The notes under the pieces: generated by a model
Seen by the model: only the letters and a program-made list of their open reading frames with translations
Database searches by the model: none
Told to the model about the DNA's origin: nothing
Shown: one piece after another, positions 1-64,000 of the stretch
How the letters are laid out: each line of letters begins with the position of its first letter
Numbering within the stretch: the stretch's first letter is position 1
Made by a program: the position numbers and the translations under genes
NCBI GenBank assembly: GCA_016208495.1
Contig: JACQXX010000052.1
Coordinates: 1-64,000, forward strand
DNA length: 64,000 nt
Direction of reading: 5' to 3'
Origin: Acidobacteriota bacterium
GTDB taxonomy: Bacteria > Acidobacteriota > Blastocatellia > Chloracidobacteriales > Chloracidobacteriaceae

Positions 1-228
1 ATTCGGCTTTCGGAAAATTGTTCCAGGTTTCGGTACATCATCGCTTCCAGTTCTCTTTCTCTTTGGGGATGGATCAGTCCTTCTTAATTTTATCAACTTT
101 TCTTCTCTTTTCTAGACGTTACTTTGTCGGAGTATCTAATACACGTAGACTTTCCTCTGTAGAAAAATTAATTTACTGTATTCTTTCAAAATTCTGAATT
201 CTCTATTTCAACCTTCCCAGGAGGCAAT
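1..228. promoter_or_regulatory. Leader of the first CHAT gene
   Basis: 228 bp with an AT- and T-rich stretch at about 80-210 and the Shine-Dalgarno AGGAGG at 219-225. A -10-like TATAAT-type box could not be fixed. The reverse strand at 1-41 could encode the first 13 residues of a truncated gene (MMYRNLEQFSESR), too little to call. Confidence 0.4.
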
Positions 229-3200
229 ATGTTCTTCCTACGGATTTGCCGGAGTTTTTTTCTACTTTCTCTCCTCATCATTACAAACGGACTCCTGTGG
301 TCAGCGTTAGTACTTGCCGACCAGAAAGGGAGAACAGATCTTTTTTTTCAAGCGGCTGTCGCCCAACAAATACCTGTTTTATCCGCGGATACATTGATTC
401 AAAAGGAGCTTTCCCCTGGAGAATCCCATAATTACCGAATTGCGCTTGATCAAGACCAGTTTGTTTCCATCGCAGTTGAGCAACAAGGCATTGATGTTGA
501 ATTAAGACTTGAAACTGAAAATGGGACTGAGGTGACTGGCATGAATCGGTGGGACAGCACGCTTGGGGTTGAATCGCTGGTGTGGATTGCCAAACATCCA
601 GGTTTGTATCAACTCAAGATCAAAGCGGCCTATCCCAAAGGGTTAGAGGGGAAATATACCCTTAAGCTGGTTGAAGTTCGAGCGGCGACTGAAACTGACT
701 CTACCCGCATTACGGCTCAACAGCTATTTCTCGAAGCTGGACAATACCAGGGCCAGGAAACTGACTCGGCACTGCGCAAAGCCATCGAAACCTATCAGGC
801 GTCACTCCTGCTCTGGCAAAAACTTGGTGATCGGCAGTGGGAAGGAATTACCCAAGCGTTGATCGGTTGGCTTCTAAAAGATCTTGGCCAACTTCGGACG
901 GCAATCGAGGCTGATCGTCAGGGACTGGAGAGCTTTCGAGCCTGTGGCGATCAGCTTGGAGAATCAATGGCGTTGATTGAACTTGGACTGGGCTACCGAA
1001 TGAGTGGTGAACGAGGAAAGGCGCTTGAGGCGTATGAACAGGCGCTCCGCTTAAAACGTCAACTCGGGGATAAACGTGGTGAGCTTTCAGTGCTCAATAA
1101 TATGGGTTCAGTTTTCCATGACCAGGAAAACTACCAAAAAGCAATTGAATATCACCTGAAGGCCCTTCCACTTCGCAGAACATTAAAAGATCGAAAGGGT
1201 GAGGCAACGACGCTCAACAACATCGGCGCCATCTATATCAACCTTGGGGAACAACAAAAAGCAATGGAGAGTTTTGAACAGGCAATTCAAATTCTCCGGG
1301 AAATTGGTGATCAACGGTTGGAGTGTGCGTTGCTGGCAAATATGATTTTGCCTTACCTTGGGATGAATGAGTTGGAGAAAGCACAGGCAGCCTTTGAACA
1401 GGCGCTGGCACTGGCTCGAAAGCTTGGAGATCAGGCGGAAGAATCGCGAATCCTGAATTCTGGTGCGACGGTGTATCGTCGGCAAGGACAGCCTCAAAAA
1501 GCAATCCACGCTTATCTTCAGGTTTTGGAGTGGTGTCAGAAAAATGGGAGGCGGGGAGCGGAAGCAACGGTTTATAACAATTTGGCTTCGGCCTCTCACC
1601 AACTGGGTGAGCCCCAAAAAGCGTTGGATTATTTTCAGCAATCATTGACGATCCGTCGGGCAATTGGGAATTTTTCAGGTCAGGCTTTAAATCTCTTTGG
1701 AATGGCAAAGATTGAGTGTGAGTTAAACCAATTTGCCTCAGCTCACGCACATATCCAGGAAGCCATCCGTATTGTCGAGTCTTACTACACCAGATTTACC
1801 AATCGCCAACTCCTCAGTTCATTTTTGGCCAATTCGCAACAGTTTTATGAGTTTCAGATTGATTTGCTGATGCAGTGGGCTGAGCAAGATCCATCAGGTG
1901 GGCATCGTGAACAAGCCTTTCAGGTCAATGAATTGATGCGAGCCCGAAATTTGTTGGGATTACTCCAGGAAGCTCAAGCCGACATTCGTACTGGCGTTTC
2001 ACCAGAACTGCTTTCCAGAGAACGAGATGTTGAACAGCGATTCACTGCGCATATTGAGGCGTATGCCAAACTCCTCAATCAAAAATATTCGGCTGAAGAT
2101 AAGCAGAAAGGCGAAAGACAGCTTGAGGAATTAACCATTGAGTACAACGACGTTCAGGCGCAGATTCGTCAACACAGTCCACGATATGCCTCGCTGACCC
2201 AACCCAAAGCGCTGACACTGGCTGAAATTCAAAAACAAGTTGTGGATGACAACACATTGCTACTCGAATTTGCGCTTGGTGATGATCGAAGTTATATGTG
2301 GGCCATCACCCAAACCACCTGCACCAGTTATCAACTTCCCCCGCGAGCTGAAATTGAAACCATAGCTGAAGAGGTTTACCGGTTTCTGACCACTGCCAAT
2401 CAACCAGAAACCGAATATGTAAAAGCGGCTGACAAACTGAGCCGAATCGTGCTTGGGCCGGTCGCCTCACAGCTCAGGAATCAACGTCTTTTGATTGTGG
2501 CGGATGGGGTGTTGCACTACATCCCGTTTTCAGCTCTGCCCAAACCGACAACCCCAGGTAGCCATACTGCTGTTAGACCAGGTTCAGTTCAAATCAACTC
2601 CCAGCCTGGGTGGAAACCAATGGTTCTGGATCATGAAATCATCTCGTTGCCGTCAGTCACGACGCTGGCCGCCCTGAGAAATGAAACATCAACCCGGCGG
2701 GAAGCGCCAAAGCGGTTGGCAGTGCTGGCCGACCCGGTTTTTTCGGAACAGGATGCTCGACTGACCACCCCCAAAAAGAGCCTGACCGCAGAAGCATCAC
2801 GACCCAAACCAGCATTGACTTCGGACGAACAAATGCTGATTGACTTTTCTCAAAAGGCTCTTGAATCAGCTTCTCAAGCAGGCATCCCGACTTCCGGAAT
2901 CAACCTTCCAAGACTGGCTGGAACACGCAAAGCCATCGAAAAAATTCTGACCTTTGTGCCACCCCAACAGGTGAAAACAGCCTTTGACTTTGATGCCAAT
3001 CGGGAACTGGCCCTTCACCCTGAATTGAGTCAGTACCAGATTGTCCACTTTGCAACCCATGGCTTTTTAAATGCAGTCAATCCAGAATACTCGGGCCTTA
3101 TGTTGTCGCTGGTGGATTCCAGAGGTCATTCGCAACCTGGATTTTTAAGTGCAATTGATGTCTATAACCTGAATTTACCGGCTGAGCTCGTTGTGCTCCA

Positions 3201-3531
3201 CGCCTGCCAGACTGGACTTGGAGCGGACCTGACCGGCTCACAGCCAAAACGTGATGTTCAGTCACAACTCAAAAAAGTTCGGAGCGAGGGACTCATCGGT
3301 CTGACCCGTGGGTTTATGTACGCAGGCGCCAAACGCGTGATGGTCAGCCTCTGGAGCATCAAAGAACAGGCCACGGGTGAACTGATGATCCGATTTTACA
3401 AACACCTGCAGGGTTCAAAGAAATTATCTCCAGCCGCTGCCTTGCGTCAGGCTCAAATCGAGATGCTGACTCAAACAAAATGGAAATCACCTTCGGACTG
3501 GTCAGGGCTTGTCATCCAGGGTGAGTGGTAA
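229..3531 (+). CDS. TPR-CHAT caspase-like protease, exported (LGN-type TPRs)
   Basis: Predicted 1100-residue cysteine protease of the CHAT (caspase/separase-like) family. Residues 1-30 form a hydrophobic export signal. Residues about 55-150 resemble a PPC-type beta-sandwich (ELSPGESHNYRIAL, then a GLYQLKI strand). About eight 40-residue TPRs of the LGN/GPSM kind (SVLNNMGSVFHDQENYQKAI) cover about 185-520, followed by a helical linker with many charged residues. The CHAT domain fills about 670-1100. The catalytic pair is visible: His944 in HFATHGF and Cys993 in VLHACQTGLG, so the enzyme looks active. The start at 229 has a good ribosome-binding site (AGGAGG, 219-225). It converges on the FGE-like gene. 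Its closest relative in the window is the CHAT gene at 21840-25262. The substrate is unknown; CHAT proteases usually cut one specific partner, and TPRs bind the trigger or substrate. Confidence 0.9.
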   Translation: MFFLRICRSFFLLSLLIITNGLLWSALVLADQKGRTDLFFQAAVAQQIPVLSADTLIQKELSPGESHNYRIALDQDQFVSIAVEQQGIDVELRLETENGTEVTGMNRWDSTLGVESLVWIAKHPGLYQLKIKAAYPKGLEGKYTLKLVEVRAATETDSTRITAQQLFLEAGQYQGQETDSALRKAIETYQASLLLWQKLGDRQWEGITQALIGWLLKDLGQLRTAIEADRQGLESFRACGDQLGESMALIELGLGYRMSGERGKALEAYEQALRLKRQLGDKRGELSVLNNMGSVFHDQENYQKAIEYHLKALPLRRTLKDRKGEATTLNNIGAIYINLGEQQKAMESFEQAIQILREIGDQRLECALLANMILPYLGMNELEKAQAAFEQALALARKLGDQAEESRILNSGATVYRRQGQPQKAIHAYLQVLEWCQKNGRRGAEATVYNNLASASHQLGEPQKALDYFQQSLTIRRAIGNFSGQALNLFGMAKIECELNQFASAHAHIQEAIRIVESYYTRFTNRQLLSSFLANSQQFYEFQIDLLMQWAEQDPSGGHREQAFQVNELMRARNLLGLLQEAQADIRTGVSPELLSRERDVEQRFTAHIEAYAKLLNQKYSAEDKQKGERQLEELTIEYNDVQAQIRQHSPRYASLTQPKALTLAEIQKQVVDDNTLLLEFALGDDRSYMWAITQTTCTSYQLPPRAEIETIAEEVYRFLTTANQPETEYVKAADKLSRIVLGPVASQLRNQRLLIVADGVLHYIPFSALPKPTTPGSHTAVRPGSVQINSQPGWKPMVLDHEIISLPSVTTLAALRNETSTRREAPKRLAVLADPVFSEQDARLTTPKKSLTAEASRPKPALTSDEQMLIDFSQKALESASQAGIPTSGINLPRLAGTRKAIEKILTFVPPQQVKTAFDFDANRELALHPELSQYQIVHFATHGFLNAVNPEYSGLMLSLVDSRGHSQPGFLSAIDVYNLNLPAELVVLHACQTGLGADLTGSQPKRDVQSQLKKVRSEGLIGLTRGFMYAGAKRVMVSLWSIKEQATGELMIRFYKHLQGSKKLSPAAALRQAQIEMLTQTKWKSPSDWSGLVIQGEW

Positions 3532-3607
3532 AGGGCGGTCGGGATGGTGCAGAGCCTGTGGCTCGCGCCTGGTTTTGTCTTTAGAAAATCGAAAACCTGG
3601 AGTCTAT

Positions 3608-6061
3608 TTACAGGTTCAACACGACCCGAAACCCAATATTATTGCTTCGAACTTTGGGCAACACCCGACCACGGTAAGCCGAACGGCACAAATCGGCGAC
3701 GGTGCTCCAGGATCCACCCCGAATAATTTGGAATTTATTACCTTTGACACTCCAAACCCGGTCATCGCTGGGTGCATTCTGGTAGTTCTCGTGATCCGGG
3801 TCGAGGCACCATTCCCAAAGATTTCCATGCATATCATATAAACCAAAAGCGTTCGCCCACTTTAAACTTCCAACCGGGATTGTTTTTCCAGTTAAGTCAG
3901 GTTTCTGATACTGAGCAATCTCTGGTATCAGGCTATCACCAAAAGCATATGGCGTGGCGGCGCCGGCCCGGCAGGCATATTCCCATTGGGCTTCGGTCGG
4001 CAGTGTGTACGTTCGTCCGGTTCGTTTCGATAACAACCGGCAAAACTCCAATGCCTCCGAGAAATTGACATACTCAACCGGAAGATCAGGGTCATCTCGG
4101 AATCGTGACGGGTTAGAACCCATAATGGCTTTCCATTGGGCTTGTGTGAGGAGATAAACCCCTATAAAAAATGAGCGAACCGTAACGTGATGACGTGGGA
4201 ACTCGGATTCCTGGGCGTTGGGGTCACCTACTTTGGATCCCATCCAAAAGTCCCCACCAGTGATTTTCGTCATGGTCAATGACACGTCATCGCTGAGGCT
4301 CTCGATAAAACAAACGGCTTTTTTCTGAAATCGGGATACAATTTCCTGGTGAGGGCCAAGTGTGACCGTCAAAAACTGGTACGTCTGAAAATCCTGAGTC
4401 CCGGCAAGTCCAACCTGACTTTTTAAAGACTTGATCGCCGATATTTTCTGATGCTCAATATCCCCCAAAGCATTCCCATACAGTTTGCAGTTCGTGACGA
4501 GATGCCGGCTCCCTTGCTCAACACGAATTCCAAGTTGCTTTCCGTCATGGATGGTGCATTGTTCCAACTGGGCAAAGCTTTTTTGAACGACCGAAATCCC
4601 AGCCAGCGTGTTTCCATACACATCACAATGAGTCAATTTGGCACTGCTTTTTTCAGAGAGATACACACCTTCCCGATTGTTGTTATAAATTGTACTTTTT
4701 TCGGTTGTTACAGTTCCCTCAGCCGTCACGGCAATCCCGGCATGCTGGTTGTTAAAAATCTTACTTTCCTTGATTTCAATATTGGCCTGGAGAGAGACAA
4801 GGATTCCACTGTGTTGGGCTTGTGTAATCGAACAGCGCCACAACCTGAGTTGGCTCCTTTGAGTTGCAATCATCCCGGAACCACCGATTTGCCAGATCTC
4901 ACAGCCCTTGAGCAATCCTTGTGCGCCTTCATAAATAAGAATGCCTTCCTTACCGGTCTTCACAATCGAGCAATATTTGAGTGATACCATTGTTTTTTCT
5001 CCATAAACCAGGCACCCGGTGCCGCCCTCAGATGAAATCACACAATTGACAAACCTGACGTCACAATCGGTTATCAATATGGCCTCACGAGATGAGCCTT
5101 CGGTGTTGGTGGTGCGCAGGGTCAATCCCCGGATATGAACCCGAGCCGATTGCACAACCAAACCAGGGTTGTTGTGTCCTTGAATAATAATTGAATGCAC
5201 TTCACCTTCCCCAACCAGTTTGAGTGGTTTGTTAATCATGACGGTTTCTTCATACACTCCTGGAAAAATGCGAATGACAGCCTCTGGAAACGCCTGGGCA
5301 ACCGCTTCGCCAATGGTTGTGTAGTGACCGATTCCCGTCTTGGAGACAATTGGCGCAGATTGGGCGGTTTCAGGCATCACCGGCACCGGCAGAAGCTGCG
5401 GAAGCAACAAAACGGAATGCCCTTGCGGTTGATGAATTCCTTTTCCAACACCATCCGCTGCCTGAACTGATTTCAAGATCAGAAGAAAAGCATCTGGAGC
5501 AATGCTTTCGTCCTTGACGATCAGACCTTCAGTAAAACTGGCAATCTGGGTTCCGGGTCTGGCGGAGATTGAGGCCAAATACTGGTTCATCGGAATCGGA
5601 AGCCCAAAATCCTGGTGCGGCGGCTGATGGCAAAAGGGACACTGGTTGCGAGCAGTGGCAACCGGCACGGAGAGAACCCAGCATCGGTGCCGCTTGACGG
5701 TCTGCCGTGCCTGAGCACCACATCCAGGGCAAGCTGGCGGTTTCTCGTTCGTCAATCCAAAGAAATGATGCTGAGCAGCCGCTTTTGTATCCCCCAAACA
5801 AAGAGTCTGGCAGGAATCGCACAGGTACTGATGATGAAACGGACGATCACAGGCCGGGCAATGCTGGTTTTGCTTGTGGGTCAGGTCTTCCACTTCAATC
5901 GGCCAGTAATTGCGACAACCCAGACAATACCCCCAAAACGGCTCTTTTGGAAAAGCGTTGCCCAGCACGTGTTCGTGACTAATACATTCAATCGGCCCTG
6001 AGTTGCTGGCCCGAAAACTGATTTTATGAATTGGACAAAAAAAACGATGACGATGTACCAC
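3608..6061 (-). CDS. Zinc-ribbon / beta-helix / FGE-sulfatase-domain fusion protein
   Basis: 817-residue three-part protein. Residues 1-150 hold five CxxC pairs (YCLGC, HCPAC, LCDSC, ACPGC, QCPFC), probably zinc ribbons. Residues about 235-560 look like a right-handed parallel beta-helix: a PGVYEETVMINKPLKLVGEG opening typical of pectin-lyase-like proteins, then repeated short strands with G and N turns. Residues about 593-817 are an FGE/SUMF1-type domain (GGDFWMGS, PTEAQWEYACRAG, LYDMHGNLWEWC, RGGSW, IGFRVV). FGE-type domains include formylglycine-generating enzymes but also many with other or no known chemistry. No signal peptide is visible, and the cysteine-rich start suggests a cytosolic protein. 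The start is GTG with no clear ribosome-binding site, kept because the first CxxH lies at residues 9-12. It is convergent with the CHAT gene on its left. Function is unknown; binding or modifying a target is inference. Confidence 0.8.
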   Translation of the reverse strand: MVHRHRFFCPIHKISFRASNSGPIECISHEHVLGNAFPKEPFWGYCLGCRNYWPIEVEDLTHKQNQHCPACDRPFHHQYLCDSCQTLCLGDTKAAAQHHFFGLTNEKPPACPGCGAQARQTVKRHRCWVLSVPVATARNQCPFCHQPPHQDFGLPIPMNQYLASISARPGTQIASFTEGLIVKDESIAPDAFLLILKSVQAADGVGKGIHQPQGHSVLLLPQLLPVPVMPETAQSAPIVSKTGIGHYTTIGEAVAQAFPEAVIRIFPGVYEETVMINKPLKLVGEGEVHSIIIQGHNNPGLVVQSARVHIRGLTLRTTNTEGSSREAILITDCDVRFVNCVISSEGGTGCLVYGEKTMVSLKYCSIVKTGKEGILIYEGAQGLLKGCEIWQIGGSGMIATQRSQLRLWRCSITQAQHSGILVSLQANIEIKESKIFNNQHAGIAVTAEGTVTTEKSTIYNNNREGVYLSEKSSAKLTHCDVYGNTLAGISVVQKSFAQLEQCTIHDGKQLGIRVEQGSRHLVTNCKLYGNALGDIEHQKISAIKSLKSQVGLAGTQDFQTYQFLTVTLGPHQEIVSRFQKKAVCFIESLSDDVSLTMTKITGGDFWMGSKVGDPNAQESEFPRHHVTVRSFFIGVYLLTQAQWKAIMGSNPSRFRDDPDLPVEYVNFSEALEFCRLLSKRTGRTYTLPTEAQWEYACRAGAATPYAFGDSLIPEIAQYQKPDLTGKTIPVGSLKWANAFGLYDMHGNLWEWCLDPDHENYQNAPSDDRVWSVKGNKFQIIRGGSWSTVADLCRSAYRGRVLPKVRSNNIGFRVVLNL

Positions 6062-6402
6062 GGTGTATATCCGATTTTTAGGATTTGGGGTTCAGAAAAA
6101 TAGAATTATACCAGTCAAGGTTCAGGGTTCAGGGAAATACAATTGTTTCAATAGGTTAACCTCCTGTAAATCGAGGAGATGATTAAATAGTGGAAGTATC
6201 AGTCAGTACCACCTGTGTCAGCAGGTGGGCTGGAAGAAGTGGAGTCCACCCGCTGACGCAGGTCGTACCGACAAGTCCTTTTCCGGCAAGTACTTTGTCA
6301 TAAGTTTCCTGAGATATTGAATTTGGTAAGTGTTTGATTCTTTTCGTGTATTTCGTGTGTTTCGTGGTTCAAAATGTCTTGGAATTTTCGGTAAGGTACT
6401 TA
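6062..6402. repeat. Gene-free stretch with palindrome and short repeats
   Basis: This 341-bp stretch has no convincing gene. It holds two TTCAGGG heptamers (6119-6135). It also holds an imperfect palindrome at 6202-6272 with two 27-bp arms around a 17-bp loop; the arms contain ACCACCTGTGTCAGCAGGTGG and its near complement. A third element is a TTTCGTG-type motif (6346-6370) that returns inverted at 63268-63296. The palindrome is the same family as the one at 7904-7974. It could fold in RNA and act as a shared terminator or be a REP-like element. Confidence 0.6.
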
Positions 6403-7818
6403 TCACTGTCGGATTTCGATCACTCCCTTTTGGATCAACCGATATTCTCCACGGTATTCTTCAACCAGAGCCGGCTTTGTAATGACAATCTCGCCAGTAC
6501 GGATCTCCGAACAAGAATAAAACTCTGTGTAGTAGTAGGAAAATTCATGCTGAGCCATCAACCGATCCCGGTTTGGTAACGCCAGCAAATGTGGCTGCCT
6601 GTTGCTCGAATCAAAAAAGCGAGTTATAGAAAAAAGCGCCTGATTAGTTTGTGTTGAAAGAACTTGAGGTTGGCCATTTACTGGACCAACATCTAGTACA
6701 ACCCTATTCACTTGTTTTAAGCATTCTTCAACGGTGCCAGATGGAAATGTCGGAGTTGACGGTTGGACCTGAATGCGGTTCTTTTCGGAATGTCCCTGGT
6801 TGCCAACGACCGAAGGAGTCGCTGGCGGTTGAGATGGTTGACCCCGGTTATCGTCCAAAGATTTTTTTACCTGGAGCAACATGTTCGCATGACTTTCTTG
6901 TATATCTTTGAGTTCGTTCCAAGACTGAGCCTGTTTCTTTTCCTGTTGTGTAAACTGTTCTCCAATAAATGTTTTCAGACCAACAGAGTATTCATTCATC
7001 AGTTGTTGCAGTTGATCTCTCATTTCCTGTTTTTCACGTGCCGGGTCATTCGGCGGAGGTCCATCATTCATAGCCGGGCGGCGGGTTCTACCCAAAACCA
7101 CCCCTCCCCCCAATCCAATCAGAAGGGCAACCAAAAAAGTGCCTCCTTGCTCAAGCCAGTGAAAATACGGTTGGTTTGCCACGGACGCTTTCATATCGGC
7201 AATCGCCTGCTTGAGTTCTAAAAGTTCACGAACCTGGGATTTCTCACCGCTTTCGGCTGTAGTCGAACCGGCTGGCTGGCCGTTTGCCAAACCTTCCTGA
7301 TCACCGGTTGCAGAAACAGAGGCTTTTGTTTTAAATATTTCCTGAATTTTCTTAAAATGCGTTGTTATCTCTGGATGAGCACTGACCCCGCCTAATTCTG
7401 AGAAAAGACTATCTAACTGAGTCGAACAACTCAGCTTATTTGATTCACTTAAATAGGTTTTTGCTTCTTTGATGTTCTGCTCATCTGAATTTCCCTCTTT
7501 TATATTAGAAAAAATTTGAAGACTTCCTGTTATTAAGGTAATTGACTGTTTTTGAGACTGTTTATCGGTAAATCTACTTTTTTGTGATTGTAAAAACCTA
7601 ATACTTTCAACCAGAGTTTGGGCGTCATTTTCACCCCCCAAAGAAGGTTGTGGCGGTTCTGGAGACTGCGATGGGCTGATGGACGGTCCTTCTGCATTTG
7701 CATTTTGGTCTTTCGGTTCAGCAGAAGAGTCTTCCCCGGTTCCACACCCAACACCTATCAGCAGCAGTATCACCAGTGCGCAAACTGCCAGATTCGATTT
7801 TGTTTTTGGAAAATTCAT
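6403..7818 (-). CDS. Membrane-anchored lipoprotein-like protein with coiled coil, unknown function
   Basis: 471-residue protein that I do not recognise. I start it at 7818 because the sequence then begins with a signal-like segment (MNFPKTKSNLAVCALVILLL, then GVGC) and is preceded by GAGAGG; an upstream in-frame start would bury that signal. The GVGC is a weak lipobox, so a lipid anchor is possible, not certain. A serine/proline/glutamine-rich stretch follows, then predicted helices, and a second hydrophobic segment at about 224-243 (FLVALLIGLGGGVVLG). After that come a charged coiled-coil region and a compact C-terminal domain (about 360-471) with many aromatic residues. It is the last gene of the minus-strand run that includes the actin-like and tubulin-like genes, separated from them by a 177-bp gap with a palindrome. 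It may tether the complex to the membrane; that is inference from position. Confidence 0.7.
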   Translation of the reverse strand: MNFPKTKSNLAVCALVILLLIGVGCGTGEDSSAEPKDQNANAEGPSISPSQSPEPPQPSLGGENDAQTLVESIRFLQSQKSRFTDKQSQKQSITLITGSLQIFSNIKEGNSDEQNIKEAKTYLSESNKLSCSTQLDSLFSELGGVSAHPEITTHFKKIQEIFKTKASVSATGDQEGLANGQPAGSTTAESGEKSQVRELLELKQAIADMKASVANQPYFHWLEQGGTFLVALLIGLGGGVVLGRTRRPAMNDGPPPNDPAREKQEMRDQLQQLMNEYSVGLKTFIGEQFTQQEKKQAQSWNELKDIQESHANMLLQVKKSLDDNRGQPSQPPATPSVVGNQGHSEKNRIQVQPSTPTFPSGTVEECLKQVNRVVLDVGPVNGQPQVLSTQTNQALFSITRFFDSSNRQPHLLALPNRDRLMAQHEFSYYYTEFYSCSEIRTGEIVITKPALVEEYRGEYRLIQKGVIEIRQ

Positions 7819-7903
7819 AGTGCCTCTCAAATAAATTGCGTTTACATCCCTGCTTGTACCGGATTTTGTGTCAGGCCAGGTCGGTGTTGGAAAGAAAGGG
7901 CTT

Positions 7904-7974
7904 GTCAGTACCACCCGCGTGAGCGGGTGAGGTAGAGACAAGCCAGCCCACCTACTCACGCGGGTGGCACTGAC
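7904..7974. repeat. Imperfect palindrome, REP-like
   Basis: Two 26-bp arms (7904-7929 and 7949-7974) differ at only three positions when one is reverse-complemented. The arms carry GTACCACCCGCGTGAGCGGG. The same family occurs at 6202-6272, and a single arm occurs at 55650-55676. It lies between the lipoprotein gene and the actin-like gene, where it could stop or trim the transcript. Confidence 0.75.
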
Positions 7975-7995
7975 TCATTGGTTTCGGCTGAACTG

Positions 7996-10900
7996 TCACC
8001 GGTAGTTTCCATCCTTCTCAGCCAGTACATTGAGAAACTTATGGTCGCGGTCTTCGGGATAGAGCAATCGGGACAGGAAAAACCCAAGCGGTGATTGTTT
8101 TGATTTGAAATCAAGGCATGCTTTCACCCCTTGCTGAAGCACTGCGTTGAGACTGCTCCACTCTTCGGGCGGCATCAGATTCACGTCTGGATTCCGAGTG
8201 TTTCCAATCAGCGTGAAAATTGGCAAAATCGGATCCATTGGCTGTTCATAATCTTGCAACTCTTCGGTGCTCGCCTTTTCGATGGTTTGGAAGTTTTTTC
8301 CAATCTTGTCTTTGATAGCGTCAAAACTCCAATGATCACACCAACGCATGGTGACTGGTGGGAACTCGTTGACCTGAAGGTTTTTGAGGGTGATTCCGGT
8401 ATAGGGTTTTGATTGGACTTCCATTGCCTGGTCTTGCCCTTCAAGCCTGGTAATGGCCCCTATCGCCACGGATGTTTTGGCTTTTTTCAGATCTTCCTGG
8501 TTCAACAAAATCACATTCTGGATTTCAAGTGCCCGCAGGTACTGAATTTCCACTTCGTCAACCACTGCTTTCATCAAATGAGATTTAATCAAGGCCAGGA
8601 TTGCCTGAGCTTCACGCCGGAGTTCATTGGCCGAACGCTCCAGTTTGGCAAAGGCCAGCAACCCCCAACCGTTGCCGCTCAAAATAAGCTGAATCTTGGG
8701 CGACCGACCATTGCCCAAAATCAATTTCTGATTGACGGCTGCCGCACAGGTCTGTAACAAGCCGTATAAAATCAAATGCTGGAAAAACAACCGGGCTCGA
8801 TACCACTGAAACGATGGATTTTCCAGGCGATCAAGAATCGTAGCCTCTCCTTTGGCAAAAGCATCATTGGTTTTGTTGGTGATGTGCAGGGAATAACAGA
8901 CCCCGGTCGGTAACTTACCGAAGAGTTCATCCCGTGTCAGGCTGTGGTCCACGCCGCGTAAAAACCCCGCCAGCACTCGCCGAAAGATCTCACTCCCGCG
9001 CACTGCCGGCGGCTCAAAGTTCTTTTCGGTAAACCGGAAGAAAGCTTCCCCCGCAACTTTGATACTGTCGAGCACCAGAAAACTTTGATCGTACCGAACG
9101 GCCAAATCGGCGGTGCCACCTCCGACATCAATAAACACATCAATGATGCCTGGGTTGGCAATTGCCTGCTGGGAATTGGCAATGGCGGTGCTTTCATCCA
9201 GTTTATCCCCGTAGTCAAACGTACCAGCCAGGGTCGAGCCGTAACAATATGAGCGAACTTTGGTGATGGCCTGCCGGGCTTCTTTATGAAAATTCTTCGC
9301 TTGTGTCTCGGTAAAGGCAAGTGGAAAGGTGAACACATACTCGCTGATTGGCTCTTTGTAGCTGAAAAACACCTCAGCGTGGGCATAGAGCAATGTCAGT
9401 TGGAGAAATATTTCGCGAAACGGCAACTCTTCACCCGTCGTCGAGACCGAATTCCACTTCAGGATTGTGCCTGGCCGGGTATTCCACGCATCCTCAAACT
9501 GGGCTTCAGCGGTTGCAGTGCCCATTCCTTTATGAAGCGACGGAATATCAGCTTGAAAGAGGTGTTCCAACTGAATGTCTTCCGGCTTGACCTTGTGCAA
9601 ATTGGCTGATTTCAGATCCAGGAGGATAGTTGGGAAAAATCCTTTGCCACTTTCCCACTTCGAGGGGATAATTCCTGGAATTTCCAAACCCAGACCAGCT
9701 CCCCAGACCACTGCCGGACTAAGGCTAAAATTGAGTGGCGCAGGATCTCCCGTCACTTTATAGGCCAGAGCGGTATTGCTGGTCCCAAAATCCACCCCCA
9801 GATGGGCGTGATGGATACCTCGGGCCGGCTGGTCAACCAATTTTGATACAAAGGCGACGCCGCGTTCCCGGTTTCCACTATCGCGAAGCATCAATGCGTA
9901 CGGACGATTTGGCCGGTCCGAACCAGTCAACAAACTGATGTAGGTTTCGTCATCCACTTCGATTTGGCGCGCGGGTGTTCCCTGTTCATCAATCAGGACC
10001 CACTGGCCGCATTCACGTTTTTTCGCTCCAAATCCATAAGCCAGATACAATTTCCAGTCCTGGGAAACTTTTGGAGGCCAGAGCGTCAGATTGGCATTCT
10101 GAAGTAATTTTGAAAATACCGGTTCCGTTCGCCAGGCAATTTCTTTCCCGAGTAGCGTGAAGGTCCAGTCAATGCCGTTGCCTGAAACCCAAATATCCGC
10201 GTCCGGGCGCTGCAACAACTCAGGAAAATGCTCCAACAGCCGTTGTTTGACCGGTGCCAGGCAAATCGCAATCTCACCTGGTTTGAGAACCGAAAATGTT
10301 TCACCGACGTCGTGAACCTCGACTTCGTGCAGCCGCCGAGTTAGCGATGAAGCCGGCTTGCGGCACCAGTAGGGAGCATCAGCCAGGAAGAAATCTTTCA
10401 ACAAAACAACGTCTGACTGTTCATCAAGCTGGAACTCAACCTCCTTCCCGGCAAATTCCACACCGATGGTCCGGGGTCCAAGCCGTTGAAACTGAGCCGG
10501 CGACGGCATCCCGATTTCCAGTGGAGTCGTCATCCAGGGTAAAAGTTGCGGCATTCCCGAAATCAGGTAGTAAGTCGTTCCGCCATTTCGTTGCCGTTGG
10601 AACGGATATTTTTCCAGGCAGGCTTTTGGCTCCTTGAGAAAGGCGTTTCCGAGCGTGTTCCATTGCCCTGGATCCCAATCAATGACGATGGCATCCACAT
10701 TTACAGATTTCTCAAGTGGTCCAAAAGCCCCCTCACAAAAACTATCCAGCGCAGTGCGCATGGTGTTCTCCAACACTTTTTTGGCAATGGTACGCAAATG
10801 GACGTGAACTCGCTTTTCAATCGAATCCTGGTTAACTATGTCCTGGCTTTGATCGGTCGAATTGGTTTTCTCACTCAGTAAAAGCTCTCGACATCGTTCC

Positions 10901-11415
10901 CATGATAGATGGGTCTCCTTCAGGTATGGTGCCAGAAGTTTGCTTGTGGACCAGGTTGAGCGACCGCGACTTGGGAAAAAAACGGTTTCCGGGTAATACC
11001 CTCCAATGACCGTCCCATCATCCATTTTTAATAAATGAACTGCCCTCAATGACTCATCTTGTTTCGGATTGGGATAGGTACCACTCAGGGCCGGCCAAAG
11101 ATCAGGATCAAACTCTTTTTCCAAGATACCCCTGGGAAAAGTCTCCAAATGAGCCAGCCCACAATAATGAAGCAAAAATAAGCACACCCATTCCTGAGTC
11201 AGTTCGCGGTCGGTATGACGGCGGCGGCTTTGTTCAGCTTCGATGAGTTTCTTACAGCTATAGGCGCCGGCCCAGGCGGATGGAATCGCTTCAAAGTATT
11301 TGGGGTTAAAGAGCGGGCTCGGCAGGTTTTCCACCCTATGAAACCGCCGCTCGTTGACCACTCCGATATTTCCCCCTAACAAATTATTATTCAACAGGAT
11401 TTTGTAATCACTCAT
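7996..11415 (-). CDS. SrfB-like actin/Hsp70-fold ATPase, large
   Basis: 1139-residue protein whose second half has the actin/Hsp70-type ATP-binding motifs: phosphate-1 loop GVDFGTSNTALAY (Asp542) and phosphate-2 loop FIDVGGGTADLAVR (Asp763), followed by an adenosine-type stretch LILSGNGWG near 905. This arrangement fits the SrfB family, known as 'virulence factor SrfB' in Salmonella, whose role is unsettled. The first 540 residues are an extra N-terminal region I cannot assign. There is no signal peptide. The start at 11415 is preceded by GAGGGA. The gene lies 86 bp downstream of the tubulin-like gene on the same strand, so both are probably transcribed together. Inference: an ATP-driven polymer or chaperone-like part of a membrane-linked complex. 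Confidence 0.85.
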   Translation of the reverse strand: MSDYKILLNNNLLGGNIGVVNERRFHRVENLPSPLFNPKYFEAIPSAWAGAYSCKKLIEAEQSRRRHTDRELTQEWVCLFLLHYCGLAHLETFPRGILEKEFDPDLWPALSGTYPNPKQDESLRAVHLLKMDDGTVIGGYYPETVFFPSRGRSTWSTSKLLAPYLKETHLSWERCRELLLSEKTNSTDQSQDIVNQDSIEKRVHVHLRTIAKKVLENTMRTALDSFCEGAFGPLEKSVNVDAIVIDWDPGQWNTLGNAFLKEPKACLEKYPFQRQRNGGTTYYLISGMPQLLPWMTTPLEIGMPSPAQFQRLGPRTIGVEFAGKEVEFQLDEQSDVVLLKDFFLADAPYWCRKPASSLTRRLHEVEVHDVGETFSVLKPGEIAICLAPVKQRLLEHFPELLQRPDADIWVSGNGIDWTFTLLGKEIAWRTEPVFSKLLQNANLTLWPPKVSQDWKLYLAYGFGAKKRECGQWVLIDEQGTPARQIEVDDETYISLLTGSDRPNRPYALMLRDSGNRERGVAFVSKLVDQPARGIHHAHLGVDFGTSNTALAYKVTGDPAPLNFSLSPAVVWGAGLGLEIPGIIPSKWESGKGFFPTILLDLKSANLHKVKPEDIQLEHLFQADIPSLHKGMGTATAEAQFEDAWNTRPGTILKWNSVSTTGEELPFREIFLQLTLLYAHAEVFFSYKEPISEYVFTFPLAFTETQAKNFHKEARQAITKVRSYCYGSTLAGTFDYGDKLDESTAIANSQQAIANPGIIDVFIDVGGGTADLAVRYDQSFLVLDSIKVAGEAFFRFTEKNFEPPAVRGSEIFRRVLAGFLRGVDHSLTRDELFGKLPTGVCYSLHITNKTNDAFAKGEATILDRLENPSFQWYRARLFFQHLILYGLLQTCAAAVNQKLILGNGRSPKIQLILSGNGWGLLAFAKLERSANELRREAQAILALIKSHLMKAVVDEVEIQYLRALEIQNVILLNQEDLKKAKTSVAIGAITRLEGQDQAMEVQSKPYTGITLKNLQVNEFPPVTMRWCDHWSFDAIKDKIGKNFQTIEKASTEELQDYEQPMDPILPIFTLIGNTRNPDVNLMPPEEWSSLNAVLQQGVKACLDFKSKQSPLGFFLSRLLYPEDRDHKFLNVLAEKDGNYR

Positions 11416-11501
11416 AGGTTTTCCCTCGTCTATCTCAACTCCTCATTCACTCCGGCAGGTATGACTGACAATCCCTGGTTTCCAACCATCAGTACCTGGG
11501 C

Positions 11502-13184
11502 TCAACTGGATTTTTTGGTATACACCTGTGACCACACCCAGCGTAAATAACGCCCTGGCGTAAATTCGTTTTCAGGTGGACACCATTTGCCAAACTCAGC
11601 GTCTGAAACCTGAACTGCACTCCGGCCCAGCATCAGGGTGCCGCGGGCTTTGTCACTCCAAAATGTTTTGCGTGTTTTCTCCTTCACCTCATCAATCGTG
11701 CTCTGGGTACTGGAGAAATAGTTTTGAAGCTGAGCCATATCCTGATTGTTCCACCCCAACGTTTTTGCCGGATCACACAGCGCCGTCATGGCTGCGGCAA
11801 TCAGATCCAGCGCGTTGTGAAAGCGACGTTTCTCCGCCTCATACCGGTCACTGTTTTTGACATACATCTGTCGCAATGGACCAATGCCTTGCCATTTTAC
11901 GGGCTCGTGTTCCCAGGGAATCACTCGTTTGGCAAAAAAGTACAGTGCGGCTGAAGATAAAAACACTCGCTCCAGATCAATACTGGCCCCATCCTGCATC
12001 GTGGAGCGCGGAAAGTCCGCCAGACTCATCGTGGCATTGAGATGTTCGGTGGAAGTTCCAACCTTGTATGAAGTTACAGCGTGTGTTCCTTCATTTGGAC
12101 TGGCAAAGAAATTAAATGCCGCCAGTGCCGCAACGACTTCCGTCGCGTGGAGCGGATTTCGCTGGGATTTTCCCCCGTTGCTCCAGAAAGGCAAAAGGTC
12201 AGGTGCCGGTTTTCCAACCAGATACAGGTCATTCAGATGTTTTGAGGCGTGATCCTGGTAATAGGCCAATCCTTGCTGAGCCCGTTCCTGCATTTCTTCC
12301 GGATCGGCATAAAATCCAAGCAGAATTTGCCGAACCAGTTCCCGCTTTTCCCCTTCCTCCAACCCTGAAAAAGCAGCGTGAGTGCCATGGGCGCGGAAAT
12401 GCTCCTCGACAATCTGCGGAGTTGCGTCTTCACCAGGTTTGAGTCGGCGAAATGGTGGCTGAGGAGGAATGGTATATGGGGCCATCAGTGCCGCACCGAT
12501 TTTCCAGCCCCAGGTCGGATGTTCGTTTCGGATCTCTCCTAAAAACTGAGCCATCACCGGAACACCACAGGCGCCGGTCCCACCATGCAGACTCCCGCAG
12601 AGAAAAAACCTGACTTCCTGACCTTCAAATTCATTCAGATTGAGTTCTTTCCCCCCTGGCGAGTTCTGGTCTTTCAGAAGGTGGGTAAAAACGGCCATGA
12701 CCGAAGCCCCAATAAATGGCTTTTGATAGAAGCCACGGTCAATCTGGACATCCAGTTCTTTTGGCTCATAAAAAGTATCCAGAAAAGGTTTCGAACTTCT
12801 CAATCCGCTCAAATTGTGCGAATCAAGAATGCCCCGTAGCGTTTTTGAATTCGCTCCACCTCTATCCACTTGTGAAATTTGAAGCGGGTCCAGATGACGG
12901 ATTCGAGTATCAATTTTCATCCCCCACTCACTCCACGCAAAATGGCCTTCCATCCCTCCGAGATTGATTTGCAATTCGCGGTAGTCGTCAACCGCCTTCT
13001 GGAGAGCAATTGCCGCACCGGAGCTGCGATCAGGGTCAACCCGCCAGATTTGGACTTCGTCCCCGGAACTGGTCAGGATTTTATTTTTATCAATTCGAGT
13101 GGGCACGCCAGCCATTGCCAACCGGATAAAGGCTTCTCCGACTTTGGCGCCGGTGCCGCCAATCAGAATCAACACATATTTCAT
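11502..13184 (-). CDS. Tubulin-like GTPase (Tubulin_2-type)
   Basis: 560-residue protein with the two glycine-rich hallmarks of the tubulin/FtsZ superfamily: an N-terminal LILIGGTGAKVGEAFIR and the signature loop GGTGACG at residues 201-207 (FLCGSLHGGTGACGVPVMAQ). It is much longer than FtsZ and lacks the usual FtsZ C-terminus, so it is not the division protein. It best fits the poorly known bacterial 'tubulin-like domain' family. The start at 13184 has GGAAGG upstream. Neighbours are a small membrane protein and a VWA lipoprotein upstream and the actin-like gene downstream, all on one strand with gaps near 90-110 bp. The conserved nucleotide loop suggests GTP binding. Whether it forms filaments cannot be told from sequence. 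Confidence 0.85.
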   Translation of the reverse strand: MKYVLILIGGTGAKVGEAFIRLAMAGVPTRIDKNKILTSSGDEVQIWRVDPDRSSGAAIALQKAVDDYRELQINLGGMEGHFAWSEWGMKIDTRIRHLDPLQISQVDRGGANSKTLRGILDSHNLSGLRSSKPFLDTFYEPKELDVQIDRGFYQKPFIGASVMAVFTHLLKDQNSPGGKELNLNEFEGQEVRFFLCGSLHGGTGACGVPVMAQFLGEIRNEHPTWGWKIGAALMAPYTIPPQPPFRRLKPGEDATPQIVEEHFRAHGTHAAFSGLEEGEKRELVRQILLGFYADPEEMQERAQQGLAYYQDHASKHLNDLYLVGKPAPDLLPFWSNGGKSQRNPLHATEVVAALAAFNFFASPNEGTHAVTSYKVGTSTEHLNATMSLADFPRSTMQDGASIDLERVFLSSAALYFFAKRVIPWEHEPVKWQGIGPLRQMYVKNSDRYEAEKRRFHNALDLIAAAMTALCDPAKTLGWNNQDMAQLQNYFSSTQSTIDEVKEKTRKTFWSDKARGTLMLGRSAVQVSDAEFGKWCPPENEFTPGRYLRWVWSQVYTKKSS

Positions 13185-13271
13185 GAGGTCCCTTCCTTTT
13201 TCTGTTTGTAACAGTCAGTGCGGTCTTTTTTTCAACACTTCTTCATTTGCACGACTCACGACTGATTTGGA

Positions 13272-13676
13272 TTAGACCAAATCCCCACGCCAGGGCCCCA
13301 GGTGACCAAAAACCATGAACACCACATAGTTCACCCATGAAAAGAAAATGCCGACACAGAGGCTGTGGGTTCCGATTTCAGTTTGAAACTGCTGTGTGTT
13401 GGTTAAAAAAATCAGTACCGCTCCGAGCAGTACTGGAATAAAGCCAATGACAATAAACAGGAGGGTTCTTCCACGTGACCAGGTGTTCACAGCACCCGCG
13501 TTTCGTTTCAGAACCCATTTGACAGCCAACATCACCCCAGAGCAAACAGCCGCAACGACAAGTGTGGTAATCAACCACTTGGTTGCAATTTCCTGCCAGT
13601 AATCTTCTGTCGTCGCCGCAAACAACCGGAGAAATGCGGTCCAGGTTGGTGACATCAAACTCATGAGATAGCTCAT
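13272..13676 (-). CDS. Small three-helix membrane protein
   Basis: 134 residues with three strong hydrophobic helices (about 34-54, 70-92, 104-124) and short polar loops. No family is recognised. The start at 13676 has GGAGA 10 bases upstream. It lies 87 bp before the tubulin-like gene and 113 bp after the VWA lipoprotein gene, so it is probably part of the same transcript and may be the membrane component that the two cytosolic NTPases dock to. That role is inferred only from position. Confidence 0.7.
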   Translation of the reverse strand: MSYLMSLMSPTWTAFLRLFAATTEDYWQEIATKWLITTLVVAAVCSGVMLAVKWVLKRNAGAVNTWSRGRTLLFIVIGFIPVLLGAVLIFLTNTQQFQTEIGTHSLCVGIFFSWVNYVVFMVFGHLGPWRGDLV

Positions 13677-13789
13677 ATTCCCAGGTCTCCTCTCAACAGG
13701 TTCAAATCAAATCCTTTTTCTCGTACAATGTATTCAAAGGGTCAGTACAAAAGACTTTCTCAGCCTGTCTTCTTGAGCTTCAAAGGTTC

Positions 13790-15307
13790 CTACTTCGGTC
13801 CAATCCGCAGGTACAATTCAACCACGGGTTGTTTTTTCAGCGCCGCGCTTTTCCACAAGCCGGCAAGGGATTTGTCGAGGCCATACGTTCGGTTTCCATT
13901 TTCCGCGATTTCGTCATTTTGCGTTGACCAGTCTCGGACCCATGCTGGAACGTCGGCTTCCGGATTGAGATGCCCGGTCGCCCGGTATACCCGCCAGGCT
14001 GGAGGATCAGTTGACTTCGGCCATTCCAGTCGCCACTCAAGCACCTGTTTCCCTTGAGAATCCGGTTTTGCAGGATTGACCAAAATCAGTTTCGGATAGC
14101 GAAACTGAGCCTGGTCTTTCCCGGCTTTGGGATAAACCTGAGCGGTTTCCCAGGTCAACAGCGTGGTGAGTTCTTGAGGACTTCCCAGATTCAAAGCCGA
14201 ATCCGACCAGGGAATTTTCGACACGGTCACTGAGAATGTAAGGTTTGTCTGACCCGGTTCAGTTTTCACGGTCAGCCTGGCTGGTCCCAGTTCAGAAGAC
14301 TTGCTTTTCTCGATTTCAAAACCACTTGAGCTGAACTCGACCAGCGCCGGATCACCAGATTTTGTCAACGGACACCCCAGCGGCAATTCGTAAACCGCCC
14401 CGGTATTTGGATTTAATACCTGAAGTTTGTGCTTTAATTGCCGAATCAATCCTTCGAGCGCTCCCGGATCCGGTGAAAAAACATACACATAAAATGGCCG
14501 ATACCGGGTTGGATCACTACCTGAAGTGTAGGCAGGTGCGGTGGGCGGAACCGCCTGATTTAACCCTTTGCGTTTGAGCAGTGCGTTCATCTCAGAGTAG
14601 ATATCGCCGCTAAACTGACTCCGAACACCCAAAATGCTCCCGCTCCAGCCTTGTTCGAGCAACATCCGAATATTGCGTTGAAGGTTGACTTGATCTGACC
14701 CGCCGACTTTATCTTCAACTGAGTGAACCCCATCGGTGACTAAAATATGAAATCGAGCCGGGAGAGACGCATTCTCCAGAGCCTGCGGGTCCGCCTGAGA
14801 TGTCACCGGCCCCGCTGGGCCACCAACCAGGCCACCTCCAAAAATCGGAGGCGAAAAATACTGAACGGCTTTCGCCAGGTCATTATACTGTTCGTTAAAC
14901 GCTGCCTGAGTCCGCGAAGCCAGGATCAATTCTTCAGTGGCTTGCAAGTGACCAATTTCGGCGCCAACCCGGCGCATCCAGATTTCAACTGGAGGATTAA
15001 GACTCAATCCACGAAGCTCCTGGAGTGTCCGGCTCAAGACCGATTCTTCTTTCCCGGAAGAAATAAACCCACGCATACTTGGACTCATGTCGAGATAGAC
15101 CACCAGGTTAGGGCTGGTTTGGAAAACCTCCAGTTTAGACGGGACGACATCGGAGTCACCAGTTTCCAGAATCGTTTTCCACTGAGGTGGTTCAGCAGTA
15201 CCCTGGCATCCAGCCAGAGCCAGGCTCAGACTCATCCCAGTTGTTATCAGGAGCCCCCTCAACGCGGATCGTGTTTTTTTGAGTGTGGCAGGTGTGTGAG
15301 TAGTCAT
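13790..15307 (-). CDS. VWA-domain lipoprotein
   Basis: 505-residue exported protein. Starting at 15307 gives a classic lipoprotein signal with lipobox LAGC (lipidated Cys34); a 17-residue longer start at 15358 would spoil it. A von Willebrand A domain follows, with a complete metal-ion-dependent adhesion site DMSPS (Asp73, Ser75, Ser77) and a later VTDG strand end. The C-terminal 250 residues form beta-rich domains of unknown type. VWA domains bind protein partners through a metal ion. The gene heads the run VWA - membrane protein - tubulin-like - actin-like. No clear ribosome-binding site is seen. An insertion sequence sits only 60 bp upstream of the start and separates this gene from the likely first half of the operon, so expression may have changed. 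Confidence 0.85.
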   Translation of the reverse strand: MTTHTPATLKKTRSALRGLLITTGMSLSLALAGCQGTAEPPQWKTILETGDSDVVPSKLEVFQTSPNLVVYLDMSPSMRGFISSGKEESVLSRTLQELRGLSLNPPVEIWMRRVGAEIGHLQATEELILASRTQAAFNEQYNDLAKAVQYFSPPIFGGGLVGGPAGPVTSQADPQALENASLPARFHILVTDGVHSVEDKVGGSDQVNLQRNIRMLLEQGWSGSILGVRSQFSGDIYSEMNALLKRKGLNQAVPPTAPAYTSGSDPTRYRPFYVYVFSPDPGALEGLIRQLKHKLQVLNPNTGAVYELPLGCPLTKSGDPALVEFSSSGFEIEKSKSSELGPARLTVKTEPGQTNLTFSVTVSKIPWSDSALNLGSPQELTTLLTWETAQVYPKAGKDQAQFRYPKLILVNPAKPDSQGKQVLEWRLEWPKSTDPPAWRVYRATGHLNPEADVPAWVRDWSTQNDEIAENGNRTYGLDKSLAGLWKSAALKKQPVVELYLRIGPK

Positions 15308-15358
15308 ACATTTATGGGTCGGCAATCGGCGACCAATAACAAATAATTCGCGAAACAT

Positions 15359-17002
15359 ATTTAAATAGGGCGTGGCTACTTTGAGTTAAAACTCAAGCCG
15401 CCACTTTTTTTTTCAGTTTTTGGGACATCGGGCGACTGAACCGAAGGTCCATATAACCGAAGATGTTCCTGGGAACGATGAAAAGTCCAATATCGAGACC
15501 AGTCACCATTGAGAAAGACCGAGCGCAAATCAAGCATGGCTTGAGCGCCAGTCACGGTCCAGCGCATCCCGGCGCCGTCCATGCGGGTGACGATGAGTTG
15601 TTTGCAAGCCGATTCGACGGCCCCGGAACCAATCGGAAACCCGGCGCGCAAATACTGGTCATAGCGCATGCGGGAGCGGTTGGTGTCAAAATAAGCGATG
15701 ACTTTGTGAACCGTCTCGGTTTTGGACTTCCCGACGATGAGGCCGGTGGACAAACAATGGCGCAACTCATCAATGACGAGGCCGACCTGGCCGAGGAGAA
15801 AGCGGGATTCCTGGGCTTTGACCCAGGCGGTGGCCGCCTCCGAGCCTTCGGGCAAAAAGGTGTAGACGGCTTTCCACAGGTACTCGCGGGCGTGATGAAA
15901 GTCGAGAATTTCAACCGCGTACGGACAAATCTCGGCTTTGAGTCCCCACATCGCTGGTTGGCCATCGGCCAGAAACGCCACGGGGCGCCTGGCGCCGCCG
16001 CGCGCCTCAACCTGGTCTTTGAGAAAGGGCGTCAGCGTTGGTTTGGCTTCCAGTTCGGCAAAGATTTGTTTGTCGTGGGCCGCAATGTCCGGCAACTGGC
16101 CCGTCTCGGTGACCGATTCAAACCGATCCTGCTCCGCTACCGTGTACACCGTGGCCACCGTCGCCATTTTCTTCTTCTGGGCTTTCTCCCCTCGCTTGCG
16201 CCGGGTCGGGGTTTGGGCCAGTTCCTTTTTGGTCATTGGGATGCCTTTGCCGTCCGTACTCACCACGATACATTCCCCTTCGCCTGTCGCCTTCATCTTC
16301 GCCGGCGATTCATAAAAGCTTCTCACATCCTGGGCCGCCTCCACCGACATCACCTCCACCATCCGCTTTGGGATCTTCACTCCCAATTGTTCATTCAGCC
16401 ATTCGACGCTCGCCTCAAACGGCTCCACCACACTCAACCGCAACGCCCACTCCTCCAACTTTGGACTGTAACACCGCTTCGGGCGTCCCATCTTCTCATC
16501 CAGCGGCGCGACTCCCCCAGTCTCCTCACTCCAAAAATAGGCTCGCTCCACCTCGATTTCCCCAAAGATCGAGACATATCGATAGCTCCTCTGTCCGTGG
16601 TAGGGAATCTCTTTCCCGCCCTCCACCTCGATTGGCTCGATCCTTTCTTCTTCCATCCTTGCCGTCACCGACTGCTGCAGCAACGCTCGCCCCAACTTCA
16701 ATACCTCTTTGAAGATCGCGTTTTCAGTCTCTTCCACTGTCCCCTCCGCTCTTTGGCTGTACCTCACCAGGTTTTCAAAGATCGTTTGCGCTTCCATCAC
16801 TGCTGTTTCGTTCGTCACCAGATGCAATCCGCTCTGTTTTTTTGTATCTTTCATCGGGCTTTTCCTCCAAGATCCTTCGATTTTCTTTCATTTTCTCAAT
16901 CTTGCCGGGTTAAAGCCCTTTTTGTCACCTCTTTCACACTTTCAACACTCTATTTCTCAATTACTTACCTTTTAACTCAAAGTAGCCGCGCCCATTTAAA
17001 TA
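15359..17002 (-). mobile_element. Complete ISKra4-type insertion sequence with 9-bp target duplication
   Basis: The element spans 15368-16993 (1626 bp). Terminal inverted repeats of 24 bp (15368-15391 and 16970-16993) match at 23 positions and begin GGGCG(T/C)GGCTACTTTGAG. Both ends are flanked by the direct repeat ATTTAAATA (15359-15367 and 16994-17002), the footprint of insertion. One transposase gene fills it. The last codons of the transposase lie inside the left terminal repeat. Ends, duplication and reading frame are all intact, so the insertion looks recent. Confidence 0.93.
15376..16854 (-). CDS. ISKra4-family transposase
   Basis: 492-residue transposase. Candidate DDE residues are the Asp in VVSTDGKGI, the Asp in AFLADGQPAMW and the Glu in GSGAVESACKQ. 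The IGSGAVESACK...RMDGAGMRW block is characteristic of the ISKra4 group. The N-terminal third (about 60-200) holds the region with EIPYHGQRSYRYVSIFGEI that precedes the catalytic core in this family. The frame is complete with no stop or frameshift, so it is probably active. Base composition is higher in GC than the flanking genes, in line with arrival from elsewhere. A long reading frame on the opposite strand is a shadow of this gene. Confidence 0.95.
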   Translation of the reverse strand: MKDTKKQSGLHLVTNETAVMEAQTIFENLVRYSQRAEGTVEETENAIFKEVLKLGRALLQQSVTARMEEERIEPIEVEGGKEIPYHGQRSYRYVSIFGEIEVERAYFWSEETGGVAPLDEKMGRPKRCYSPKLEEWALRLSVVEPFEASVEWLNEQLGVKIPKRMVEVMSVEAAQDVRSFYESPAKMKATGEGECIVVSTDGKGIPMTKKELAQTPTRRKRGEKAQKKKMATVATVYTVAEQDRFESVTETGQLPDIAAHDKQIFAELEAKPTLTPFLKDQVEARGGARRPVAFLADGQPAMWGLKAEICPYAVEILDFHHAREYLWKAVYTFLPEGSEAATAWVKAQESRFLLGQVGLVIDELRHCLSTGLIVGKSKTETVHKVIAYFDTNRSRMRYDQYLRAGFPIGSGAVESACKQLIVTRMDGAGMRWTVTGAQAMLDLRSVFLNGDWSRYWTFHRSQEHLRLYGPSVQSPDVPKTEKKSGGLSFNSK

Positions 17003-17092
17003 AGCGATTTAACCGCTTATCCAGTTACGATGGCTGAAGGCCAATCTCGAAATCAAAGTAATGCTTGGAGCTTCGTATTCAAGCACTGAAAC

Positions 17093-17869
17093 CTATTGGA
17101 TGGCACCCGCGCTTTCCAAAACCCTTACCTTTTCGCGATAAGTGGCATTAGATGGATACTCGGACAATCGTTCTCTCGCCTGTTTCAATGCCGTACTGCC
17201 CTCATTATCTCTGATATTTACCTGAGCTCCTGATTTGATGAGGAGCGAATCAACTTCCGGGTTGTATGAATGCATGAGTGCTGTTTGCCCAATGTTATCC
17301 CTCGCATTGACATCGGCCCCAGCTTTGATCAAAAGCGAACTGATGTCTGGGTTTCCAACATACATGAGTGGTGTTTTTCCAGATGTGTCTTTTGTATTTG
17401 GATTTGCACCTTTTGCAAGCAAAAGCCGAAACACTTCTTGCCCGCTATATTGCCTACTGGCTAACATGAGGGGTAATTCCCCCTGCAGATTAGCTGAATT
17501 TGGATTCGTTCCCATCGCAAGTGATATTTTTAGAACTGGAGTATCTGGATACCACACCCCAATTACCAATGCGGTCACACTTCTTAAGAAAATGACACCG
17601 CTGAGAATAACAAAAGCCACTCCCGCCAGTCTGGCAGGCCAACCAGACCAGAAGACCGTGTCATATCCCAGGTTCGCCGCGTGTTCGCGCGCTTTTTTCC
17701 CCACAAAAGTTACTCCAAAAAGAATGGAATGAAGACCATACAATAAAAACCCAAGGGCAAAGGCTTCTTCAACAGCTTTTATTCGAAAGATGGTTAATAT
17801 AAAACCAGTTATAATTGGCAACAGAAACAGAACAATTCCGCGAAGACCAGTCTTTTGAAGGGTATCCAT
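17093..17869 (-). CDS. Membrane protein with C-terminal ankyrin repeats
   Basis: 258 residues when started at the ATG at 17869, which has GAGG upstream; the longer version needs a TTG start. The first half has three or four hydrophobic helices (one is LFLLPIITGFILTIF). Residues about 130-258 contain about four ankyrin repeats (GKTPLMYVGNPDISSLLIKA, then NIGQTALMHSYNPEVDSLLI). Ankyrin repeats bind proteins, so this is probably a membrane-bound adaptor facing the cytoplasm. It lies just beyond the insertion sequence and on the same strand as the VWA and tubulin-like genes, and probably belonged to the same operon before insertion. Confidence 0.8.
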   Translation of the reverse strand: MDTLQKTGLRGIVLFLLPIITGFILTIFRIKAVEEAFALGFLLYGLHSILFGVTFVGKKAREHAANLGYDTVFWSGWPARLAGVAFVILSGVIFLRSVTALVIGVWYPDTPVLKISLAMGTNPNSANLQGELPLMLASRQYSGQEVFRLLLAKGANPNTKDTSGKTPLMYVGNPDISSLLIKAGADVNARDNIGQTALMHSYNPEVDSLLIKSGAQVNIRDNEGSTALKQARERLSEYPSNATYREKVRVLESAGAIQ

Positions 17870-17916
17870 ATATAGCCTCAATGTTTGGAGTGCGACGGCT
17901 TGACGCCGCGTTGATC

Positions 17917-18552
17917 TTATTTGTCTGAATTAAATGTTTCTCGCAGTTGGCTCTCAGCACTGCGGAGAAATTCCGGGTCAATTTTGATAATTGAGCTATC
18001 GCGCTCAACTGATAATGAGCCAAATCCTTCTTTCTTACTCACGTCGAACCGGTAGGTGGTTTCATATGGAACCTCCAGAAACCCACCCTTCCAGTTGACA
18101 GTCAAGGTGGTTGTAATTGAATGACCATCAGCAGAACGTGAAATCAATGGCGAGTCGGTTGAACCGTAGGTACCGGTCGGATGGGTCCGGCGGAGCAGAA
18201 ACTTTCCAAGGTCAGCCGAGGCCGATTCAATTTGGTTGCGGAAAGCCTCATATTCAGGTTGTGAATAAGTAACGGCTGCCTCAGCCGCCTTACGAGCCTG
18301 TTCCTCAGCCAGTATTTTTTGTTCCAGCTCTTCGCGTTTTTGCCGTTCGAGTTCTGTTCGCTGGCGCTCAAGCTCAAGCCGCTGACGTTCGACTTCGGCT
18401 TGCTGACGCGTAAGATCTGATTGCTGTTGAGTCAACGACAGACTTTGATCCCTGGCTGAAGCACATCCAATACCCCACATCACCAGCCAGCCAAGCATCA
18501 AATACCATCCATATTTTCGATTGAACCACCGTTTAAATTGAAAAACAGTCAT
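17917..18552 (-). CDS. Coiled-coil lipoprotein, unknown function
   Basis: 211 residues. An N-terminal hydrophobic segment ends in GIGC (Cys30), a likely lipoprotein cleavage site. Next is a long charged coiled coil (about 40-95) rich in Glu, Arg and Gln with a repeated RQRxELER pattern. The C-terminal 110 residues form a beta-rich domain (TTTLTVNWKGGFLEVPYETT). GGAGG lies just before the start at 18552. It sits 34 bp after the duplicated membrane protein and 47 bp before the ankyrin gene, so it is in one operon with them. No family is recognised; a periplasmic spacer or clamp is possible. Confidence 0.75.
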   Translation of the reverse strand: MTVFQFKRWFNRKYGWYLMLGWLVMWGIGCASARDQSLSLTQQQSDLTRQQAEVERQRLELERQRTELERQKREELEQKILAEEQARKAAEAAVTYSQPEYEAFRNQIESASADLGKFLLRRTHPTGTYGSTDSPLISRSADGHSITTTLTVNWKGGFLEVPYETTYRFDVSKKEGFGSLSVERDSSIIKIDPEFLRSAESQLRETFNSDK

Positions 18553-18586
18553 AATCCTCCCAGCACTTTTTGCTGTTCATAGCATC

Positions 18587-19345
18587 TCAAGAAAAATCCA
18601 CGTCAACACTGCTGGCAAATTTTGGAATCAGCAATACCGCGAGAAAAACCGGCGCGATGACCACCAGCAGAACTGGAAGAATGAGAAACTGGCCGAAACT
18701 ATGTTCAATTCCGCTTCCTAACCGATTGGTAAGCGACACAATCCACTGGCGGGTCAGTTCAATCAGTGCGCTCAACCAATCCAATGGAATCAAGATCACA
18801 AAACACAGGCCAACACCCAGTAAAATCACCGAATAGACAATGGCGATGATCGCCAGAACCGGCATCACATAAAATGGTTTGCTTGCTACATATCGAAACA
18901 ATTCGCCTGCGGCTTTCCAGCAAGCACGATTGACTGTTTTGAATGCTCCACTTCCAGTCAAATCGGCAAATTCAGCCACGATACTCACCGGAACAGCGGA
19001 CGACAGTTTCGGAATAAACAAACTCAAGAGAAAAATTGGCGCGACCAGACATATCACGACTGGTCCAAACAGAAAGGAGCCGAACGACTGCCCCATCCGA
19101 TCCGCCATTGCGGTTATGACACGTAATAACCCGGATCGAATCCAATCAACGGCGGCTCCAAGCCAGTCAAACACCACAAACAGGTAAAATCCGCAAGCCA
19201 CCACCATCAGAAACGGAGCGTATACCACCGCCATGCCAAAGGTGAACGGCTGGACAAACCACCGCTGACGCAAAGAGTAGCGGAAAAGGCTCGCACTCGC
19301 CTGCATATAGCCACGGCCAAGCGAACAAAATACACCCTGGCTCAT
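18587..19345 (-). CDS. Membrane protein with internal duplication
   Basis: 252 residues when started at the ATG at 19345, which has GAGGA nine bases upstream. The protein is two similar halves. Each has DWL(G/S)A, a short amphipathic stretch, then a hydrophobic hairpin ending in PIFL-type and LIPK-type motifs: DRMGQSFGSFLFGPVV...FIPKLSSAV in the first half and SGIEHSFGQFLILPVL...LIPKFASSV in the second. Four to five membrane helices are likely. No family is recognised. It is the first gene of the minus-strand run and is divergent from the gene at 19592. Confidence 0.75.
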   Translation of the reverse strand: MSQGVFCSLGRGYMQASASLFRYSLRQRWFVQPFTFGMAVVYAPFLMVVACGFYLFVVFDWLGAAVDWIRSGLLRVITAMADRMGQSFGSFLFGPVVICLVAPIFLLSLFIPKLSSAVPVSIVAEFADLTGSGAFKTVNRACWKAAGELFRYVASKPFYVMPVLAIIAIVYSVILLGVGLCFVILIPLDWLSALIELTRQWIVSLTNRLGSGIEHSFGQFLILPVLLVVIAPVFLAVLLIPKFASSVDVDFS

Positions 19346-19591
19346 ATTGTGTATCCTCAATGAAGAAAAACTGGTTTATTGTTCAAAAAAGCGATGACCA
19401 ATGCTCGATGTTGTACCAGCTTTTGAGCGGCAAAAGTAGTACCAGCTTTAACAGTTTTTCGCTGCCTGCATTGTCCCAGGCGAGTATTCTCTTGGCGGCA
19501 ATAATACTTCTCAATTGACAGTACAATCGCTCCGCTTTCAGAGGTATGATGCGATGTTGTCTTTATAAACCACTCAGATCAGGATGATGCG
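19346..19591. promoter_or_regulatory. Divergent promoter region
   Basis: 246 bp between two divergent genes, the only place where the minus-strand membrane-protein run and the plus-strand gene at 19592 can both be started. It is AT-rich near 19380 and 19500-19570 and holds a repeated phrase (GTACCAGCTTTTGAGCGGC and GTACCAGCTTTAACAG, near 19415 and 19440) that could be a regulator site. GATGCGATGTT also occurs twice, at 19548 and 19585. No convincing -35/-10 pair could be fixed by eye. Confidence 0.45.
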
Positions 19592-21763
19592 ATGTTATCT
19601 CACTACATGAAACCATTTTCAAGAGCCATGGGGGATTTCCTCGAATGGACATTGCTGACAGTCGGAAAAAATAAAGCGGCGCCGTTATTTACCAATGAAC
19701 AAGGGAAGCTCGCTCTGTCACCCTGGCTGGATCGGGCCAAGAACATTGCGTATGCCATTCATCCAAATGATGAACTGGCGGAAGGAATTGTCGGTCAGGT
19801 ACTTCGGTTTTTCATCGTTTTGGGGAATCGGTCTCAAACCTACCGGAATGAAGAAAACTCAACCAAAGCCCTGCTCAACGATCCACAATCCTTCCAAATG
19901 CTCTTGTATGAATACCTCAACCTGACCGAAGTCTTTCAGGAGCGATATGATGATCCGCAGTTTGCTTGCTCCCCACCGTTATCCAAACAACGGCACATGT
20001 TTCAAACTCAGTTGGATGAACCGTCAGATGACCCAAATCGCGAGATCACAGCCCGCAAACTCTGCTTGAGTTTGAATATTCGCGATATGGTTTTGGAGCA
20101 GCGGATGCCCCAGCTCTCACTTCAGACCATGTGGGCCCGATATTTGAAATTCCTGGTTTTCCTCACTGCGGATCACGATGTGTTCTGGTCAAGTTATACC
20201 CTGACTCAGTTCCGGCATATCTATGAAAAGGCGGAGCTGAAAAAAATGTGGACTAAAATCGGATATGTGAAAAACCGGAATGAGAAGAATTTAAATACGG
20301 ATGTGCGAAAATTGAAGGCCAAGCTGCTCAGTAACCTGGAAAGCCGGTTTGGTGATTTTTTGGAGCCGCTTCCAGAAACTGAATCCCCAGGCGGCTTCAA
20401 AGGCCGTGAAACGTTCATCCAGGATCCGGAAGTGCTGAAATTTGTCGCCAAAATGAATGAGGTCTTGACTCCGTGGAAAACCAGTTGCCTTGAATTTCGG
20501 GAGAAAAAAAGCCACCTCAAACTCGATCTTGGATATGTGCATGGGTTTATTTGCCCCGAATGCTTCCCATGGTTGGTTCAGGAAAGTATTGGTTCAGCTC
20601 CACCGGAAGAAAGACTGGCACTTCCAACGTTTTTCGGACGACCACCGGCACCGTATAATGGCGATTCATCGAACAACGGGAGAATTGAAATGGGGAAAGA
20701 AAAAAACTGGCGCTGGTGGTTTATGCCGGACCCTCCCCCGCTTGACCCAATGTTTAAACGGTTGGAACAGGATGCTCAACGACGAAAAGTCTTTACCGGA
20801 AGTGAACTTGGAGTGTACCTCGATGGATATAGAATCGGAAAACTCCCCCTCCAGGAATCTCGATCCATTCAATTTTCTGTTGGTGCGGAAAGTCGGTTCC
20901 TCCAAATCGTGGCTGAAGACGACCGTGATCTACTTCCGATGGCAGTGCTGGCACTCAACCAATCGGAAATCAAACAATCCGTTCAATACAAACTTTGCGG
21001 GGTTAAAACGTATGCGATTGTCCTGGAAGGTGGTCAGGAAATACGGTTTCGGACGCAACTTGAACCTGACCTGGCCGACGAGACAAGCTATCACATTGAA
21101 ATCGAGTATGTTCCAGGGCGTCCCCAGCCTCTTGCCAGGTCGGTAAACCGCCACTGGCTGTTCCCGACGGTCGTGACAGCCGCTCTCGCCATCTTACTTG
21201 GACTGGGGTATTTCTGGTTTCTCAGACGGCAAATTGCCGGACCTCCCGAACCAATCGTGAAGCAACCAGCTCCGGTCATGCCACCAACCCCATTGCCAGC
21301 ACCACCCAAACAAGAAATGATGCCGCCAGGTCCGGAACCTCAGCAAGTTCAAAAACCTGCGCTTCCCAACAAACCTAAATCAAGACCGAAAGGACAACCT
21401 CCAGTTTCAGAATCTCAACCAGATGTGCCAATGCATGCCGGGTACGAAGGCGCCCAAACCCTTGCTGAAACCCAAGATGTCTTTCTTCAGATCACTCAAA
21501 ACGGTACCCCAATTGAGACTTCATTGCAGACTGCTTTTGAAAAAGCACTTGTGATCAATGGCTACCACCCGGTTCCCGAAGTGACACTCTCAGATACCAT
21601 TCTCTTTGCAGACATCAAACCTGTTGCGGGGAAAGGTTCCGTCGAGATTGAATTGCGAATGGAAAATCTGGCGAAAACAGTGCTGTGGCCGACTCGGAAA
21701 GCCGTTGTACCAGCAATTTCAGTGGAGGCAATTCAAAAGATGCTCCCCAAAAAACAGCATTGA
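19592..21763 (+). CDS. Large single-span membrane protein, unknown function
   Basis: 723 residues, not recognised. Residues 1-520 are mostly helical and charged, with a possible beta domain from about 390 (LGVYLDGYRIGKLPLQ). One clear transmembrane helix lies at about 523-545 (FPTVVTAALAILLGLGYFWF). A proline-rich linker spans about 550-615 (PAPVMPPTPLPAPP). A C-terminal domain of about 100 residues follows, presumably on the other side of the membrane. The layout, a big N-terminal cytosolic part with one helix and a proline-rich periplasmic arm, is like many envelope-spanning linkers. The start at 19592 has AGGA about eight bases upstream. It is divergent from the membrane-protein run and may be part of the same actin/tubulin-like module. 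Confidence 0.75.
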   Translation: MLSHYMKPFSRAMGDFLEWTLLTVGKNKAAPLFTNEQGKLALSPWLDRAKNIAYAIHPNDELAEGIVGQVLRFFIVLGNRSQTYRNEENSTKALLNDPQSFQMLLYEYLNLTEVFQERYDDPQFACSPPLSKQRHMFQTQLDEPSDDPNREITARKLCLSLNIRDMVLEQRMPQLSLQTMWARYLKFLVFLTADHDVFWSSYTLTQFRHIYEKAELKKMWTKIGYVKNRNEKNLNTDVRKLKAKLLSNLESRFGDFLEPLPETESPGGFKGRETFIQDPEVLKFVAKMNEVLTPWKTSCLEFREKKSHLKLDLGYVHGFICPECFPWLVQESIGSAPPEERLALPTFFGRPPAPYNGDSSNNGRIEMGKEKNWRWWFMPDPPPLDPMFKRLEQDAQRRKVFTGSELGVYLDGYRIGKLPLQESRSIQFSVGAESRFLQIVAEDDRDLLPMAVLALNQSEIKQSVQYKLCGVKTYAIVLEGGQEIRFRTQLEPDLADETSYHIEIEYVPGRPQPLARSVNRHWLFPTVVTAALAILLGLGYFWFLRRQIAGPPEPIVKQPAPVMPPTPLPAPPKQEMMPPGPEPQQVQKPALPNKPKSRPKGQPPVSESQPDVPMHAGYEGAQTLAETQDVFLQITQNGTPIETSLQTAFEKALVINGYHPVPEVTLSDTILFADIKPVAGKGSVEIELRMENLAKTVLWPTRKAVVPAISVEAIQKMLPKKQH

Positions 21764-21839
21764 ATCAAAACTCAGTGTCAGTCCAAATTCAGGTTGGGTT
21801 CAGAGTTCCCATGTCCAGGCCCCTGGAGTTGAAATGAAC

Positions 21840-24800
21840 CTACCACTCTCCGTGAATGACCATCCCGCTCCAGAAGTAAGGGCGGCTCCATTTCGGGTGA
21901 TTCAACATTTCCAGTTGGGCGGCTCTCAAGGCTGCGGAAGGCGACATTCGCTTGGAACCGAACATACGCCGGTACATTCGGATCAATACTTCAGAAGATG
22001 ACTGATCACCAATCTTCCAGAGGCTGACCATCACCCGCCTGGCACCGGCATACATAAACCCACAGGTCAAAAAATTGAGCCCTTCCGGGTTGATATTTTT
22101 CAGTCGGGTCAGTTTTTTTGAACTCGAATCTGAGGCTTTGGCGTCAGAAGGTTCGCTTTTTTCGTCTAGGAACGCTGATACACCTGTTTCACACGCCTGG
22201 AGCACCACCAGTTCAGCAGGCAGCTTCAAATTATAGGCATCAATCGCACTTAAAAAATATTCAGGGAGTTCCTGGCCAGTCTGGTCATAGCGGGTAAAAA
22301 ACAACCCTGATAACCCTGGGGAAACGGTATCCAGATGACCATGGGTTCCAAAATGAACGATTTGATACTTTGCCAGCGCTGGGTTGATGGCGCGGGCTCG
22401 AACCGCTTCAAAATCCATCCAGGCGTTCATCCTGGCTTGTGGGATGAGTTTCTTGCTTTCGATCACGATTCGGCGGGTTCCAATCAGGCGCTCAGAGGTA
22501 TTACCCATTAAAACCCCGGATGCTTGAGCCGCTCGCAGGGCACGATCCTGAAATGCAATAGATTTAAGTTCATCGGCTTTGGCAGTGGCGGTTTTTTCAC
22601 CTGCACGAGTCGTTTTTGCCAACCGTGGATCATGAAGATCAAAAACCGGGTCGGCCACGATAGCCAGGGTTTTGGGCGACTTCGGGCGTCCAGCCAGCTC
22701 CTTCCGCAATACGGCCAGCGTGGAGGCTGACGGAAGATGCGTGATTTCGTGGAAGGTGATGAGTGGTTCCTGCTTTGAGCTATTTGGTGACGGCAACGCC
22801 GCAAATGGAATATATTGAAGAGCACCATCAGCCACAATCAACAGACGCTTCTTTCCAAGCAAGTCGGCAGCCGGTTTGAGAATCAATTCGCTCAACTCCG
22901 ATGAAACCGCCGAATATCGAATATCAAGTTGTGCTGCTCGCTGGTGATAGGTCAACCTGGGTTCATTTTCCTTGATTTGATACTCACCCAGAATGTGGCA
23001 CAGACGTTGGGTTGCTGCTCCGATTTTCTCGGAGCTAGCCAATGGAAAACTTTTCAGCCCGGTTGATGAAACAACCCAAAGATAGCTTTGTTGATCGCCG
23101 AGCGCATACTCAAGCAAAAGGGTATCCTTGTCCAAAACCTGGTTTTGGATCTCCTTCACGGTCAATGGTTGAGGTTGGGTCAGATTGGCATAATGCGGGC
23201 TGGTTTGGCGAATCTCATCCTGAATTTTTCGGTGCTCTTCGAGCAGTGCGTCCAGGTCACTGGTTACTGTTTCCATCTGCTCAGAAGAATATTTCCCACC
23301 CAGCAGCAACTTGATTTTCAACTGCTCCTTGGCCGTGATGCGTTGCAGCAGTTCCTGTTCGCGCTCCAGCAGTTTCGGATCAATTCCCTGGCGAATATCG
23401 GTTTTTGCTTCTTGCAATAGTTCCATCAAGCTCCGGGCACGTGACCGTTCGTTCACGTAAAGTGCTTCAGCATCAAACCCAGCTTTTGGGTTGGCGACAT
23501 GTAACAGTTGCATTAAAACATCGAGGTAAAGTAAATAAGTTCCATGATCTCTCGAAGCCAATGTCTCACGAAATTCTGGCCTAACAACATTTGAACGGTT
23601 TGATTCAATCAATTCAATTGCAGCTTCAACTTTGGATCTTGCAGAGCTTAAGTCCCCTCTCTTACCTTCAGCCCATGCCCACCAGTGAAGTATACTAATT
23701 TCACTATTCCGGTCACCTGCTATTCGAGATTTTTCAAGTGCCAATTTAAACAACTCAATTGCTTTGTCATACTGTTTCAAAAAAGAATAGTTTCGCCCAA
23801 GACCTTTGAGAACAACAATTTCACCCTTTAGACGATTGATAGACTGATTCAACGATAAAGCAGCTTCCAAATATTCGCTAGCTTTTTGGTAATTATCAAG
23901 GAGTGAGTAAAATTCACCTATTATCTGGAGAGTGTATGCTTCCCCCCCTTTATCGCCGCTTAATCGTTGTAGTTGTAACGCTTGCTCCAGATAACCTAAA
24001 CCCTCTTGATAATTTCCTAAATTGTAATAACTCACTCCTATCGAGCAAAGCGCTTCTGTTTGTCCCAACATATATCCGATAGCAGAAGCTGCTTTTAATG
24101 CCTTGCGATCATACTTTATAGCTGTATCGTTATCTCCTATTGAACCAAACACTCCCCCAATGTTATGCAAAATGTTTACTTCTTGAAGACGGTTAGCGAT
24201 AGTTTGGTTGAGATGAAGGGCTTGCTGCAACAATTGATAGGCATTTTGATAGTTACCTAATTCTAACTGAACTGTACTTATACTTGTGAGCAGTTGCATA
24301 ACTTCATTAGAATCTTGCAGCTCCTGACTGATACGCAAAGCCTGCTGGTAACATTCCAGCGCCTTTCGATTATCAGCTAAAAGACTGTATGTATGAGCAA
24401 TACTACTTAAAACTCTTGCTGTTCCTTTTTGATCACCTAAATCTCTTCGAATCGAAAGAGACTGGTGGAAATAACCCAATGCAACTTGAAACTCTCCTCT
24501 AAACCGATAAATAGATCCAATACTATTCAAGATGACAGCTTCACCAAATCGATTTTTTACATCTTTGACTAATGAAAGTACTCTGAGGAAGCATTCTAGA
24601 GCTTTTTCCATCTCACCAAACTGATAATATATGTTTCCCATTTGAGAAAGGGCCGATGCTTCCTCAGTTTTATCTCCTATTATTTTCCATCGAAGATGAA
24701 CTTCTTTATACACTTCGAGAGCTTGTTTTAGAGCTTCTTTGGTTTGTTGTTGGCCAAGTTTCCGGGCATCCTCTACCATACAGATTGTAGTAAAAAGATA

Positions 24801-25262
24801 TTTGTCCTGTGATGTAGCTTCTCGGATTTCAACCAACCTTATTATATATTTTGATAAGATAGCATTTTTTCGAACTGGTTTAATTTCTATTCGATAGTCT
24901 CCGTTCAGATCTGCAACGAGATGTTCAATCAAATTTGTTTCGCCTGTACTCAAACCATTGGTTTCGTGTAACATTTTTCCTGATGGATCCAGTACCTTGA
25001 CCAACACATTTCCCAATTTTTGATCAACCTCAAATCTCAAAAACTGATCTTTCAATAAATTGACCCTAAACACCTGTATTTCTGTACCCTTGATTTCCCT
25101 CTCGATGGGTTGATTGATTTCTAACTTTTGTGGTGTTTCTTGAATTGAATTCTTAACTAAAGCTGGCTGGCTTTGTTCCTGAGTTGCCAGTACCCCAACC
25201 GGCACCAAAAACAGTGAGCACAACAATCCAATAGCAACCAGATTTCGAAAGAGCGTTCCCAT
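21840..25262 (-). CDS. TPR-CHAT caspase-like protease, exported (LGN-type TPRs)
   Basis: 1140 residues. I start at 25262 (GAGGGG upstream) because it gives a clean signal peptide (MGTLFRNLVAIGLLCSLFLV, cut near VLA). A PPC-like beta domain (about 60-150) is followed by about ten LGN-type TPRs (about 170-590), many with a GDQKGTARVLSSIAHTYSLL-like pattern, then a CHAT domain. Catalytic residues are present: His974 in HFGTHGHLD and Cys1024 in LQACETGVS. The AT content is clearly higher in the TPR part (23600-25100) than in the CHAT part, which suggests that the two halves have different histories. It closes the actin/tubulin-like block and matches the gene at 229 in design rather than the four CHAT genes farther right. 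The adjacent gene ends 76 bp away on the opposite strand. Confidence 0.9.
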   Translation of the reverse strand: MGTLFRNLVAIGLLCSLFLVPVGVLATQEQSQPALVKNSIQETPQKLEINQPIEREIKGTEIQVFRVNLLKDQFLRFEVDQKLGNVLVKVLDPSGKMLHETNGLSTGETNLIEHLVADLNGDYRIEIKPVRKNAILSKYIIRLVEIREATSQDKYLFTTICMVEDARKLGQQQTKEALKQALEVYKEVHLRWKIIGDKTEEASALSQMGNIYYQFGEMEKALECFLRVLSLVKDVKNRFGEAVILNSIGSIYRFRGEFQVALGYFHQSLSIRRDLGDQKGTARVLSSIAHTYSLLADNRKALECYQQALRISQELQDSNEVMQLLTSISTVQLELGNYQNAYQLLQQALHLNQTIANRLQEVNILHNIGGVFGSIGDNDTAIKYDRKALKAASAIGYMLGQTEALCSIGVSYYNLGNYQEGLGYLEQALQLQRLSGDKGGEAYTLQIIGEFYSLLDNYQKASEYLEAALSLNQSINRLKGEIVVLKGLGRNYSFLKQYDKAIELFKLALEKSRIAGDRNSEISILHWWAWAEGKRGDLSSARSKVEAAIELIESNRSNVVRPEFRETLASRDHGTYLLYLDVLMQLLHVANPKAGFDAEALYVNERSRARSLMELLQEAKTDIRQGIDPKLLEREQELLQRITAKEQLKIKLLLGGKYSSEQMETVTSDLDALLEEHRKIQDEIRQTSPHYANLTQPQPLTVKEIQNQVLDKDTLLLEYALGDQQSYLWVVSSTGLKSFPLASSEKIGAATQRLCHILGEYQIKENEPRLTYHQRAAQLDIRYSAVSSELSELILKPAADLLGKKRLLIVADGALQYIPFAALPSPNSSKQEPLITFHEITHLPSASTLAVLRKELAGRPKSPKTLAIVADPVFDLHDPRLAKTTRAGEKTATAKADELKSIAFQDRALRAAQASGVLMGNTSERLIGTRRIVIESKKLIPQARMNAWMDFEAVRARAINPALAKYQIVHFGTHGHLDTVSPGLSGLFFTRYDQTGQELPEYFLSAIDAYNLKLPAELVVLQACETGVSAFLDEKSEPSDAKASDSSSKKLTRLKNINPEGLNFLTCGFMYAGARRVMVSLWKIGDQSSSEVLIRMYRRMFGSKRMSPSAALRAAQLEMLNHPKWSRPYFWSGMVIHGEW

Positions 25263-25556
25263 AGTTCCCCTCATTTTGAGACAAAGTTCACCAGTTGGCG
25301 GCTGGCCAACCTGAACTGAACCGGTGTATTTGATCTTTAGAAGAAAAATCCAGCGAGTGTAAGCCAATAACCTGAGTTGAGAGAGAGTTCCGAGATAATA
25401 TTCTATCTAAAAGTTAAATGATTGATAGAATTTTAACAAGGATAAACCCAACGCACTGGAATCAAAAACCGGCTTCTGTTCCTGAGGGGAGACAAAAAGA
25501 TCCGTCAATGGGTAACACCATCCTGACTTCACAACTGTAATGCAGAATTTCTGGGT

Positions 25557-26870
25557 TCAATCCCCAACCACCTGAACCTCGTCAAGTTCAGCGACTTGCC
25601 TGACCTTACGTCTGGCTTTCCAGGCCAGAAAACGCCGCCACGAAAGGGCAAGACCAGTCCAGACCAGAAACGCACCACCCAACGAAGCAACGCAGGCAAT
25701 GATTTGCCCAGGCAATCCGGCGGCTTCTCCGGTATGGGCGGTGCGAACCCACAACCGGAGCTTTCGCCCAAGGCTATATTCAACATAGGGTTCCCACTTC
25801 ACAACTTCGGCGGTTGCCTGATTGAGTGTCAATTGTGAACGGCCAATTGGATTCCACGACGTGCCGTCATCAATTGAGAATGACACCGGCGCCGTTGCAG
25901 TTGTGGCGAGTCGGATCGAAATCAATTCCCAATGCGGCACCTGTTGTTCGGCTCGCTGCCAGAGTTGGTCCAGATTGGCAAGAATAACCGGCTGCGATTG
26001 GCCTGATGATGACGGTCCACCCTGATTTGCAGCGGATCCTGGTCCGCCTGCCCCTCCAGCATTGGGGTTTCCCTGACGACGCTGCTCACCACTTCCGGCG
26101 TTTGGACTTCCCTGTCCACCTGGACCACCTGGACCGCCTGGACCAGGACCGCCAGCGCCAGGAGGTGGCCCCGGACGTGGGCTTCCAGTCATGGTGTAGA
26201 TCAAGTTATTGGCCCACTGATAGGAAATCACCATTCCGGTTGCCGTCAGCACAATCAACACCAGCACACACCAGCTCCCAATCACATTGTGCCAGTTAAA
26301 ATCACGCGCCTTCCCTTTCAGACCTGATCTGAATAGAGTAATGGCGGCCAGATGCTGGCGAGTCCATTTTTTCGGCCACCAGATATAAAGTCCACTGATG
26401 CCGAGGAAGAGAAAAGCGGCGTTACAGGCACCAGTTATCGCTCGACCTATCGAACGGTTTTCACCATGCGCCCCGAGCCACCGGTGCCAGTCCGTGATTT
26501 CGTGGAAAAAATTGCGAACTCCCTTGGACCCCGTGCCCAGCGAAGCGCCAGTGTATGGATTGACAAACAGCGTGCCCTCTCGGCCCAATGAAACTGAAAC
26601 GGCGGCAGTGGGGTCAGCTTCAACGGTCAGTCCAGCCGGTTTCAGCGTTGGATTATCAGCCTGGACCTTTGCCAGCAACGCCTGTGGACTGAGCCGGGGC
26701 GTACCAGGTGCCGGAAGCTGAACCGTTCGCTGATCGCGTTCGGCAAACCGGGTAATTTGGGCTTCAAATGCCAGCAGCACACCCGTCACCGACATCACAA
26801 ACACCACCACACCGGCAATCACGCCGGCCAGTAAATGACTCCAAAAGATGATTTTTCGAAAGGACTTCAT
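25557..26870 (-). CDS. PepSY-associated membrane protein (iron-regulated type)
   Basis: 437 residues with four membrane helices: about 9-31, 147-167 (AFLFLGISGLYIWWPKKW), 198-219, and 385-410. The first helix with downstream KSFRKIIFWSHLLAGVIAG fits the PepSY_TM family, members of which reduce or help release siderophore-bound iron at the inner membrane. The loop at about 232-285 is an unusual Gly/Pro/Asn-rich stretch (GPGGPGGPGGQGS). The gene lies 333 bp from the TonB-dependent receptor on the same strand, the usual partner of this family, which supports an iron role. No clear Shine-Dalgarno is seen before 26870. Confidence 0.85.
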   Translation of the reverse strand: MKSFRKIIFWSHLLAGVIAGVVVFVMSVTGVLLAFEAQITRFAERDQRTVQLPAPGTPRLSPQALLAKVQADNPTLKPAGLTVEADPTAAVSVSLGREGTLFVNPYTGASLGTGSKGVRNFFHEITDWHRWLGAHGENRSIGRAITGACNAAFLFLGISGLYIWWPKKWTRQHLAAITLFRSGLKGKARDFNWHNVIGSWCVLVLIVLTATGMVISYQWANNLIYTMTGSPRPGPPPGAGGPGPGGPGGPGGQGSPNAGSGEQRRQGNPNAGGAGGPGSAANQGGPSSSGQSQPVILANLDQLWQRAEQQVPHWELISIRLATTATAPVSFSIDDGTSWNPIGRSQLTLNQATAEVVKWEPYVEYSLGRKLRLWVRTAHTGEAAGLPGQIIACVASLGGAFLVWTGLALSWRRFLAWKARRKVRQVAELDEVQVVGD

Positions 26871-27203
26871 ACGTTCTACCTACCATCGGAACAAAATTGC
26901 AGCTTTCATTGAAAAAGAAAGCAGGTCAATGCACTCCCATGAAAGCACATTGACCCTGAATAGAGGATGAATGCCATTTTAGTCAGTAGTCAGTAGTCAG
27001 TAGTCAGTAGTTCACTAAGTTTATTTGATTGAACTATTTGACCGTTCTCTAATACGAGGACTTCATCGCAAATTGGTATAATGCCATTTTAGAAAGAACC
27101 TCTGGTATAAGAAAACAATCAAGTCATTCGATCAACTGAAGTTAGTGGACTACTGACTACGATCTACTGACTTATCAACTACTGACTACTGACGAAAAAA
27201 CAC
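26871..27203. repeat. Large imperfect palindrome with heptamer ends
   Basis: This stretch has no gene. Four AGTCAGT heptamers start at 26981, followed by GTTCACTAAGTTTATTTGAT. The right side (about 27120-27195) carries the degenerate reverse complement: GATCAACTGAAGTTAGTGGA, then ACTACTGAC units. TATAATGCCATTTTAG lies in between, near 27075. Related single copies lie at 30288-30390 and 60800-60872. It looks like a non-coding palindromic element of about 215 bp inserted between the PepSY and receptor genes. Confidence 0.65.
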
Positions 27204-29762
27204 CTAAAACCGATACCCCATCCGGAAGCTGACCGTGCGCGGCGGTGCAATTTCAAGCCCTGACCCAACCGTTCCATTCACAAAAATCACCCGGTCGGTC
27301 AGGTTTTCAAAATTCAGCGCAAAATCAACGTGCTCGTTCAAGCGGTAGAAAAGTGCGGCATCAAGTCGCGTAAAGGCTGGCAATACAAGCGGATCTGGCG
27401 CCGTTGGTGTTCGGGCGCCATTGCTGCCCAACCGTTCGTCTTGCCAGATAAGGCCCAGACCAGCTCCAAACCCATGGAATTTGCCTTCGGAACGATCATA
27501 GCGACTCCAGACGCTGTATGACCATTTCGGCGATTTTTCCGCCCGCGAACCAGGAATGGCATTGGTTGCCGCCGCACTGGCTGGACCTTCGCCGGTGTAA
27601 ATTGCATCAAGGTAGCTCACCGCCGCCGTCACGCGCAAATCCCGGATTGGTTGAAATTCGGTGGATAATTCAACGCCGCGAGCCCGGCGGCTGCCAGCCT
27701 GCACAAAGAAGCGATTTCCGTTTGGATTGAGATCGTTTGGACCGGATTGGACCAGGGCGTTGGTGACTTCATTATGGAAAAAGCTCAACGTCGCGGACGC
27801 CCGACGGCTTGGCAGATCATATTTAGCCCCAAACTCATAATTCCGGCCAATTGACGGATCAAACGTGTTGCGATTTCCCCTTACGTCTTCGGAATTCGGG
27901 TCTGCCGGGTTGTAGCTGGTGGCATAACTGAAGAAAAACGCCAGTTGCCGGTCCAGGTTGTACACCACTGACAGATTTGGCGTCAGGTCGCCTTTGCGAA
28001 CCGGCTGACCACTCGGGTGGTTTTGGCCATACCCCAACCCAAATGAAAAGATCACTTTTCCATTCGCGAGGGCCGCGCGATTCTGGACATAGGTGTTCCA
28101 AAAGGTGGTATCAATAAAATCAGCCCATTTGAGATCAGGGTAGTTATCAACCAGCGGCGTGGTTTCCTGCCCGGTGTAGATGTTGATGAATGACTGGGGT
28201 CCTGGCAATGGCCCGGCATTGGTCGTGGTCCGGGTTCGTGACAGCCGGGCGTATCCGCCAACCTGAACCGTATTTTTCCACCAGCTCGTCGGTTGAAACT
28301 CATAGGCGGTGTTGAAGTCAAAGTTATGGTAGAGCCGGTCGGTTTCGCTCTTTGTCTGCTGGCGTTGCACCAGGTTTTGCTTCTTGAGAATTTCAATTTG
28401 GGTCGGGGTACTGGCAACAGGTGCAAATTGATCAATACTGGTATCCAGCCCGATAAACCGATACCCGAGATTGATGCGCAACGCCGGGATCGGCACTGCC
28501 CGGAAATCAAACCCGGCCTGACGGCCTTCGTCAACGCCGCCCCCAAACGATAAATTGACATCGAGCGGGGACAAATCCTGCCGGTTGACCGGACCGCTGA
28601 TTTTGTCGTTGGTTGAGAGTGACGTGCTCGGAGAAATCACAATTCCCCCGCCCGCTGGCCGGTTAAACCGCGTCCACTGGAACATTGGCGTCAACGTGTA
28701 GCGGCCTTCCTGATCCAGTTTGAACGTCAATGACCCTTGAGCATACCGGTTTCGGTCCAGGACGTTGTTGGTGAAATAGTTCATGTTTTCAATCGTGAAC
28801 AAGGCGCGATAAAACACCCGGTCGCTTTTTCCAATTGGTCCGGTGGTATCGAAATCAAGCCCTCCGAAGCCCCGCTCGGTCAGTCCGACACCGTTTCCGG
28901 CAAAGCCGCCAGCCCGCAAATCAATCCGGGTGGTCTGAACTGGTTGGGGTTTCTTGGTAATGAGGTTGATCATTCCGCCCGGCGCCCCCGACGAACCATA
29001 GAGCAGCCCGGCTGGACCGCGTAACAACACGGCTTGCTCGACTCCAAACAAGGTTGCTCCGTAGCGGCCCCCGGCGTTGACTCCGGCAAAACCGTCCACT
29101 CGCGTGTCATCGGGCAACATACGGTAGCCCCGAGCATAGAAGTGATACCCGCCGGTGCGATAACTATTGACCGCAACGCCTGGCACATAGGCAAACGCAT
29201 CGTTCACAAAGCGGAAGTTCTGTTCGCGGATACGTGTCGAATCAATGATGGTTACCGCGCGTGGCGTTTCGTGAATCGAAGTTTCCAACTTGAAGGTGGA
29301 TTCCACCGCGATGCTGTTATCAGTCACCAGAACCACTTCGCTCAAGTTTTCAGGGGTGAGGGTCAGGGTCAATGGTGCAAAGTCAGGGGCCATTGCAATC
29401 GTTTGTTGACGCGATTGAAACCCTTTTTTCTCAATGGCCAGAGTGTACTCACCGACGGGCAGGTTATTGAGCTTGAACTGGCCCTGACCATCGGAAACTG
29501 TTTCCTGGGCGGTCTGGGATGCTGAACGAAGGGCAATTCGGGCCCCCTGAATCACGGCTCCGGCCTGGTCAGTCACCGTTCCTTGAAGTGAACCAGTCAG
29601 TGATTGGGCCTGCATTGATGGTGAAAGCCACATCAAAACCATCACAAGCACCGTGGCCGACAGCGCAGCCGTGTATCGAACCGGCATCAAACGTGCCCGA
29701 GAGGGTGGAACCCCGTGAGGTAAAGTTGCAAAAAGATCAATCGAATGAAAAAGTTTACGCAT
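27204..29762 (-). CDS. TonB-dependent siderophore-type receptor with carboxypeptidase-like N-domain
   Basis: 852 residues from the start at 29762 (residues MRKLFHSIDLF), followed by a signal peptide with AAL...LMWLSPSMQAQS. Next is a carboxypeptidase-regulatory-like domain (about 55-135: GTVTDQAGAVIQGARIALRS), then a plug domain with RTGGYHFYARGYRMLPDDTR and LLRGPAGLLYGSSGAPGGMI, and a beta-barrel up to a C-terminal aromatic (RMGYRF), the usual outer-membrane insertion signal. Receptors of this kind import iron chelates with TonB energy. The start is uncertain; a longer form up to 29900 is open. The nearest gene is the PepSY protein downstream on the same strand. No Fur box was found by eye. 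Confidence 0.9.
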   Translation of the reverse strand: MRKLFHSIDLFATLPHGVPPSRARLMPVRYTAALSATVLVMVLMWLSPSMQAQSLTGSLQGTVTDQAGAVIQGARIALRSASQTAQETVSDGQGQFKLNNLPVGEYTLAIEKKGFQSRQQTIAMAPDFAPLTLTLTPENLSEVVLVTDNSIAVESTFKLETSIHETPRAVTIIDSTRIREQNFRFVNDAFAYVPGVAVNSYRTGGYHFYARGYRMLPDDTRVDGFAGVNAGGRYGATLFGVEQAVLLRGPAGLLYGSSGAPGGMINLITKKPQPVQTTRIDLRAGGFAGNGVGLTERGFGGLDFDTTGPIGKSDRVFYRALFTIENMNYFTNNVLDRNRYAQGSLTFKLDQEGRYTLTPMFQWTRFNRPAGGGIVISPSTSLSTNDKISGPVNRQDLSPLDVNLSFGGGVDEGRQAGFDFRAVPIPALRINLGYRFIGLDTSIDQFAPVASTPTQIEILKKQNLVQRQQTKSETDRLYHNFDFNTAYEFQPTSWWKNTVQVGGYARLSRTRTTTNAGPLPGPQSFINIYTGQETTPLVDNYPDLKWADFIDTTFWNTYVQNRAALANGKVIFSFGLGYGQNHPSGQPVRKGDLTPNLSVVYNLDRQLAFFFSYATSYNPADPNSEDVRGNRNTFDPSIGRNYEFGAKYDLPSRRASATLSFFHNEVTNALVQSGPNDLNPNGNRFFVQAGSRRARGVELSTEFQPIRDLRVTAAVSYLDAIYTGEGPASAAATNAIPGSRAEKSPKWSYSVWSRYDRSEGKFHGFGAGLGLIWQDERLGSNGARTPTAPDPLVLPAFTRLDAALFYRLNEHVDFALNFENLTDRVIFVNGTVGSGLEIAPPRTVSFRMGYRF

Positions 29763-30287
29763 AGCATCCATCCAGTCAGGTGCCATCCGGCCAATCCGGA
29801 GGGCAAAGACACACGACGATCTTCCGCCTTGGTGAAAGACGTCCTGTGAAGGTTTAAAACAGTGAGCTGAATGGGGAGAGTCGTTCCCGGCTGCCGCCAA
29901 CCTGAGGAGGATAAAATGGATGGAGGTATGCTAGAATCAGGACGCACTCACCAAACAGAAACACCGCACAGCAATGGTGATTGGTTTGTGCAATAGGGCC
30001 TCTGGCGTTGCCGCGCCAGGGGCTTTTTGCTTTTGTAGAATTGCTTTTTTTGAAATTGACTTTCAAAATCGTGGCAACTATGCCGGATGTCACAACGCTT
30101 TGTCAACCCACTTGTTGACTTTCTTTCATCGAAACCAGCCTCAACATACTGCTATTTCATTGAATTCAAACAATTTAATGAACTCTCTTCCGCTTTTGAA
30201 CAATCCAGGGCAGAATGCGAAAATCTCGGTTTGAATGATGAGAAAACTGCCTTTCCCCGAAACCCTGACCCTGCCCCCTAACTGGTG
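29763..30287. ncRNA. Gene-free stretch with possible small RNA and terminator
   Basis: No convincing gene in this 525-bp stretch, apart from the alternative start of the receptor. An extended -10-like TATGCTAGAAT sits near 29926-29938. A strong GC hairpin (CTCTGGCG / CGCCAGGGG, about 29999-30020) followed by TTTTTGCTTTT looks like an intrinsic terminator on the + strand. A transcript of about 80-90 bases between them would be an ideal size for a small RNA. No homologous family is recognised, so this is only a candidate. Confidence 0.35.
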
Positions 30288-30394
30288 TTATACCATTTTG
30301 CAATGGAATCATCGTACTAGAGAATATTCAAGTAATTCAATCAAATAGACTTAGTGAACTACTGACTACTGACTACTGACTACAAACTGGTATT
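30288..30394 (+). repeat. Dispersed repeat copy with ACTACTG heptamers, upstream of MoxR
   Basis: Contains TTATACCATTTTGCAATGG, then CAATCAAATAGACTTAGTGA, three ACTACTG heptamers and ACTACAAACTGGTATT directly before the ATG at 30395. The last phrase recurs reverse-complemented at about 47855-47875. The repeat therefore forms the whole leader of the MoxR gene. No Shine-Dalgarno is visible, so the promoter or start signal may be within it. Confidence 0.6.
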
Positions 30395-31546
30395 ATGACC
30401 AAACCACTGCCACACCCTGCCGCCATTGTCCGCCCACCGGCTGAGATCCTTTATGCTCAGGAACTCAATGCACTCGCCGTCAATGACAAATCCCCGAAAC
30501 CTCCTGGATGGAAGCTTTCGCCACGCATGGTCCGTGAATTCATCCTTGGGTCCGACGGCAAAGCCTATCGCCACACCTGGGACGGTCAGCCCACTGAAAC
30601 CGTCATCCAGGAAAAGTTTTATGGGGATGATGCCTTAATTGATCGGGCAATCATTACGCTGGCCGGAAATCGCGGGCTGCTGCTGGTGGGTGAACCCGGA
30701 ACCGCGAAATCCATGCTGTCTGAACTCCTCGCGGCTGCCATTTCTGGAACATCAACCAACACCATCCAGGGCACGGCGGGAACCACCGAAGATCACATCA
30801 AATACACCTGGAACTTTGCCCAACTTCTGGCCGAAGGCCCAAGCCTCCGGGCCCTGGTTCCGTCCCCGCTCTACACCGGGTTGAAAGAAGGCCGACTTGT
30901 CCGCTTTGAAGAAATCACCCGCTGCCCGCCTGAAATCCAGGATTCAATGGTGAGCATTCTTTCCGACAAGGTGCTGCATATTCCTGAACTCGACGAAGAA
31001 CACGCAGTACTTTTTGCCCGCAAAGGGTTTAACGTCATTGCCACCGCAAATTTACGCGACCGGGGCGTCAATGAAATGTCGAGCGCCCTCAAACGGCGAT
31101 TCAACTTTGAAACCGTCCATCCGATTGCCAGCAAAGACCTGGAGTTGAAATTGGTTCTGGAGCAAACCCAGCTTTTGCTCGCCGAAGCCGAAGCCGACGT
31201 TCAGATTGAAACCGATGTCATTGACCTGCTGGTGACGACGTTTCACGATCTACGCCAGGGCCGCACCGCCGAAGGCACCGCCGTGGAACGTCCCTCAACC
31301 GTGATGTCCACCGCGGAAGCCGTCTCGGTTGGATTGTCTGCCGGACTTGATGCCTGCTATTTCGGAGACGGCCAGCTTGCCCCTGAACACATCGCCCGCA
31401 ACCTGATTGGAACGGTTCTCAAAGACACCACGGAAGATGCCAAAAAACTCAAACATTACTTTGATGTGGTCGTCAAAGCCCGTGCCAAAAACAGTCCGCT
31501 GTGGGATCGGTATTTCCGAGCACACCGGTTTGGAATAAAGAATTGA
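30395..31546 (+). CDS. MoxR-type AAA+ ATPase (YehL-like)
   Basis: 383 residues. Walker A is GEPGTAKS (residues 99-106), Walker B is RFEEI in the LVRFEEITRCPP block, and sensor 1 is in ATANLRDRGVNEMSSALKRR with the likely arginine finger. MoxR ATPases work with VWA-domain partners to remodel or activate target proteins. The gene order that follows (DUF5682, VWA, SWIM) matches the E. coli yehL-yehM-yehP-yehQ families, so this is the YehL counterpart. It starts without a ribosome-binding site, just after a dispersed repeat. Its last two codons and stop (AAG AAT TGA) are part of another repeat (31538-31590). Confidence 0.92.
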   Translation: MTKPLPHPAAIVRPPAEILYAQELNALAVNDKSPKPPGWKLSPRMVREFILGSDGKAYRHTWDGQPTETVIQEKFYGDDALIDRAIITLAGNRGLLLVGEPGTAKSMLSELLAAAISGTSTNTIQGTAGTTEDHIKYTWNFAQLLAEGPSLRALVPSPLYTGLKEGRLVRFEEITRCPPEIQDSMVSILSDKVLHIPELDEEHAVLFARKGFNVIATANLRDRGVNEMSSALKRRFNFETVHPIASKDLELKLVLEQTQLLLAEAEADVQIETDVIDLLVTTFHDLRQGRTAEGTAVERPSTVMSTAEAVSVGLSAGLDACYFGDGQLAPEHIARNLIGTVLKDTTEDAKKLKHYFDVVVKARAKNSPLWDRYFRAHRFGIKN

Positions 31547-31590
31547 GAATGATGAAAAAAGCCGCTCAAGTCCTCGAAGAGGGCGACAGA
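31538..31590 (+). repeat. Dispersed repeat spanning the MoxR stop codon
   Basis: AAGAATTGAGAATGA followed by GAAAAAAGCCGCTCAAGTCC. The same string, reverse-complemented, is found at about 47900-47948 next to the SWIM start. Shorter pieces occur at 34110-34127, 46545-46570 and 60714-60749. In MoxR and in the VWA gene (45407) the KN-stop end is coded by this repeat. Confidence 0.65.
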
Positions 31591-31669
31591 GTTAGAGCCT
31601 CGGGTGCAGCGAGTCTTCGAGCGTAACCCGTGGAACATCAAGAAATCAGGAAATGAGTAACCGACCGCC

Positions 31670-34102
31670 ATGCAAGATCAAATTCGCCTCATTGCCAATT
31701 CACTCTGGACTGATCGGCTGGTGTTTTTTCCAATCCGGCATCATAGCCCGGCATGTGCATGGCATCTCCAAAAATTGATTTACCAGGAAAAACCAGCCGC
31801 GATTTTGATTGAAGGCCCGGAAGACATCACACCACTGATTTCGACCTTGCTTGATCCACGAACCAAACCGCCCGTTGCGATTTACACCACGTTTGTGGAC
31901 CGGCGGCACTCGCCTGACGTTTCAGTTCCAGGCTTACCGGATGCGGGGCCGCCCCGGTTTGCTGGATTCTACCCATTTTGCGACTACACGCCGGAACTGG
32001 TGGCCTTGAAAGCTGGTCAACACGTCGGGGCCAAGCTCAGATTTATTGATTTGACCTTTCCTGAACAGATTCTGGCTGGAGCGAAACCGACTTCCCGTGC
32101 CCTGCTGGATGAAAGCGTTTTTCGACGAAGCATCTATCTGACCAGTCTGGCAAAACGCGCCGGGTGTCGTGACCACAACGAACTCTGGGACCACCTCTTT
32201 GAAGCGAACTTCCTTCAGCTTCCAGCCGATGTTTTTGTCAGAAATGTGGTCGGCTATTGCCTGATGGCACGCCAGGATTCATCCGCCGAGATGCTCCAGG
32301 CTGACGGCACGCTCACCCGTGAACAGGCCATGGCCGCCGCCATTGAGGAAGAACTGGTCCTCACGACCGGAAAAATTCTGGTCGTTACGGGTGGGTTTCA
32401 CACGGTGGTGCTCCCCAAACTGATCCAGCAGCCGGTCAAACGTCCCAAAAAGCCAAAACTGGCAGACGGTGACGCCCAAACAGTGGTGATGCGGTACAGC
32501 TTTGAACAACTCGACGCCCTCAACGGCTATGCCGCCGGAATGCCTTCGCCCAACTATTACCAGCAGTTTTGGAAACACCTCAACCCGGAACCCGGAACCC
32601 GGAACCCGGAACCCGGTATTGCAGTGGCTGCCCGGTTCCTGGTCGAAATTGGACGCCTGACCCACGAACACAATCGCCTGACGCCGATCTCGTCGGTTGA
32701 TGAAATCTCGGCACTGGCCCAGTCCCGGCAACTGGCCGGGTTTCGAGGACACACCAGCGGTCCAACCCGCGAAGACCTCCTCGACGGCATCCGGAGTTGC
32801 TTTGTGAAAGGCGCGATGGACACGGAAGGAAAACTCCTGCTTGAGACCGTGCAGAAACTTTTGACTGGGGATCAGATCGGTGACTTGCCGCCAACGGTTG
32901 GTGTTCCCCCGATTGTCGAAGACTTTCGCCGTGAAGCCGCCAGCTTACGGCTCAAGATTGGGGATTCCACGTCGAAATCAATCAGCCTGGATGTCTACCG
33001 GAAAAAAACGCATCGCCGGATAAGCCGGTTTTTCCATCGTTTGAAATTTCTTCAGGTGTTTTTTGCTCGATTGACAGCGGGACCGGATTTCGCCCGCGGG
33101 ACAGGTTTGGAACGACTTCAGGAACAGTGGGACTACCAGTGGACACCGCTGGCTGAAACGAAACTGGTCGAACAATCGCTCTTTGGCACCACGGTTGAAG
33201 AAGCCGCGCTCAACCTGCTGGTACAAACCATCAGTAATCTTGAAGCCGAAGGAAACTCACGAAGTGCCATCCAGGCCGTCCGCTTGCTGGTTGTGGCCTG
33301 TCAAATGGGCCTGCACCAGTCGGTTTCGCGTCTGCTGGCGCTGATTTCCGAAAATATTCACCAGGATCCGGATTTTTCTTCGCTGGTTGAAGCGTTGGAA
33401 CACTTGCTATTGCTCTGGCAATCGCGTGAACCACTCGAAGCACACCACCTGACGGTGTTGCCTGAGTTAAGTCAGGCCGCCTTTTACAAAGCCTGTTTTC
33501 TGATATCTGAACTGGCCGGTTGTCCTGCGGAAATGGCGCCAAACGTGGTGGACAGCCTGGCGTCACTGCGCGAACTGGTCAATTCCACGCCAGACCAGAT
33601 TTTGGATGAAACCCTGTTTTATTCAGCGCTGGAACCGATTCCCTTGAAGCCAGAGGGGAACCCGCTCGTGTCTGGCGGCGTGGTTGGAATTCTCTTCAGC
33701 GCCGGAAAAATGAACGAGTCAGCCGTGTTGAGTTTCGTCAGAGGATTTCTGGAAAGGGCTTCAGCCTCAACCAGCGATCAGATTGGCTTTCTGCAAGGAC
33801 TGCTGAAAACCTGCCGTGAAGCCGCCTGGAATCTTTCAGGGTTGCTCACACTGCTGGATGAATATCTGGCAGCCTGGAGCGAAGAAGATTTTTTAAGAAT
33901 CCTGCCCGAACTCCGGCTGTCGTTTGCCGATTTGACGCCGCGCGAAACTGACCGGGTGGCCGAAATGGTGGCTCACCTGCACGGCCAACCCCAACTCAAC
34001 CTGCCCGATACCCGAACTCTCTCTGAAGCAGCCCTCCGGTTTGGCTTACAACTCAATCAATTGATTCTGGAAAGCCTGCACAATGATGGATTGGGAGAAT
34101 GA
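31670..34102 (+). CDS. DUF5682-family protein (YehM-like)
   Basis: 810 residues. The N-terminal part has the family's conserved features: FPIRHHSPACAWHL at about 23-37, IEGPEDITPL, and a GGFHTVVLP element at about 240. The rest is helical with no obvious motifs. The family is one of the partners in MoxR-VWA gene sets and corresponds to E. coli YehM; its function is not settled. The reading frame contains 4.7 copies of the heptamer CCCGGAA (32584-32616), which codes for NPEPGTRNPEPG near residue 305. A length change by one heptamer would shift the frame, so this could be a switch. No Shine-Dalgarno at the usual distance; the start is chosen by length and conserved RHHSP position. Confidence 0.88.
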   Translation: MQDQIRLIANSLWTDRLVFFPIRHHSPACAWHLQKLIYQEKPAAILIEGPEDITPLISTLLDPRTKPPVAIYTTFVDRRHSPDVSVPGLPDAGPPRFAGFYPFCDYTPELVALKAGQHVGAKLRFIDLTFPEQILAGAKPTSRALLDESVFRRSIYLTSLAKRAGCRDHNELWDHLFEANFLQLPADVFVRNVVGYCLMARQDSSAEMLQADGTLTREQAMAAAIEEELVLTTGKILVVTGGFHTVVLPKLIQQPVKRPKKPKLADGDAQTVVMRYSFEQLDALNGYAAGMPSPNYYQQFWKHLNPEPGTRNPEPGIAVAARFLVEIGRLTHEHNRLTPISSVDEISALAQSRQLAGFRGHTSGPTREDLLDGIRSCFVKGAMDTEGKLLLETVQKLLTGDQIGDLPPTVGVPPIVEDFRREAASLRLKIGDSTSKSISLDVYRKKTHRRISRFFHRLKFLQVFFARLTAGPDFARGTGLERLQEQWDYQWTPLAETKLVEQSLFGTTVEEAALNLLVQTISNLEAEGNSRSAIQAVRLLVVACQMGLHQSVSRLLALISENIHQDPDFSSLVEALEHLLLLWQSREPLEAHHLTVLPELSQAAFYKACFLISELAGCPAEMAPNVVDSLASLRELVNSTPDQILDETLFYSALEPIPLKPEGNPLVSGGVVGILFSAGKMNESAVLSFVRGFLERASASTSDQIGFLQGLLKTCREAAWNLSGLLTLLDEYLAAWSEEDFLRILPELRLSFADLTPRETDRVAEMVAHLHGQPQLNLPDTRTLSEAALRFGLQLNQLILESLHNDGLGE
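32584..32616 (+). repeat. CCCGGAA heptamer array inside a coding sequence
   Basis: Four full copies plus five bases of CCCGGAA. Since 7 is not a multiple of 3, copy-number change would shift the frame of the DUF5682 gene. The same unit occurs at 45370-45402 just before the VWA gene; its reverse complement (TTCCGGG) differs by one base from the TTCAGGG unit of the arrays at 37683-37751 and 41600-41668. Confidence 0.85.
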
Positions 34103-34350
34103 TGGAGCTGAAGAATTGAGAATGAAAAATAAGAAAACCCACATCTTCAGCCCTCATTTCGTGTTCCATGTCTGTGTCCTTTTGTCCTTTTCGTCTTTTC
34201 TTGTCTTTACCAGGTATCCCCAAAGGTATAGATTTTCCGAATAAGAAACCACGGAATACACAGAAATACACAGAAAATAAAACCAAATTCTTCAATGGTT
34301 TCTGAGGTTCCAATAGGATAGCTGCCAGGAAAATATTTATCTGAAAGGCT
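34103..34350. other. Spacer between DUF5682 and CHAT genes
   Basis: 248 bp without a gene. It begins with the GAAGAATTGAGAATGAA repeat (34110-34127), continues with a pyrimidine-rich track containing TGTCCTTTTCGTCTTTT (34170-34205), and has a CACGGAATACACAGAAATAC phrase (34253-34272). Similar CT-rich leaders precede the next two CHAT genes, so this may be a duplicated 5' leader. No promoter could be pinned. Confidence 0.45.
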
Positions 34351-37300
34351 ATGGAAATGACACGTCCTCACAACGTCAGCCAGAGTTGGGTGGTGAACTG
34401 GGTTTTCGTGATGGCACTGGTACTGGGTCCTTTTTTGATCTTTGTGGCCAGGGGGCAAAATGTTGACCAGTTGGAACCTGGAAAACTGGTCGTGCGCGAA
34501 TTGAAAGGCGGCGAAAAACACACCTATCCAATCTCGCTGAAAGCCAATGATTACCTGAAACTGGTGGTGAACCAGAAAGGGATTGATGTCGTGGTACGGC
34601 TCATTGGGCCGGATGGGAAGGTGGTTCAGGAAGTGAATAACCCCAATGGCACTCAGGGTGAAGAGCCATTTTTCTACATCACTGACCACATCGGCACCTA
34701 TATACTTGAGATTGAATCGCTGAAAAAAACGGCCCAGGCCGGCATCTATGAACTGAAATCAGAGTCCATCAAACCTGCCACTGAACAGGACCGTGCGGAA
34801 GTCGAGATCAAAAAACTGAATGACGAATTGACTCAACTGTGGCAAGCCGGAAAATATGATCAAGGAGTGCTCCTCGCACAACAGGCAGTGGAAAAGAGCG
34901 AACAACTCTTAGGCACAGACCATTCCCTGCTGGCTGACAGCCTCAACTATCTCGGTTTGTTCTATAAAGCCAAAGGTGAGTATCTGAAAGCCGAACCAGT
35001 CTATTTGCGCGCCATAGCAATTGGTGAAAAAACAATCGGCTTCGGCCACCCTCACATCGCGGCCATGCGCAATAACCTGGCAAACCTCTATGGTGCCAGG
35101 GGTGAGTATCTCAAAGCCAAAGAGGAACTTCAGCGCGCTTTAGATATTTTTGAGAAAACACTGGGGCCTGAACATCAAAACACGATCTTTTGTCTCAACA
35201 ATCTGGCTGAGCTGTATTTCAACCTGGGCGATACCACCAGCGCGGAACGTCTGTTCCGGCACACATTGGCCATTCGGGAAAAAGTGTTCGGTCCAGATCA
35301 TCCAACAACGGCAGATACACTCCAAAATTTGGCGTTTCTGCATCGCATCAAAAGCGAATATATCAAAGCAGAGGGGCTGTATCAGCGAGTTTTAACGACT
35401 CGTGAAAAAGCACTTGGCCCTGAACATCCTGAAACATCCAATGCCCTGAATGGTTTGGCTGAGGTGTATCGGGACCAGGGCAATCTGGCCAAAGCCGAAT
35501 CACTGCACCAACGCGCTTTGGCCATTCGTGAAAAAGTATTTGGTCCTGATCACATAGCTGTTGCCCGCAGCCTGAATAATCTTGGCTTGCTCTTTCGTGA
35601 CAAAGGGGATTTTGGAAAGGCGGAACAACTGCTGCTGCGATCTCAGGCAATCCGCGAGAAGAAATTGGGGATGGATCATCCTTCGATAGCCGTGGGATTC
35701 AACAATTTGGCGTTGATAGCCGAGCACAAAGGTGAGTATGCGCAGGCTGAATCGCTGTACCAGCGTGCCCTGGAAATCCAGGAAAAAGCGGTTGGTCAGC
35801 AACACCCAGATACGGCGCTGGCTCTCACTCACATTGCCAATCTCAACCGAATGAAGGGTGAATATGCAAAGGCTCAACACCAGCAGCAACAGGCACTGGC
35901 TATCTTTGAACGGGTCTATCAAACCGATCACCCAGATATTGCCTCTGGTCTCAATAACCTGTCTGGAATCTATCAAATCCAGGGCCAGATCGCTCAAGCC
36001 ATTCAATGTCAAATCCAAAGCAACGACATCACCGAACGCGATCTGGTCCGAAATCTCATCTCTGGCTCTGAACAACAAAAATCGCAATATCTGAAAAAAA
36101 CTGATCATTACACCAACCAAACCCTCTCGCTGCACCTCCAGGCGGCACCTCAGTCACCCGATGCAATGCGAGCCGCCCTGACGGTTGTCGTGCGGCGCAA
36201 AGGTCGCGCCCTTGATGCGCTGACAACGGCGATTGAAACCCTGCGCCGGCAACAAACGCCTGAAATTCAAAAACTCCTGGACGACTATGCCCGTCTGGCG
36301 GGTCAAATCTCAATTCTGACCTTGCGTGGACCTGAAACGAGAAAACTTGAAGAGCATCTGGCTTATCTGAAATTACTCAATGAAGAGCGGGAAAAACTGG
36401 AAAATGAGATCAGCCACAAAAGCCTGGAATTTCAAGCACAAACCACTCCCATTACCCTGGAAAACATTCAAAAACAGATTCCACTCAACGCTGTTTTGGC
36501 CGAGTTTGCAGTCTATACCCCCTATGATCCAAAAACTGACAAGCCTGGAACACCTCGGTTTGTGGTTTATGTATTGAATCATCAAGGGAAGATCCATTTT
36601 GCGGATTTAGGCGAAGCCGCCCCAATTGAAGAAGCCATATCAGCCTTTCGCAAAGTTTTGAGTAACCCAAAAACTGATCTGGTGAAAGATATCATCCCAG
36701 CGGCCAAACCTCTGAACCAGCTCGTCTTAAAGCCAGTACTCGCCTTAATCGGAAAAGCAAAACACTTGCTGATTTCACCAGATGGCGCATTGCAGGTCAT
36801 TCCATTTGCCGCGCTGATGGATGACAAGGGGAAATTTTTAACCAGGCAGTATACATTGACCTATTTAACCAGTGGACGTGACCTGTTACGACTGGCGGTG
36901 AAAATTGAGAGTCAGCAACCGCCGCTGATCGTCGCTGATCCAGATTATATGGATGGCACGGGTCCTCAAATGATGGGCCAAACCATCGGTCGGCTGATTC
37001 GGCTCATTGGAACTCGTGCTGAAGGCGAACAACTCAAAGCGATCTTACCGCATGCAAACCTCAAGACACGGTCTGACGCCACAGAGCAAGTGGTTAAACA
37101 GGTTTCGCGGCCTGGCCTGGTCCATATTGCCACCCACGGCTATTTTCTGGAAAATACCACCCAATCAGCCAGAGATCCGCTCTCAGATCACCCATCCAGG
37201 AATATTGTTAACCTGTCTCACTATTTCGAAAAAGAACGGCAAGCCAACCCCCTGCTCTGCTCCCTGCTGTTTTTTGCGGGTGCAAACCAGGGCGGTACGG

Positions 37301-37674
37301 AAGAAAACGACGGTGTGATGACGGCCCTTGAAGCCGCCCAGCTTAACCTCTGGGGTACCAAACTCGTCACGCTTTCCGCCTGTGACACAGGGCTTGGCGA
37401 AGTCAAAAACGGCGATGGTGTCTATGGGTTACGACGCGCCCTGGTCCTGGCTGGCAGTGAATCTCAACTGATGAGCCTCTGGCCGGTTTCCGATCAGGCA
37501 ACACGGGAACTGATGATTGATTACTACACCCGGCTCAAAACCGGTGAAGGCCGCTCCGAAGCCCTGCGCAATGTTCAACTCAAACTTCTCAAAACCCCAC
37601 GCCGTCAGCACCCCTTCTACTGGGCCTCGTTCATTCAATCCGGCGAATGGGCCAGTTTGGAAGGGAAACGGTGA
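34351..37674 (+). CDS. TPR-CHAT caspase-like protease, exported (kinesin-light-chain-type TPRs), first of three
   Basis: 1107 residues (the ATG at 34357 is the better-spaced start after AAAGG). Signal or anchor helix at about 14-34, PPC-like beta domain at about 40-140 (RELKGGEKHTYPISLKAND), then nine 42-residue TPRs of the kinesin-light-chain type from about 185 to 560, each ending near ALAIREK. A helical linker precedes the CHAT domain (about 690-1107). Catalytic His929 (HIATHGYFL) and Cys1011 (LSACDTGLG) are present. The last 310 bp are nearly identical to the next two CHAT genes. It stands between the DUF5682 and VWA genes of the MoxR set, in the same direction. TPR-CHAT proteins are known partners of conflict systems (for example Csx29), but this one appears to be exported. 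Confidence 0.92.
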   Translation: MEMTRPHNVSQSWVVNWVFVMALVLGPFLIFVARGQNVDQLEPGKLVVRELKGGEKHTYPISLKANDYLKLVVNQKGIDVVVRLIGPDGKVVQEVNNPNGTQGEEPFFYITDHIGTYILEIESLKKTAQAGIYELKSESIKPATEQDRAEVEIKKLNDELTQLWQAGKYDQGVLLAQQAVEKSEQLLGTDHSLLADSLNYLGLFYKAKGEYLKAEPVYLRAIAIGEKTIGFGHPHIAAMRNNLANLYGARGEYLKAKEELQRALDIFEKTLGPEHQNTIFCLNNLAELYFNLGDTTSAERLFRHTLAIREKVFGPDHPTTADTLQNLAFLHRIKSEYIKAEGLYQRVLTTREKALGPEHPETSNALNGLAEVYRDQGNLAKAESLHQRALAIREKVFGPDHIAVARSLNNLGLLFRDKGDFGKAEQLLLRSQAIREKKLGMDHPSIAVGFNNLALIAEHKGEYAQAESLYQRALEIQEKAVGQQHPDTALALTHIANLNRMKGEYAKAQHQQQQALAIFERVYQTDHPDIASGLNNLSGIYQIQGQIAQAIQCQIQSNDITERDLVRNLISGSEQQKSQYLKKTDHYTNQTLSLHLQAAPQSPDAMRAALTVVVRRKGRALDALTTAIETLRRQQTPEIQKLLDDYARLAGQISILTLRGPETRKLEEHLAYLKLLNEEREKLENEISHKSLEFQAQTTPITLENIQKQIPLNAVLAEFAVYTPYDPKTDKPGTPRFVVYVLNHQGKIHFADLGEAAPIEEAISAFRKVLSNPKTDLVKDIIPAAKPLNQLVLKPVLALIGKAKHLLISPDGALQVIPFAALMDDKGKFLTRQYTLTYLTSGRDLLRLAVKIESQQPPLIVADPDYMDGTGPQMMGQTIGRLIRLIGTRAEGEQLKAILPHANLKTRSDATEQVVKQVSRPGLVHIATHGYFLENTTQSARDPLSDHPSRNIVNLSHYFEKERQANPLLCSLLFFAGANQGGTEENDGVMTALEAAQLNLWGTKLVTLSACDTGLGEVKNGDGVYGLRRALVLAGSESQLMSLWPVSDQATRELMIDYYTRLKTGEGRSEALRNVQLKLLKTPRRQHPFYWASFIQSGEWASLEGKR

Positions 37675-37682
37675 GCCAAACC

Positions 37683-37810
37683 AGGGTTCAGGGTTCAGGG
37701 TTCAGGGGTCAGGGTTCAGGGTTCAGGGTTCAGGGTTCAGGGTTCAGGGTTTTCGAAACCAGGAACTAACCACTAACCACTAACCACTAAAGGGTTCAGG
37801 GTTCAGGGTT
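37683..37810 (+). repeat. TTCAGGG heptamer arrays and TAACCAC units
   Basis: About ten heptamers with one GGGGTC variant (37683-37751), then a short TAACCACTAACCAC stretch (37768-37789) and again two TTCAGGG units (37792-37810). This lies between the stop of one CHAT gene and the leader of the next. The same array returns after the next CHAT gene. Confidence 0.9.
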
Positions 37811-37888
37811 TTCGAGTGTTTGCCCCTTTTTGTCCGTTCAGTCCTTTTCGTCCTTTCTTGCTTTTCCCAACCGCCACTGGAGATCACA

Positions 37889-40800
37889 ATGACGCATCCC
37901 CATCGTTTGAGCCACAGCCTGGCTTTCAATTGTTTTTTGGCCCTGATACTGCTGAATCCCTTTTTCATCGGTGTGACGGTGGCGCAGACGGCTCAACCTT
38001 CAAAAACCCCGAAACCTGGAAAACCGGTTGTGCGCGAGTTGAAAGGCGGCGACAAACACCGGTACCCGCTGCAGCTCAAAGCCAACGATTATCTAAAACT
38101 GGTCGTGGAGCAACGCGGGATTGATGTGGCGGTTCGACTGGTTGGACCAGATGGAAAACTATTGCAGGAGGTGGACGGTCCAAACGGCACACAAGGCGCA
38201 GAACCGCTTTCCTGTGTCACCGACATAGCCGGTAGCTACACGTTGGAGATTGAGGCGTTGAAAAAAACAGCTTCACCGGGCAGGTATGAATTGACATTGC
38301 AGGCGGTGAGACCTGCCACCAGCCAGGAACGTGCCGGGAGAGAGATCGAAAAACTGATTTCCGAAGCAGACACACTTCGGCGAGCCGGAAAACTTGATCA
38401 GAGCTTGCCACTTGCCCAACAAGCCGTGGAAAAGAGCGAGACCGCTTTGGATTCAGAGCATTCGCTTCTGGTCGGGAGCCTCTTTGTCCTGGCCCGGATC
38501 TACAGTGGTCAGGCGAAGTTCAAGCAGGCCGAACCGCTGTACCTGCGGGCACTGGCCATTTTGGAAAAAACGTTGGGGGCCGACCAGTTGCAGGTGGCAA
38601 CCATCCTCAACCATCTGGGCAGTCTCTACCAAAAAACCGGCAACTATCCGCGAGCCGAACCACTGTTCCAGCGGGAACTTGCCATCTGGGAGAAATCGCT
38701 TGGTCCCGATCACCCCAATGTCGCCATCAGCCTCAATAACCTCGGCAGCCTTTACCAGAGAACCGGCGACTATGCACGAGCCGAACCACTGCTCCAGCGG
38801 GCACTGGCCATCCGAAAGAAATCGCTTGGTCCTGAGCACCTGAGTGTCGCCGAAACCCTCAACAATCTGGCTGTGCTTTACTCGAATAAAGGCGACTACT
38901 CACAAGCCGAAACCCTGTATCAACAATCGCTGGCCATCCAGGAGAAAGTCCTGGGCCCTGACCATCCCAATGTCGCCAACAGCCTCAACAATCTGGCGCT
39001 CCTTTACTGGGACAAAGGCGATTACCGGCAGGCTGAGTCCCTGTACCAGCGGACACTGGCCATCCAGGAGAAAACATTGGGCTCTAACGATCCCAATGTC
39101 GCTTTCAGCTTCAACAATCTGGCCACACTCTACCAGAACAAAGGCGATTACCGGCAGGCTGAGTCCCTGTACCAGCGGGCGTTAGCTATTTGGGAGAAAG
39201 CTCTGGGCCCTGACCATCCGAAGGTCGGCCTCTGCCTCAATAATCTGGGTTTGCTTTACAACACCAAAGGCGACTACCAGCGAGCCGAGCCGCTTTTCCA
39301 ACGGGCGCTGGCCATCCAGGAGAAAGCGCTTGGTCCCAATCACCCAGAGGTTGCCACGAGCCTCAACAACCTGGCGGCGCTCTACTGGGATAAAGGCGAC
39401 CGCCAGCGAGCCGAACCGCTTTTCCAACAGGCGCTGGACATTCAGGAAAAAGTTCTTGGCCCTGACCATCGGGAAACAGCCCGAAGCCTCAACAATCTGG
39501 GCGTGCTCTATTCAAACAAAGACGACTACCAGCGAGCTGAACCATTGCTTCAGCGGGCGCTGGTCATCCAGGAGAAAGTGCTCGGTGCCGATCATCCAGA
39601 GGTCGCTCAGTCCTTCAACAACCTGGCCGGGGTCTATCGCGGAAAAGGTGACACCCAGAAAGCCGAATTCTTTTTCAAGCAGGCACTGGCGATCTTGGAG
39701 AAAGCATTTGGCCCGGATCATCCACAACCGGCCAGTGTCCTCAACAGTTTGGCGGTCCTCTCTCAAATCGGGGGCGATTATGCCAGGGCCGAACCCCTCT
39801 TTCAGCGGGCGCTGGCCATTCGGGAAAAAACCCTGGGTCTGGATCATCCGGATGTTGCCCAAACCCTCAACAATTTATCCAAACTCTATCGAGACAAAGG
39901 CGATATGGCACAGGGGATTCAATTTCAGATTCGGGGCAATGACGCCGTCGAGCGTGATTTGATCCGCAACCTTCTCTCAGGATCTGAAAACCAGAAAATT
40001 CTCTATCTCAAAAAAACGAGCGCATTCACCGATCAAACCCTTTCCCTGCATCTGCAGTCCGCGCCTCAATCTGTTGAGGCCAGGCAGGCGGCGTTCACCG
40101 TGTTGCTGCGACGCAAAGGCCGGGGACTGGATGCCATGGCTTCGGCAATTGAAACATTGCGGCAGCAACAAACACCTGAAGTTCAGAAATTGCTTGATGA
40201 TCTGGCGAATCTGGTTGATCAAATTTCAGTTTTGACGTTGAAAGGACCAGGAAAGCAGAAACCGGATGAACATCTGGCCTACTTGAAAGAACTCGAAGCC
40301 CAAAAAGAAAAACTCGAAGCCCAAATCAGTGCCAAAAGTGCTGAGTATCAAGTTCAGGGTACCCCAATCACCCTCGAAAACATTCAGCCGCAAATTCCTG
40401 CCGATGGGATGCTGGTTGAGTTTGCTTTTTACCTCCCTTTTAACCCCACGACCAGAAAACTGGGCGCTTCACGATGTGCGGTCTATACCCTGGACCACCT
40501 TGGCGACATCAAGTGGGCCGATTTAGGCGAAGCCACACCAATTGAACAGGCGGTGTCAGCCTTTTGCCGGGTGGTCAGCAAACCGAAGGCTGACCTGGCC
40601 CAAGACATCACGCCAGCCGCCCAGGCGCTGGATAAACTCATCATGAAGCCGGTGCGGGCGCTGGTGGGAAAGAGCCGTCATCTGCTGATTTCGCCAGACG
40701 GCATGTTGAATTTGATTCCCTTTGCGGCGCTGATGGATGAAAAAAGAAAATTCCTGGTGGAAACCTACACCTTGACCTATCTTACCAGCGGACGCGACTT

Positions 40801-41590
40801 GCTCCGACTCCAAAACGGCATCAAAAACGAACACCCGCCGTTGATCATGGGGAATCCGGATTATGCCGACGGAAATGGACCACAGATTTTTGGACATCAG
40901 TTTCCCCGGCTGGACCGGTTGATTGGGACGGCAGCCGAAGCCCAGCAACTCAAATCCATTTTTCCCGACGCCTCGGTTTTTCTGGGTGACCAGGCGACCA
41001 AAGCTGTCCTGACTCAGGTTCACCGACCTGAGTTTGTCCATATCGGAACCCACGGATTCTTTTTTGCCGGGGACCAACCTGACCGAGTGGCAGATGCGCC
41101 GTCACGACACCTGCTCAGATCGGATGATGCCTCAGCCGACCTGGAGAAAATCCAGGCGGAAAACCCGCTGCTGCGCTCCTATCTCTTCTTTGCCGGGGCC
41201 AACCACACGGGAAGTAAAAACCAGGACGGCATCCTGACCGCCCTTGAAACCACCACCCTCGACCTGTGGGGCACCAAACTGGTCACACTCTCGGCCTGCG
41301 ACACGGGTCTTGGCGACGTCAAAAACGGCGACGGGGTCTATGGGTTACGACGTGCCCTGGTCCTGGCCGGCAGTGAATCCCAAATGATAAGTCTCTGGTC
41401 AGTCTCAGACCAGGCCACACGCGAGTTGATGGTAGACTACTATACCCGGCTCAAAGCTGGTGAAGGCCGCTCCGAAGCCCTGCGCAACGTGCAACTCAAA
41501 ATGCTCAAAACCCCACGCCGCCAGCATCCTTTCTACTGGGCCTCATTCATTCAATCCGGCGAATGGGCCACTCTGGCGGGGAAACGGTGA
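37889..41590 (+). CDS. TPR-CHAT caspase-like protease, exported, second of three (12 TPRs)
   Basis: 1233 residues. I start at 37889 and not 37820 because the sequence then begins with a signal peptide (MTHPHRLSHSLAFNCFLALI, cut near VTVAQT) and has GGAG in the leader that is shared with the third copy. PPC-like domain at about 45-150, twelve 42-residue TPRs from about 190 to 695, and CHAT at about 850-1233 with His1055 (HIGTHGFF) and Cys1137 (LSACDTGLG). TPR number is higher than in the first (9) and third (11) copies. Two units (39005-39055 and 39131-39181) are near identical over the last third, which shows recent duplication within the array. Confidence 0.93.
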   Translation: MTHPHRLSHSLAFNCFLALILLNPFFIGVTVAQTAQPSKTPKPGKPVVRELKGGDKHRYPLQLKANDYLKLVVEQRGIDVAVRLVGPDGKLLQEVDGPNGTQGAEPLSCVTDIAGSYTLEIEALKKTASPGRYELTLQAVRPATSQERAGREIEKLISEADTLRRAGKLDQSLPLAQQAVEKSETALDSEHSLLVGSLFVLARIYSGQAKFKQAEPLYLRALAILEKTLGADQLQVATILNHLGSLYQKTGNYPRAEPLFQRELAIWEKSLGPDHPNVAISLNNLGSLYQRTGDYARAEPLLQRALAIRKKSLGPEHLSVAETLNNLAVLYSNKGDYSQAETLYQQSLAIQEKVLGPDHPNVANSLNNLALLYWDKGDYRQAESLYQRTLAIQEKTLGSNDPNVAFSFNNLATLYQNKGDYRQAESLYQRALAIWEKALGPDHPKVGLCLNNLGLLYNTKGDYQRAEPLFQRALAIQEKALGPNHPEVATSLNNLAALYWDKGDRQRAEPLFQQALDIQEKVLGPDHRETARSLNNLGVLYSNKDDYQRAEPLLQRALVIQEKVLGADHPEVAQSFNNLAGVYRGKGDTQKAEFFFKQALAILEKAFGPDHPQPASVLNSLAVLSQIGGDYARAEPLFQRALAIREKTLGLDHPDVAQTLNNLSKLYRDKGDMAQGIQFQIRGNDAVERDLIRNLLSGSENQKILYLKKTSAFTDQTLSLHLQSAPQSVEARQAAFTVLLRRKGRGLDAMASAIETLRQQQTPEVQKLLDDLANLVDQISVLTLKGPGKQKPDEHLAYLKELEAQKEKLEAQISAKSAEYQVQGTPITLENIQPQIPADGMLVEFAFYLPFNPTTRKLGASRCAVYTLDHLGDIKWADLGEATPIEQAVSAFCRVVSKPKADLAQDITPAAQALDKLIMKPVRALVGKSRHLLISPDGMLNLIPFAALMDEKRKFLVETYTLTYLTSGRDLLRLQNGIKNEHPPLIMGNPDYADGNGPQIFGHQFPRLDRLIGTAAEAQQLKSIFPDASVFLGDQATKAVLTQVHRPEFVHIGTHGFFFAGDQPDRVADAPSRHLLRSDDASADLEKIQAENPLLRSYLFFAGANHTGSKNQDGILTALETTTLDLWGTKLVTLSACDTGLGDVKNGDGVYGLRRALVLAGSESQMISLWSVSDQATRELMVDYYTRLKAGEGRSEALRNVQLKMLKTPRRQHPFYWASFIQSGEWATLAGKR

Positions 41591-41599
41591 GCCAAATCA

Positions 41600-41668
41600 G
41601 GGTTCAGGGTTCAGGGTTCAGGGTTCAGGGTTCAGGGTTCAGGGTTCAGGGTTCAGGGTTCAGGGTTC
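41600..41668 (+). repeat. TTCAGGG heptamer array
   Basis: About 9.8 uninterrupted copies of a 7-bp unit (GGTTCAG in phase) just after the second CHAT gene. It can be read through in the frame of the third CHAT gene, which makes a false N-terminal extension of VQGSGFR repeats. Arrays flanking the genes could have promoted the tandem duplication. Confidence 0.92.
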
Positions 41669-41715
41669 TCCTTTTCGTCCGTTCTTGCTTTTCCCAACCA
41701 CCACCGGAGATCACA

Positions 41716-44700
41716 ATGATACATTCTCGCATATTGCACAAAAGACTGGGTTTAATCTGTTTTTTGGTGCTGATGCTGGCAGCGGGTCCTTTTTTGACCT
41801 TTGTGACCGAGGCGCAAAGCAGGAACCAGTTGGAACCCGGAAAATCAGTTGTGCGCCAGCTCAAAGGCGGCGAAAAACACACCTATCTGCTCCAACTTAA
41901 AGCCAATGATTATCTGAATCTGGTCGTCAACCAAAAAGGAATTGATGTCGTGGTGCGGTTGCTTGGACCGGAGGAAAAAGTAGTTCAAGAAGTTGACAGC
42001 CCCAATGGTACCCAGGGCCAAGAACCACTTTCCTACCTCACTGAAACCGCGGGGAGATTTGTACTGGAAATTGAATCGCTGGAAAAAACCGCCCAGGCTG
42101 GGGAGTACCAACTGAACCTGGAAACCCTGAGAACGGCCACTGAGCAAGATCGGGCGGTGGTGGAGATCGAGAACCTGAACTCGGAAGTTCAAAAACTTCA
42201 GCAAGCTGGAAAATACGATCAAGGATTGCCGCTCGCCCAACACGCAGTGGAACAGAGTGAAAAAAAACTGGGACCGGAGCACCCGCTTGTGGAAGAAAGC
42301 CTCAACACCCTGGCTCTGTTCTACCATGCCAAAGGTCAATACCAGCAGGCCGAGCCTGTGTATCGGCGTGCGCTGGCCATTTGTGAAAAAGCACTCGGTC
42401 CTGACCACCCGCAAATGGCGACGATCCTCAACAACCTGGCTCGACTCTACCAGGAAAAAGGCGATTACCAGCAGGCCGAACCCCTCTATCGGCGATCTCT
42501 GGCCATTTATGAAAAGGCATTTGGCCCTGACCACTTTGAGACAGCCACCATCCTCAACAATCTGGCACTGCTTTCCCAGGAAAAAGGCGATTACCAGCAG
42601 GCTGAACCCCTCTATCGGCGATCTCTGGCCATCTATGAGAAAACACTTGGTCCCAACCATCTCAATGTCGCCTACAACCTCAATAATCTGGCTGCATTTT
42701 ATCAAACCAAAGGCGATTTCCGGCAGGCTGAGCCATTCTATCAGCGGGCAGTGGCCATTTTTGAAACCATGCTGGGAGCCGACCACCCGGTAACGGCCCA
42801 AAGCCTTAACAATCTGGCGACACTTTATGCTGGAAAGGGTGACTATGCCCAGGCGGAACGCCTCTATGCGCGGGCGCTGGCGATTCGTGAAAAAGTACTG
42901 GGCGAGAATCATCCACAGGTTGCCGATAGCCTCAACACCCTGGCGTTCCTTTACGACACCAAGGGTGACTACGCCCAGGCGGAACGCCTCTATACGCGGG
43001 CTCTGGCGATTCGTGAAAAAGTATGGGGTGCCACCCACCCATCGGTCGCCAATAGCCTCAATAACCTGGCGGCACTCTACGTCAACAAAGGCGATGACGA
43101 AAAGGCTGAACCGTTGTTCCAGCGTTCCCTGGCCATCCGTGAGAAAGTGCCGGGTCCTGACCATTCGGATACGGCCTTTAGCCTCAATAACCTGGCCCAG
43201 CTCCACCACCGTCGAGGTGACTACCAGAAGGCCGAACCATTGTATCAGCGTTCCCTGGCCATCTGGAAAAAAGCATTTGGTCCCGACCACCCGCTTGTTG
43301 CCAACAGTCTCAACAACCTGGCCTCGCTCGCCAAAGCCAAAGGCGATTTCCAGACGGCTGAAGCCCTGTACCGCCGGTCGTTGGCAATTCGTGAGAAAGC
43401 ACTTGGCCCTGACCACCCGGATGTGGCCGAAAGCCTCAACAACCTGGCGGCGGTGAACTTGGATAAAGGAGACTATGCCCAGGCCGAACCATTATTTCAG
43501 CGAGCACTGGCCATCCGTGAGAAAGGGCTTGGCCCTGATCACCCGGACGTGGCCCTCAACCTCAGCAATCAGGCGGTCCTTGCTCGTGCCAAAGGAGATA
43601 TGGCACAGGCCATTCAGTTTCAAATTCGGTGCAACAACACCAGTGAGCAAGACCTGAGGCGCAACCTTGCGGCGGGCTCCGAAACTCAGAAAGCGTTCTA
43701 TCTCAAACAAACCACGCATTACACTGACCAAACTATTTCACTCCATCTGCAAAGTGCACCGCACTCATTGGCGGCGAGGAAGGCGGCCCTGACCGTGGTA
43801 CTGCGTCGGAAAGGTCGTTCCCTGGATGCCATGACGACCACGATTGAAACACTCAGACACCACCAAACACCTGAGATTCAAAAACTGCTGGATGACTTTG
43901 CGAGCCTGGTCGGCCAAATTTCGGTGTTGACATTGAGAGGACCAGGAACCCAAAAAGCGGAAGATCATCTGGCCTACCTGAAAGAGTTAGAAACCCAGAA
44001 AGAAAAACTGGAAGCTGAAATCAGCCTCAAAAGCGCCGAATTCAAAGCCCAGGTTACATCTATCACTCTGGAAACCATTCAAAAACAAATTCCGGCGGAT
44101 GGTGTGTTGGTCGAATTCACGTACTATCAGGGTTCTGATTCCAAAACAAAAATTGTTGGATCCCCCCGGCTGGCCGTCTATACCTTGAATCAGGCGGGTG
44201 ACGTCCAGTGGGCCGATTTAGGCGAAGCAGCCCCAATTGAACAGGCAGTGTCAGCCTTGCGCAAGGTATTGAGCAATCCCAAAGTCAACTTGATGACTGA
44301 CATCAAACCTGCGGCTCAGGCACTCGACAGGCTGGTGATGAAGCCAGTCCGGAAGCTGGTCGGAAATACCAGACATTTGCTGATTTCACCGGATGGAATG
44401 TTGAATGTGATTCCGTTTGCAGCTCTCCTGGATGAGCGAGGAAAGTTTTTGGTGGAGAATTACACCATCACGTATTTAACCAGCGGGCGGGATTTACTTC
44501 GATTGGAAGTAAAAATTGAGGCGAAAGACCACCCGCTCGTGGTGGCGGATCCAGAATATGGAGACGGAGTCGGACCACAGATGAGGGGATATCTGATTGG
44601 TCGGTTAACACGGCTTCCTGGCACCCGAATTGAGGGACAACAACTGAAAGACATCTTTCCCGATGCCGACTTGAAAATGACAGCCGACGCGACGGAAAGC

Positions 44701-45282
44701 AAATTGAAACAGACCAGCAGGCCGGAACTCCTCCACATTGCCACTCACGGGTATTTTCTGGAAAGCGCCACAGAAGAGTCGGCGGCCAATCACACCCCAG
44801 CCGTTGCCCAGATGGAAAATCAAAAATTTGATGTTGAAAAATTAAGGGCCAGCAATCCCCTTCTGCGCTCGTGGTTGTTTTTTACTGGGGCCAATCAGCG
44901 GGGCGACGAGAACAACGACGGCGTGATGACGGCACTTGAAGCCGCCCAGCTCAACCTCTGGGGCACGAAACTGGTCACACTTTCTGCCTGTGACACGGGA
45001 CTTGGCGACGTCAAAAACGGCGATGGCGTCTATGGCCTGCGCCGGGCGCTGGTCCTGGCCGGAAGTGAAGCTCAACTGATGAGCCTCTGGCCGGTTTCCG
45101 ATCAGGGAACGCGCGAGTTGATGGTAGACTACTATACCCGGCTCAAAGCCGGTGAAGGCCGCTCCGAAGCCTTGCGCAACGTGCAATTAAAGATGCTCAA
45201 AACCCCACGCCGCCAGCACCCTTTCTACTGGGCCTCGTTCATTCAATCCGGCGAATGGGCCAACCTGAAGGGGAAAAGGTGA
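41716..45282 (+). CDS. TPR-CHAT caspase-like protease, exported, third of three (11 TPRs)
   Basis: 1188 residues from the start at 41716. The frame is open back to 41563, but that adds heptamer-coded repeats and overlaps the previous gene; the leader before 41716 matches the leader before 37889 almost base for base, including GGAGATCACA. Signal peptide (MIHSRILHKRLGLICFLVLM), PPC-like domain, eleven 42-residue TPRs (about 190-655), and CHAT with His1011 (HIATHGYFL) and Cys1092 (LSACDTGLG). TPR units at 42452-42508 and 42578-42634 are nearly identical and 126 bp apart. The 3' end is nearly identical to the other two copies. Confidence 0.93.
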   Translation: MIHSRILHKRLGLICFLVLMLAAGPFLTFVTEAQSRNQLEPGKSVVRQLKGGEKHTYLLQLKANDYLNLVVNQKGIDVVVRLLGPEEKVVQEVDSPNGTQGQEPLSYLTETAGRFVLEIESLEKTAQAGEYQLNLETLRTATEQDRAVVEIENLNSEVQKLQQAGKYDQGLPLAQHAVEQSEKKLGPEHPLVEESLNTLALFYHAKGQYQQAEPVYRRALAICEKALGPDHPQMATILNNLARLYQEKGDYQQAEPLYRRSLAIYEKAFGPDHFETATILNNLALLSQEKGDYQQAEPLYRRSLAIYEKTLGPNHLNVAYNLNNLAAFYQTKGDFRQAEPFYQRAVAIFETMLGADHPVTAQSLNNLATLYAGKGDYAQAERLYARALAIREKVLGENHPQVADSLNTLAFLYDTKGDYAQAERLYTRALAIREKVWGATHPSVANSLNNLAALYVNKGDDEKAEPLFQRSLAIREKVPGPDHSDTAFSLNNLAQLHHRRGDYQKAEPLYQRSLAIWKKAFGPDHPLVANSLNNLASLAKAKGDFQTAEALYRRSLAIREKALGPDHPDVAESLNNLAAVNLDKGDYAQAEPLFQRALAIREKGLGPDHPDVALNLSNQAVLARAKGDMAQAIQFQIRCNNTSEQDLRRNLAAGSETQKAFYLKQTTHYTDQTISLHLQSAPHSLAARKAALTVVLRRKGRSLDAMTTTIETLRHHQTPEIQKLLDDFASLVGQISVLTLRGPGTQKAEDHLAYLKELETQKEKLEAEISLKSAEFKAQVTSITLETIQKQIPADGVLVEFTYYQGSDSKTKIVGSPRLAVYTLNQAGDVQWADLGEAAPIEQAVSALRKVLSNPKVNLMTDIKPAAQALDRLVMKPVRKLVGNTRHLLISPDGMLNVIPFAALLDERGKFLVENYTITYLTSGRDLLRLEVKIEAKDHPLVVADPEYGDGVGPQMRGYLIGRLTRLPGTRIEGQQLKDIFPDADLKMTADATESKLKQTSRPELLHIATHGYFLESATEESAANHTPAVAQMENQKFDVEKLRASNPLLRSWLFFTGANQRGDENNDGVMTALEAAQLNLWGTKLVTLSACDTGLGDVKNGDGVYGLRRALVLAGSEAQLMSLWPVSDQGTRELMVDYYTRLKAGEGRSEALRNVQLKMLKTPRRQHPFYWASFIQSGEWANLKGKR

Positions 45283-45288
45283 TTTTGG

Positions 45289-45402
45289 GGTTCGGGGTTC
45301 GGGGTTCAGGGTTCAGGGTTCTCGAATTTATGTCCTTTCTGTCTTTTTTTGCCCCGTTCGTCTTTTTCAAACCCGGAACCCGGAACCCGGAACCCGGAAC
45401 CC
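45289..45402 (+). repeat. Heptamer arrays upstream of the VWA gene
   Basis: TTCGGGG/TTCAGGG units at 45289-45322, a CT-rich track, then CCCGGAA units at 45370-45402, ending four bases before the VWA start at 45407. They leave no room for a Shine-Dalgarno. Confidence 0.85.
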
Positions 45403-45406
45403 AACT

Positions 45407-46558
45407 ATGAATGACCAAACCCTCCACCGCTGGCGATTGATCCTGGGGCGCTATTCCCAGGACCAGCTTTCATGCCAGATGAATCAGCACCAAAGCCGGC
45501 TCGAACGGGCCCTCGATTATCTCTATTCACGCGAATACACCGGACGTGGTGTTCGCCAGACTGATGAAAGCCAACCCGCTCCGACTCAATCCAAACCAGC
45601 CGGGTCACTTGATCCAAGCCAGTTCAACGTCCCCACGTGGCTCAACGAAGTCCGCGAACTCTTCCCGCACGACACCTGTGAACTGATTGAAAAACACGCG
45701 CTTACTCGCTACGGCCTGACCGAACTGGTCACCGACCCTCAGGTGTTGGAAAAACTTGAACCCAATCTGGACCTGCTCAAAATGATTCTGACCTTTCGCG
45801 GTCAAATGAAAGGTCAGGTGTTAGAGGTCGCCCGCAAAATCGTCCGGCAGGTGATCGAAGACATCAAACGCAAGCTTGAGGCCGATATCCGGTTGAAACT
45901 GCTTGGGAAACTCAATCGGTTTCAGGCTTCCCCACTCAAAATTGCTCAAAACCTGGACTGGCGAGGCACCATCCGGCGCAACCTCAAGCACTATGATCCA
46001 GAGCGGAAAAAGCTGCTGATTCAACAGGTTCGCTTCTTCTCACGCGTTGAACGACACTTGCCCTGGACCGTGATTTTGTGCGTTGATCAAAGCGGAAGCA
46101 TGGTTGGGTCAGTCATTCACAGCGCCGTCATGGCTGGAATTTTGGCTGGGCTCCCAGCCGTAAAAGTTCATCTGGTCGTGTTTGACACGTCGGTGGTTGA
46201 TTTGACTGACCGCGCCGATGACCCGGTTGAAACTCTGATGAGTGTCCAGCTTGGCGGCGGAACCGACATCGGTCAGGCACTCCACTACTGTGAACAACTG
46301 GTGGACATTCCCCATCGAACGGTGCTGGTTCTGGTCAGTGATTTTGCCGAAGGGGCTTCGCCAACTGAGTTGCTTGCCGTCAGTCGCCGACTTCGGGAAG
46401 CTGGCGTGTTGACACTTGGTCTGGCTTCGCTGGATGAACAGGCCAACCCGTTTTACGACCACGAAATGGCCAATCAGTTAGCCGAAACCGGTATGCACAT
46501 CGCCGCCATGACACCCACCCATCTGGCCGAATGGCTGGCCAAACGAATGAAGAATTGA
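45407..46558 (+). CDS. VWA-domain protein (YehP-like), MoxR partner
   Basis: 383 residues without a signal peptide. Residues about 220-383 form the VWA domain with a complete metal site: DQSGS (Asp227, Ser229, Ser231), then GGGTDIGQAL and VLVSDFAEG. The N-terminal 210 residues are helical with many charged residues. This kind of protein is the adapter of MoxR ATPases and corresponds to E. coli YehP. The start follows a heptamer array directly, and the end (AAG AAT TGA) is in the dispersed repeat also found at the end of MoxR. It lies 124 bp downstream of the third CHAT gene. Confidence 0.9.
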   Translation: MNDQTLHRWRLILGRYSQDQLSCQMNQHQSRLERALDYLYSREYTGRGVRQTDESQPAPTQSKPAGSLDPSQFNVPTWLNEVRELFPHDTCELIEKHALTRYGLTELVTDPQVLEKLEPNLDLLKMILTFRGQMKGQVLEVARKIVRQVIEDIKRKLEADIRLKLLGKLNRFQASPLKIAQNLDWRGTIRRNLKHYDPERKKLLIQQVRFFSRVERHLPWTVILCVDQSGSMVGSVIHSAVMAGILAGLPAVKVHLVVFDTSVVDLTDRADDPVETLMSVQLGGGTDIGQALHYCEQLVDIPHRTVLVLVSDFAEGASPTELLAVSRRLREAGVLTLGLASLDEQANPFYDHEMANQLAETGMHIAAMTPTHLAEWLAKRMKN

Positions 46559-46971
46559 GAATGAAGAAAGCGGCTAGTGGTTAGTGGCTAGTGGTTAGTG
46601 GTTAGTGGCTAGTGATTAGTGGCTAGTGATTAGTGGTTAGTTCTTGGTGCTTGCAGCAGTTCTTTGTTTGAATGTTTTCCCAATTTCAAATCCAAAAGGA
46701 TACCGAATTGGAATACTCATTGACTTCAATCAAGCGAGAAAAAGTCAAGAGTTCCGCCTTCAGGCGGGGTTGTCTCCCAAATTTGGTCTAAAGGGATGCT
46801 GGGCCGCCGAAAGGCAGGACTCTTGACTCGATCTCAATTTCCAAATAAAGAATTGCTGTGGTGCCGGCCTCTTAGTTTTTGGTTTTTCTTCGAAAATATT
46901 GATTTCTAACCACTAACCACTAACCACTAACCACTAACCACTCTCTTCATTCTTCATTCTTCACTCATTTT
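46559..46971. repeat. Gene-free stretch with heptamers and a second palindrome type
   Basis: TTAGTGG/CTAGTGG/TTAGTGA heptamers fill 46572-46640. A 24-bp imperfect palindrome follows: GTCAAGAGTTCCGCCTTCAG (46744-46763) faces its near complement at 46804-46827. A related single arm occurs at 62324-62347. Near the end are ACTAACC heptamers (about 46908-46940) and TTCATTC units (46943-46964), directly before the next gene. Confidence 0.75.
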
Positions 46972-47850
46972 ATGCCGCAGTTTCCATTTTTTTCAAAAAT
47001 GAAGTGGCTCTGGTCTGGTACTTCCGGCAAAACGATTGCGATCCTGATGCATGAAAATGATCGGAAGGCTGATCTGTTTCAGTGGGTTATCGCCTATCTG
47101 GCAGAGATATGGGAAGCAGATGGCCATCGAGTGAAATTTGTTTTCGGCGTGAACAAATTTGTACCAGCGGATCTGGCGATTTTACACGTTGACCTTTCGG
47201 TTGTCCCCGATGAGTACATCGAATTTGGCCGGCGGTACCCCCTCACCTTGAATGGTGAAGTGAACGATATTCGCAAATCAGTTATCAGCACCAACCTGGT
47301 CCGTTCTGGCAATACATACTCCGGCCCGGTGATGGTCAAATCTGATTTGAACTATGGTGGTTTCCCCGAACGACGACTCAATCGGTTCCAGGATCCTGGT
47401 TCAGCTTCAGGAATTGATTCGCCGCTGGATTACAGGGTTTTTGATAACCTTCACGCCGTTCCAGAAGCGGTTTGGAATTCTCCGGAACTGGTCGTTGAAA
47501 AATTTCTGCCAGAATTCGACGGAGACCTGTATTGCATCCGCAATTATCTGTTTCTTGGCGACCAGATGAATTGCATGCGGCGTTTTTCAAAGCATCCAGT
47601 GGTCAATGGCAAAACCCAAACTGGCAAAGAAGAAATCGAACCTCACCCCGAAATTGTCGAACTGCGGCACAAACTCGGCTTTGACTATGGCAAATTTGAC
47701 TATGTCATCCACAATGGCCAGGCAATTTTACTTGATGCGAATAAAACCGTTGGTGCCGTGACTCGATCCAAATCTTCCCCAATTCAAGAGCAACGGCGAA
47801 TGCGCGCCACCGGACTTTATTCTTATTTTGCAAGAGAGCAAACTCATTGA
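46972..47850 (+). CDS. ATP-grasp-like protein
   Basis: 292 residues. The pattern fits the ATP-grasp fold: a middle strand VMVKSDLNYGG, then VVEKFLPEFDGD, and a metal/nucleotide-binding end in FDYVIHNGQAILLDANKTVG. ATP-grasp enzymes join a carboxylate to an amine or thiol using ATP; which substrate is unknown. It lies between the VWA and SWIM genes on the same strand. ATP-grasp enzymes are not part of the usual four-gene yeh-like set, so it may be a cargo gene or a functional addition. The start has no Shine-Dalgarno and follows TTCATTC units. Confidence 0.75.
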   Translation: MPQFPFFSKMKWLWSGTSGKTIAILMHENDRKADLFQWVIAYLAEIWEADGHRVKFVFGVNKFVPADLAILHVDLSVVPDEYIEFGRRYPLTLNGEVNDIRKSVISTNLVRSGNTYSGPVMVKSDLNYGGFPERRLNRFQDPGSASGIDSPLDYRVFDNLHAVPEAVWNSPELVVEKFLPEFDGDLYCIRNYLFLGDQMNCMRRFSKHPVVNGKTQTGKEEIEPHPEIVELRHKLGFDYGKFDYVIHNGQAILLDANKTVGAVTRSKSSPIQEQRRMRATGLYSYFAREQTH

Positions 47851-47948
47851 ATTCAATACCAGTTTGTAGTCAGCCGTCAGTCATCAGTCGTTTGCCGCGA
47901 GGACTTGAGCGGCTGTTTTTTCTTCATTCTCAATTCTTCATTCTTCAC
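47850..47948 (-). repeat. Dispersed repeat before the SWIM gene
   Basis: Reading on the minus strand it contains GAAGAATTGAGAATGAAG, GCCGCTCAAGTCCTCG, heptamer-like GACTGATGACTGACGGCTGA and ACTACAAACTGGTATT. These are the same blocks that bracket the MoxR gene (30370-30394 and 31538-31590). On the plus strand it ends two bases before the SWIM start. Confidence 0.65.
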
Positions 47949-47949
47949 T

Positions 47950-50094
47950 ATGCTTTCCAGCCTTCACCGCCAGCTTGCCGCTTTTGATGACGCCGCCTTC
48001 GAAGCCCTCGCCAACAAAGGACTGGTGCGTCGGGCTCGCAAGGATTTGCAAAGTGGTGTCCTGCCTGAAGTTGTGGCTGATACTGAACAGGAACTGGTAC
48101 TCCGGGTCGCCGAAGCAACCGTGACCTTGACCGAACAGGGGCCCCCGAAAGCCCGCTGTTCCTGCCCCGCCGTTGACGTTTGTCGGCATATCCTGATGGC
48201 CTGTTTGTGGGTCAAGGAGTTATCAGTTCCAGCCAATGAAGTTGCCCCGGTTCAACCACTCACGACAACCACAAATGAAGTGGTAAAAGATGATTTGGCG
48301 ACGGCCACCGACCAGTTGCTTTCCGTTTCTCTGGAGGCGCTCATTCGCTGGGCCGGGAAAACCACGCTGAAACAGGCTCGGAGCGCCTTGCTTTCAAACC
48401 CAAGGCTGGAAATTTCGACGGGCGGGGCGATGGTTTTTCAGATTCCTGATTTCAATGTTACCTGCCGGTATTTTTCCCAGTCGGGTCTTATGGGAATGCT
48501 GTGTTCGTGCAAAGCTCGCGAAGTGTGCTTTCACCGGGTTCTGGCCGTGCTGCTCTTCCAACAACGGCATGGGAAAACACCCGACGGAGCCGGCTCGGAA
48601 TCACAAGCGCTGAAAGAATCAAATGAAACACCACGGAGTCGGGCTGATATTCTGAACGCTGCCCAGAAACTCCTTGAAGAAATCGTGGCCATCGGCCTGT
48701 GTCATTTGACCGAAACCACCCAACAACGGCTGGCGACACTGGCCATCTCAGCCACCGGGGTCAATCTTCCACGACTGGCGCTTGGGTTGCGAACGCTTTC
48801 CAGTGAAGTTGGACTACAACTCCAGCGCAACGCCCGTGCCGACCTGCATCGCTTTTTTCTGATCCTGGCTCGAACCCATGCCTTGTGTCGAGCACTGACT
48901 CACACGGATAACCATCACTCCCGAAGCGACCTGATTGGCCAGCATCGAACGGTTTATCACGAAGCTGGCACGTTGGATCTCATTGGAGTTGGGGCATATG
49001 CCTGGGAAACTCCGTCAGGATATGCCGGGTTAACCGTGCTCTTTTGGGAGAATTCCACGCGCCAGTGGCACACCTGGTCCGAAGCCCGTCCGGTTTTTCA
49101 AGGAGTTGGGTTTGATCCGCAAGCCCGGTATCTCCAGGAAGGCCCCTGGTCAGGCATGCTCAATCCAGCCCAGGTATCACAGCATCGGTTTGCGCTCTTC
49201 CGCAGCCGTCGGAACCCACAATTCCGACTTTCGGGCAGCTCACAGAGTCGAGCCTTTCTCAAAAAGATGACCAGCCCCAGGGAATTGCAGTTTGGGTCAA
49301 TGTTGTTTTCAAATTGGAATCAACTCAGAGCCTACGCCACCACCATCTGGCCAATGGGACTGGCCGAACCCAATCCAAATGCCGGCTTCGTGGTCGTGCA
49401 GCCCGCAAGCTGGGGCCAACGCTGGTTTGATGAAACCGAACAAGCCCTTTTTTGGGAATTATTTGATGATACAGGCGATGAGATTCCGCTGATGGTACCC
49501 TACCGAAAGCTTGATCAACCACGAATCAACCAGCTTGAAGCACTATCGCCAGCGATGGATGCCATTTGGGGCGTGGTGGCGCGGCTGGAATTACACCGCT
49601 CCCAACTGGTGCTCGCTCCGGTTTCGCTGCTCAGAATGCCGGATGGGGATGCTCCGACCGTCATCAATCTCGGGCTCACCGAAACCACCAGCCAGCCGAT
49701 CAGCAACCTTCCGAAGAAACAACCAGGAAGCGTCATTGAATCAGAAGTGGAAACCGAGGTTGAACCAGGAATTGAGATCGCAGACGACGTTCAATCCCCG
49801 ATCTCTGGCTGGCTGCAGTCCCTCACTGACACGCTCCAATCAATGGCTGAGTCTGGCGGTGCGACCCTGCTTGTATCGCATCAGACAGCACTTACATCAC
49901 TGGCGAAACATTTTGAAAATATTGGAATGACAGCAGTTACCACAACCATCAGACCACTGCTGGACACATCCTCGACACGTCCGGGCGCGATGCTGCACGC
50001 ACGGTATGTTTGCCAGCTTTGCCTTGAAGCCGAGCGAAGGTTGCGACTGGCACCATCGTTTTTGTCCCCCTGCCCCCTCAATGAGATTCGTTGA
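47950..50094 (+). CDS. SWIM zinc-finger protein (YehQ-like)
   Basis: 714 residues from 47950; an open frame reaches back to 47905 but is made of repeat sequence. Two SWIM-type zinc fingers are visible: CSCPAVDVCRH (from Cys70) and CSCKAREVCFH (from Cys185). The rest is a long domain of unknown fold, with an acidic stretch near 595-620. SWIM fingers bind nucleic acid or protein. This is the fourth member of the MoxR-DUF5682-VWA-SWIM set. Its stop overlaps the end of the convergent CHAT gene by 17 bp, so the two transcripts would be antisense at their ends. Confidence 0.88.
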   Translation: MLSSLHRQLAAFDDAAFEALANKGLVRRARKDLQSGVLPEVVADTEQELVLRVAEATVTLTEQGPPKARCSCPAVDVCRHILMACLWVKELSVPANEVAPVQPLTTTTNEVVKDDLATATDQLLSVSLEALIRWAGKTTLKQARSALLSNPRLEISTGGAMVFQIPDFNVTCRYFSQSGLMGMLCSCKAREVCFHRVLAVLLFQQRHGKTPDGAGSESQALKESNETPRSRADILNAAQKLLEEIVAIGLCHLTETTQQRLATLAISATGVNLPRLALGLRTLSSEVGLQLQRNARADLHRFFLILARTHALCRALTHTDNHHSRSDLIGQHRTVYHEAGTLDLIGVGAYAWETPSGYAGLTVLFWENSTRQWHTWSEARPVFQGVGFDPQARYLQEGPWSGMLNPAQVSQHRFALFRSRRNPQFRLSGSSQSRAFLKKMTSPRELQFGSMLFSNWNQLRAYATTIWPMGLAEPNPNAGFVVVQPASWGQRWFDETEQALFWELFDDTGDEIPLMVPYRKLDQPRINQLEALSPAMDAIWGVVARLELHRSQLVLAPVSLLRMPDGDAPTVINLGLTETTSQPISNLPKKQPGSVIESEVETEVEPGIEIADDVQSPISGWLQSLTDTLQSMAESGGATLLVSHQTALTSLAKHFENIGMTAVTTTIRPLLDTSSTRPGAMLHARYVCQLCLEAERRLRLAPSFLSPCPLNEIR

Positions 50095-53000
50095 GCGGCC
50101 TCCACTCACCTGATTGGATAAACGCCGCCCAGTAAAACGGATGCCTCCACTTTGGATTTTTCACCATTTCCAGTTGGGTGTTTTGCAGCGCTTCGCTCCG
50201 ACCTTCCCCAGCTTTCAACCGGCGATAGAAATTGGTCATCAGCTCTTTGGTGCCTTCATCTGAAACCTGCCACAGGCTCATCACTTGCGATTCACTTCCG
50301 GCCAGTACCAAAGCACGCCGCAATCCATACACACCATCTCCTTTTTTGACTTCCCCAAGGCCGGTTTCACAGGCTGAAAGAACAACCAGTTTGGTGCCCC
50401 ATAAATTCAGTTGCGCCGTTTCCAGTGCTGTTAAAATGGAATCTCCGCTTGAAGCCGTTCCGCCGTTGGCTCCGGCAAAAAACAGAGCGGCTCTCAGCAA
50501 AGGATTGGCCTCACGAATTTTTTCCAGATTACCATCAGCCTCTCGTTCCAGGAGTCTCAACGGCAGCCCTGGTTCAGAGGTGACGGCTTCCTCTGTCACA
50601 ACATCGGGTAAAAATGTGCCATGTGTTGCCAGGTGAAGGATTTGTGGACTTTGCAGCCCCAAGATTGCCTGCTTGGTGGCTTCCTTGCGCTTTTTTAAGA
50701 TGGTTTCTGGGTAAAGTTGTTGAATTTTGGCCCCTTCCTGAGCCGTACTGGCCAACCGTGTCAGGGAATGAAACACCTGCCCACCGAGTTGGGGTCCAGT
50801 GCCTTCACCGTAATCCGGGTCTGTGAGCACCAGCGGTGGCGACTGGCTTTCAAGTTTGGTTTGTAACCGGAGCAAATCACGCCCGCTGGTCAAATAGGTT
50901 AACGTGTACTTTTCAACCAGATACTTGCCCTGCTCATCCACAAGGGCAGAAAAAGGAATCAGATTGAGTGACCCATCCGGTGAAATCAACAGATGTTTGA
51001 TCGGACCAGCCAACCGGCGAACCGGTTGCATGACCAGTTGATCCATCAATCGCGCCTGTGCATTCACCGTCACGGCCCTGGATTGTGGGATAGAACTCAG
51101 TTTCAAACTTCGAAGGGTTCCAAGTGGGCTTTCCGGGTTGCGTAACACGGCCAGAAAATCAGCTACGGCCTTATCAATCGTCTTCACGTCTCCTAAATCA
51201 ACCCATTGAATCTCAGGATTTGGAGTTTTGTGCTCCACACTTTGGGTTGATGACCCGGAACCCGGCTTCAACACATAGGCCACATAATGCGGGGTCTCAA
51301 ACCTTTGGGCTTTCGCATTCAAAGGGCGGTAACTGGCAAATTCGACCAGTACTCCATCTTTTGGAATCGCCTGCTGAACGGCTTCTAAAGTGATGGGTTG
51401 GGTTTGTACCTTAAATTTCGTACTCCGGGCGCTCACGCTGGCTTCAGCCTGATCAGCTTGTTCCGTCAAGGCTTTGAGCCGGGCCTGGTAGGCTTCGCCT
51501 CCCTCACGCCCTGGTCCCTGCAGGGTAAACTTTGCCAACTGTTGTTTGGACAAGGTGAGTTCATCCAGGAGTTTTTGGTCTTCCGGCGACGCCCTCCGTC
51601 TGAGCACTTCAATGCTATTGGCCATGGCATCGAGCGCCCGCCCCTTGCGGCGCAGGATAATCATGAAAGCCGCCCGCAGGGCCTCAGGATCTGTTGGGGC
51701 ATGGTTGATATTGAGCGAAAGCGTGTCGTCGGTGTGATGAGCGGTTTTTTTTAAATACAGTAATTTCTGACGTTCCGATCCAGTCACCAGGTTGAGCAAA
51801 AAATCCTGTTCGGTGAGTTCATTGGTCCGTATCTGAGCCGCCAGAGCCAGGGCGATTTGATCTTGAGCCTGATAGATCCCAGCCAGGTTATTGAAGTTCA
51901 ACGCCAATGTGGGATGATGGTCGCCAAAAACCTTCGCTCGAATCGCCAGTGCCCGTTCATACAACTCCCGAGCCCTGGAGAAAGTGCCTCTGGCCCAATT
52001 AACCATGGCCAGGTTACTGAGACTGGTGGCCACCATCGGGTGATCAGCACCAAACACCTTTTCCCGGATCGCCAGCGCCCGCTGATGAAATTCTTCGGCT
52101 TTCGTGACGTCTCCCTTGACCAGATACAAAGCCCCCAGATTGTTGAGACTGGTGGCAACGTCTGGATGGTGCGGCCCCAGAACCTTCTCGCGAATGGCCA
52201 GGGCCTGTTGATACAGCGGCTCCGCTTTTGCGAAATTGCCCTGGTCACGATAGACCGCAGCCAGATTGTTGAGATTGTTTGCCAGATCGGGATGATTTGG
52301 CCCCAGCATTTTCTCCCGAATCGCCAGTGCCCGCTGTAAGAGGGGTTCAGCCTGGGCATAATCGCCCCGGTTACGATACACCCCAGCTAAATTGTTGAGG
52401 CTCTCAGCGACAGCAAGGTGAATCTCCCCAAATACCTTCTCGCGAATGGCCAGTGATCGTTGATACAGGGGTTCCGCCTTTGGGTAATCACTTTGGCTGT
52501 AATAGAGGGCCCCCAAATTATTGAGGGTGGCTGCCAGATCGGAATACTGTGACCCAATTTTTTCCCAGATGGCGACTGCCTGCAGGTACAATGATTCGGC
52601 AGCCAAATAATCGCCCTTATTGTAATACAGCACCCCCAGATTATTCAGGCTATTGGCCACCTCGGTGTGGTCATTCCCACAGAGCGTCTTTTTTATTGTT
52701 AAGGACCGCACCAGCAGATCTTCAGCTTTTGAGAACTCACCTTTTGTCCGGTACAAATTGCCTAAGTCGCTCAGGCATCGGGCGACTTCGAGCGATTCAG
52801 GGCCAACCACCTTTTCCCGAATGGCCAGTGCCCGTTGGAACGCCGCTTCGGTCTGCGGGTAATTCCCTTGAGCTTGAAAAATTCTGGCCTGGGTGAAAAG
52901 ACTGTCGGCCACCAGCGGATGGTCGGCGCCGAAGGTCTGCTCACTTTTTTCAACGGCCTGCGAAGCCAACGCCATGCTTTCCGTGAATTTCCCGGCCTGG

Positions 53001-53530
53001 CGTAATTTGCCGGCTTTCTCCAGCAGGGTTTCGACCTCAGATTCAACCAGGTTTTCGGCGGTAGCTGCCCGTAAAAGTTTGATGTTCAATTCATATGTAC
53101 CGGCTGATGACACTTTTTCAACCGAAGCAATTTCAAGTCGGTATATGCCAGCCCTGGCCAGGACAAATGACAGCGGCTCGGGCCCCGCATTGCCATTGGG
53201 GCTATCTACTTCTCGGAGCAACGTACCACTTGAATCACTCAGCCGCACAATGACATCAATGCCTTTTTGCTCGACCACAAGTTTCACGTACTCGTCGGCA
53301 TTTGCAGTGAAGTGATAGGTGTGGGACTCGCCGCCGTTGAGTTTTTGCTCAAGGATTTCGCCAGGACGCGGGATTTGAAAAACTCTTGAAGATGGATTCT
53401 CCCCAGATGATGACGGTGAGGGCTGTTCCTGGACAAGACCCTCGGGTAGCACACTCAATAACCCACTCAGGAACAGTATCGCCCCGACAAGATAAACTCC
53501 GGCGTGCAGTTTGACACCTGAAACAACCAT
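50078..53530 (-). CDS. TPR-CHAT caspase-like protease, exported (sixth)
   Basis: 1150 residues. N-terminal hydrophobic segment (VYLVGAILFLSGLLSVL), PPC-like beta domain (GEILEQKLNGGESHTYHFTA), nine 42-residue kinesin-light-chain-type TPRs from about 190 to 570, then CHAT with His970 (HLATHGTFL) and Cys1054 (LSACETGLG). It belongs to the same subfamily as the three tandem genes but is more distant and lies on the other strand. It has a Gly/Ser-rich inset (GSGSSTQ) in the CHAT entry. It overlaps the SWIM gene end by 17 bp. The start has AAGGAAG about nine bases upstream. Confidence 0.92.
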   Translation of the reverse strand: MVVSGVKLHAGVYLVGAILFLSGLLSVLPEGLVQEQPSPSSSGENPSSRVFQIPRPGEILEQKLNGGESHTYHFTANADEYVKLVVEQKGIDVIVRLSDSSGTLLREVDSPNGNAGPEPLSFVLARAGIYRLEIASVEKVSSAGTYELNIKLLRAATAENLVESEVETLLEKAGKLRQAGKFTESMALASQAVEKSEQTFGADHPLVADSLFTQARIFQAQGNYPQTEAAFQRALAIREKVVGPESLEVARCLSDLGNLYRTKGEFSKAEDLLVRSLTIKKTLCGNDHTEVANSLNNLGVLYYNKGDYLAAESLYLQAVAIWEKIGSQYSDLAATLNNLGALYYSQSDYPKAEPLYQRSLAIREKVFGEIHLAVAESLNNLAGVYRNRGDYAQAEPLLQRALAIREKMLGPNHPDLANNLNNLAAVYRDQGNFAKAEPLYQQALAIREKVLGPHHPDVATSLNNLGALYLVKGDVTKAEEFHQRALAIREKVFGADHPMVATSLSNLAMVNWARGTFSRARELYERALAIRAKVFGDHHPTLALNFNNLAGIYQAQDQIALALAAQIRTNELTEQDFLLNLVTGSERQKLLYLKKTAHHTDDTLSLNINHAPTDPEALRAAFMIILRRKGRALDAMANSIEVLRRRASPEDQKLLDELTLSKQQLAKFTLQGPGREGGEAYQARLKALTEQADQAEASVSARSTKFKVQTQPITLEAVQQAIPKDGVLVEFASYRPLNAKAQRFETPHYVAYVLKPGSGSSTQSVEHKTPNPEIQWVDLGDVKTIDKAVADFLAVLRNPESPLGTLRSLKLSSIPQSRAVTVNAQARLMDQLVMQPVRRLAGPIKHLLISPDGSLNLIPFSALVDEQGKYLVEKYTLTYLTSGRDLLRLQTKLESQSPPLVLTDPDYGEGTGPQLGGQVFHSLTRLASTAQEGAKIQQLYPETILKKRKEATKQAILGLQSPQILHLATHGTFLPDVVTEEAVTSEPGLPLRLLEREADGNLEKIREANPLLRAALFFAGANGGTASSGDSILTALETAQLNLWGTKLVVLSACETGLGEVKKGDGVYGLRRALVLAGSESQVMSLWQVSDEGTKELMTNFYRRLKAGEGRSEALQNTQLEMVKNPKWRHPFYWAAFIQSGEWRPLNESH

Positions 53531-53647
53531 AGGTCTCGCTTCCTTCAGAACCTGAAAGTACGTCTCTCGCGATTCAGTTGAGCGGTTTCAACTGAGCTTC
53601 AAATCTGGTTTGAAACTACAATAAGTCGCACACACTGGTTGCGAAGG

Positions 53648-53866
53648 TCAACCATAGATTTTCAGAAAAAGGTTTAGAGCATCGTCCTCAGACGAGAAAT
53701 TTTTGCTTCCGTCCCACTCGTCAGGTCTCACGCCTGAAGCGTTACTCTGAGCCGAAATCACCTGATGGAAATTCCACTCGTCAATTTTCACCGAATTGAA
53801 AGCAACGAGAGCGGCAAGGCCAATACCGACTCCAAAACAGACGAAAAACATAGCCAATCGGCTCAC
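53648..53866 (-). CDS. Small single-helix membrane protein, unknown
   Basis: 72 residues with one N-terminal hydrophobic helix (LAMFFVCFGVGIGLAALVAF) and a polar tail with DEWDGSKNFSSEDDALNL. The start is GTG or the ATG at 53851; neither has a good ribosome-binding site. It could be real since a strong inverted repeat lies directly upstream, but a chance frame is possible. Confidence 0.4.
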   Translation of the reverse strand: MSRLAMFFVCFGVGIGLAALVAFNSVKIDEWNFHQVISAQSNASGVRPDEWDGSKNFSSEDDALNLFLKIYG

Positions 53867-54501
53867 AAAATGACGAATCTTTTCTTTCTGTAAATTTTTC
53901 CGTGATGGATTCGATGAATTGGAAACTCATGGTTTCAACCTTGTTCCAAAAAAACCCATCACGGAAAAATTTACAGAAGGAATCTTTTTCCCGCCAGGAA
54001 GATGAATTTTTGAGCCGTGACCAATTTTGAGGATTTGCTTCGTTGGTGATAATGAACACGAACGACTCACCATTCAAAACACGCCAAGGATGAACTCCCA
54101 ATGATCTGAAGAAGGGTTCGCTTTGTATATGACGGCCTTTTCACTTTTATTTTTTTGGACAGTCGCTTTCTTTTCACACCCAATACATTCAACACCGTAT
54201 CCAACCGCTATCGAATCTGACACCACACAAATTAGTTTTCTTCTCTCAGCGTCGCCAGTTCGATTTCAGGCAAATGTTTATTGGGAGCCAGATGGATCAC
54301 GCTTAGGCGCACTTCTTCAGCTCCAGGCCCCATAAGCGCCAGAATAAGAAAACCTGAATTCCTTCCGTGAACGCCCTTGCCAGGTCTGGGTTTCGTCCTG
54401 GCTGTGACCGTGGGCTTCGCACCACGGCTATTACACAACGACCCTGCGGGCCTCAAATCCTTATCCTGGCGCTTATGACCCCAAGCCCGAGGGTTTCAGT
54501 C
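53867..54501. repeat. Gene-free stretch with two inverted-repeat elements
   Basis: A perfect 23-bp inverted repeat (53886-53908 and 53956-53978; arm contains AAATTTTTCCGTGATGG) with a 47-bp spacer forms a strong hairpin. Farther on, 54326-54348 and 54460-54482 are near-complementary (CATAAGCGCCAG and CTGGCGCTTATG) and bracket about 110 bp, resembling a small non-coding element. Two short open frames here show no coding character. Confidence 0.65.
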
Positions 54502-55413
54502 CTACGTTCCCTTACAATTCCCACTAATCCACACCTCAACCTGACCTTTGAGGTTTTTCTGAGTTGATGAAGGAACCAGCTTTACTTGAAAATCGCTTGG
54601 GAAACAATTTTTCCGTTTGAAATAGTCACTGGCCAGACTGGCGACGGTTTTGGCTGTCGCGGCATCACCTGGGTCGAAATAGCGCACTTCGTTTGAGTAG
54701 GTGCCGGGGATGCGCTCTTCGCCCGGTGCCGGGAGTTGTTTCTGGTTGAGTTCGTCGCGAAACCCTTTGACCAGGGTTCGCTCAATATCTCCTTTAAATT
54801 GAACAAACACCGTTGGCAGAGTTGCCACTTTTTTCGGATCGGATTGGGCCGTTTCAGTAATAACCTGAAGGGCATCTTTAATTGAAGAATCGGTTGTTCC
54901 CCTGGTTACCTCAATGGCCAGGCTGGGGTTGGTTTCGGAAACCTGCTTGATGACGTTGAGCAATTCCTTGGTTTTTCCATTTGAATTATCTCTGACCACT
55001 TCGACGTTTTGATTCGCTTCATTGAGAGCCTGCTGGGCATTCCCCAAAATTCTTTGAACGTCATCATTGACCGCCTGAGCTTTGGTACGGGCGTTCTCAG
55101 CCTGAACCAGAGCGTCCTGTAACACAACATTGATATCCTTGTACTTACTCCACCCTAAAACCGAAAGAACCAATAAAAAAGATCCCATCACGACGGTTGC
55201 GATTTGGATTCGTTTGTAAAAAATATCCCACACCGCCAGGGCAACCTGATGTTCAACCACTTCCCGGTCCTTAAATTCTTCTTTCAGCAGGGCCTTGAGG
55301 AATGCCCGGCCTTCAGGTGTAGTCAATGACAGGTTGGGGTCAAGCAGGGTTCCACAATCACCACAATATTTTTTACCATCCGGGTTGCCAGCACTACATC
55401 GTGGACAATTCAT
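54502..55413 (-). CDS. Zinc-ribbon membrane protein with LytR_C-like domain
   Basis: 303 residues. An N-terminal zinc ribbon (CPRCSAGNPDGKKYCGDCG), a helix region, a membrane helix at about 72-92 (IATVVMGSFLLVLSVLGW), a coiled coil (about 97-170), and a C-terminal domain at about 190-303. The end (VRYFDPGDAATAKTVASLAS) recalls LytR_C/SPOR-like domains, which sit in the cell envelope. The topology would put the zinc ribbon in the cytosol and the rest outside. No start problem: the first Met is followed by CPRC. The gene stands alone. Confidence 0.75.
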   Translation of the reverse strand: MNCPRCSAGNPDGKKYCGDCGTLLDPNLSLTTPEGRAFLKALLKEEFKDREVVEHQVALAVWDIFYKRIQIATVVMGSFLLVLSVLGWSKYKDINVVLQDALVQAENARTKAQAVNDDVQRILGNAQQALNEANQNVEVVRDNSNGKTKELLNVIKQVSETNPSLAIEVTRGTTDSSIKDALQVITETAQSDPKKVATLPTVFVQFKGDIERTLVKGFRDELNQKQLPAPGEERIPGTYSNEVRYFDPGDAATAKTVASLASDYFKRKNCFPSDFQVKLVPSSTQKNLKGQVEVWISGNCKGT

Positions 55414-55713
55414 AGCGTCGCTCCTTCTTTGGAATGTCAGTCTTCCGGGCTTTTGAACTGGGGATTTTCCGTAGCCTCAAGTGTCAAAACCACTTACCCC
55501 TAAACGGATTCCAATGCAAGCGCTGTTTTGGTTTGGGCATTCAATTTGAGCCATCTTTTCAAGTAGGGCTCGAAAAAGCGCTATAACAGGTTGACGACAG
55601 CTCTTTGCTGGGCTGAAAATCGGCTATTCGCGTATTGGTGTTCACTCCCCACCCGCTGACGCAGGTGGTACTCACTATGCGCTACTTCGCTACTTCGCTA
55701 TTTCGTTCCTCAA
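55414..55713. other. Spacer with a single palindrome arm
   Basis: 300 bp without a gene. The only recognisable feature is one arm of the palindrome family (CACCCGCTGACGCAGGTGG, 55650-55668), also found at 6202-6272, then CGCTACTTCGCTACTTCGC in the last 35 bases. These short direct repeats lie just before the next start and contain no Shine-Dalgarno. Confidence 0.5.
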
Positions 55714-56133
55714 ATGCCTATGTTTCCATTTCATCTTGCCTTTCCCGTCACCAATCTTGAAGCCACACGCTCGTTTTACGTTGAACTGCTGGGATGCACA
55801 GTCGGACGCGAAGCCGAGCGCTGGATTGATTTTGACCTGTTTGGCCACCAGATTTCGGCGCACCTGGCTGATTCCGTCGTTGGAAAAGTCGCGTCCAATG
55901 ATGTTGACTCCAAACAGGTGCCGATTCCCCACTTTGGGGTGATTCTGGACTGGGACACGTTTCATCACCTGGCTGACCGACTGCAAACGGCCCGGATTGA
56001 ATTCATCATTGAACCTTATATCCGGTTTCAGGGCGAAGTCGGTGAACAGGCGACCATGTTTTTCCCGGATCCAAGCGGCAATTATCTCGAATTTAAAGCT
56101 TTTAAGAACCTGGAATCGGTTTTTGCACGCTAA
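55714..56133 (+). CDS. VOC-family (glyoxalase-fold) protein
   Basis: 139 residues, the usual length of a one-domain VOC protein. Typical elements: [20 protein letters not shown] at the start, HFGVILD in the middle, and [15 protein letters not shown] at the end, with His and Glu metal ligands in the expected places. VOC enzymes include dioxygenases, isomerases and antibiotic-binding proteins, so the substrate is unknown. Stands alone between unrelated genes; the start may be the second Met. Confidence 0.85.
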
Positions 56134-56401
56134 CCCAGGCGACAACTCAGGTGAAATTCTGCTGGGAGCAAAGCTTATTTGTGCTCACGGCACGTTTTTT
56201 TATTCTCCGCTCCCAGCTCCTTTTTTCCCGACCAGTTCGAGTTCAACCTCCAATTTGACGGCTTTTTCAGACTGAAGGAAGTCGTCTTGAGCCTTCCCCG
56301 GTGTGCAAGAGTTGGCGTTCCCCCTGTTCGAACCAGCCAAATTTGCGGTAAAGTCCCTGCTTTCGCCGCTTTTTTGATCAAAGAAAGGTATTCGTTTGAA
56401 C

Positions 56402-56968
56402 ATGGCAGAAATTTTTGTGAGTACTGACATTGAGGCCGATGGACCAATTCCAGGCCCATATTCGATGCTAAGCTTTGCTTCAGCCGCCTATCGAGCTGAT
56501 AAAACCCTGGTCAGCACGTTTTCAGCCAATCTGGAAACCTTACCCGGTGCGTCTGGGCATCCATTGACAATGACCTGGTGGGAAACCCAGCGCGACGCCT
56601 GGATTGCCTGTCGTCAAAACATGCGGCCTCCTGAAGAGGCAATGAAGGAATATCTCCTCTGGCTCAAACAACTTCCTGGTAAACCTGTGTTTGTGGCCTA
56701 CCCGGCAGCCTTTGATTTTATGTTCGTGCAGTGGTATTTGATTCGGTTTACAGGCGAGAGCCCCTTTGCCCACTCAGCACTCGATATCAAAAGCTACGCC
56801 ATGGCCATGCTGAAGTCCAATTTCCGTGAAACGGTCAAACCGGCCCTCCCACGGCACTGGTTTGATGATCTCCCACACACGCACGTCGCCCTTGATGACG
56901 CGCTTGAACAGGGAGCGCTCTTTTGCAATATGCTGGCCGATAATTTGAAGATGAAAGAAAGTCAGTAG
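56402..56968 (+). CDS. DEDDh-type 3'-5' exonuclease
   Basis: 188 residues from the ATG at 56402; a TTG six bases upstream is also open. The motifs of the DnaQ-like fold are in order: STDIEADG (Asp, Glu), [11 protein letters not shown] (Asp) and [11 protein letters not shown] (His, Asp). This family degrades RNA or DNA from the 3' end. The protein is short and has no extra domain. AAAGG precedes the start. The neighbours give no hint of a specific role. Confidence 0.85.
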
Positions 56969-57160
56969 TCCGTAGTTGATACGTCAGTAGTCCGTAGTCC
57001 GTAGACCAAACCTGGATTGTTGAGTCCGTGAAATTTTTGAAAAAAGATGTTCCTAACTGACTCAAATAGAACAAAATCCACTTGACACGAATTCCAAAAT
57101 CCCAACACTCGACGACTGACGACTGACGACTGACGACTGACGACTGACGACTGACTGATT
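56962..57160. repeat. Heptamer arrays TAGTCCG and GACTGAC
   Basis: CAGTAGTCCGTAG units at 56965-57005, and six GACTGAC-type units at about 57110-57152 followed by GACTGATTG. The end of the exonuclease reading frame runs into the first array. The second array lies just upstream of the subtilase leader. Confidence 0.85.
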
Positions 57161-57206
57161 GAACACCTTGCCCCTCTACTACACTTCCCTTGGTTCGGAG
57201 TTTTCA

Positions 57207-58553
57207 ATGCAAGTGCTTTGCTCAGTGTGTTATTACGCAACTGAAGCCCAACAACTTTTTTTCCCATCTCGAGTGTCAGATGAGGTTCGAGAACTCATTC
57301 GAAATAACCTTCCCCGGTGGAACGACCAGGAAGGTGTCTGCCGTGACTGCGTTGACCGTTTTGCCAGGGCCAAAGCTCGCGTCTCAATTTATTTTCCGAA
57401 TGGCAAACCCGTGAAAGACTTCAAAATTCTCCCAACACCGCTTCGATTGGGCGCCAGCCCACGTTATACCGGTAACGGCGTGACCATGGCTTTTCTCGAT
57501 TCCGGGTTTTACAACCATCCGGATCTGATCCAACCGTTGAATCGGATCGTGAAATATAAAAATATTGTCACGGGGAGCGAAAACATTCAGGAATTGAATG
57601 ATTGTGACGCATCAAGCTGGCACGGGATGATGACCTCAGTGGTGGCCGCCGGCAATGGATATCTCTCAGAAGGGTTGTACCGTGGCATTGCTTCCAACGC
57701 CAAACTGGTACTGGTCAAGGTTGGGAGCGCCCGACGCATTCAGCACGACGATATTCGGCGCGGTTTTGATTGGGTGATTCAAAACAAAGACCGCTACCAC
57801 ATCCGCATCATCAATGTCTCGTGCGGTGGCGACTATGAAGCTTCGTATCTGGAGGATCAACTTTCCATTTCGGCTGAAAAGGCCGTTCGAGCGGGAATGG
57901 TGGTGGTGGCCGCCGTCGGAAACGCCGGGCATGACCCTTCGCACCCGGTTGTGCCACCCGCGAGTGCACCGTCAGTCATCACTGTTGGCGGGCTGGACGA
58001 CAAAAACACGCTTGACTCTAAATTTCACGATATGTACCACTCCAGCTACGGCCCAACGATTGACGGTCTTCAAAAACCAGAAATCATCGCCCCTGGAATC
58101 TGGGTCCCAGCACCAATCCTGCCCCAAACCCCAACCGCCGCCGAAGCTGAATTTCTTGACAAACTTGACCGGGCAAATGACCAGAACCTGAAACCAATTC
58201 TCCTGGCTCATCCTGGAATTGACAGTGAACTGGATGCCTCAGCCAATCTGGCGCCGTATCTAATTCGCCATCTGGTCAAAATCAAAATTCAAGACCGAAA
58301 TGTTATTTCTGGTCATTACAAACACGTGGATGGGACCTCGTTTGCCGCACCGATTGTTTCCTCAGTCATTGCCCAAATCATTGAAGCCAATCCAAATCTG
58401 ACGCCGCTTCAAATCAAACATCTGTTGATCAAAACATCCCAACGACTTTCGCATATTGATACTGACCGTCAGGGGTGGGGAGTGGTCAACCCACGTCGGG
58501 CGGTGGTGGCCGCCATCGAAGCCCGCATGAATATCACCGAAAAACGGGGATAG
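57207..58553 (+). CDS. Subtilisin-like serine protease (S8) with N-terminal CxxC motifs
   Basis: 448 residues from 57207 (GGAG nine bases upstream), not from an upstream TTG. The catalytic triad is complete: Asp98 (FLDSGF), His139 (SSWHGMMTS) and Ser378 (DGTSFAAP), with oxyanion Asn239 (AVGNAGH). There is no signal peptide; instead the N-terminus has CSVC and CRDC pairs that may bind zinc. So it is probably a cytosolic protease whose activity is controlled by this ribbon. An insert of about 60 residues (APILPQTPTAAEAEFLDKLD...) lies before Ser378. A possible effector or housekeeping protease; no neighbours support one choice. Confidence 0.88.
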   Translation: MQVLCSVCYYATEAQQLFFPSRVSDEVRELIRNNLPRWNDQEGVCRDCVDRFARAKARVSIYFPNGKPVKDFKILPTPLRLGASPRYTGNGVTMAFLDSGFYNHPDLIQPLNRIVKYKNIVTGSENIQELNDCDASSWHGMMTSVVAAGNGYLSEGLYRGIASNAKLVLVKVGSARRIQHDDIRRGFDWVIQNKDRYHIRIINVSCGGDYEASYLEDQLSISAEKAVRAGMVVVAAVGNAGHDPSHPVVPPASAPSVITVGGLDDKNTLDSKFHDMYHSSYGPTIDGLQKPEIIAPGIWVPAPILPQTPTAAEAEFLDKLDRANDQNLKPILLAHPGIDSELDASANLAPYLIRHLVKIKIQDRNVISGHYKHVDGTSFAAPIVSSVIAQIIEANPNLTPLQIKHLLIKTSQRLSHIDTDRQGWGVVNPRRAVVAAIEARMNITEKRG

Positions 58554-58568
58554 GGTAGGAATGAAGAA

Positions 58569-58685
58569 TGGAGTTAGTGGTTAGTGGTTAGAAATCAATA
58601 CTTTCGAAAAAGAATCAAGCACCAAGCACCAAGCACTAACTGCTAATCACTAACCACTAACCACTAAAAGATTTCTTCATTCGAA
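58569..58685. repeat. Heptamer repeats GGTTAGT / CACTAAC
   Basis: GTTAGTGGTTAGTGG at 58571-58590 and CACTAACCACTAACCAC near 58650-58670, in inverted orientation around a 60-bp spacer containing CAAGCACCAAGCAC. They sit between the convergent subtilase and kinase genes and can form a hairpin. Confidence 0.75.
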
Positions 58686-60071
58686 TCAGGCGTAGTTTCC
58701 GACCGGGTGTAGCCGAATATGCTTGAGTTCATAGCATAATTCAGTGGCGGAGGGTCGCCGGTCAGGCGATTTGGACAACATCCGCATTACCAGATCATCG
58801 AGTTCAGGTGGAATACCCGGCGTGATCTCGCGCAATGGCCGAGCTTCTTTGGTCAGATGCATCACGGCCACCGTGCAAATATCACCTTCGAGGGATTGAA
58901 ACGGCACATGCCCGCATAACATTTGATACAGCGTAATTCCCAGACTGTAAATGTCGGTCCGCCCATCATAGGGCAGGTTTCCAAGCCGCTCGGGTGACAT
59001 ATAGGTCGGCGTCCCAATCACCCGGCCAATCGTGACGTGCTGCAGATCAATTCTGGATTCCCCTAAAAGCTTGGCCAGCCCAAAATCAACGACTTTCACA
59101 ACTTCCCCGTCTTTGGTCTGGTGGAGGAAAATATTATCCGGTTTGATGTCGCGGTGGACAATTCCGGCGGCGTGGGCCTCGGCCAGGACTTCACAGATTG
59201 GAAGGGCAATTTCAACACATCGCTCTGGGGCGAGTCGCCCATGCTGGGAGATTTCTTTCGTCAAAGGATGGCCGCTGAGCAGTTCCATTACCAGGTAGGC
59301 AATCCCGGCGGAACTAATCCCAAAATCGAGGATCGAAACCGCATTCGGATGTTGAATCCGACAGGCAGACACGCCTTCGAGCCGAAACCGATCCAAATCG
59401 CTCTGAGTGGCATGGCCTGAACGCGGTTGAAAAACCTTGACGGCCACCAGCCGATTCAACCCGGTGTGCATGGCTTCGTAAACCGTTCCAAATCCACCGG
59501 TTCCGATTTTCTTTTCCAGCCGGTACTTCCCATCGAGTACCGTTCCCGGCAGGACTTCGGAGAGGGCTGAAAAGATCATCTGCGCCCGCCGGTTTGATTC
59601 CATCAGGTCTTCGCGAGAGCGGGTTAATTCTTCATTTTTGCGGGCCAGTTCCGCATTTTTGGTTTCGAGGTCTTTCTGAAGGCGGGAAATTTTGAGCTGG
59701 TTTTCGATCCGGGCCAGGACTTCCTCAAACTGGAACGGCTTGGTCACATAATCAACGCCGCCAACTTCAAAGGCCCGCACCTTGTCCATGACTTCATCGA
59801 GCGCGCTGATAAAGATAACCGGAACATCCCGACTGCGTGGGTCAGCTTTGAGTTGCTGACACACCTCATAGCCATCCATCTCCGGCATGGTGATGTCAAG
59901 CATCACTAAATCCGGCAAACACGAACGGGTGGCGGCCAGCGCCCGGCGGCCACTGGTGGCGACGCGGACGTGATATTTCCGATCAAAAAGCATGCTCGAT
60001 AGCAGGTTGAGGTTTATTGGGTTGTCATCAACGATCAAGATATCGCCTTTTGAACCGTTGGGTGAACTCAT
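58686..60071 (-). CDS. Response-regulator receiver / Ser-Thr protein kinase hybrid
   Basis: 461 residues. A REC domain at about 10-125 has the DD pair (LIVDDN), phospho-acceptor Asp in LVMLDITMPEMDG, and FISALD...VTKPF. A coiled coil at about 128-170 joins it to a eukaryotic-type kinase at about 185-450 with GTGGFGTVYEA, AVKVF, HRDIKPDN, DFGLAK and TPTYMSPERL, so all catalytic motifs are present. It is a receiver that likely gates kinase activity upon phosphorylation by an unseen histidine kinase. There is no membrane segment or output DNA-binding domain. GGAGAG precedes the start. Confidence 0.93.
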   Translation of the reverse strand: MSSPNGSKGDILIVDDNPINLNLLSSMLFDRKYHVRVATSGRRALAATRSCLPDLVMLDITMPEMDGYEVCQQLKADPRSRDVPVIFISALDEVMDKVRAFEVGGVDYVTKPFQFEEVLARIENQLKISRLQKDLETKNAELARKNEELTRSREDLMESNRRAQMIFSALSEVLPGTVLDGKYRLEKKIGTGGFGTVYEAMHTGLNRLVAVKVFQPRSGHATQSDLDRFRLEGVSACRIQHPNAVSILDFGISSAGIAYLVMELLSGHPLTKEISQHGRLAPERCVEIALPICEVLAEAHAAGIVHRDIKPDNIFLHQTKDGEVVKVVDFGLAKLLGESRIDLQHVTIGRVIGTPTYMSPERLGNLPYDGRTDIYSLGITLYQMLCGHVPFQSLEGDICTVAVMHLTKEARPLREITPGIPPELDDLVMRMLSKSPDRRPSATELCYELKHIRLHPVGNYA

Positions 60072-60274
60072 TCACGTACTCTCCATTGGGCTGAACATGA
60101 GGAAATTGCGGGCAGTGGCCGAAAGAGTATAGACCACTCCCTGGAAAAAGCCAAAAAATGGCCCCGATGAACTGAAGACTGATTGATTTGGATTTGGGTT
60201 CAAGCTCGCACGGACGATGGTGCCGTCAAAACGATGAATGAGTCGAAAAGAAAGGAACAGAATGGAAGTGAAAA

Positions 60275-60632
60275 TGGAGATGAGGGGAGTCGAACCCCTG
60301 TCCGCAGACCTTGGATGGCAGAGCCTACGAGCGTAGTCGCTTCCGTCAGATTTCATCTTCGCACAGCCGGAACAGCGACCTGCGCGATACGAAGACTAAC
60401 CCAGTTTGATCTCGCCCGTCACCCCTGAGTACAGGTGACGGACCAGCCTGTGAAAGTAACGCCCGATCACGAACGCACAGACAACGTGCGTGTCAGACGC
60501 TAGCTAGCTTATTAGGCTGCTAGTGCGAATTCCTGCGTGTTGGCAGGTTTTGTTTCCATGCAGGAGCGGGTTACATGGTTCCCGGCACGCCTCTGGTCAC
60601 CGCATTGCCCACGTCGAAACCGTGACATCCCC
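60275..60632 (-). ncRNA. ssrA: Transfer-messenger RNA (tmRNA)
   Basis: 358 bases. On the minus strand the 5' end GGGGATGTCACGGTTTCGAC and the 3' part ending GTTCGACTCCCCTCATCTCC form the tRNA-like half; GGGGAUG pairs with CAUCUCC, followed by discriminator A, with CCA not encoded. The T-arm is at 60284-60298. The resume codon is GCC (60542-60544) and the tag reads ANTQEFALAA, then two stop codons (60512-60514, 60509-60511). It rescues stalled ribosomes with SmpB, and the LAA end targets products for proteolysis. It is a single-piece tmRNA. Confidence 0.96.
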
Positions 60633-60713
60633 ATATTCGGTTGTGAAAGAACTGCCTTCGATGTTACCTGCCTGTAACACGAGGCGTCAACAGCCGACAG
60701 CAAAGGCACGCCA

Positions 60714-60872
60714 GAATGAAGAATTGAGAATGAAGAATTGAGAATGAAGGACCTGCTTCCAGGATGTTGTCTGAGTTCTGATTGCTCCTTATGTCTATCA
60801 ACTCATTCAATCAAATAAAGTTAGTGAACTACTGACTACTGACTACTGACTACTGACTACTGACTACTGACT
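60714..60872. repeat. GAATGAAGAATTGA repeats and ACTACTG heptamers
   Basis: Two and a half GAATGAAGAATTGA units (60714-60749), then TCAATCAAATAAAGTTAGTG, and about six ACTACTG-type heptamers to 60872. The same order, CAATCAAATA...TTAGTGAACTACTGAC, occurs before the MoxR gene. The array enters the last codons of the neighbouring small gene (SSSSQ). Confidence 0.8.
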
Positions 60873-61223
60873 GGAGCTACTTCTTTTTTCCAATTCCCTG
60901 AGCGCAATCCGGAGTTCATTTCGATCCCGTTCATCGCCCAGAATCAGGAGGTTTTCAGGTTCAACACCTTTTTTTACAAGTGGACGGGCGCCACCTGTGA
61001 TGATTCTCGGAAGGCCGAGTCCCCAGGTATTGACGCTGGCTGCAATGCAGTGGCCAAGATGGCGCTGTTCTTCAAGTTCTTCGCGGGTTCGAATATAAAA
61101 GACTTCCCGCTGGCATTCGTTGCAATAGCGTTTGTCAGGATCGTCAAGGATCAAGAGTTCCTCCCAGTACATCGGACATTTGAACTTAAAGTCACACTCG
61201 TGGATGACAGATTTTGCGACCAT
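60864..61223 (-). CDS. Small zinc-binding-type protein, unknown
   Basis: 119 residues. The first half has the pattern FKCPMYWEELLILDD...YCNECQREVFYI, a CxxxxWxxL and CxxC arrangement known from a small conserved family of unknown function found in bacteria with many TPR and kinase genes. The second half is charged and ends in serines coded by the heptamer array. The start at 61223 fits the family. Function is unknown. Confidence 0.65.
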   Translation of the reverse strand: MVAKSVIHECDFKFKCPMYWEELLILDDPDKRYCNECQREVFYIRTREELEEQRHLGHCIAASVNTWGLGLPRIITGGARPLVKKGVEPENLLILGDERDRNELRIALRELEKRSSSSQ

Positions 61224-61274
61224 AAAAACCTCATGATTTGTTATTTTGGCATTGCCAGACTGATACCCCTTTGG

Positions 61275-61817
61275 TTACCACAAATGACCCATTGCCTTAA
61301 ACTGACTGGCTGGCTGGTGTCTGGTAAAAACATCTTTGTCCAGATCAAAGAAGAGCCCGGCGTTGACAACGGTTTTGATATACCACCAGTGGCCCTGCCA
61401 GTCAGGCGCATACCGACCATTTGTCATCATCTGGACCCAATCCCCAGGAGGTGAGCACAATGTCTTTCGCATATGTAACCTGATCGGAGCGCCGCTTGAC
61501 TGTACAAAGGTTACCCAGGCGTGCTGCTCATTGTGACCAACCGCGATAGACCCAGTTCCAGGAAAAATATAAGGACTTGCAGTGATCTTTTCCAGGGGAG
61601 CGGAGAATGAGTTTTCTTCACCAAAATGTACTGAATGGAAAATCACTCGTGCTTTTGGGTCCGGAACTGAATCAACTGGAAACAGCATCTGTTCCGGAAC
61701 GGCATACCGGGCTCTGGCCAGCGGCCCCACACGTGAAACTTTTGTCCATCTGGTTGTAATCTCCTGCACCAGCAAAACTGGTTTTCTGACTTCAGCTATG
61801 TTCTTTGGGTTTCCCAT
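61275..61817 (-). CDS. Hypothetical protein, 180 residues
   Basis: Not recognised. No signal peptide or membrane helix. There is a beta-rich pattern with many aromatics (HAWVTFVQSS, GHWWYIKTV). The start at 61817 has AAGGGA, and the gene begins 11 bp after the stop of the membrane protein upstream, so the pair is translated together. A longer frame to 61832 needs a TTG start. Confidence 0.6.
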   Translation of the reverse strand: MGNPKNIAEVRKPVLLVQEITTRWTKVSRVGPLARARYAVPEQMLFPVDSVPDPKARVIFHSVHFGEENSFSAPLEKITASPYIFPGTGSIAVGHNEQHAWVTFVQSSGAPIRLHMRKTLCSPPGDWVQMMTNGRYAPDWQGHWWYIKTVVNAGLFFDLDKDVFTRHQPASQFKAMGHLW

Positions 61818-61828
61818 ACTTCCCTTTT

Positions 61829-62251
61829 TCAATCATCTTCTTTCGGCTTTTCTGCCTTCCCAGTCAACATACTGGTAAAACCAAGCGCCAGAGCGGAACA
61901 GAAGGTAACCACCAGGGTTCGTTCCCACCACACAAAATGCATATAGTCACTCTCGGTACGTGGCTGGCCGGTTTTCCCAACGTAGCCTTGCGGAGTTTTG
62001 CGAATTGGTGCGTCTGGAAATTGCCAGAAGCCATAAAACAACACGCCTATCGCTGTCAGAATACCCGCCAGAAACAGCGCATTCACCACTTTTCCTAACG
62101 GCGTTATAGGTTGTCGCTGTCGGTCGAGTGCAGCCTGCCTGTGAACTCTTTCAAGTGCCTGGTCAAAAATGGTGCGGACTTCGCCCATCATGCCTTTTTC
62201 AGGAGTTCTGGCTGATGACGCAGTAGTCACGGGTTGATCAGTTTTTTTCAT
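61829..62251 (-). CDS. Two-helix membrane protein, unknown
   Basis: 140 residues. Helices at about 54-74 (VVNALFLAGILTAIGVLFYG) and 108-126. The first half is charged (RTIFDQALERVHRQAALDRQ), probably cytosolic. It lies directly before the 180-residue gene on the same strand. No family is recognised. Confidence 0.6.
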   Translation of the reverse strand: MKKTDQPVTTASSARTPEKGMMGEVRTIFDQALERVHRQAALDRQRQPITPLGKVVNALFLAGILTAIGVLFYGFWQFPDAPIRKTPQGYVGKTGQPRTESDYMHFVWWERTLVVTFCSALALGFTSMLTGKAEKPKEDD

Positions 62252-62354
62252 TGGGAATTCCCCTTTATCTGATTTTGAGAGGCTTACCTGATATGAATGA
62301 GAAAAGGGTTGATCCTAGATTTACCGCCTGAAGGCGGGACTCTGAGCTTTTTTG

Positions 62355-62600
62355 TCACTTTCTCCTGTCAATTATTCCCAATCCGTCAGCTTCAGTTACC
62401 AGAAACTCATCATTGATTTTGCCAAGCTCAGCCTGGATTTCAGGATCTGCCGCCATGAAAGCGAGTTGAGCATCCTCATTTTTACCAGAGCTTAATCGGT
62501 GACGAATCTGCTGTGAAACCCGCTCAATCAAAACAAGCTGTTCAATGATTGGAAGCTGGCCAACGAGTTCTTCAAGCTGAGTTAAATTTGCAGATGCCAT
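62355..62600 (-). CDS. Small antitoxin-like or regulatory protein
   Basis: 81 residues from 62600 (GAGGG about ten bases upstream); a longer frame to 62699 gives a sequence with no sense. The helical start LEELVGQLPIIEQLVLIERV looks like small antitoxins that pair with RelE/ParE-type toxins, but no toxin gene lies next to it. It could be an orphan. Low certainty on function. Confidence 0.55.
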   Translation of the reverse strand: MASANLTQLEELVGQLPIIEQLVLIERVSQQIRHRLSSGKNEDAQLAFMAADPEIQAELGKINDEFLVTEADGLGIIDRRK

Positions 62601-62720
62601 AACCAGAAGCCCTCTCACTTTTGAAAATACAGAGCATTGATGATTCATTCGAAGAACCGAAGGCCATGGAATGCTAAAGAACCGGGTTAGTTCAGACAAC
62701 CAGTTCCAAATTCAAGCAGT

Positions 62721-63230
62721 TCAATTTACAAGAGTCTGCTCTCCGATCTTGTACGGTCCACTGCTCACTTCTTGCTGGAAGATGATTTTCCGAAAACCCA
62801 GCTTGCGAAACTGGGTTGCCAGATGGTCAAAAACCTGGTCACGCTCGGGTTTGCTCTTTCCGAACAGCGTGATTTTCCCAAAAGTCACAATCACCAGGTT
62901 TCTGCGGATTCGTCGAGAGGTCAGAAATTTCGGAAGATTGGCTTCTTTCACCAGTTCGTGTGGATCCCGGAAAGGCTTGACCATTGAAAAACTGGCTTTT
63001 TGCGGAAAGTATTCAACCACAAGATCAGCTTTTTCACGCTGGCGGTCACCTTCCAGAGCCCACTCCGGTGGCGGTCCTGGCGGTGCCGGTGGCCCCTGAG
63101 GAGGAAGAAAAATCGGCTCATTCTCAGTTGGAAGATGCCGATAAATCGGCTCATGTGGAGTTTGCGTGGCTGCCAGAATTGCAAATACACTAAAGCCAAC
63201 CGCCAGAATAGCAAGGCGTGGATGGTTCAT
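62721..63230 (-). CDS. Exported hypothetical protein, proline-rich
   Basis: 169 residues. A signal peptide (MNHPRLAILAVGFSVFAILA) is followed by a proline-rich stretch (PPQGPPAPPGPPPEW) and a compact C-terminal domain (VIVTFGKITLFGKSKPERDQ). GGAGG is seven bases before the start at 63230. Not recognised. Probably periplasmic. Confidence 0.65.
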   Translation of the reverse strand: MNHPRLAILAVGFSVFAILAATQTPHEPIYRHLPTENEPIFLPPQGPPAPPGPPPEWALEGDRQREKADLVVEYFPQKASFSMVKPFRDPHELVKEANLPKFLTSRRIRRNLVIVTFGKITLFGKSKPERDQVFDHLATQFRKLGFRKIIFQQEVSSGPYKIGEQTLVN

Positions 63231-63267
63231 ATTTCCTCCGTAGCTCTCTCAAGAAATACCTTCTCAC

Positions 63268-63296
63268 CACGAAACACACGAAACACACGAAAAAAT
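63268..63296. repeat. CACACGAAA short repeats
   Basis: CACGAAACACACGAAACACA, the reverse complement of the motif at 6346-6370. It stands between two minus-strand genes, in the leader of the exported protein's downstream neighbour. One more sign of the window-wide simple-repeat family. Confidence 0.7.
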
Positions 63297-63323
63297 CAAT
63301 CCAAATTGAACGGCTTTGTTTTT

Positions 63324-63839
63324 TCAGTCCACCATCTTCACCTGAATGGTCGCCCCCGGAGGCAAATCTTTGACTTGAAACCGGACATTCCCCGTAAAGC
63401 CGATGTGTTCGGCAAGCCGCATGTGAACATAATTCTCAAAGTTATAGTTTCCGCCCAGGACCGGCAACAGTTTGAGTCCGTAGCACTTCCCTGGAGGCAA
63501 AACCCCGAGGATCGCCCGGAGCTGGTTCACGGTTGATACCTGCAGCACGGTCTCACGAAACTCCGGTTTTTGGAGCTTTGCCTGAAATTCGGCTTGTGAA
63601 GCCGCGACTTTTTCAAGTTTTCCTTCGACTGTTTGCAACCAGTACACTGCACCGCCAGCATCGCTCAGAAAAACGTCTCCGCAGGCCGTAAACCGGAGCG
63701 GGCGCAGCCCATCGCCGATCAACCATTTCCATTCCTTCGACAGCGCGGTCATGACCTGCCCATCAGCCTGGACATAAAAATGATCAGACGACGTGTTTTC
63801 AGGTAATGCTTTACCAAATAATCTGTCAAAAATGCCCAT
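63324..63839 (-). CDS. DUF1851-like protein (T6SS immunity Tdi1-type)
   Basis: 171 residues. MGIFDRLFG start and CGDVFLSDAGGAVYWLQT, GKCYGLKLLPVLGGNYNFEN and the middle region fit DUF1851-type proteins, some of which protect against type VI secretion toxins (Tdi1). No toxin or T6SS gene is near, so it is either an orphan immunity protein or has another role. GGGGGA is a strong ribosome-binding site before 63839. Confidence 0.75.
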   Translation of the reverse strand: MGIFDRLFGKALPENTSSDHFYVQADGQVMTALSKEWKWLIGDGLRPLRFTACGDVFLSDAGGAVYWLQTVEGKLEKVAASQAEFQAKLQKPEFRETVLQVSTVNQLRAILGVLPPGKCYGLKLLPVLGGNYNFENYVHMRLAEHIGFTGNVRFQVKDLPPGATIQVKMVD

Positions 63840-64000
63840 AGAATCCCCCGGCAGATGATGTGTTTTTCCAGATTTTTCTATGGGTCCTGATATTAAGTGG
63901 AACAGTCTGGTTCAGCAAATAAACTCGAATATTTCACTCAAATTTGAGCATCCATTTGCTTGATTCTCTGGAGAGCAGAAAGTACCGCTTCCCGAATTTG
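63840..64000. other. Window edge, no feature seen
   Basis: 161 bp with no gene or repeat that I can support. Any promoter for the DUF1851-like gene would be here; AT-rich runs near 63870-63945 could hold one. Confidence 0.4.

Follow-up and report, generated by a model that had tools for sequence, protein, structure and literature searches.

The coding sequence of a DUF5682 gene in an Acidobacteriota genome carries a short tandem repeat with a unit of seven nucleotides, and the question is whether this array serves as a phase-variation switch or is an insert that the protein tolerates. The window analyzed here comprises the first 64,000 nucleotides of contig JACQXX010000052.1, and its features are collected in Table 1. 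The array is a perfect period-7 run of 35 nt and starts at codon 305, in phase 0, of the 810-residue ORF. A preliminary description had recorded 4.7 copies of CCCGGAA at 32584-32616, near codon 305; these coordinates denote the same run minus its two leading bases. The run is far beyond chance: over 2000 codon shuffles, period-7 runs in the gene reached at most 17 nt, against the 35 nt observed.

Table 1. Genes and heptamer arrays of the analyzed window.
Feature	Position	Strand	Evidence or remarks
MoxR-type AAA ATPase gene	30395..31546	+	PF07728, E 1.5e-36; bpMoxR (PF20030) slightly under cut-off
DUF5682 gene, 810 aa, relative of E. coli YehM	31670..34102	+	PF18934, E 3.6e-99; plasmid matches annotated yehM / DUF5682
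AACCCGG x 5.0 array	32582..32616	+	Encodes NPEPGTRNPEPG, residues 305-316; inter-helix loop in AlphaFold model
TPR-CHAT gene between DUF5682 and VWA genes	34351..37674	+	PF12770 and TPR families
Second TPR-CHAT gene	37820..41590	+	ORF; aligns with other TPR-CHAT proteins; start uncertain, our own caller favors 37937
Third TPR-CHAT gene	41763..45282	+	PF12770 (on 41563-45282); start near 41763 from our own caller
VWA_CoxE gene, third member of the MoxR-DUF5682-VWA set	45407..46558	+	PF05762, E 1.4e-51
Intergenic ACTACTG x 3.7 array	30358..30383	+	11 nt upstream of MoxR start
Intergenic CAGGGTT x 10 array	37682..37751	+	Between TPR-CHAT genes
TCAGGGT x 10.3 array	41597..41668	+	Between TPR-CHAT genes
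Intergenic AACCCGG x 4.7 array	45370..45402	+	4 nt upstream of VWA start at 45407

The DUF5682 protein matches PF18934 with 333.5 bits against a curated cut-off of 26, and the MoxR AAA, DUF5682, and VWA genes lie together on one strand. Three TPR-CHAT genes (34351-45282) separate the DUF5682 gene from its VWA partner; the longest ORF of the third begins at 41563 and runs through an array. The window also contains a tmRNA gene on the minus strand (60272-60632; Rfam RF00023). Among 561 PDB matches in the search for fold neighbors of the DUF5682 protein, none had E <= 0.001, the search for viral homologs gave none, and our literature search found no paper on DUF5682.

Translation in silico shows that the frame is kept with 2, 5 or 8 AACCCGG units. 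With four units a stop appears at codon 328 and with six at codon 346, about 40-43% of the protein length, in agreement with the earlier statement that one unit more or less truncates the protein at about 40%. The array shares with contingency loci an in-ORF unit that is not a multiple of 3 and whose change in number truncates the protein, although it lies at codon 305 of 810 and not at the 5' end or in a promoter. From these features the preliminary description proposed a phase-variation switch for a MoxR system. Heptamer slippage would turn DUF5682, and hence the MoxR-VWA module, ON or OFF. The precedent is neuO of E. coli K1, whose coding sequence contains a proven heptanucleotide switch (PMC13001214). 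We consider a selected switch at this array unlikely, for the array sits in mid-gene and has only five units, and the evidence given below on its loop and on other genes also stands against it. On the bottom strand, each of the five units carries a GGG tract, the feature that bears on possible G-quadruplex formation by G-rich heptamers. The single-strand secondary-structure fold of the array was unremarkable (z -0.31), and the promoter scan of the DUF5682 gene gave no signal exceeding shuffles.

The position of the array in the protein points to a tolerated insert. In an AlphaFold model built from eight sequences (mean pLDDT 83.9), residues 305-314 lie between two helices (294-304 and 315-333), and the length of this inter-helix loop differs among 18 aligned family members. 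Because of this helix-flanked position and the length variation in the family, the array is best seen as inserted into a loop whose length varies naturally, which argues against a switch. The preliminary description had named an ordinary NPEPG insert of the family at this site as a result that would speak against switching, and this was nearly what was found, since the loop varies in length throughout the family. The closest ortholog, from another genus and 58% identical, is without the array and four residues shorter at the site, and a Verrucomicrobia relative has a long Pro/Ala-rich insert in the loop without a heptamer run. No internal stop was present in any of the 17 DUF5682 matches among relatives.

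Heptamers also occur in other members of the family. Six of the 15 DUF5682 genes of the class, at least one of which is partial, have in-ORF period-7 runs of at least 18 nt: three in the genome studied here and one each in the genomes G052, G026, and G034. The unit is AATCCAA in G052 and AATCTCA in G026 and G034, and all three runs are in frame in a second variable loop. Three-unit AATCCAA has 37 matches in G052, one of them in the DUF5682 gene, and three-unit AATCTCA has 10 matches in G026 and 3 in G034. None of the seven DUF5682 genes of more distant relatives has a period-7 run of at least 18 nt. The recurrence of heptamer runs in DUF5682 genes of several genomes therefore suggests that the variable loops of the family acquire heptamers repeatedly, with different heptamers taken up in several genera.

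The array belongs to a large population of repeats. For the genome-wide survey we used a sample of 2.27 Mb, comprising 120 fetched stretches of the genome and the window, with genes from our own hexamer-based caller; perfect repeats of at least three copies were counted, and periods 2 to 15 were compared. The sample contained 385 arrays of period 7, whereas period 8 had 72 and no other period more than 12, a strong period-7 excess across the genome of the kind that marks dispersed heptamer SSRs. The octamer arrays, the second commonest period, include AAGGTGAC and ACAGGGTG. Although the coding fraction of the sample is 0.83, only 27 of the 385 heptamer arrays are within predicted genes; the other 358 are outside, and the placement of the population is mainly intergenic and at gene ends. 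In the first 824 kb of the sample, 33 distinct heptamer units were found. Our literature search found no report on heptanucleotide tandem repeats in Acidobacteria.

The unit of the DUF5682 array is itself abundant, as the preliminary description had noted for intergenic regions of the gene set; AACCCGG recurs just before the VWA start. Three-unit CCCGGAA has 291+283 matches in the 8.38-Mb genome (overlapping matches counted). The same query was found in 4 of 118 relatives including the genome itself, with at most seven matches in any other. Across 396 genomes of the phylum, six contained four-unit CCCGGAA, and none besides this one had more than three matches.

Two features of the population concern its placement and flanks. 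Array starts overlap or lie within 10 nt after stop codons in 70 of 331 cases, against a null of 21.4, and arrays are mildly enriched 10-19 nt before gene starts (25 against 14.7). Of 133 AACCC(T/G/C)G arrays, 39 have the palindrome TTCGAA no more than 14 nt from one of their ends, for example at 1127-1217 of L065; control windows gave 17 of 733, and ACTACTG arrays 0 of 81.

Unit number changes at other loci of this genome. When array pairs matching at both flanks were compared, the difference was always of whole units: 0, 7, 14, and 21 nt in 9, 20, 9, and 3 of 41 pairs. Additionally, a dispersed, near-identical element is present in 20 copies: a genome-wide search allowing gaps of up to 33 nt gave 17, and the sample added three that are longer. 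Units of CCCTGAA number 1.0, 2.7, 3.7, 4.7, and 5.7 in 1, 3, 7, 6, and 3 of the copies, respectively. Among the 19 copies with the full 101-nt core there are 22 pairs without substitutions, and 17 of these differ in unit number; the comparison was ungapped, which inflates the mean of 8.7 substitutions per pair, and only zero-substitution pairs were used. Since unit number varies among otherwise matching copies, slippage is plausible, as had been proposed before, on evidence from loci and units other than the DUF5682 array. The changes elsewhere may have arisen through replication slippage or while the element spread.

The element is about 160-200 nt long, with some shorter copies, and carries two oppositely oriented heptamer arrays; the genome has at least 20 copies of it (L175-L191, plus copies in L051, L113, and L125). 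It had no Rfam match at two loci, L178 and L186, and offers a natural ruler for unit-number change.

This lability would favor the switch. Two further explanations were considered. NPEPG codons could have given two units by chance, followed by an old expansion to five that became fixed and is now unchanging. Two units by themselves do encode NPEPG in frame, a similar stretch, gaacccggaacc, encodes part of the nucleotide-binding loop in the neighboring MoxR gene, and no unit change is seen at the DUF5682 site in the single genome available. We nevertheless judge such a stable loop improbable, as the repeat is perfect across 35 nt without third-position drift and heptamers elsewhere in the genome vary between copies with identical flanks. 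The unit number could also be an assembly or sequencing error in a draft genome of 177 contigs; however, the array is shorter than usual reads and the frame is intact on either side, which makes an error very improbable.

Arrays inside other genes show which heptamers are kept in coding sequence. The sample has 12 mid-gene arrays in six genes, which encode DUF5682, Lnt, a Trans_reg_C-PD40 protein, two TPR-CHAT proteins, and one long repetitive protein. The Lnt array lies in frame between LNT_N (27-183) and CN_hydrolase (280-559), and that of the Trans_reg_C-PD40 protein in frame between its domains. In the two TPR-CHAT genes, AACCCGG-type inserts occupy a shared hairpin loop before the CHAT domain (15600-15774 of L144 and 2269-2293 of L164), whereas six paralogs, including the three of the window, have no insert there. 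With 2 of 21 against 4 of 1447, TPR-CHAT genes are over-represented as hosts of mid-gene arrays (post hoc Fisher p 0.0028). A switch is unlikely in Lnt, an essential protein of many Gram-negative bacteria, and the similar insert in a protein not expected to be switched off weakens the case for switching in DUF5682.

In 11 of the 12 mid-gene arrays the unit is free of stops in the coding orientation, and the twelfth has 3.0 units. Of the 34 arrays of AACCCGG, a unit without a stop in any of the six frames, 6 are mid-gene; for AACCCTG, stop-free on one strand, the count is 2 of 80, against 0 of 81 for ACTACTG and 0 of 38 for AACCACT, both with stops on both strands.

Frame was assessed by homology, with 1750 predicted proteins compared with 450 nt on either side of each array of period 7, 8 or 9. 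Homology on both sides was found for six arrays in four genes, all in one frame, and for none with the sides in different frames, small numbers from a test that reaches few genes, namely those with homologs in hand. This count omits matches to repeat peptides only and predicted proteins made only of repeats (C28 37704, C116 117939, and L099 2472). Three apparent homology matches spanning arrays beyond predicted genes proved on inspection to have the array just outside a gene. Genes split at arrays were also sought in the 10 closest co-directional pairs and the candidates were rejected, for each member with a Pfam match has its own family or a complete copy of the family of its neighbor.

All the gene-internal arrays examined are thus in frame, whereas 42 of 64 neuO genomes are OFF (PMC13001214). 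This contrast speaks against free switching, though on small numbers. With a mid-gene array, a variable loop, and no OFF allele in the array-bearing genes examined, the proposal of a phase-variation switch for this MoxR system does not hold up well.

Some results favor switching: all three DUF5682 genes of the genome have in-ORF arrays, two of them near the start. The second gene (L059, ORF 11785-15459) encodes DUF5682 fused to VWA and has a separate MoxR gene next to it, and AACCCGG x 9.6 (11822-11888) lies at the 5' end of its ORF, directly before the first conserved motif. In nine other aligned DUF5682 genes, including the ortholog of the window gene, an ATG lies 8-32 codons before this motif. 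In L059 the usable starts lie upstream of the array: the GTG at 11785 is in frame at the present unit number; one unit fewer would bring the ATG at 11769 into frame, and one more would leave neither start in frame. A GTG immediately before the motif is in frame whatever the unit number, but its use would lose the first strand. To judge from its sequence, the L059 array is more plausibly a phase-switch candidate than that of the window gene.

The third gene (L026, ORF 967-3447), with a MoxR gene upstream, has 111 nt of heptamers at 1003-1113, after codon 12. They form a higher-order unit of 21 nt: identity is 0.94 when measured at period 21 but 0.77 at period 7. Such a unit is frame-neutral, and the array therefore reads as a record of frame-preserving growth, which argues against switching. 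The upstream MoxR gene of L026 is itself followed by an array, TAGAGGA x 9.9, at 529-597.

In-gene arrays occur at 0.0143 per coding kb, at which rate the two remaining DUF5682 genes would both have one with a probability of 0.0018 (length-normalized, post hoc); the array load of DUF5682 exceeds the expectation of 1.4% from the per-gene rate. Because all three genes bear arrays, above the per-gene rate, tolerance is perhaps not the whole story. Heptamer arrays might systematically diversify or switch DUF5682, the middle protein of the MoxR-VWA module, in this lineage, with L059 possibly a three-state locus, a reading that we hold to be doubtful. Off-frame numbers at the 5'-proximal arrays, if they are real, would give MoxR-DUF5682-VWA modules a testable switch.

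For the window gene, the array is probably a slippage-prone, frame-filtered insert in a loop of DUF5682, one of the many heptamers of this genome, and we infer no programmed switching. It would be a coding-sequence member of the large heptamer population, in which units are gained and lost as wholes, a behavior seen at other loci that the DUF5682 array presumably shares. Most arrays would persist solely between genes, and survival within a gene under selection would require a unit without stops in the reading direction, a number that keeps the frame, and a site in a loop, linker or tail. Two or five units would fit the inter-helix loop of DUF5682, each step of three units adding seven residues, and the array would therefore act as a tolerated, length-variable insert of NPEPGTR repeats. 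Slippage here would expose the gene to frameshift nulls, and selection would presumably purge the off-frame forms. A phase-variable gene caught ON and a tolerated insert look alike. As a tolerated insert, the case shows how a repeat-flooded genome keeps non-triplet repeats in conserved genes, with stop-free units, frame-compatible numbers, and loops.

The comparison with known systems begins with the gene set. E. coli YehM is a DUF5682 homolog, with 28% identity across 92% of the query, and yehL and yehP are presumably the MoxR and VWA partners of yehM. The arrangement differs from the yehM operon of E. coli in the three TPR-CHAT genes between DUF5682 and VWA.

Arrays in DUF5682 are a known sort of repeat, unusually concentrated in a single protein family. 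Like the neuO array (PMC13001214), the DUF5682 array has a 7-nt unit in coding sequence, full length needs the right remainder by 3, and three units make seven residues. However, the neuO array lies at the 5' end with 3-53 units, whereas that of DUF5682 has five units in mid-gene, in one genome, with no OFF form seen. The G-rich heptamers of Xanthomonas and Nostoc resemble the present population in their many arrays, mainly intergenic and near gene ends, with variable unit number, and their authors judge phase variation unlikely (PMC4692102). Their units are GGGNATC and GGGGA(C/T)T, whereas the genome studied here has many different units and in-frame arrays in conserved genes. In Beggiatoaceae (PMC4679880), TAACTGA arrays likewise lie mostly beside genes, with some in ORFs, limited by the stop codons of the unit; those in ORFs are mainly at protein ends, whereas several here are in mid-protein loops or linkers. 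In Borgs (PMC9879509), fast-evolving tandem repeats similarly become in-frame, probably disordered protein segments. Their in-ORF units are all multiples of 3, whereas the DUF5682 unit is 7 nt and the frame is kept by unit number. On this analysis, the closest precedents would be neuO for how a switch looks, the Xanthomonas/Nostoc and Beggiatoaceae repeats for what the arrays are, and the Borg repeats for what in-frame repeats become.
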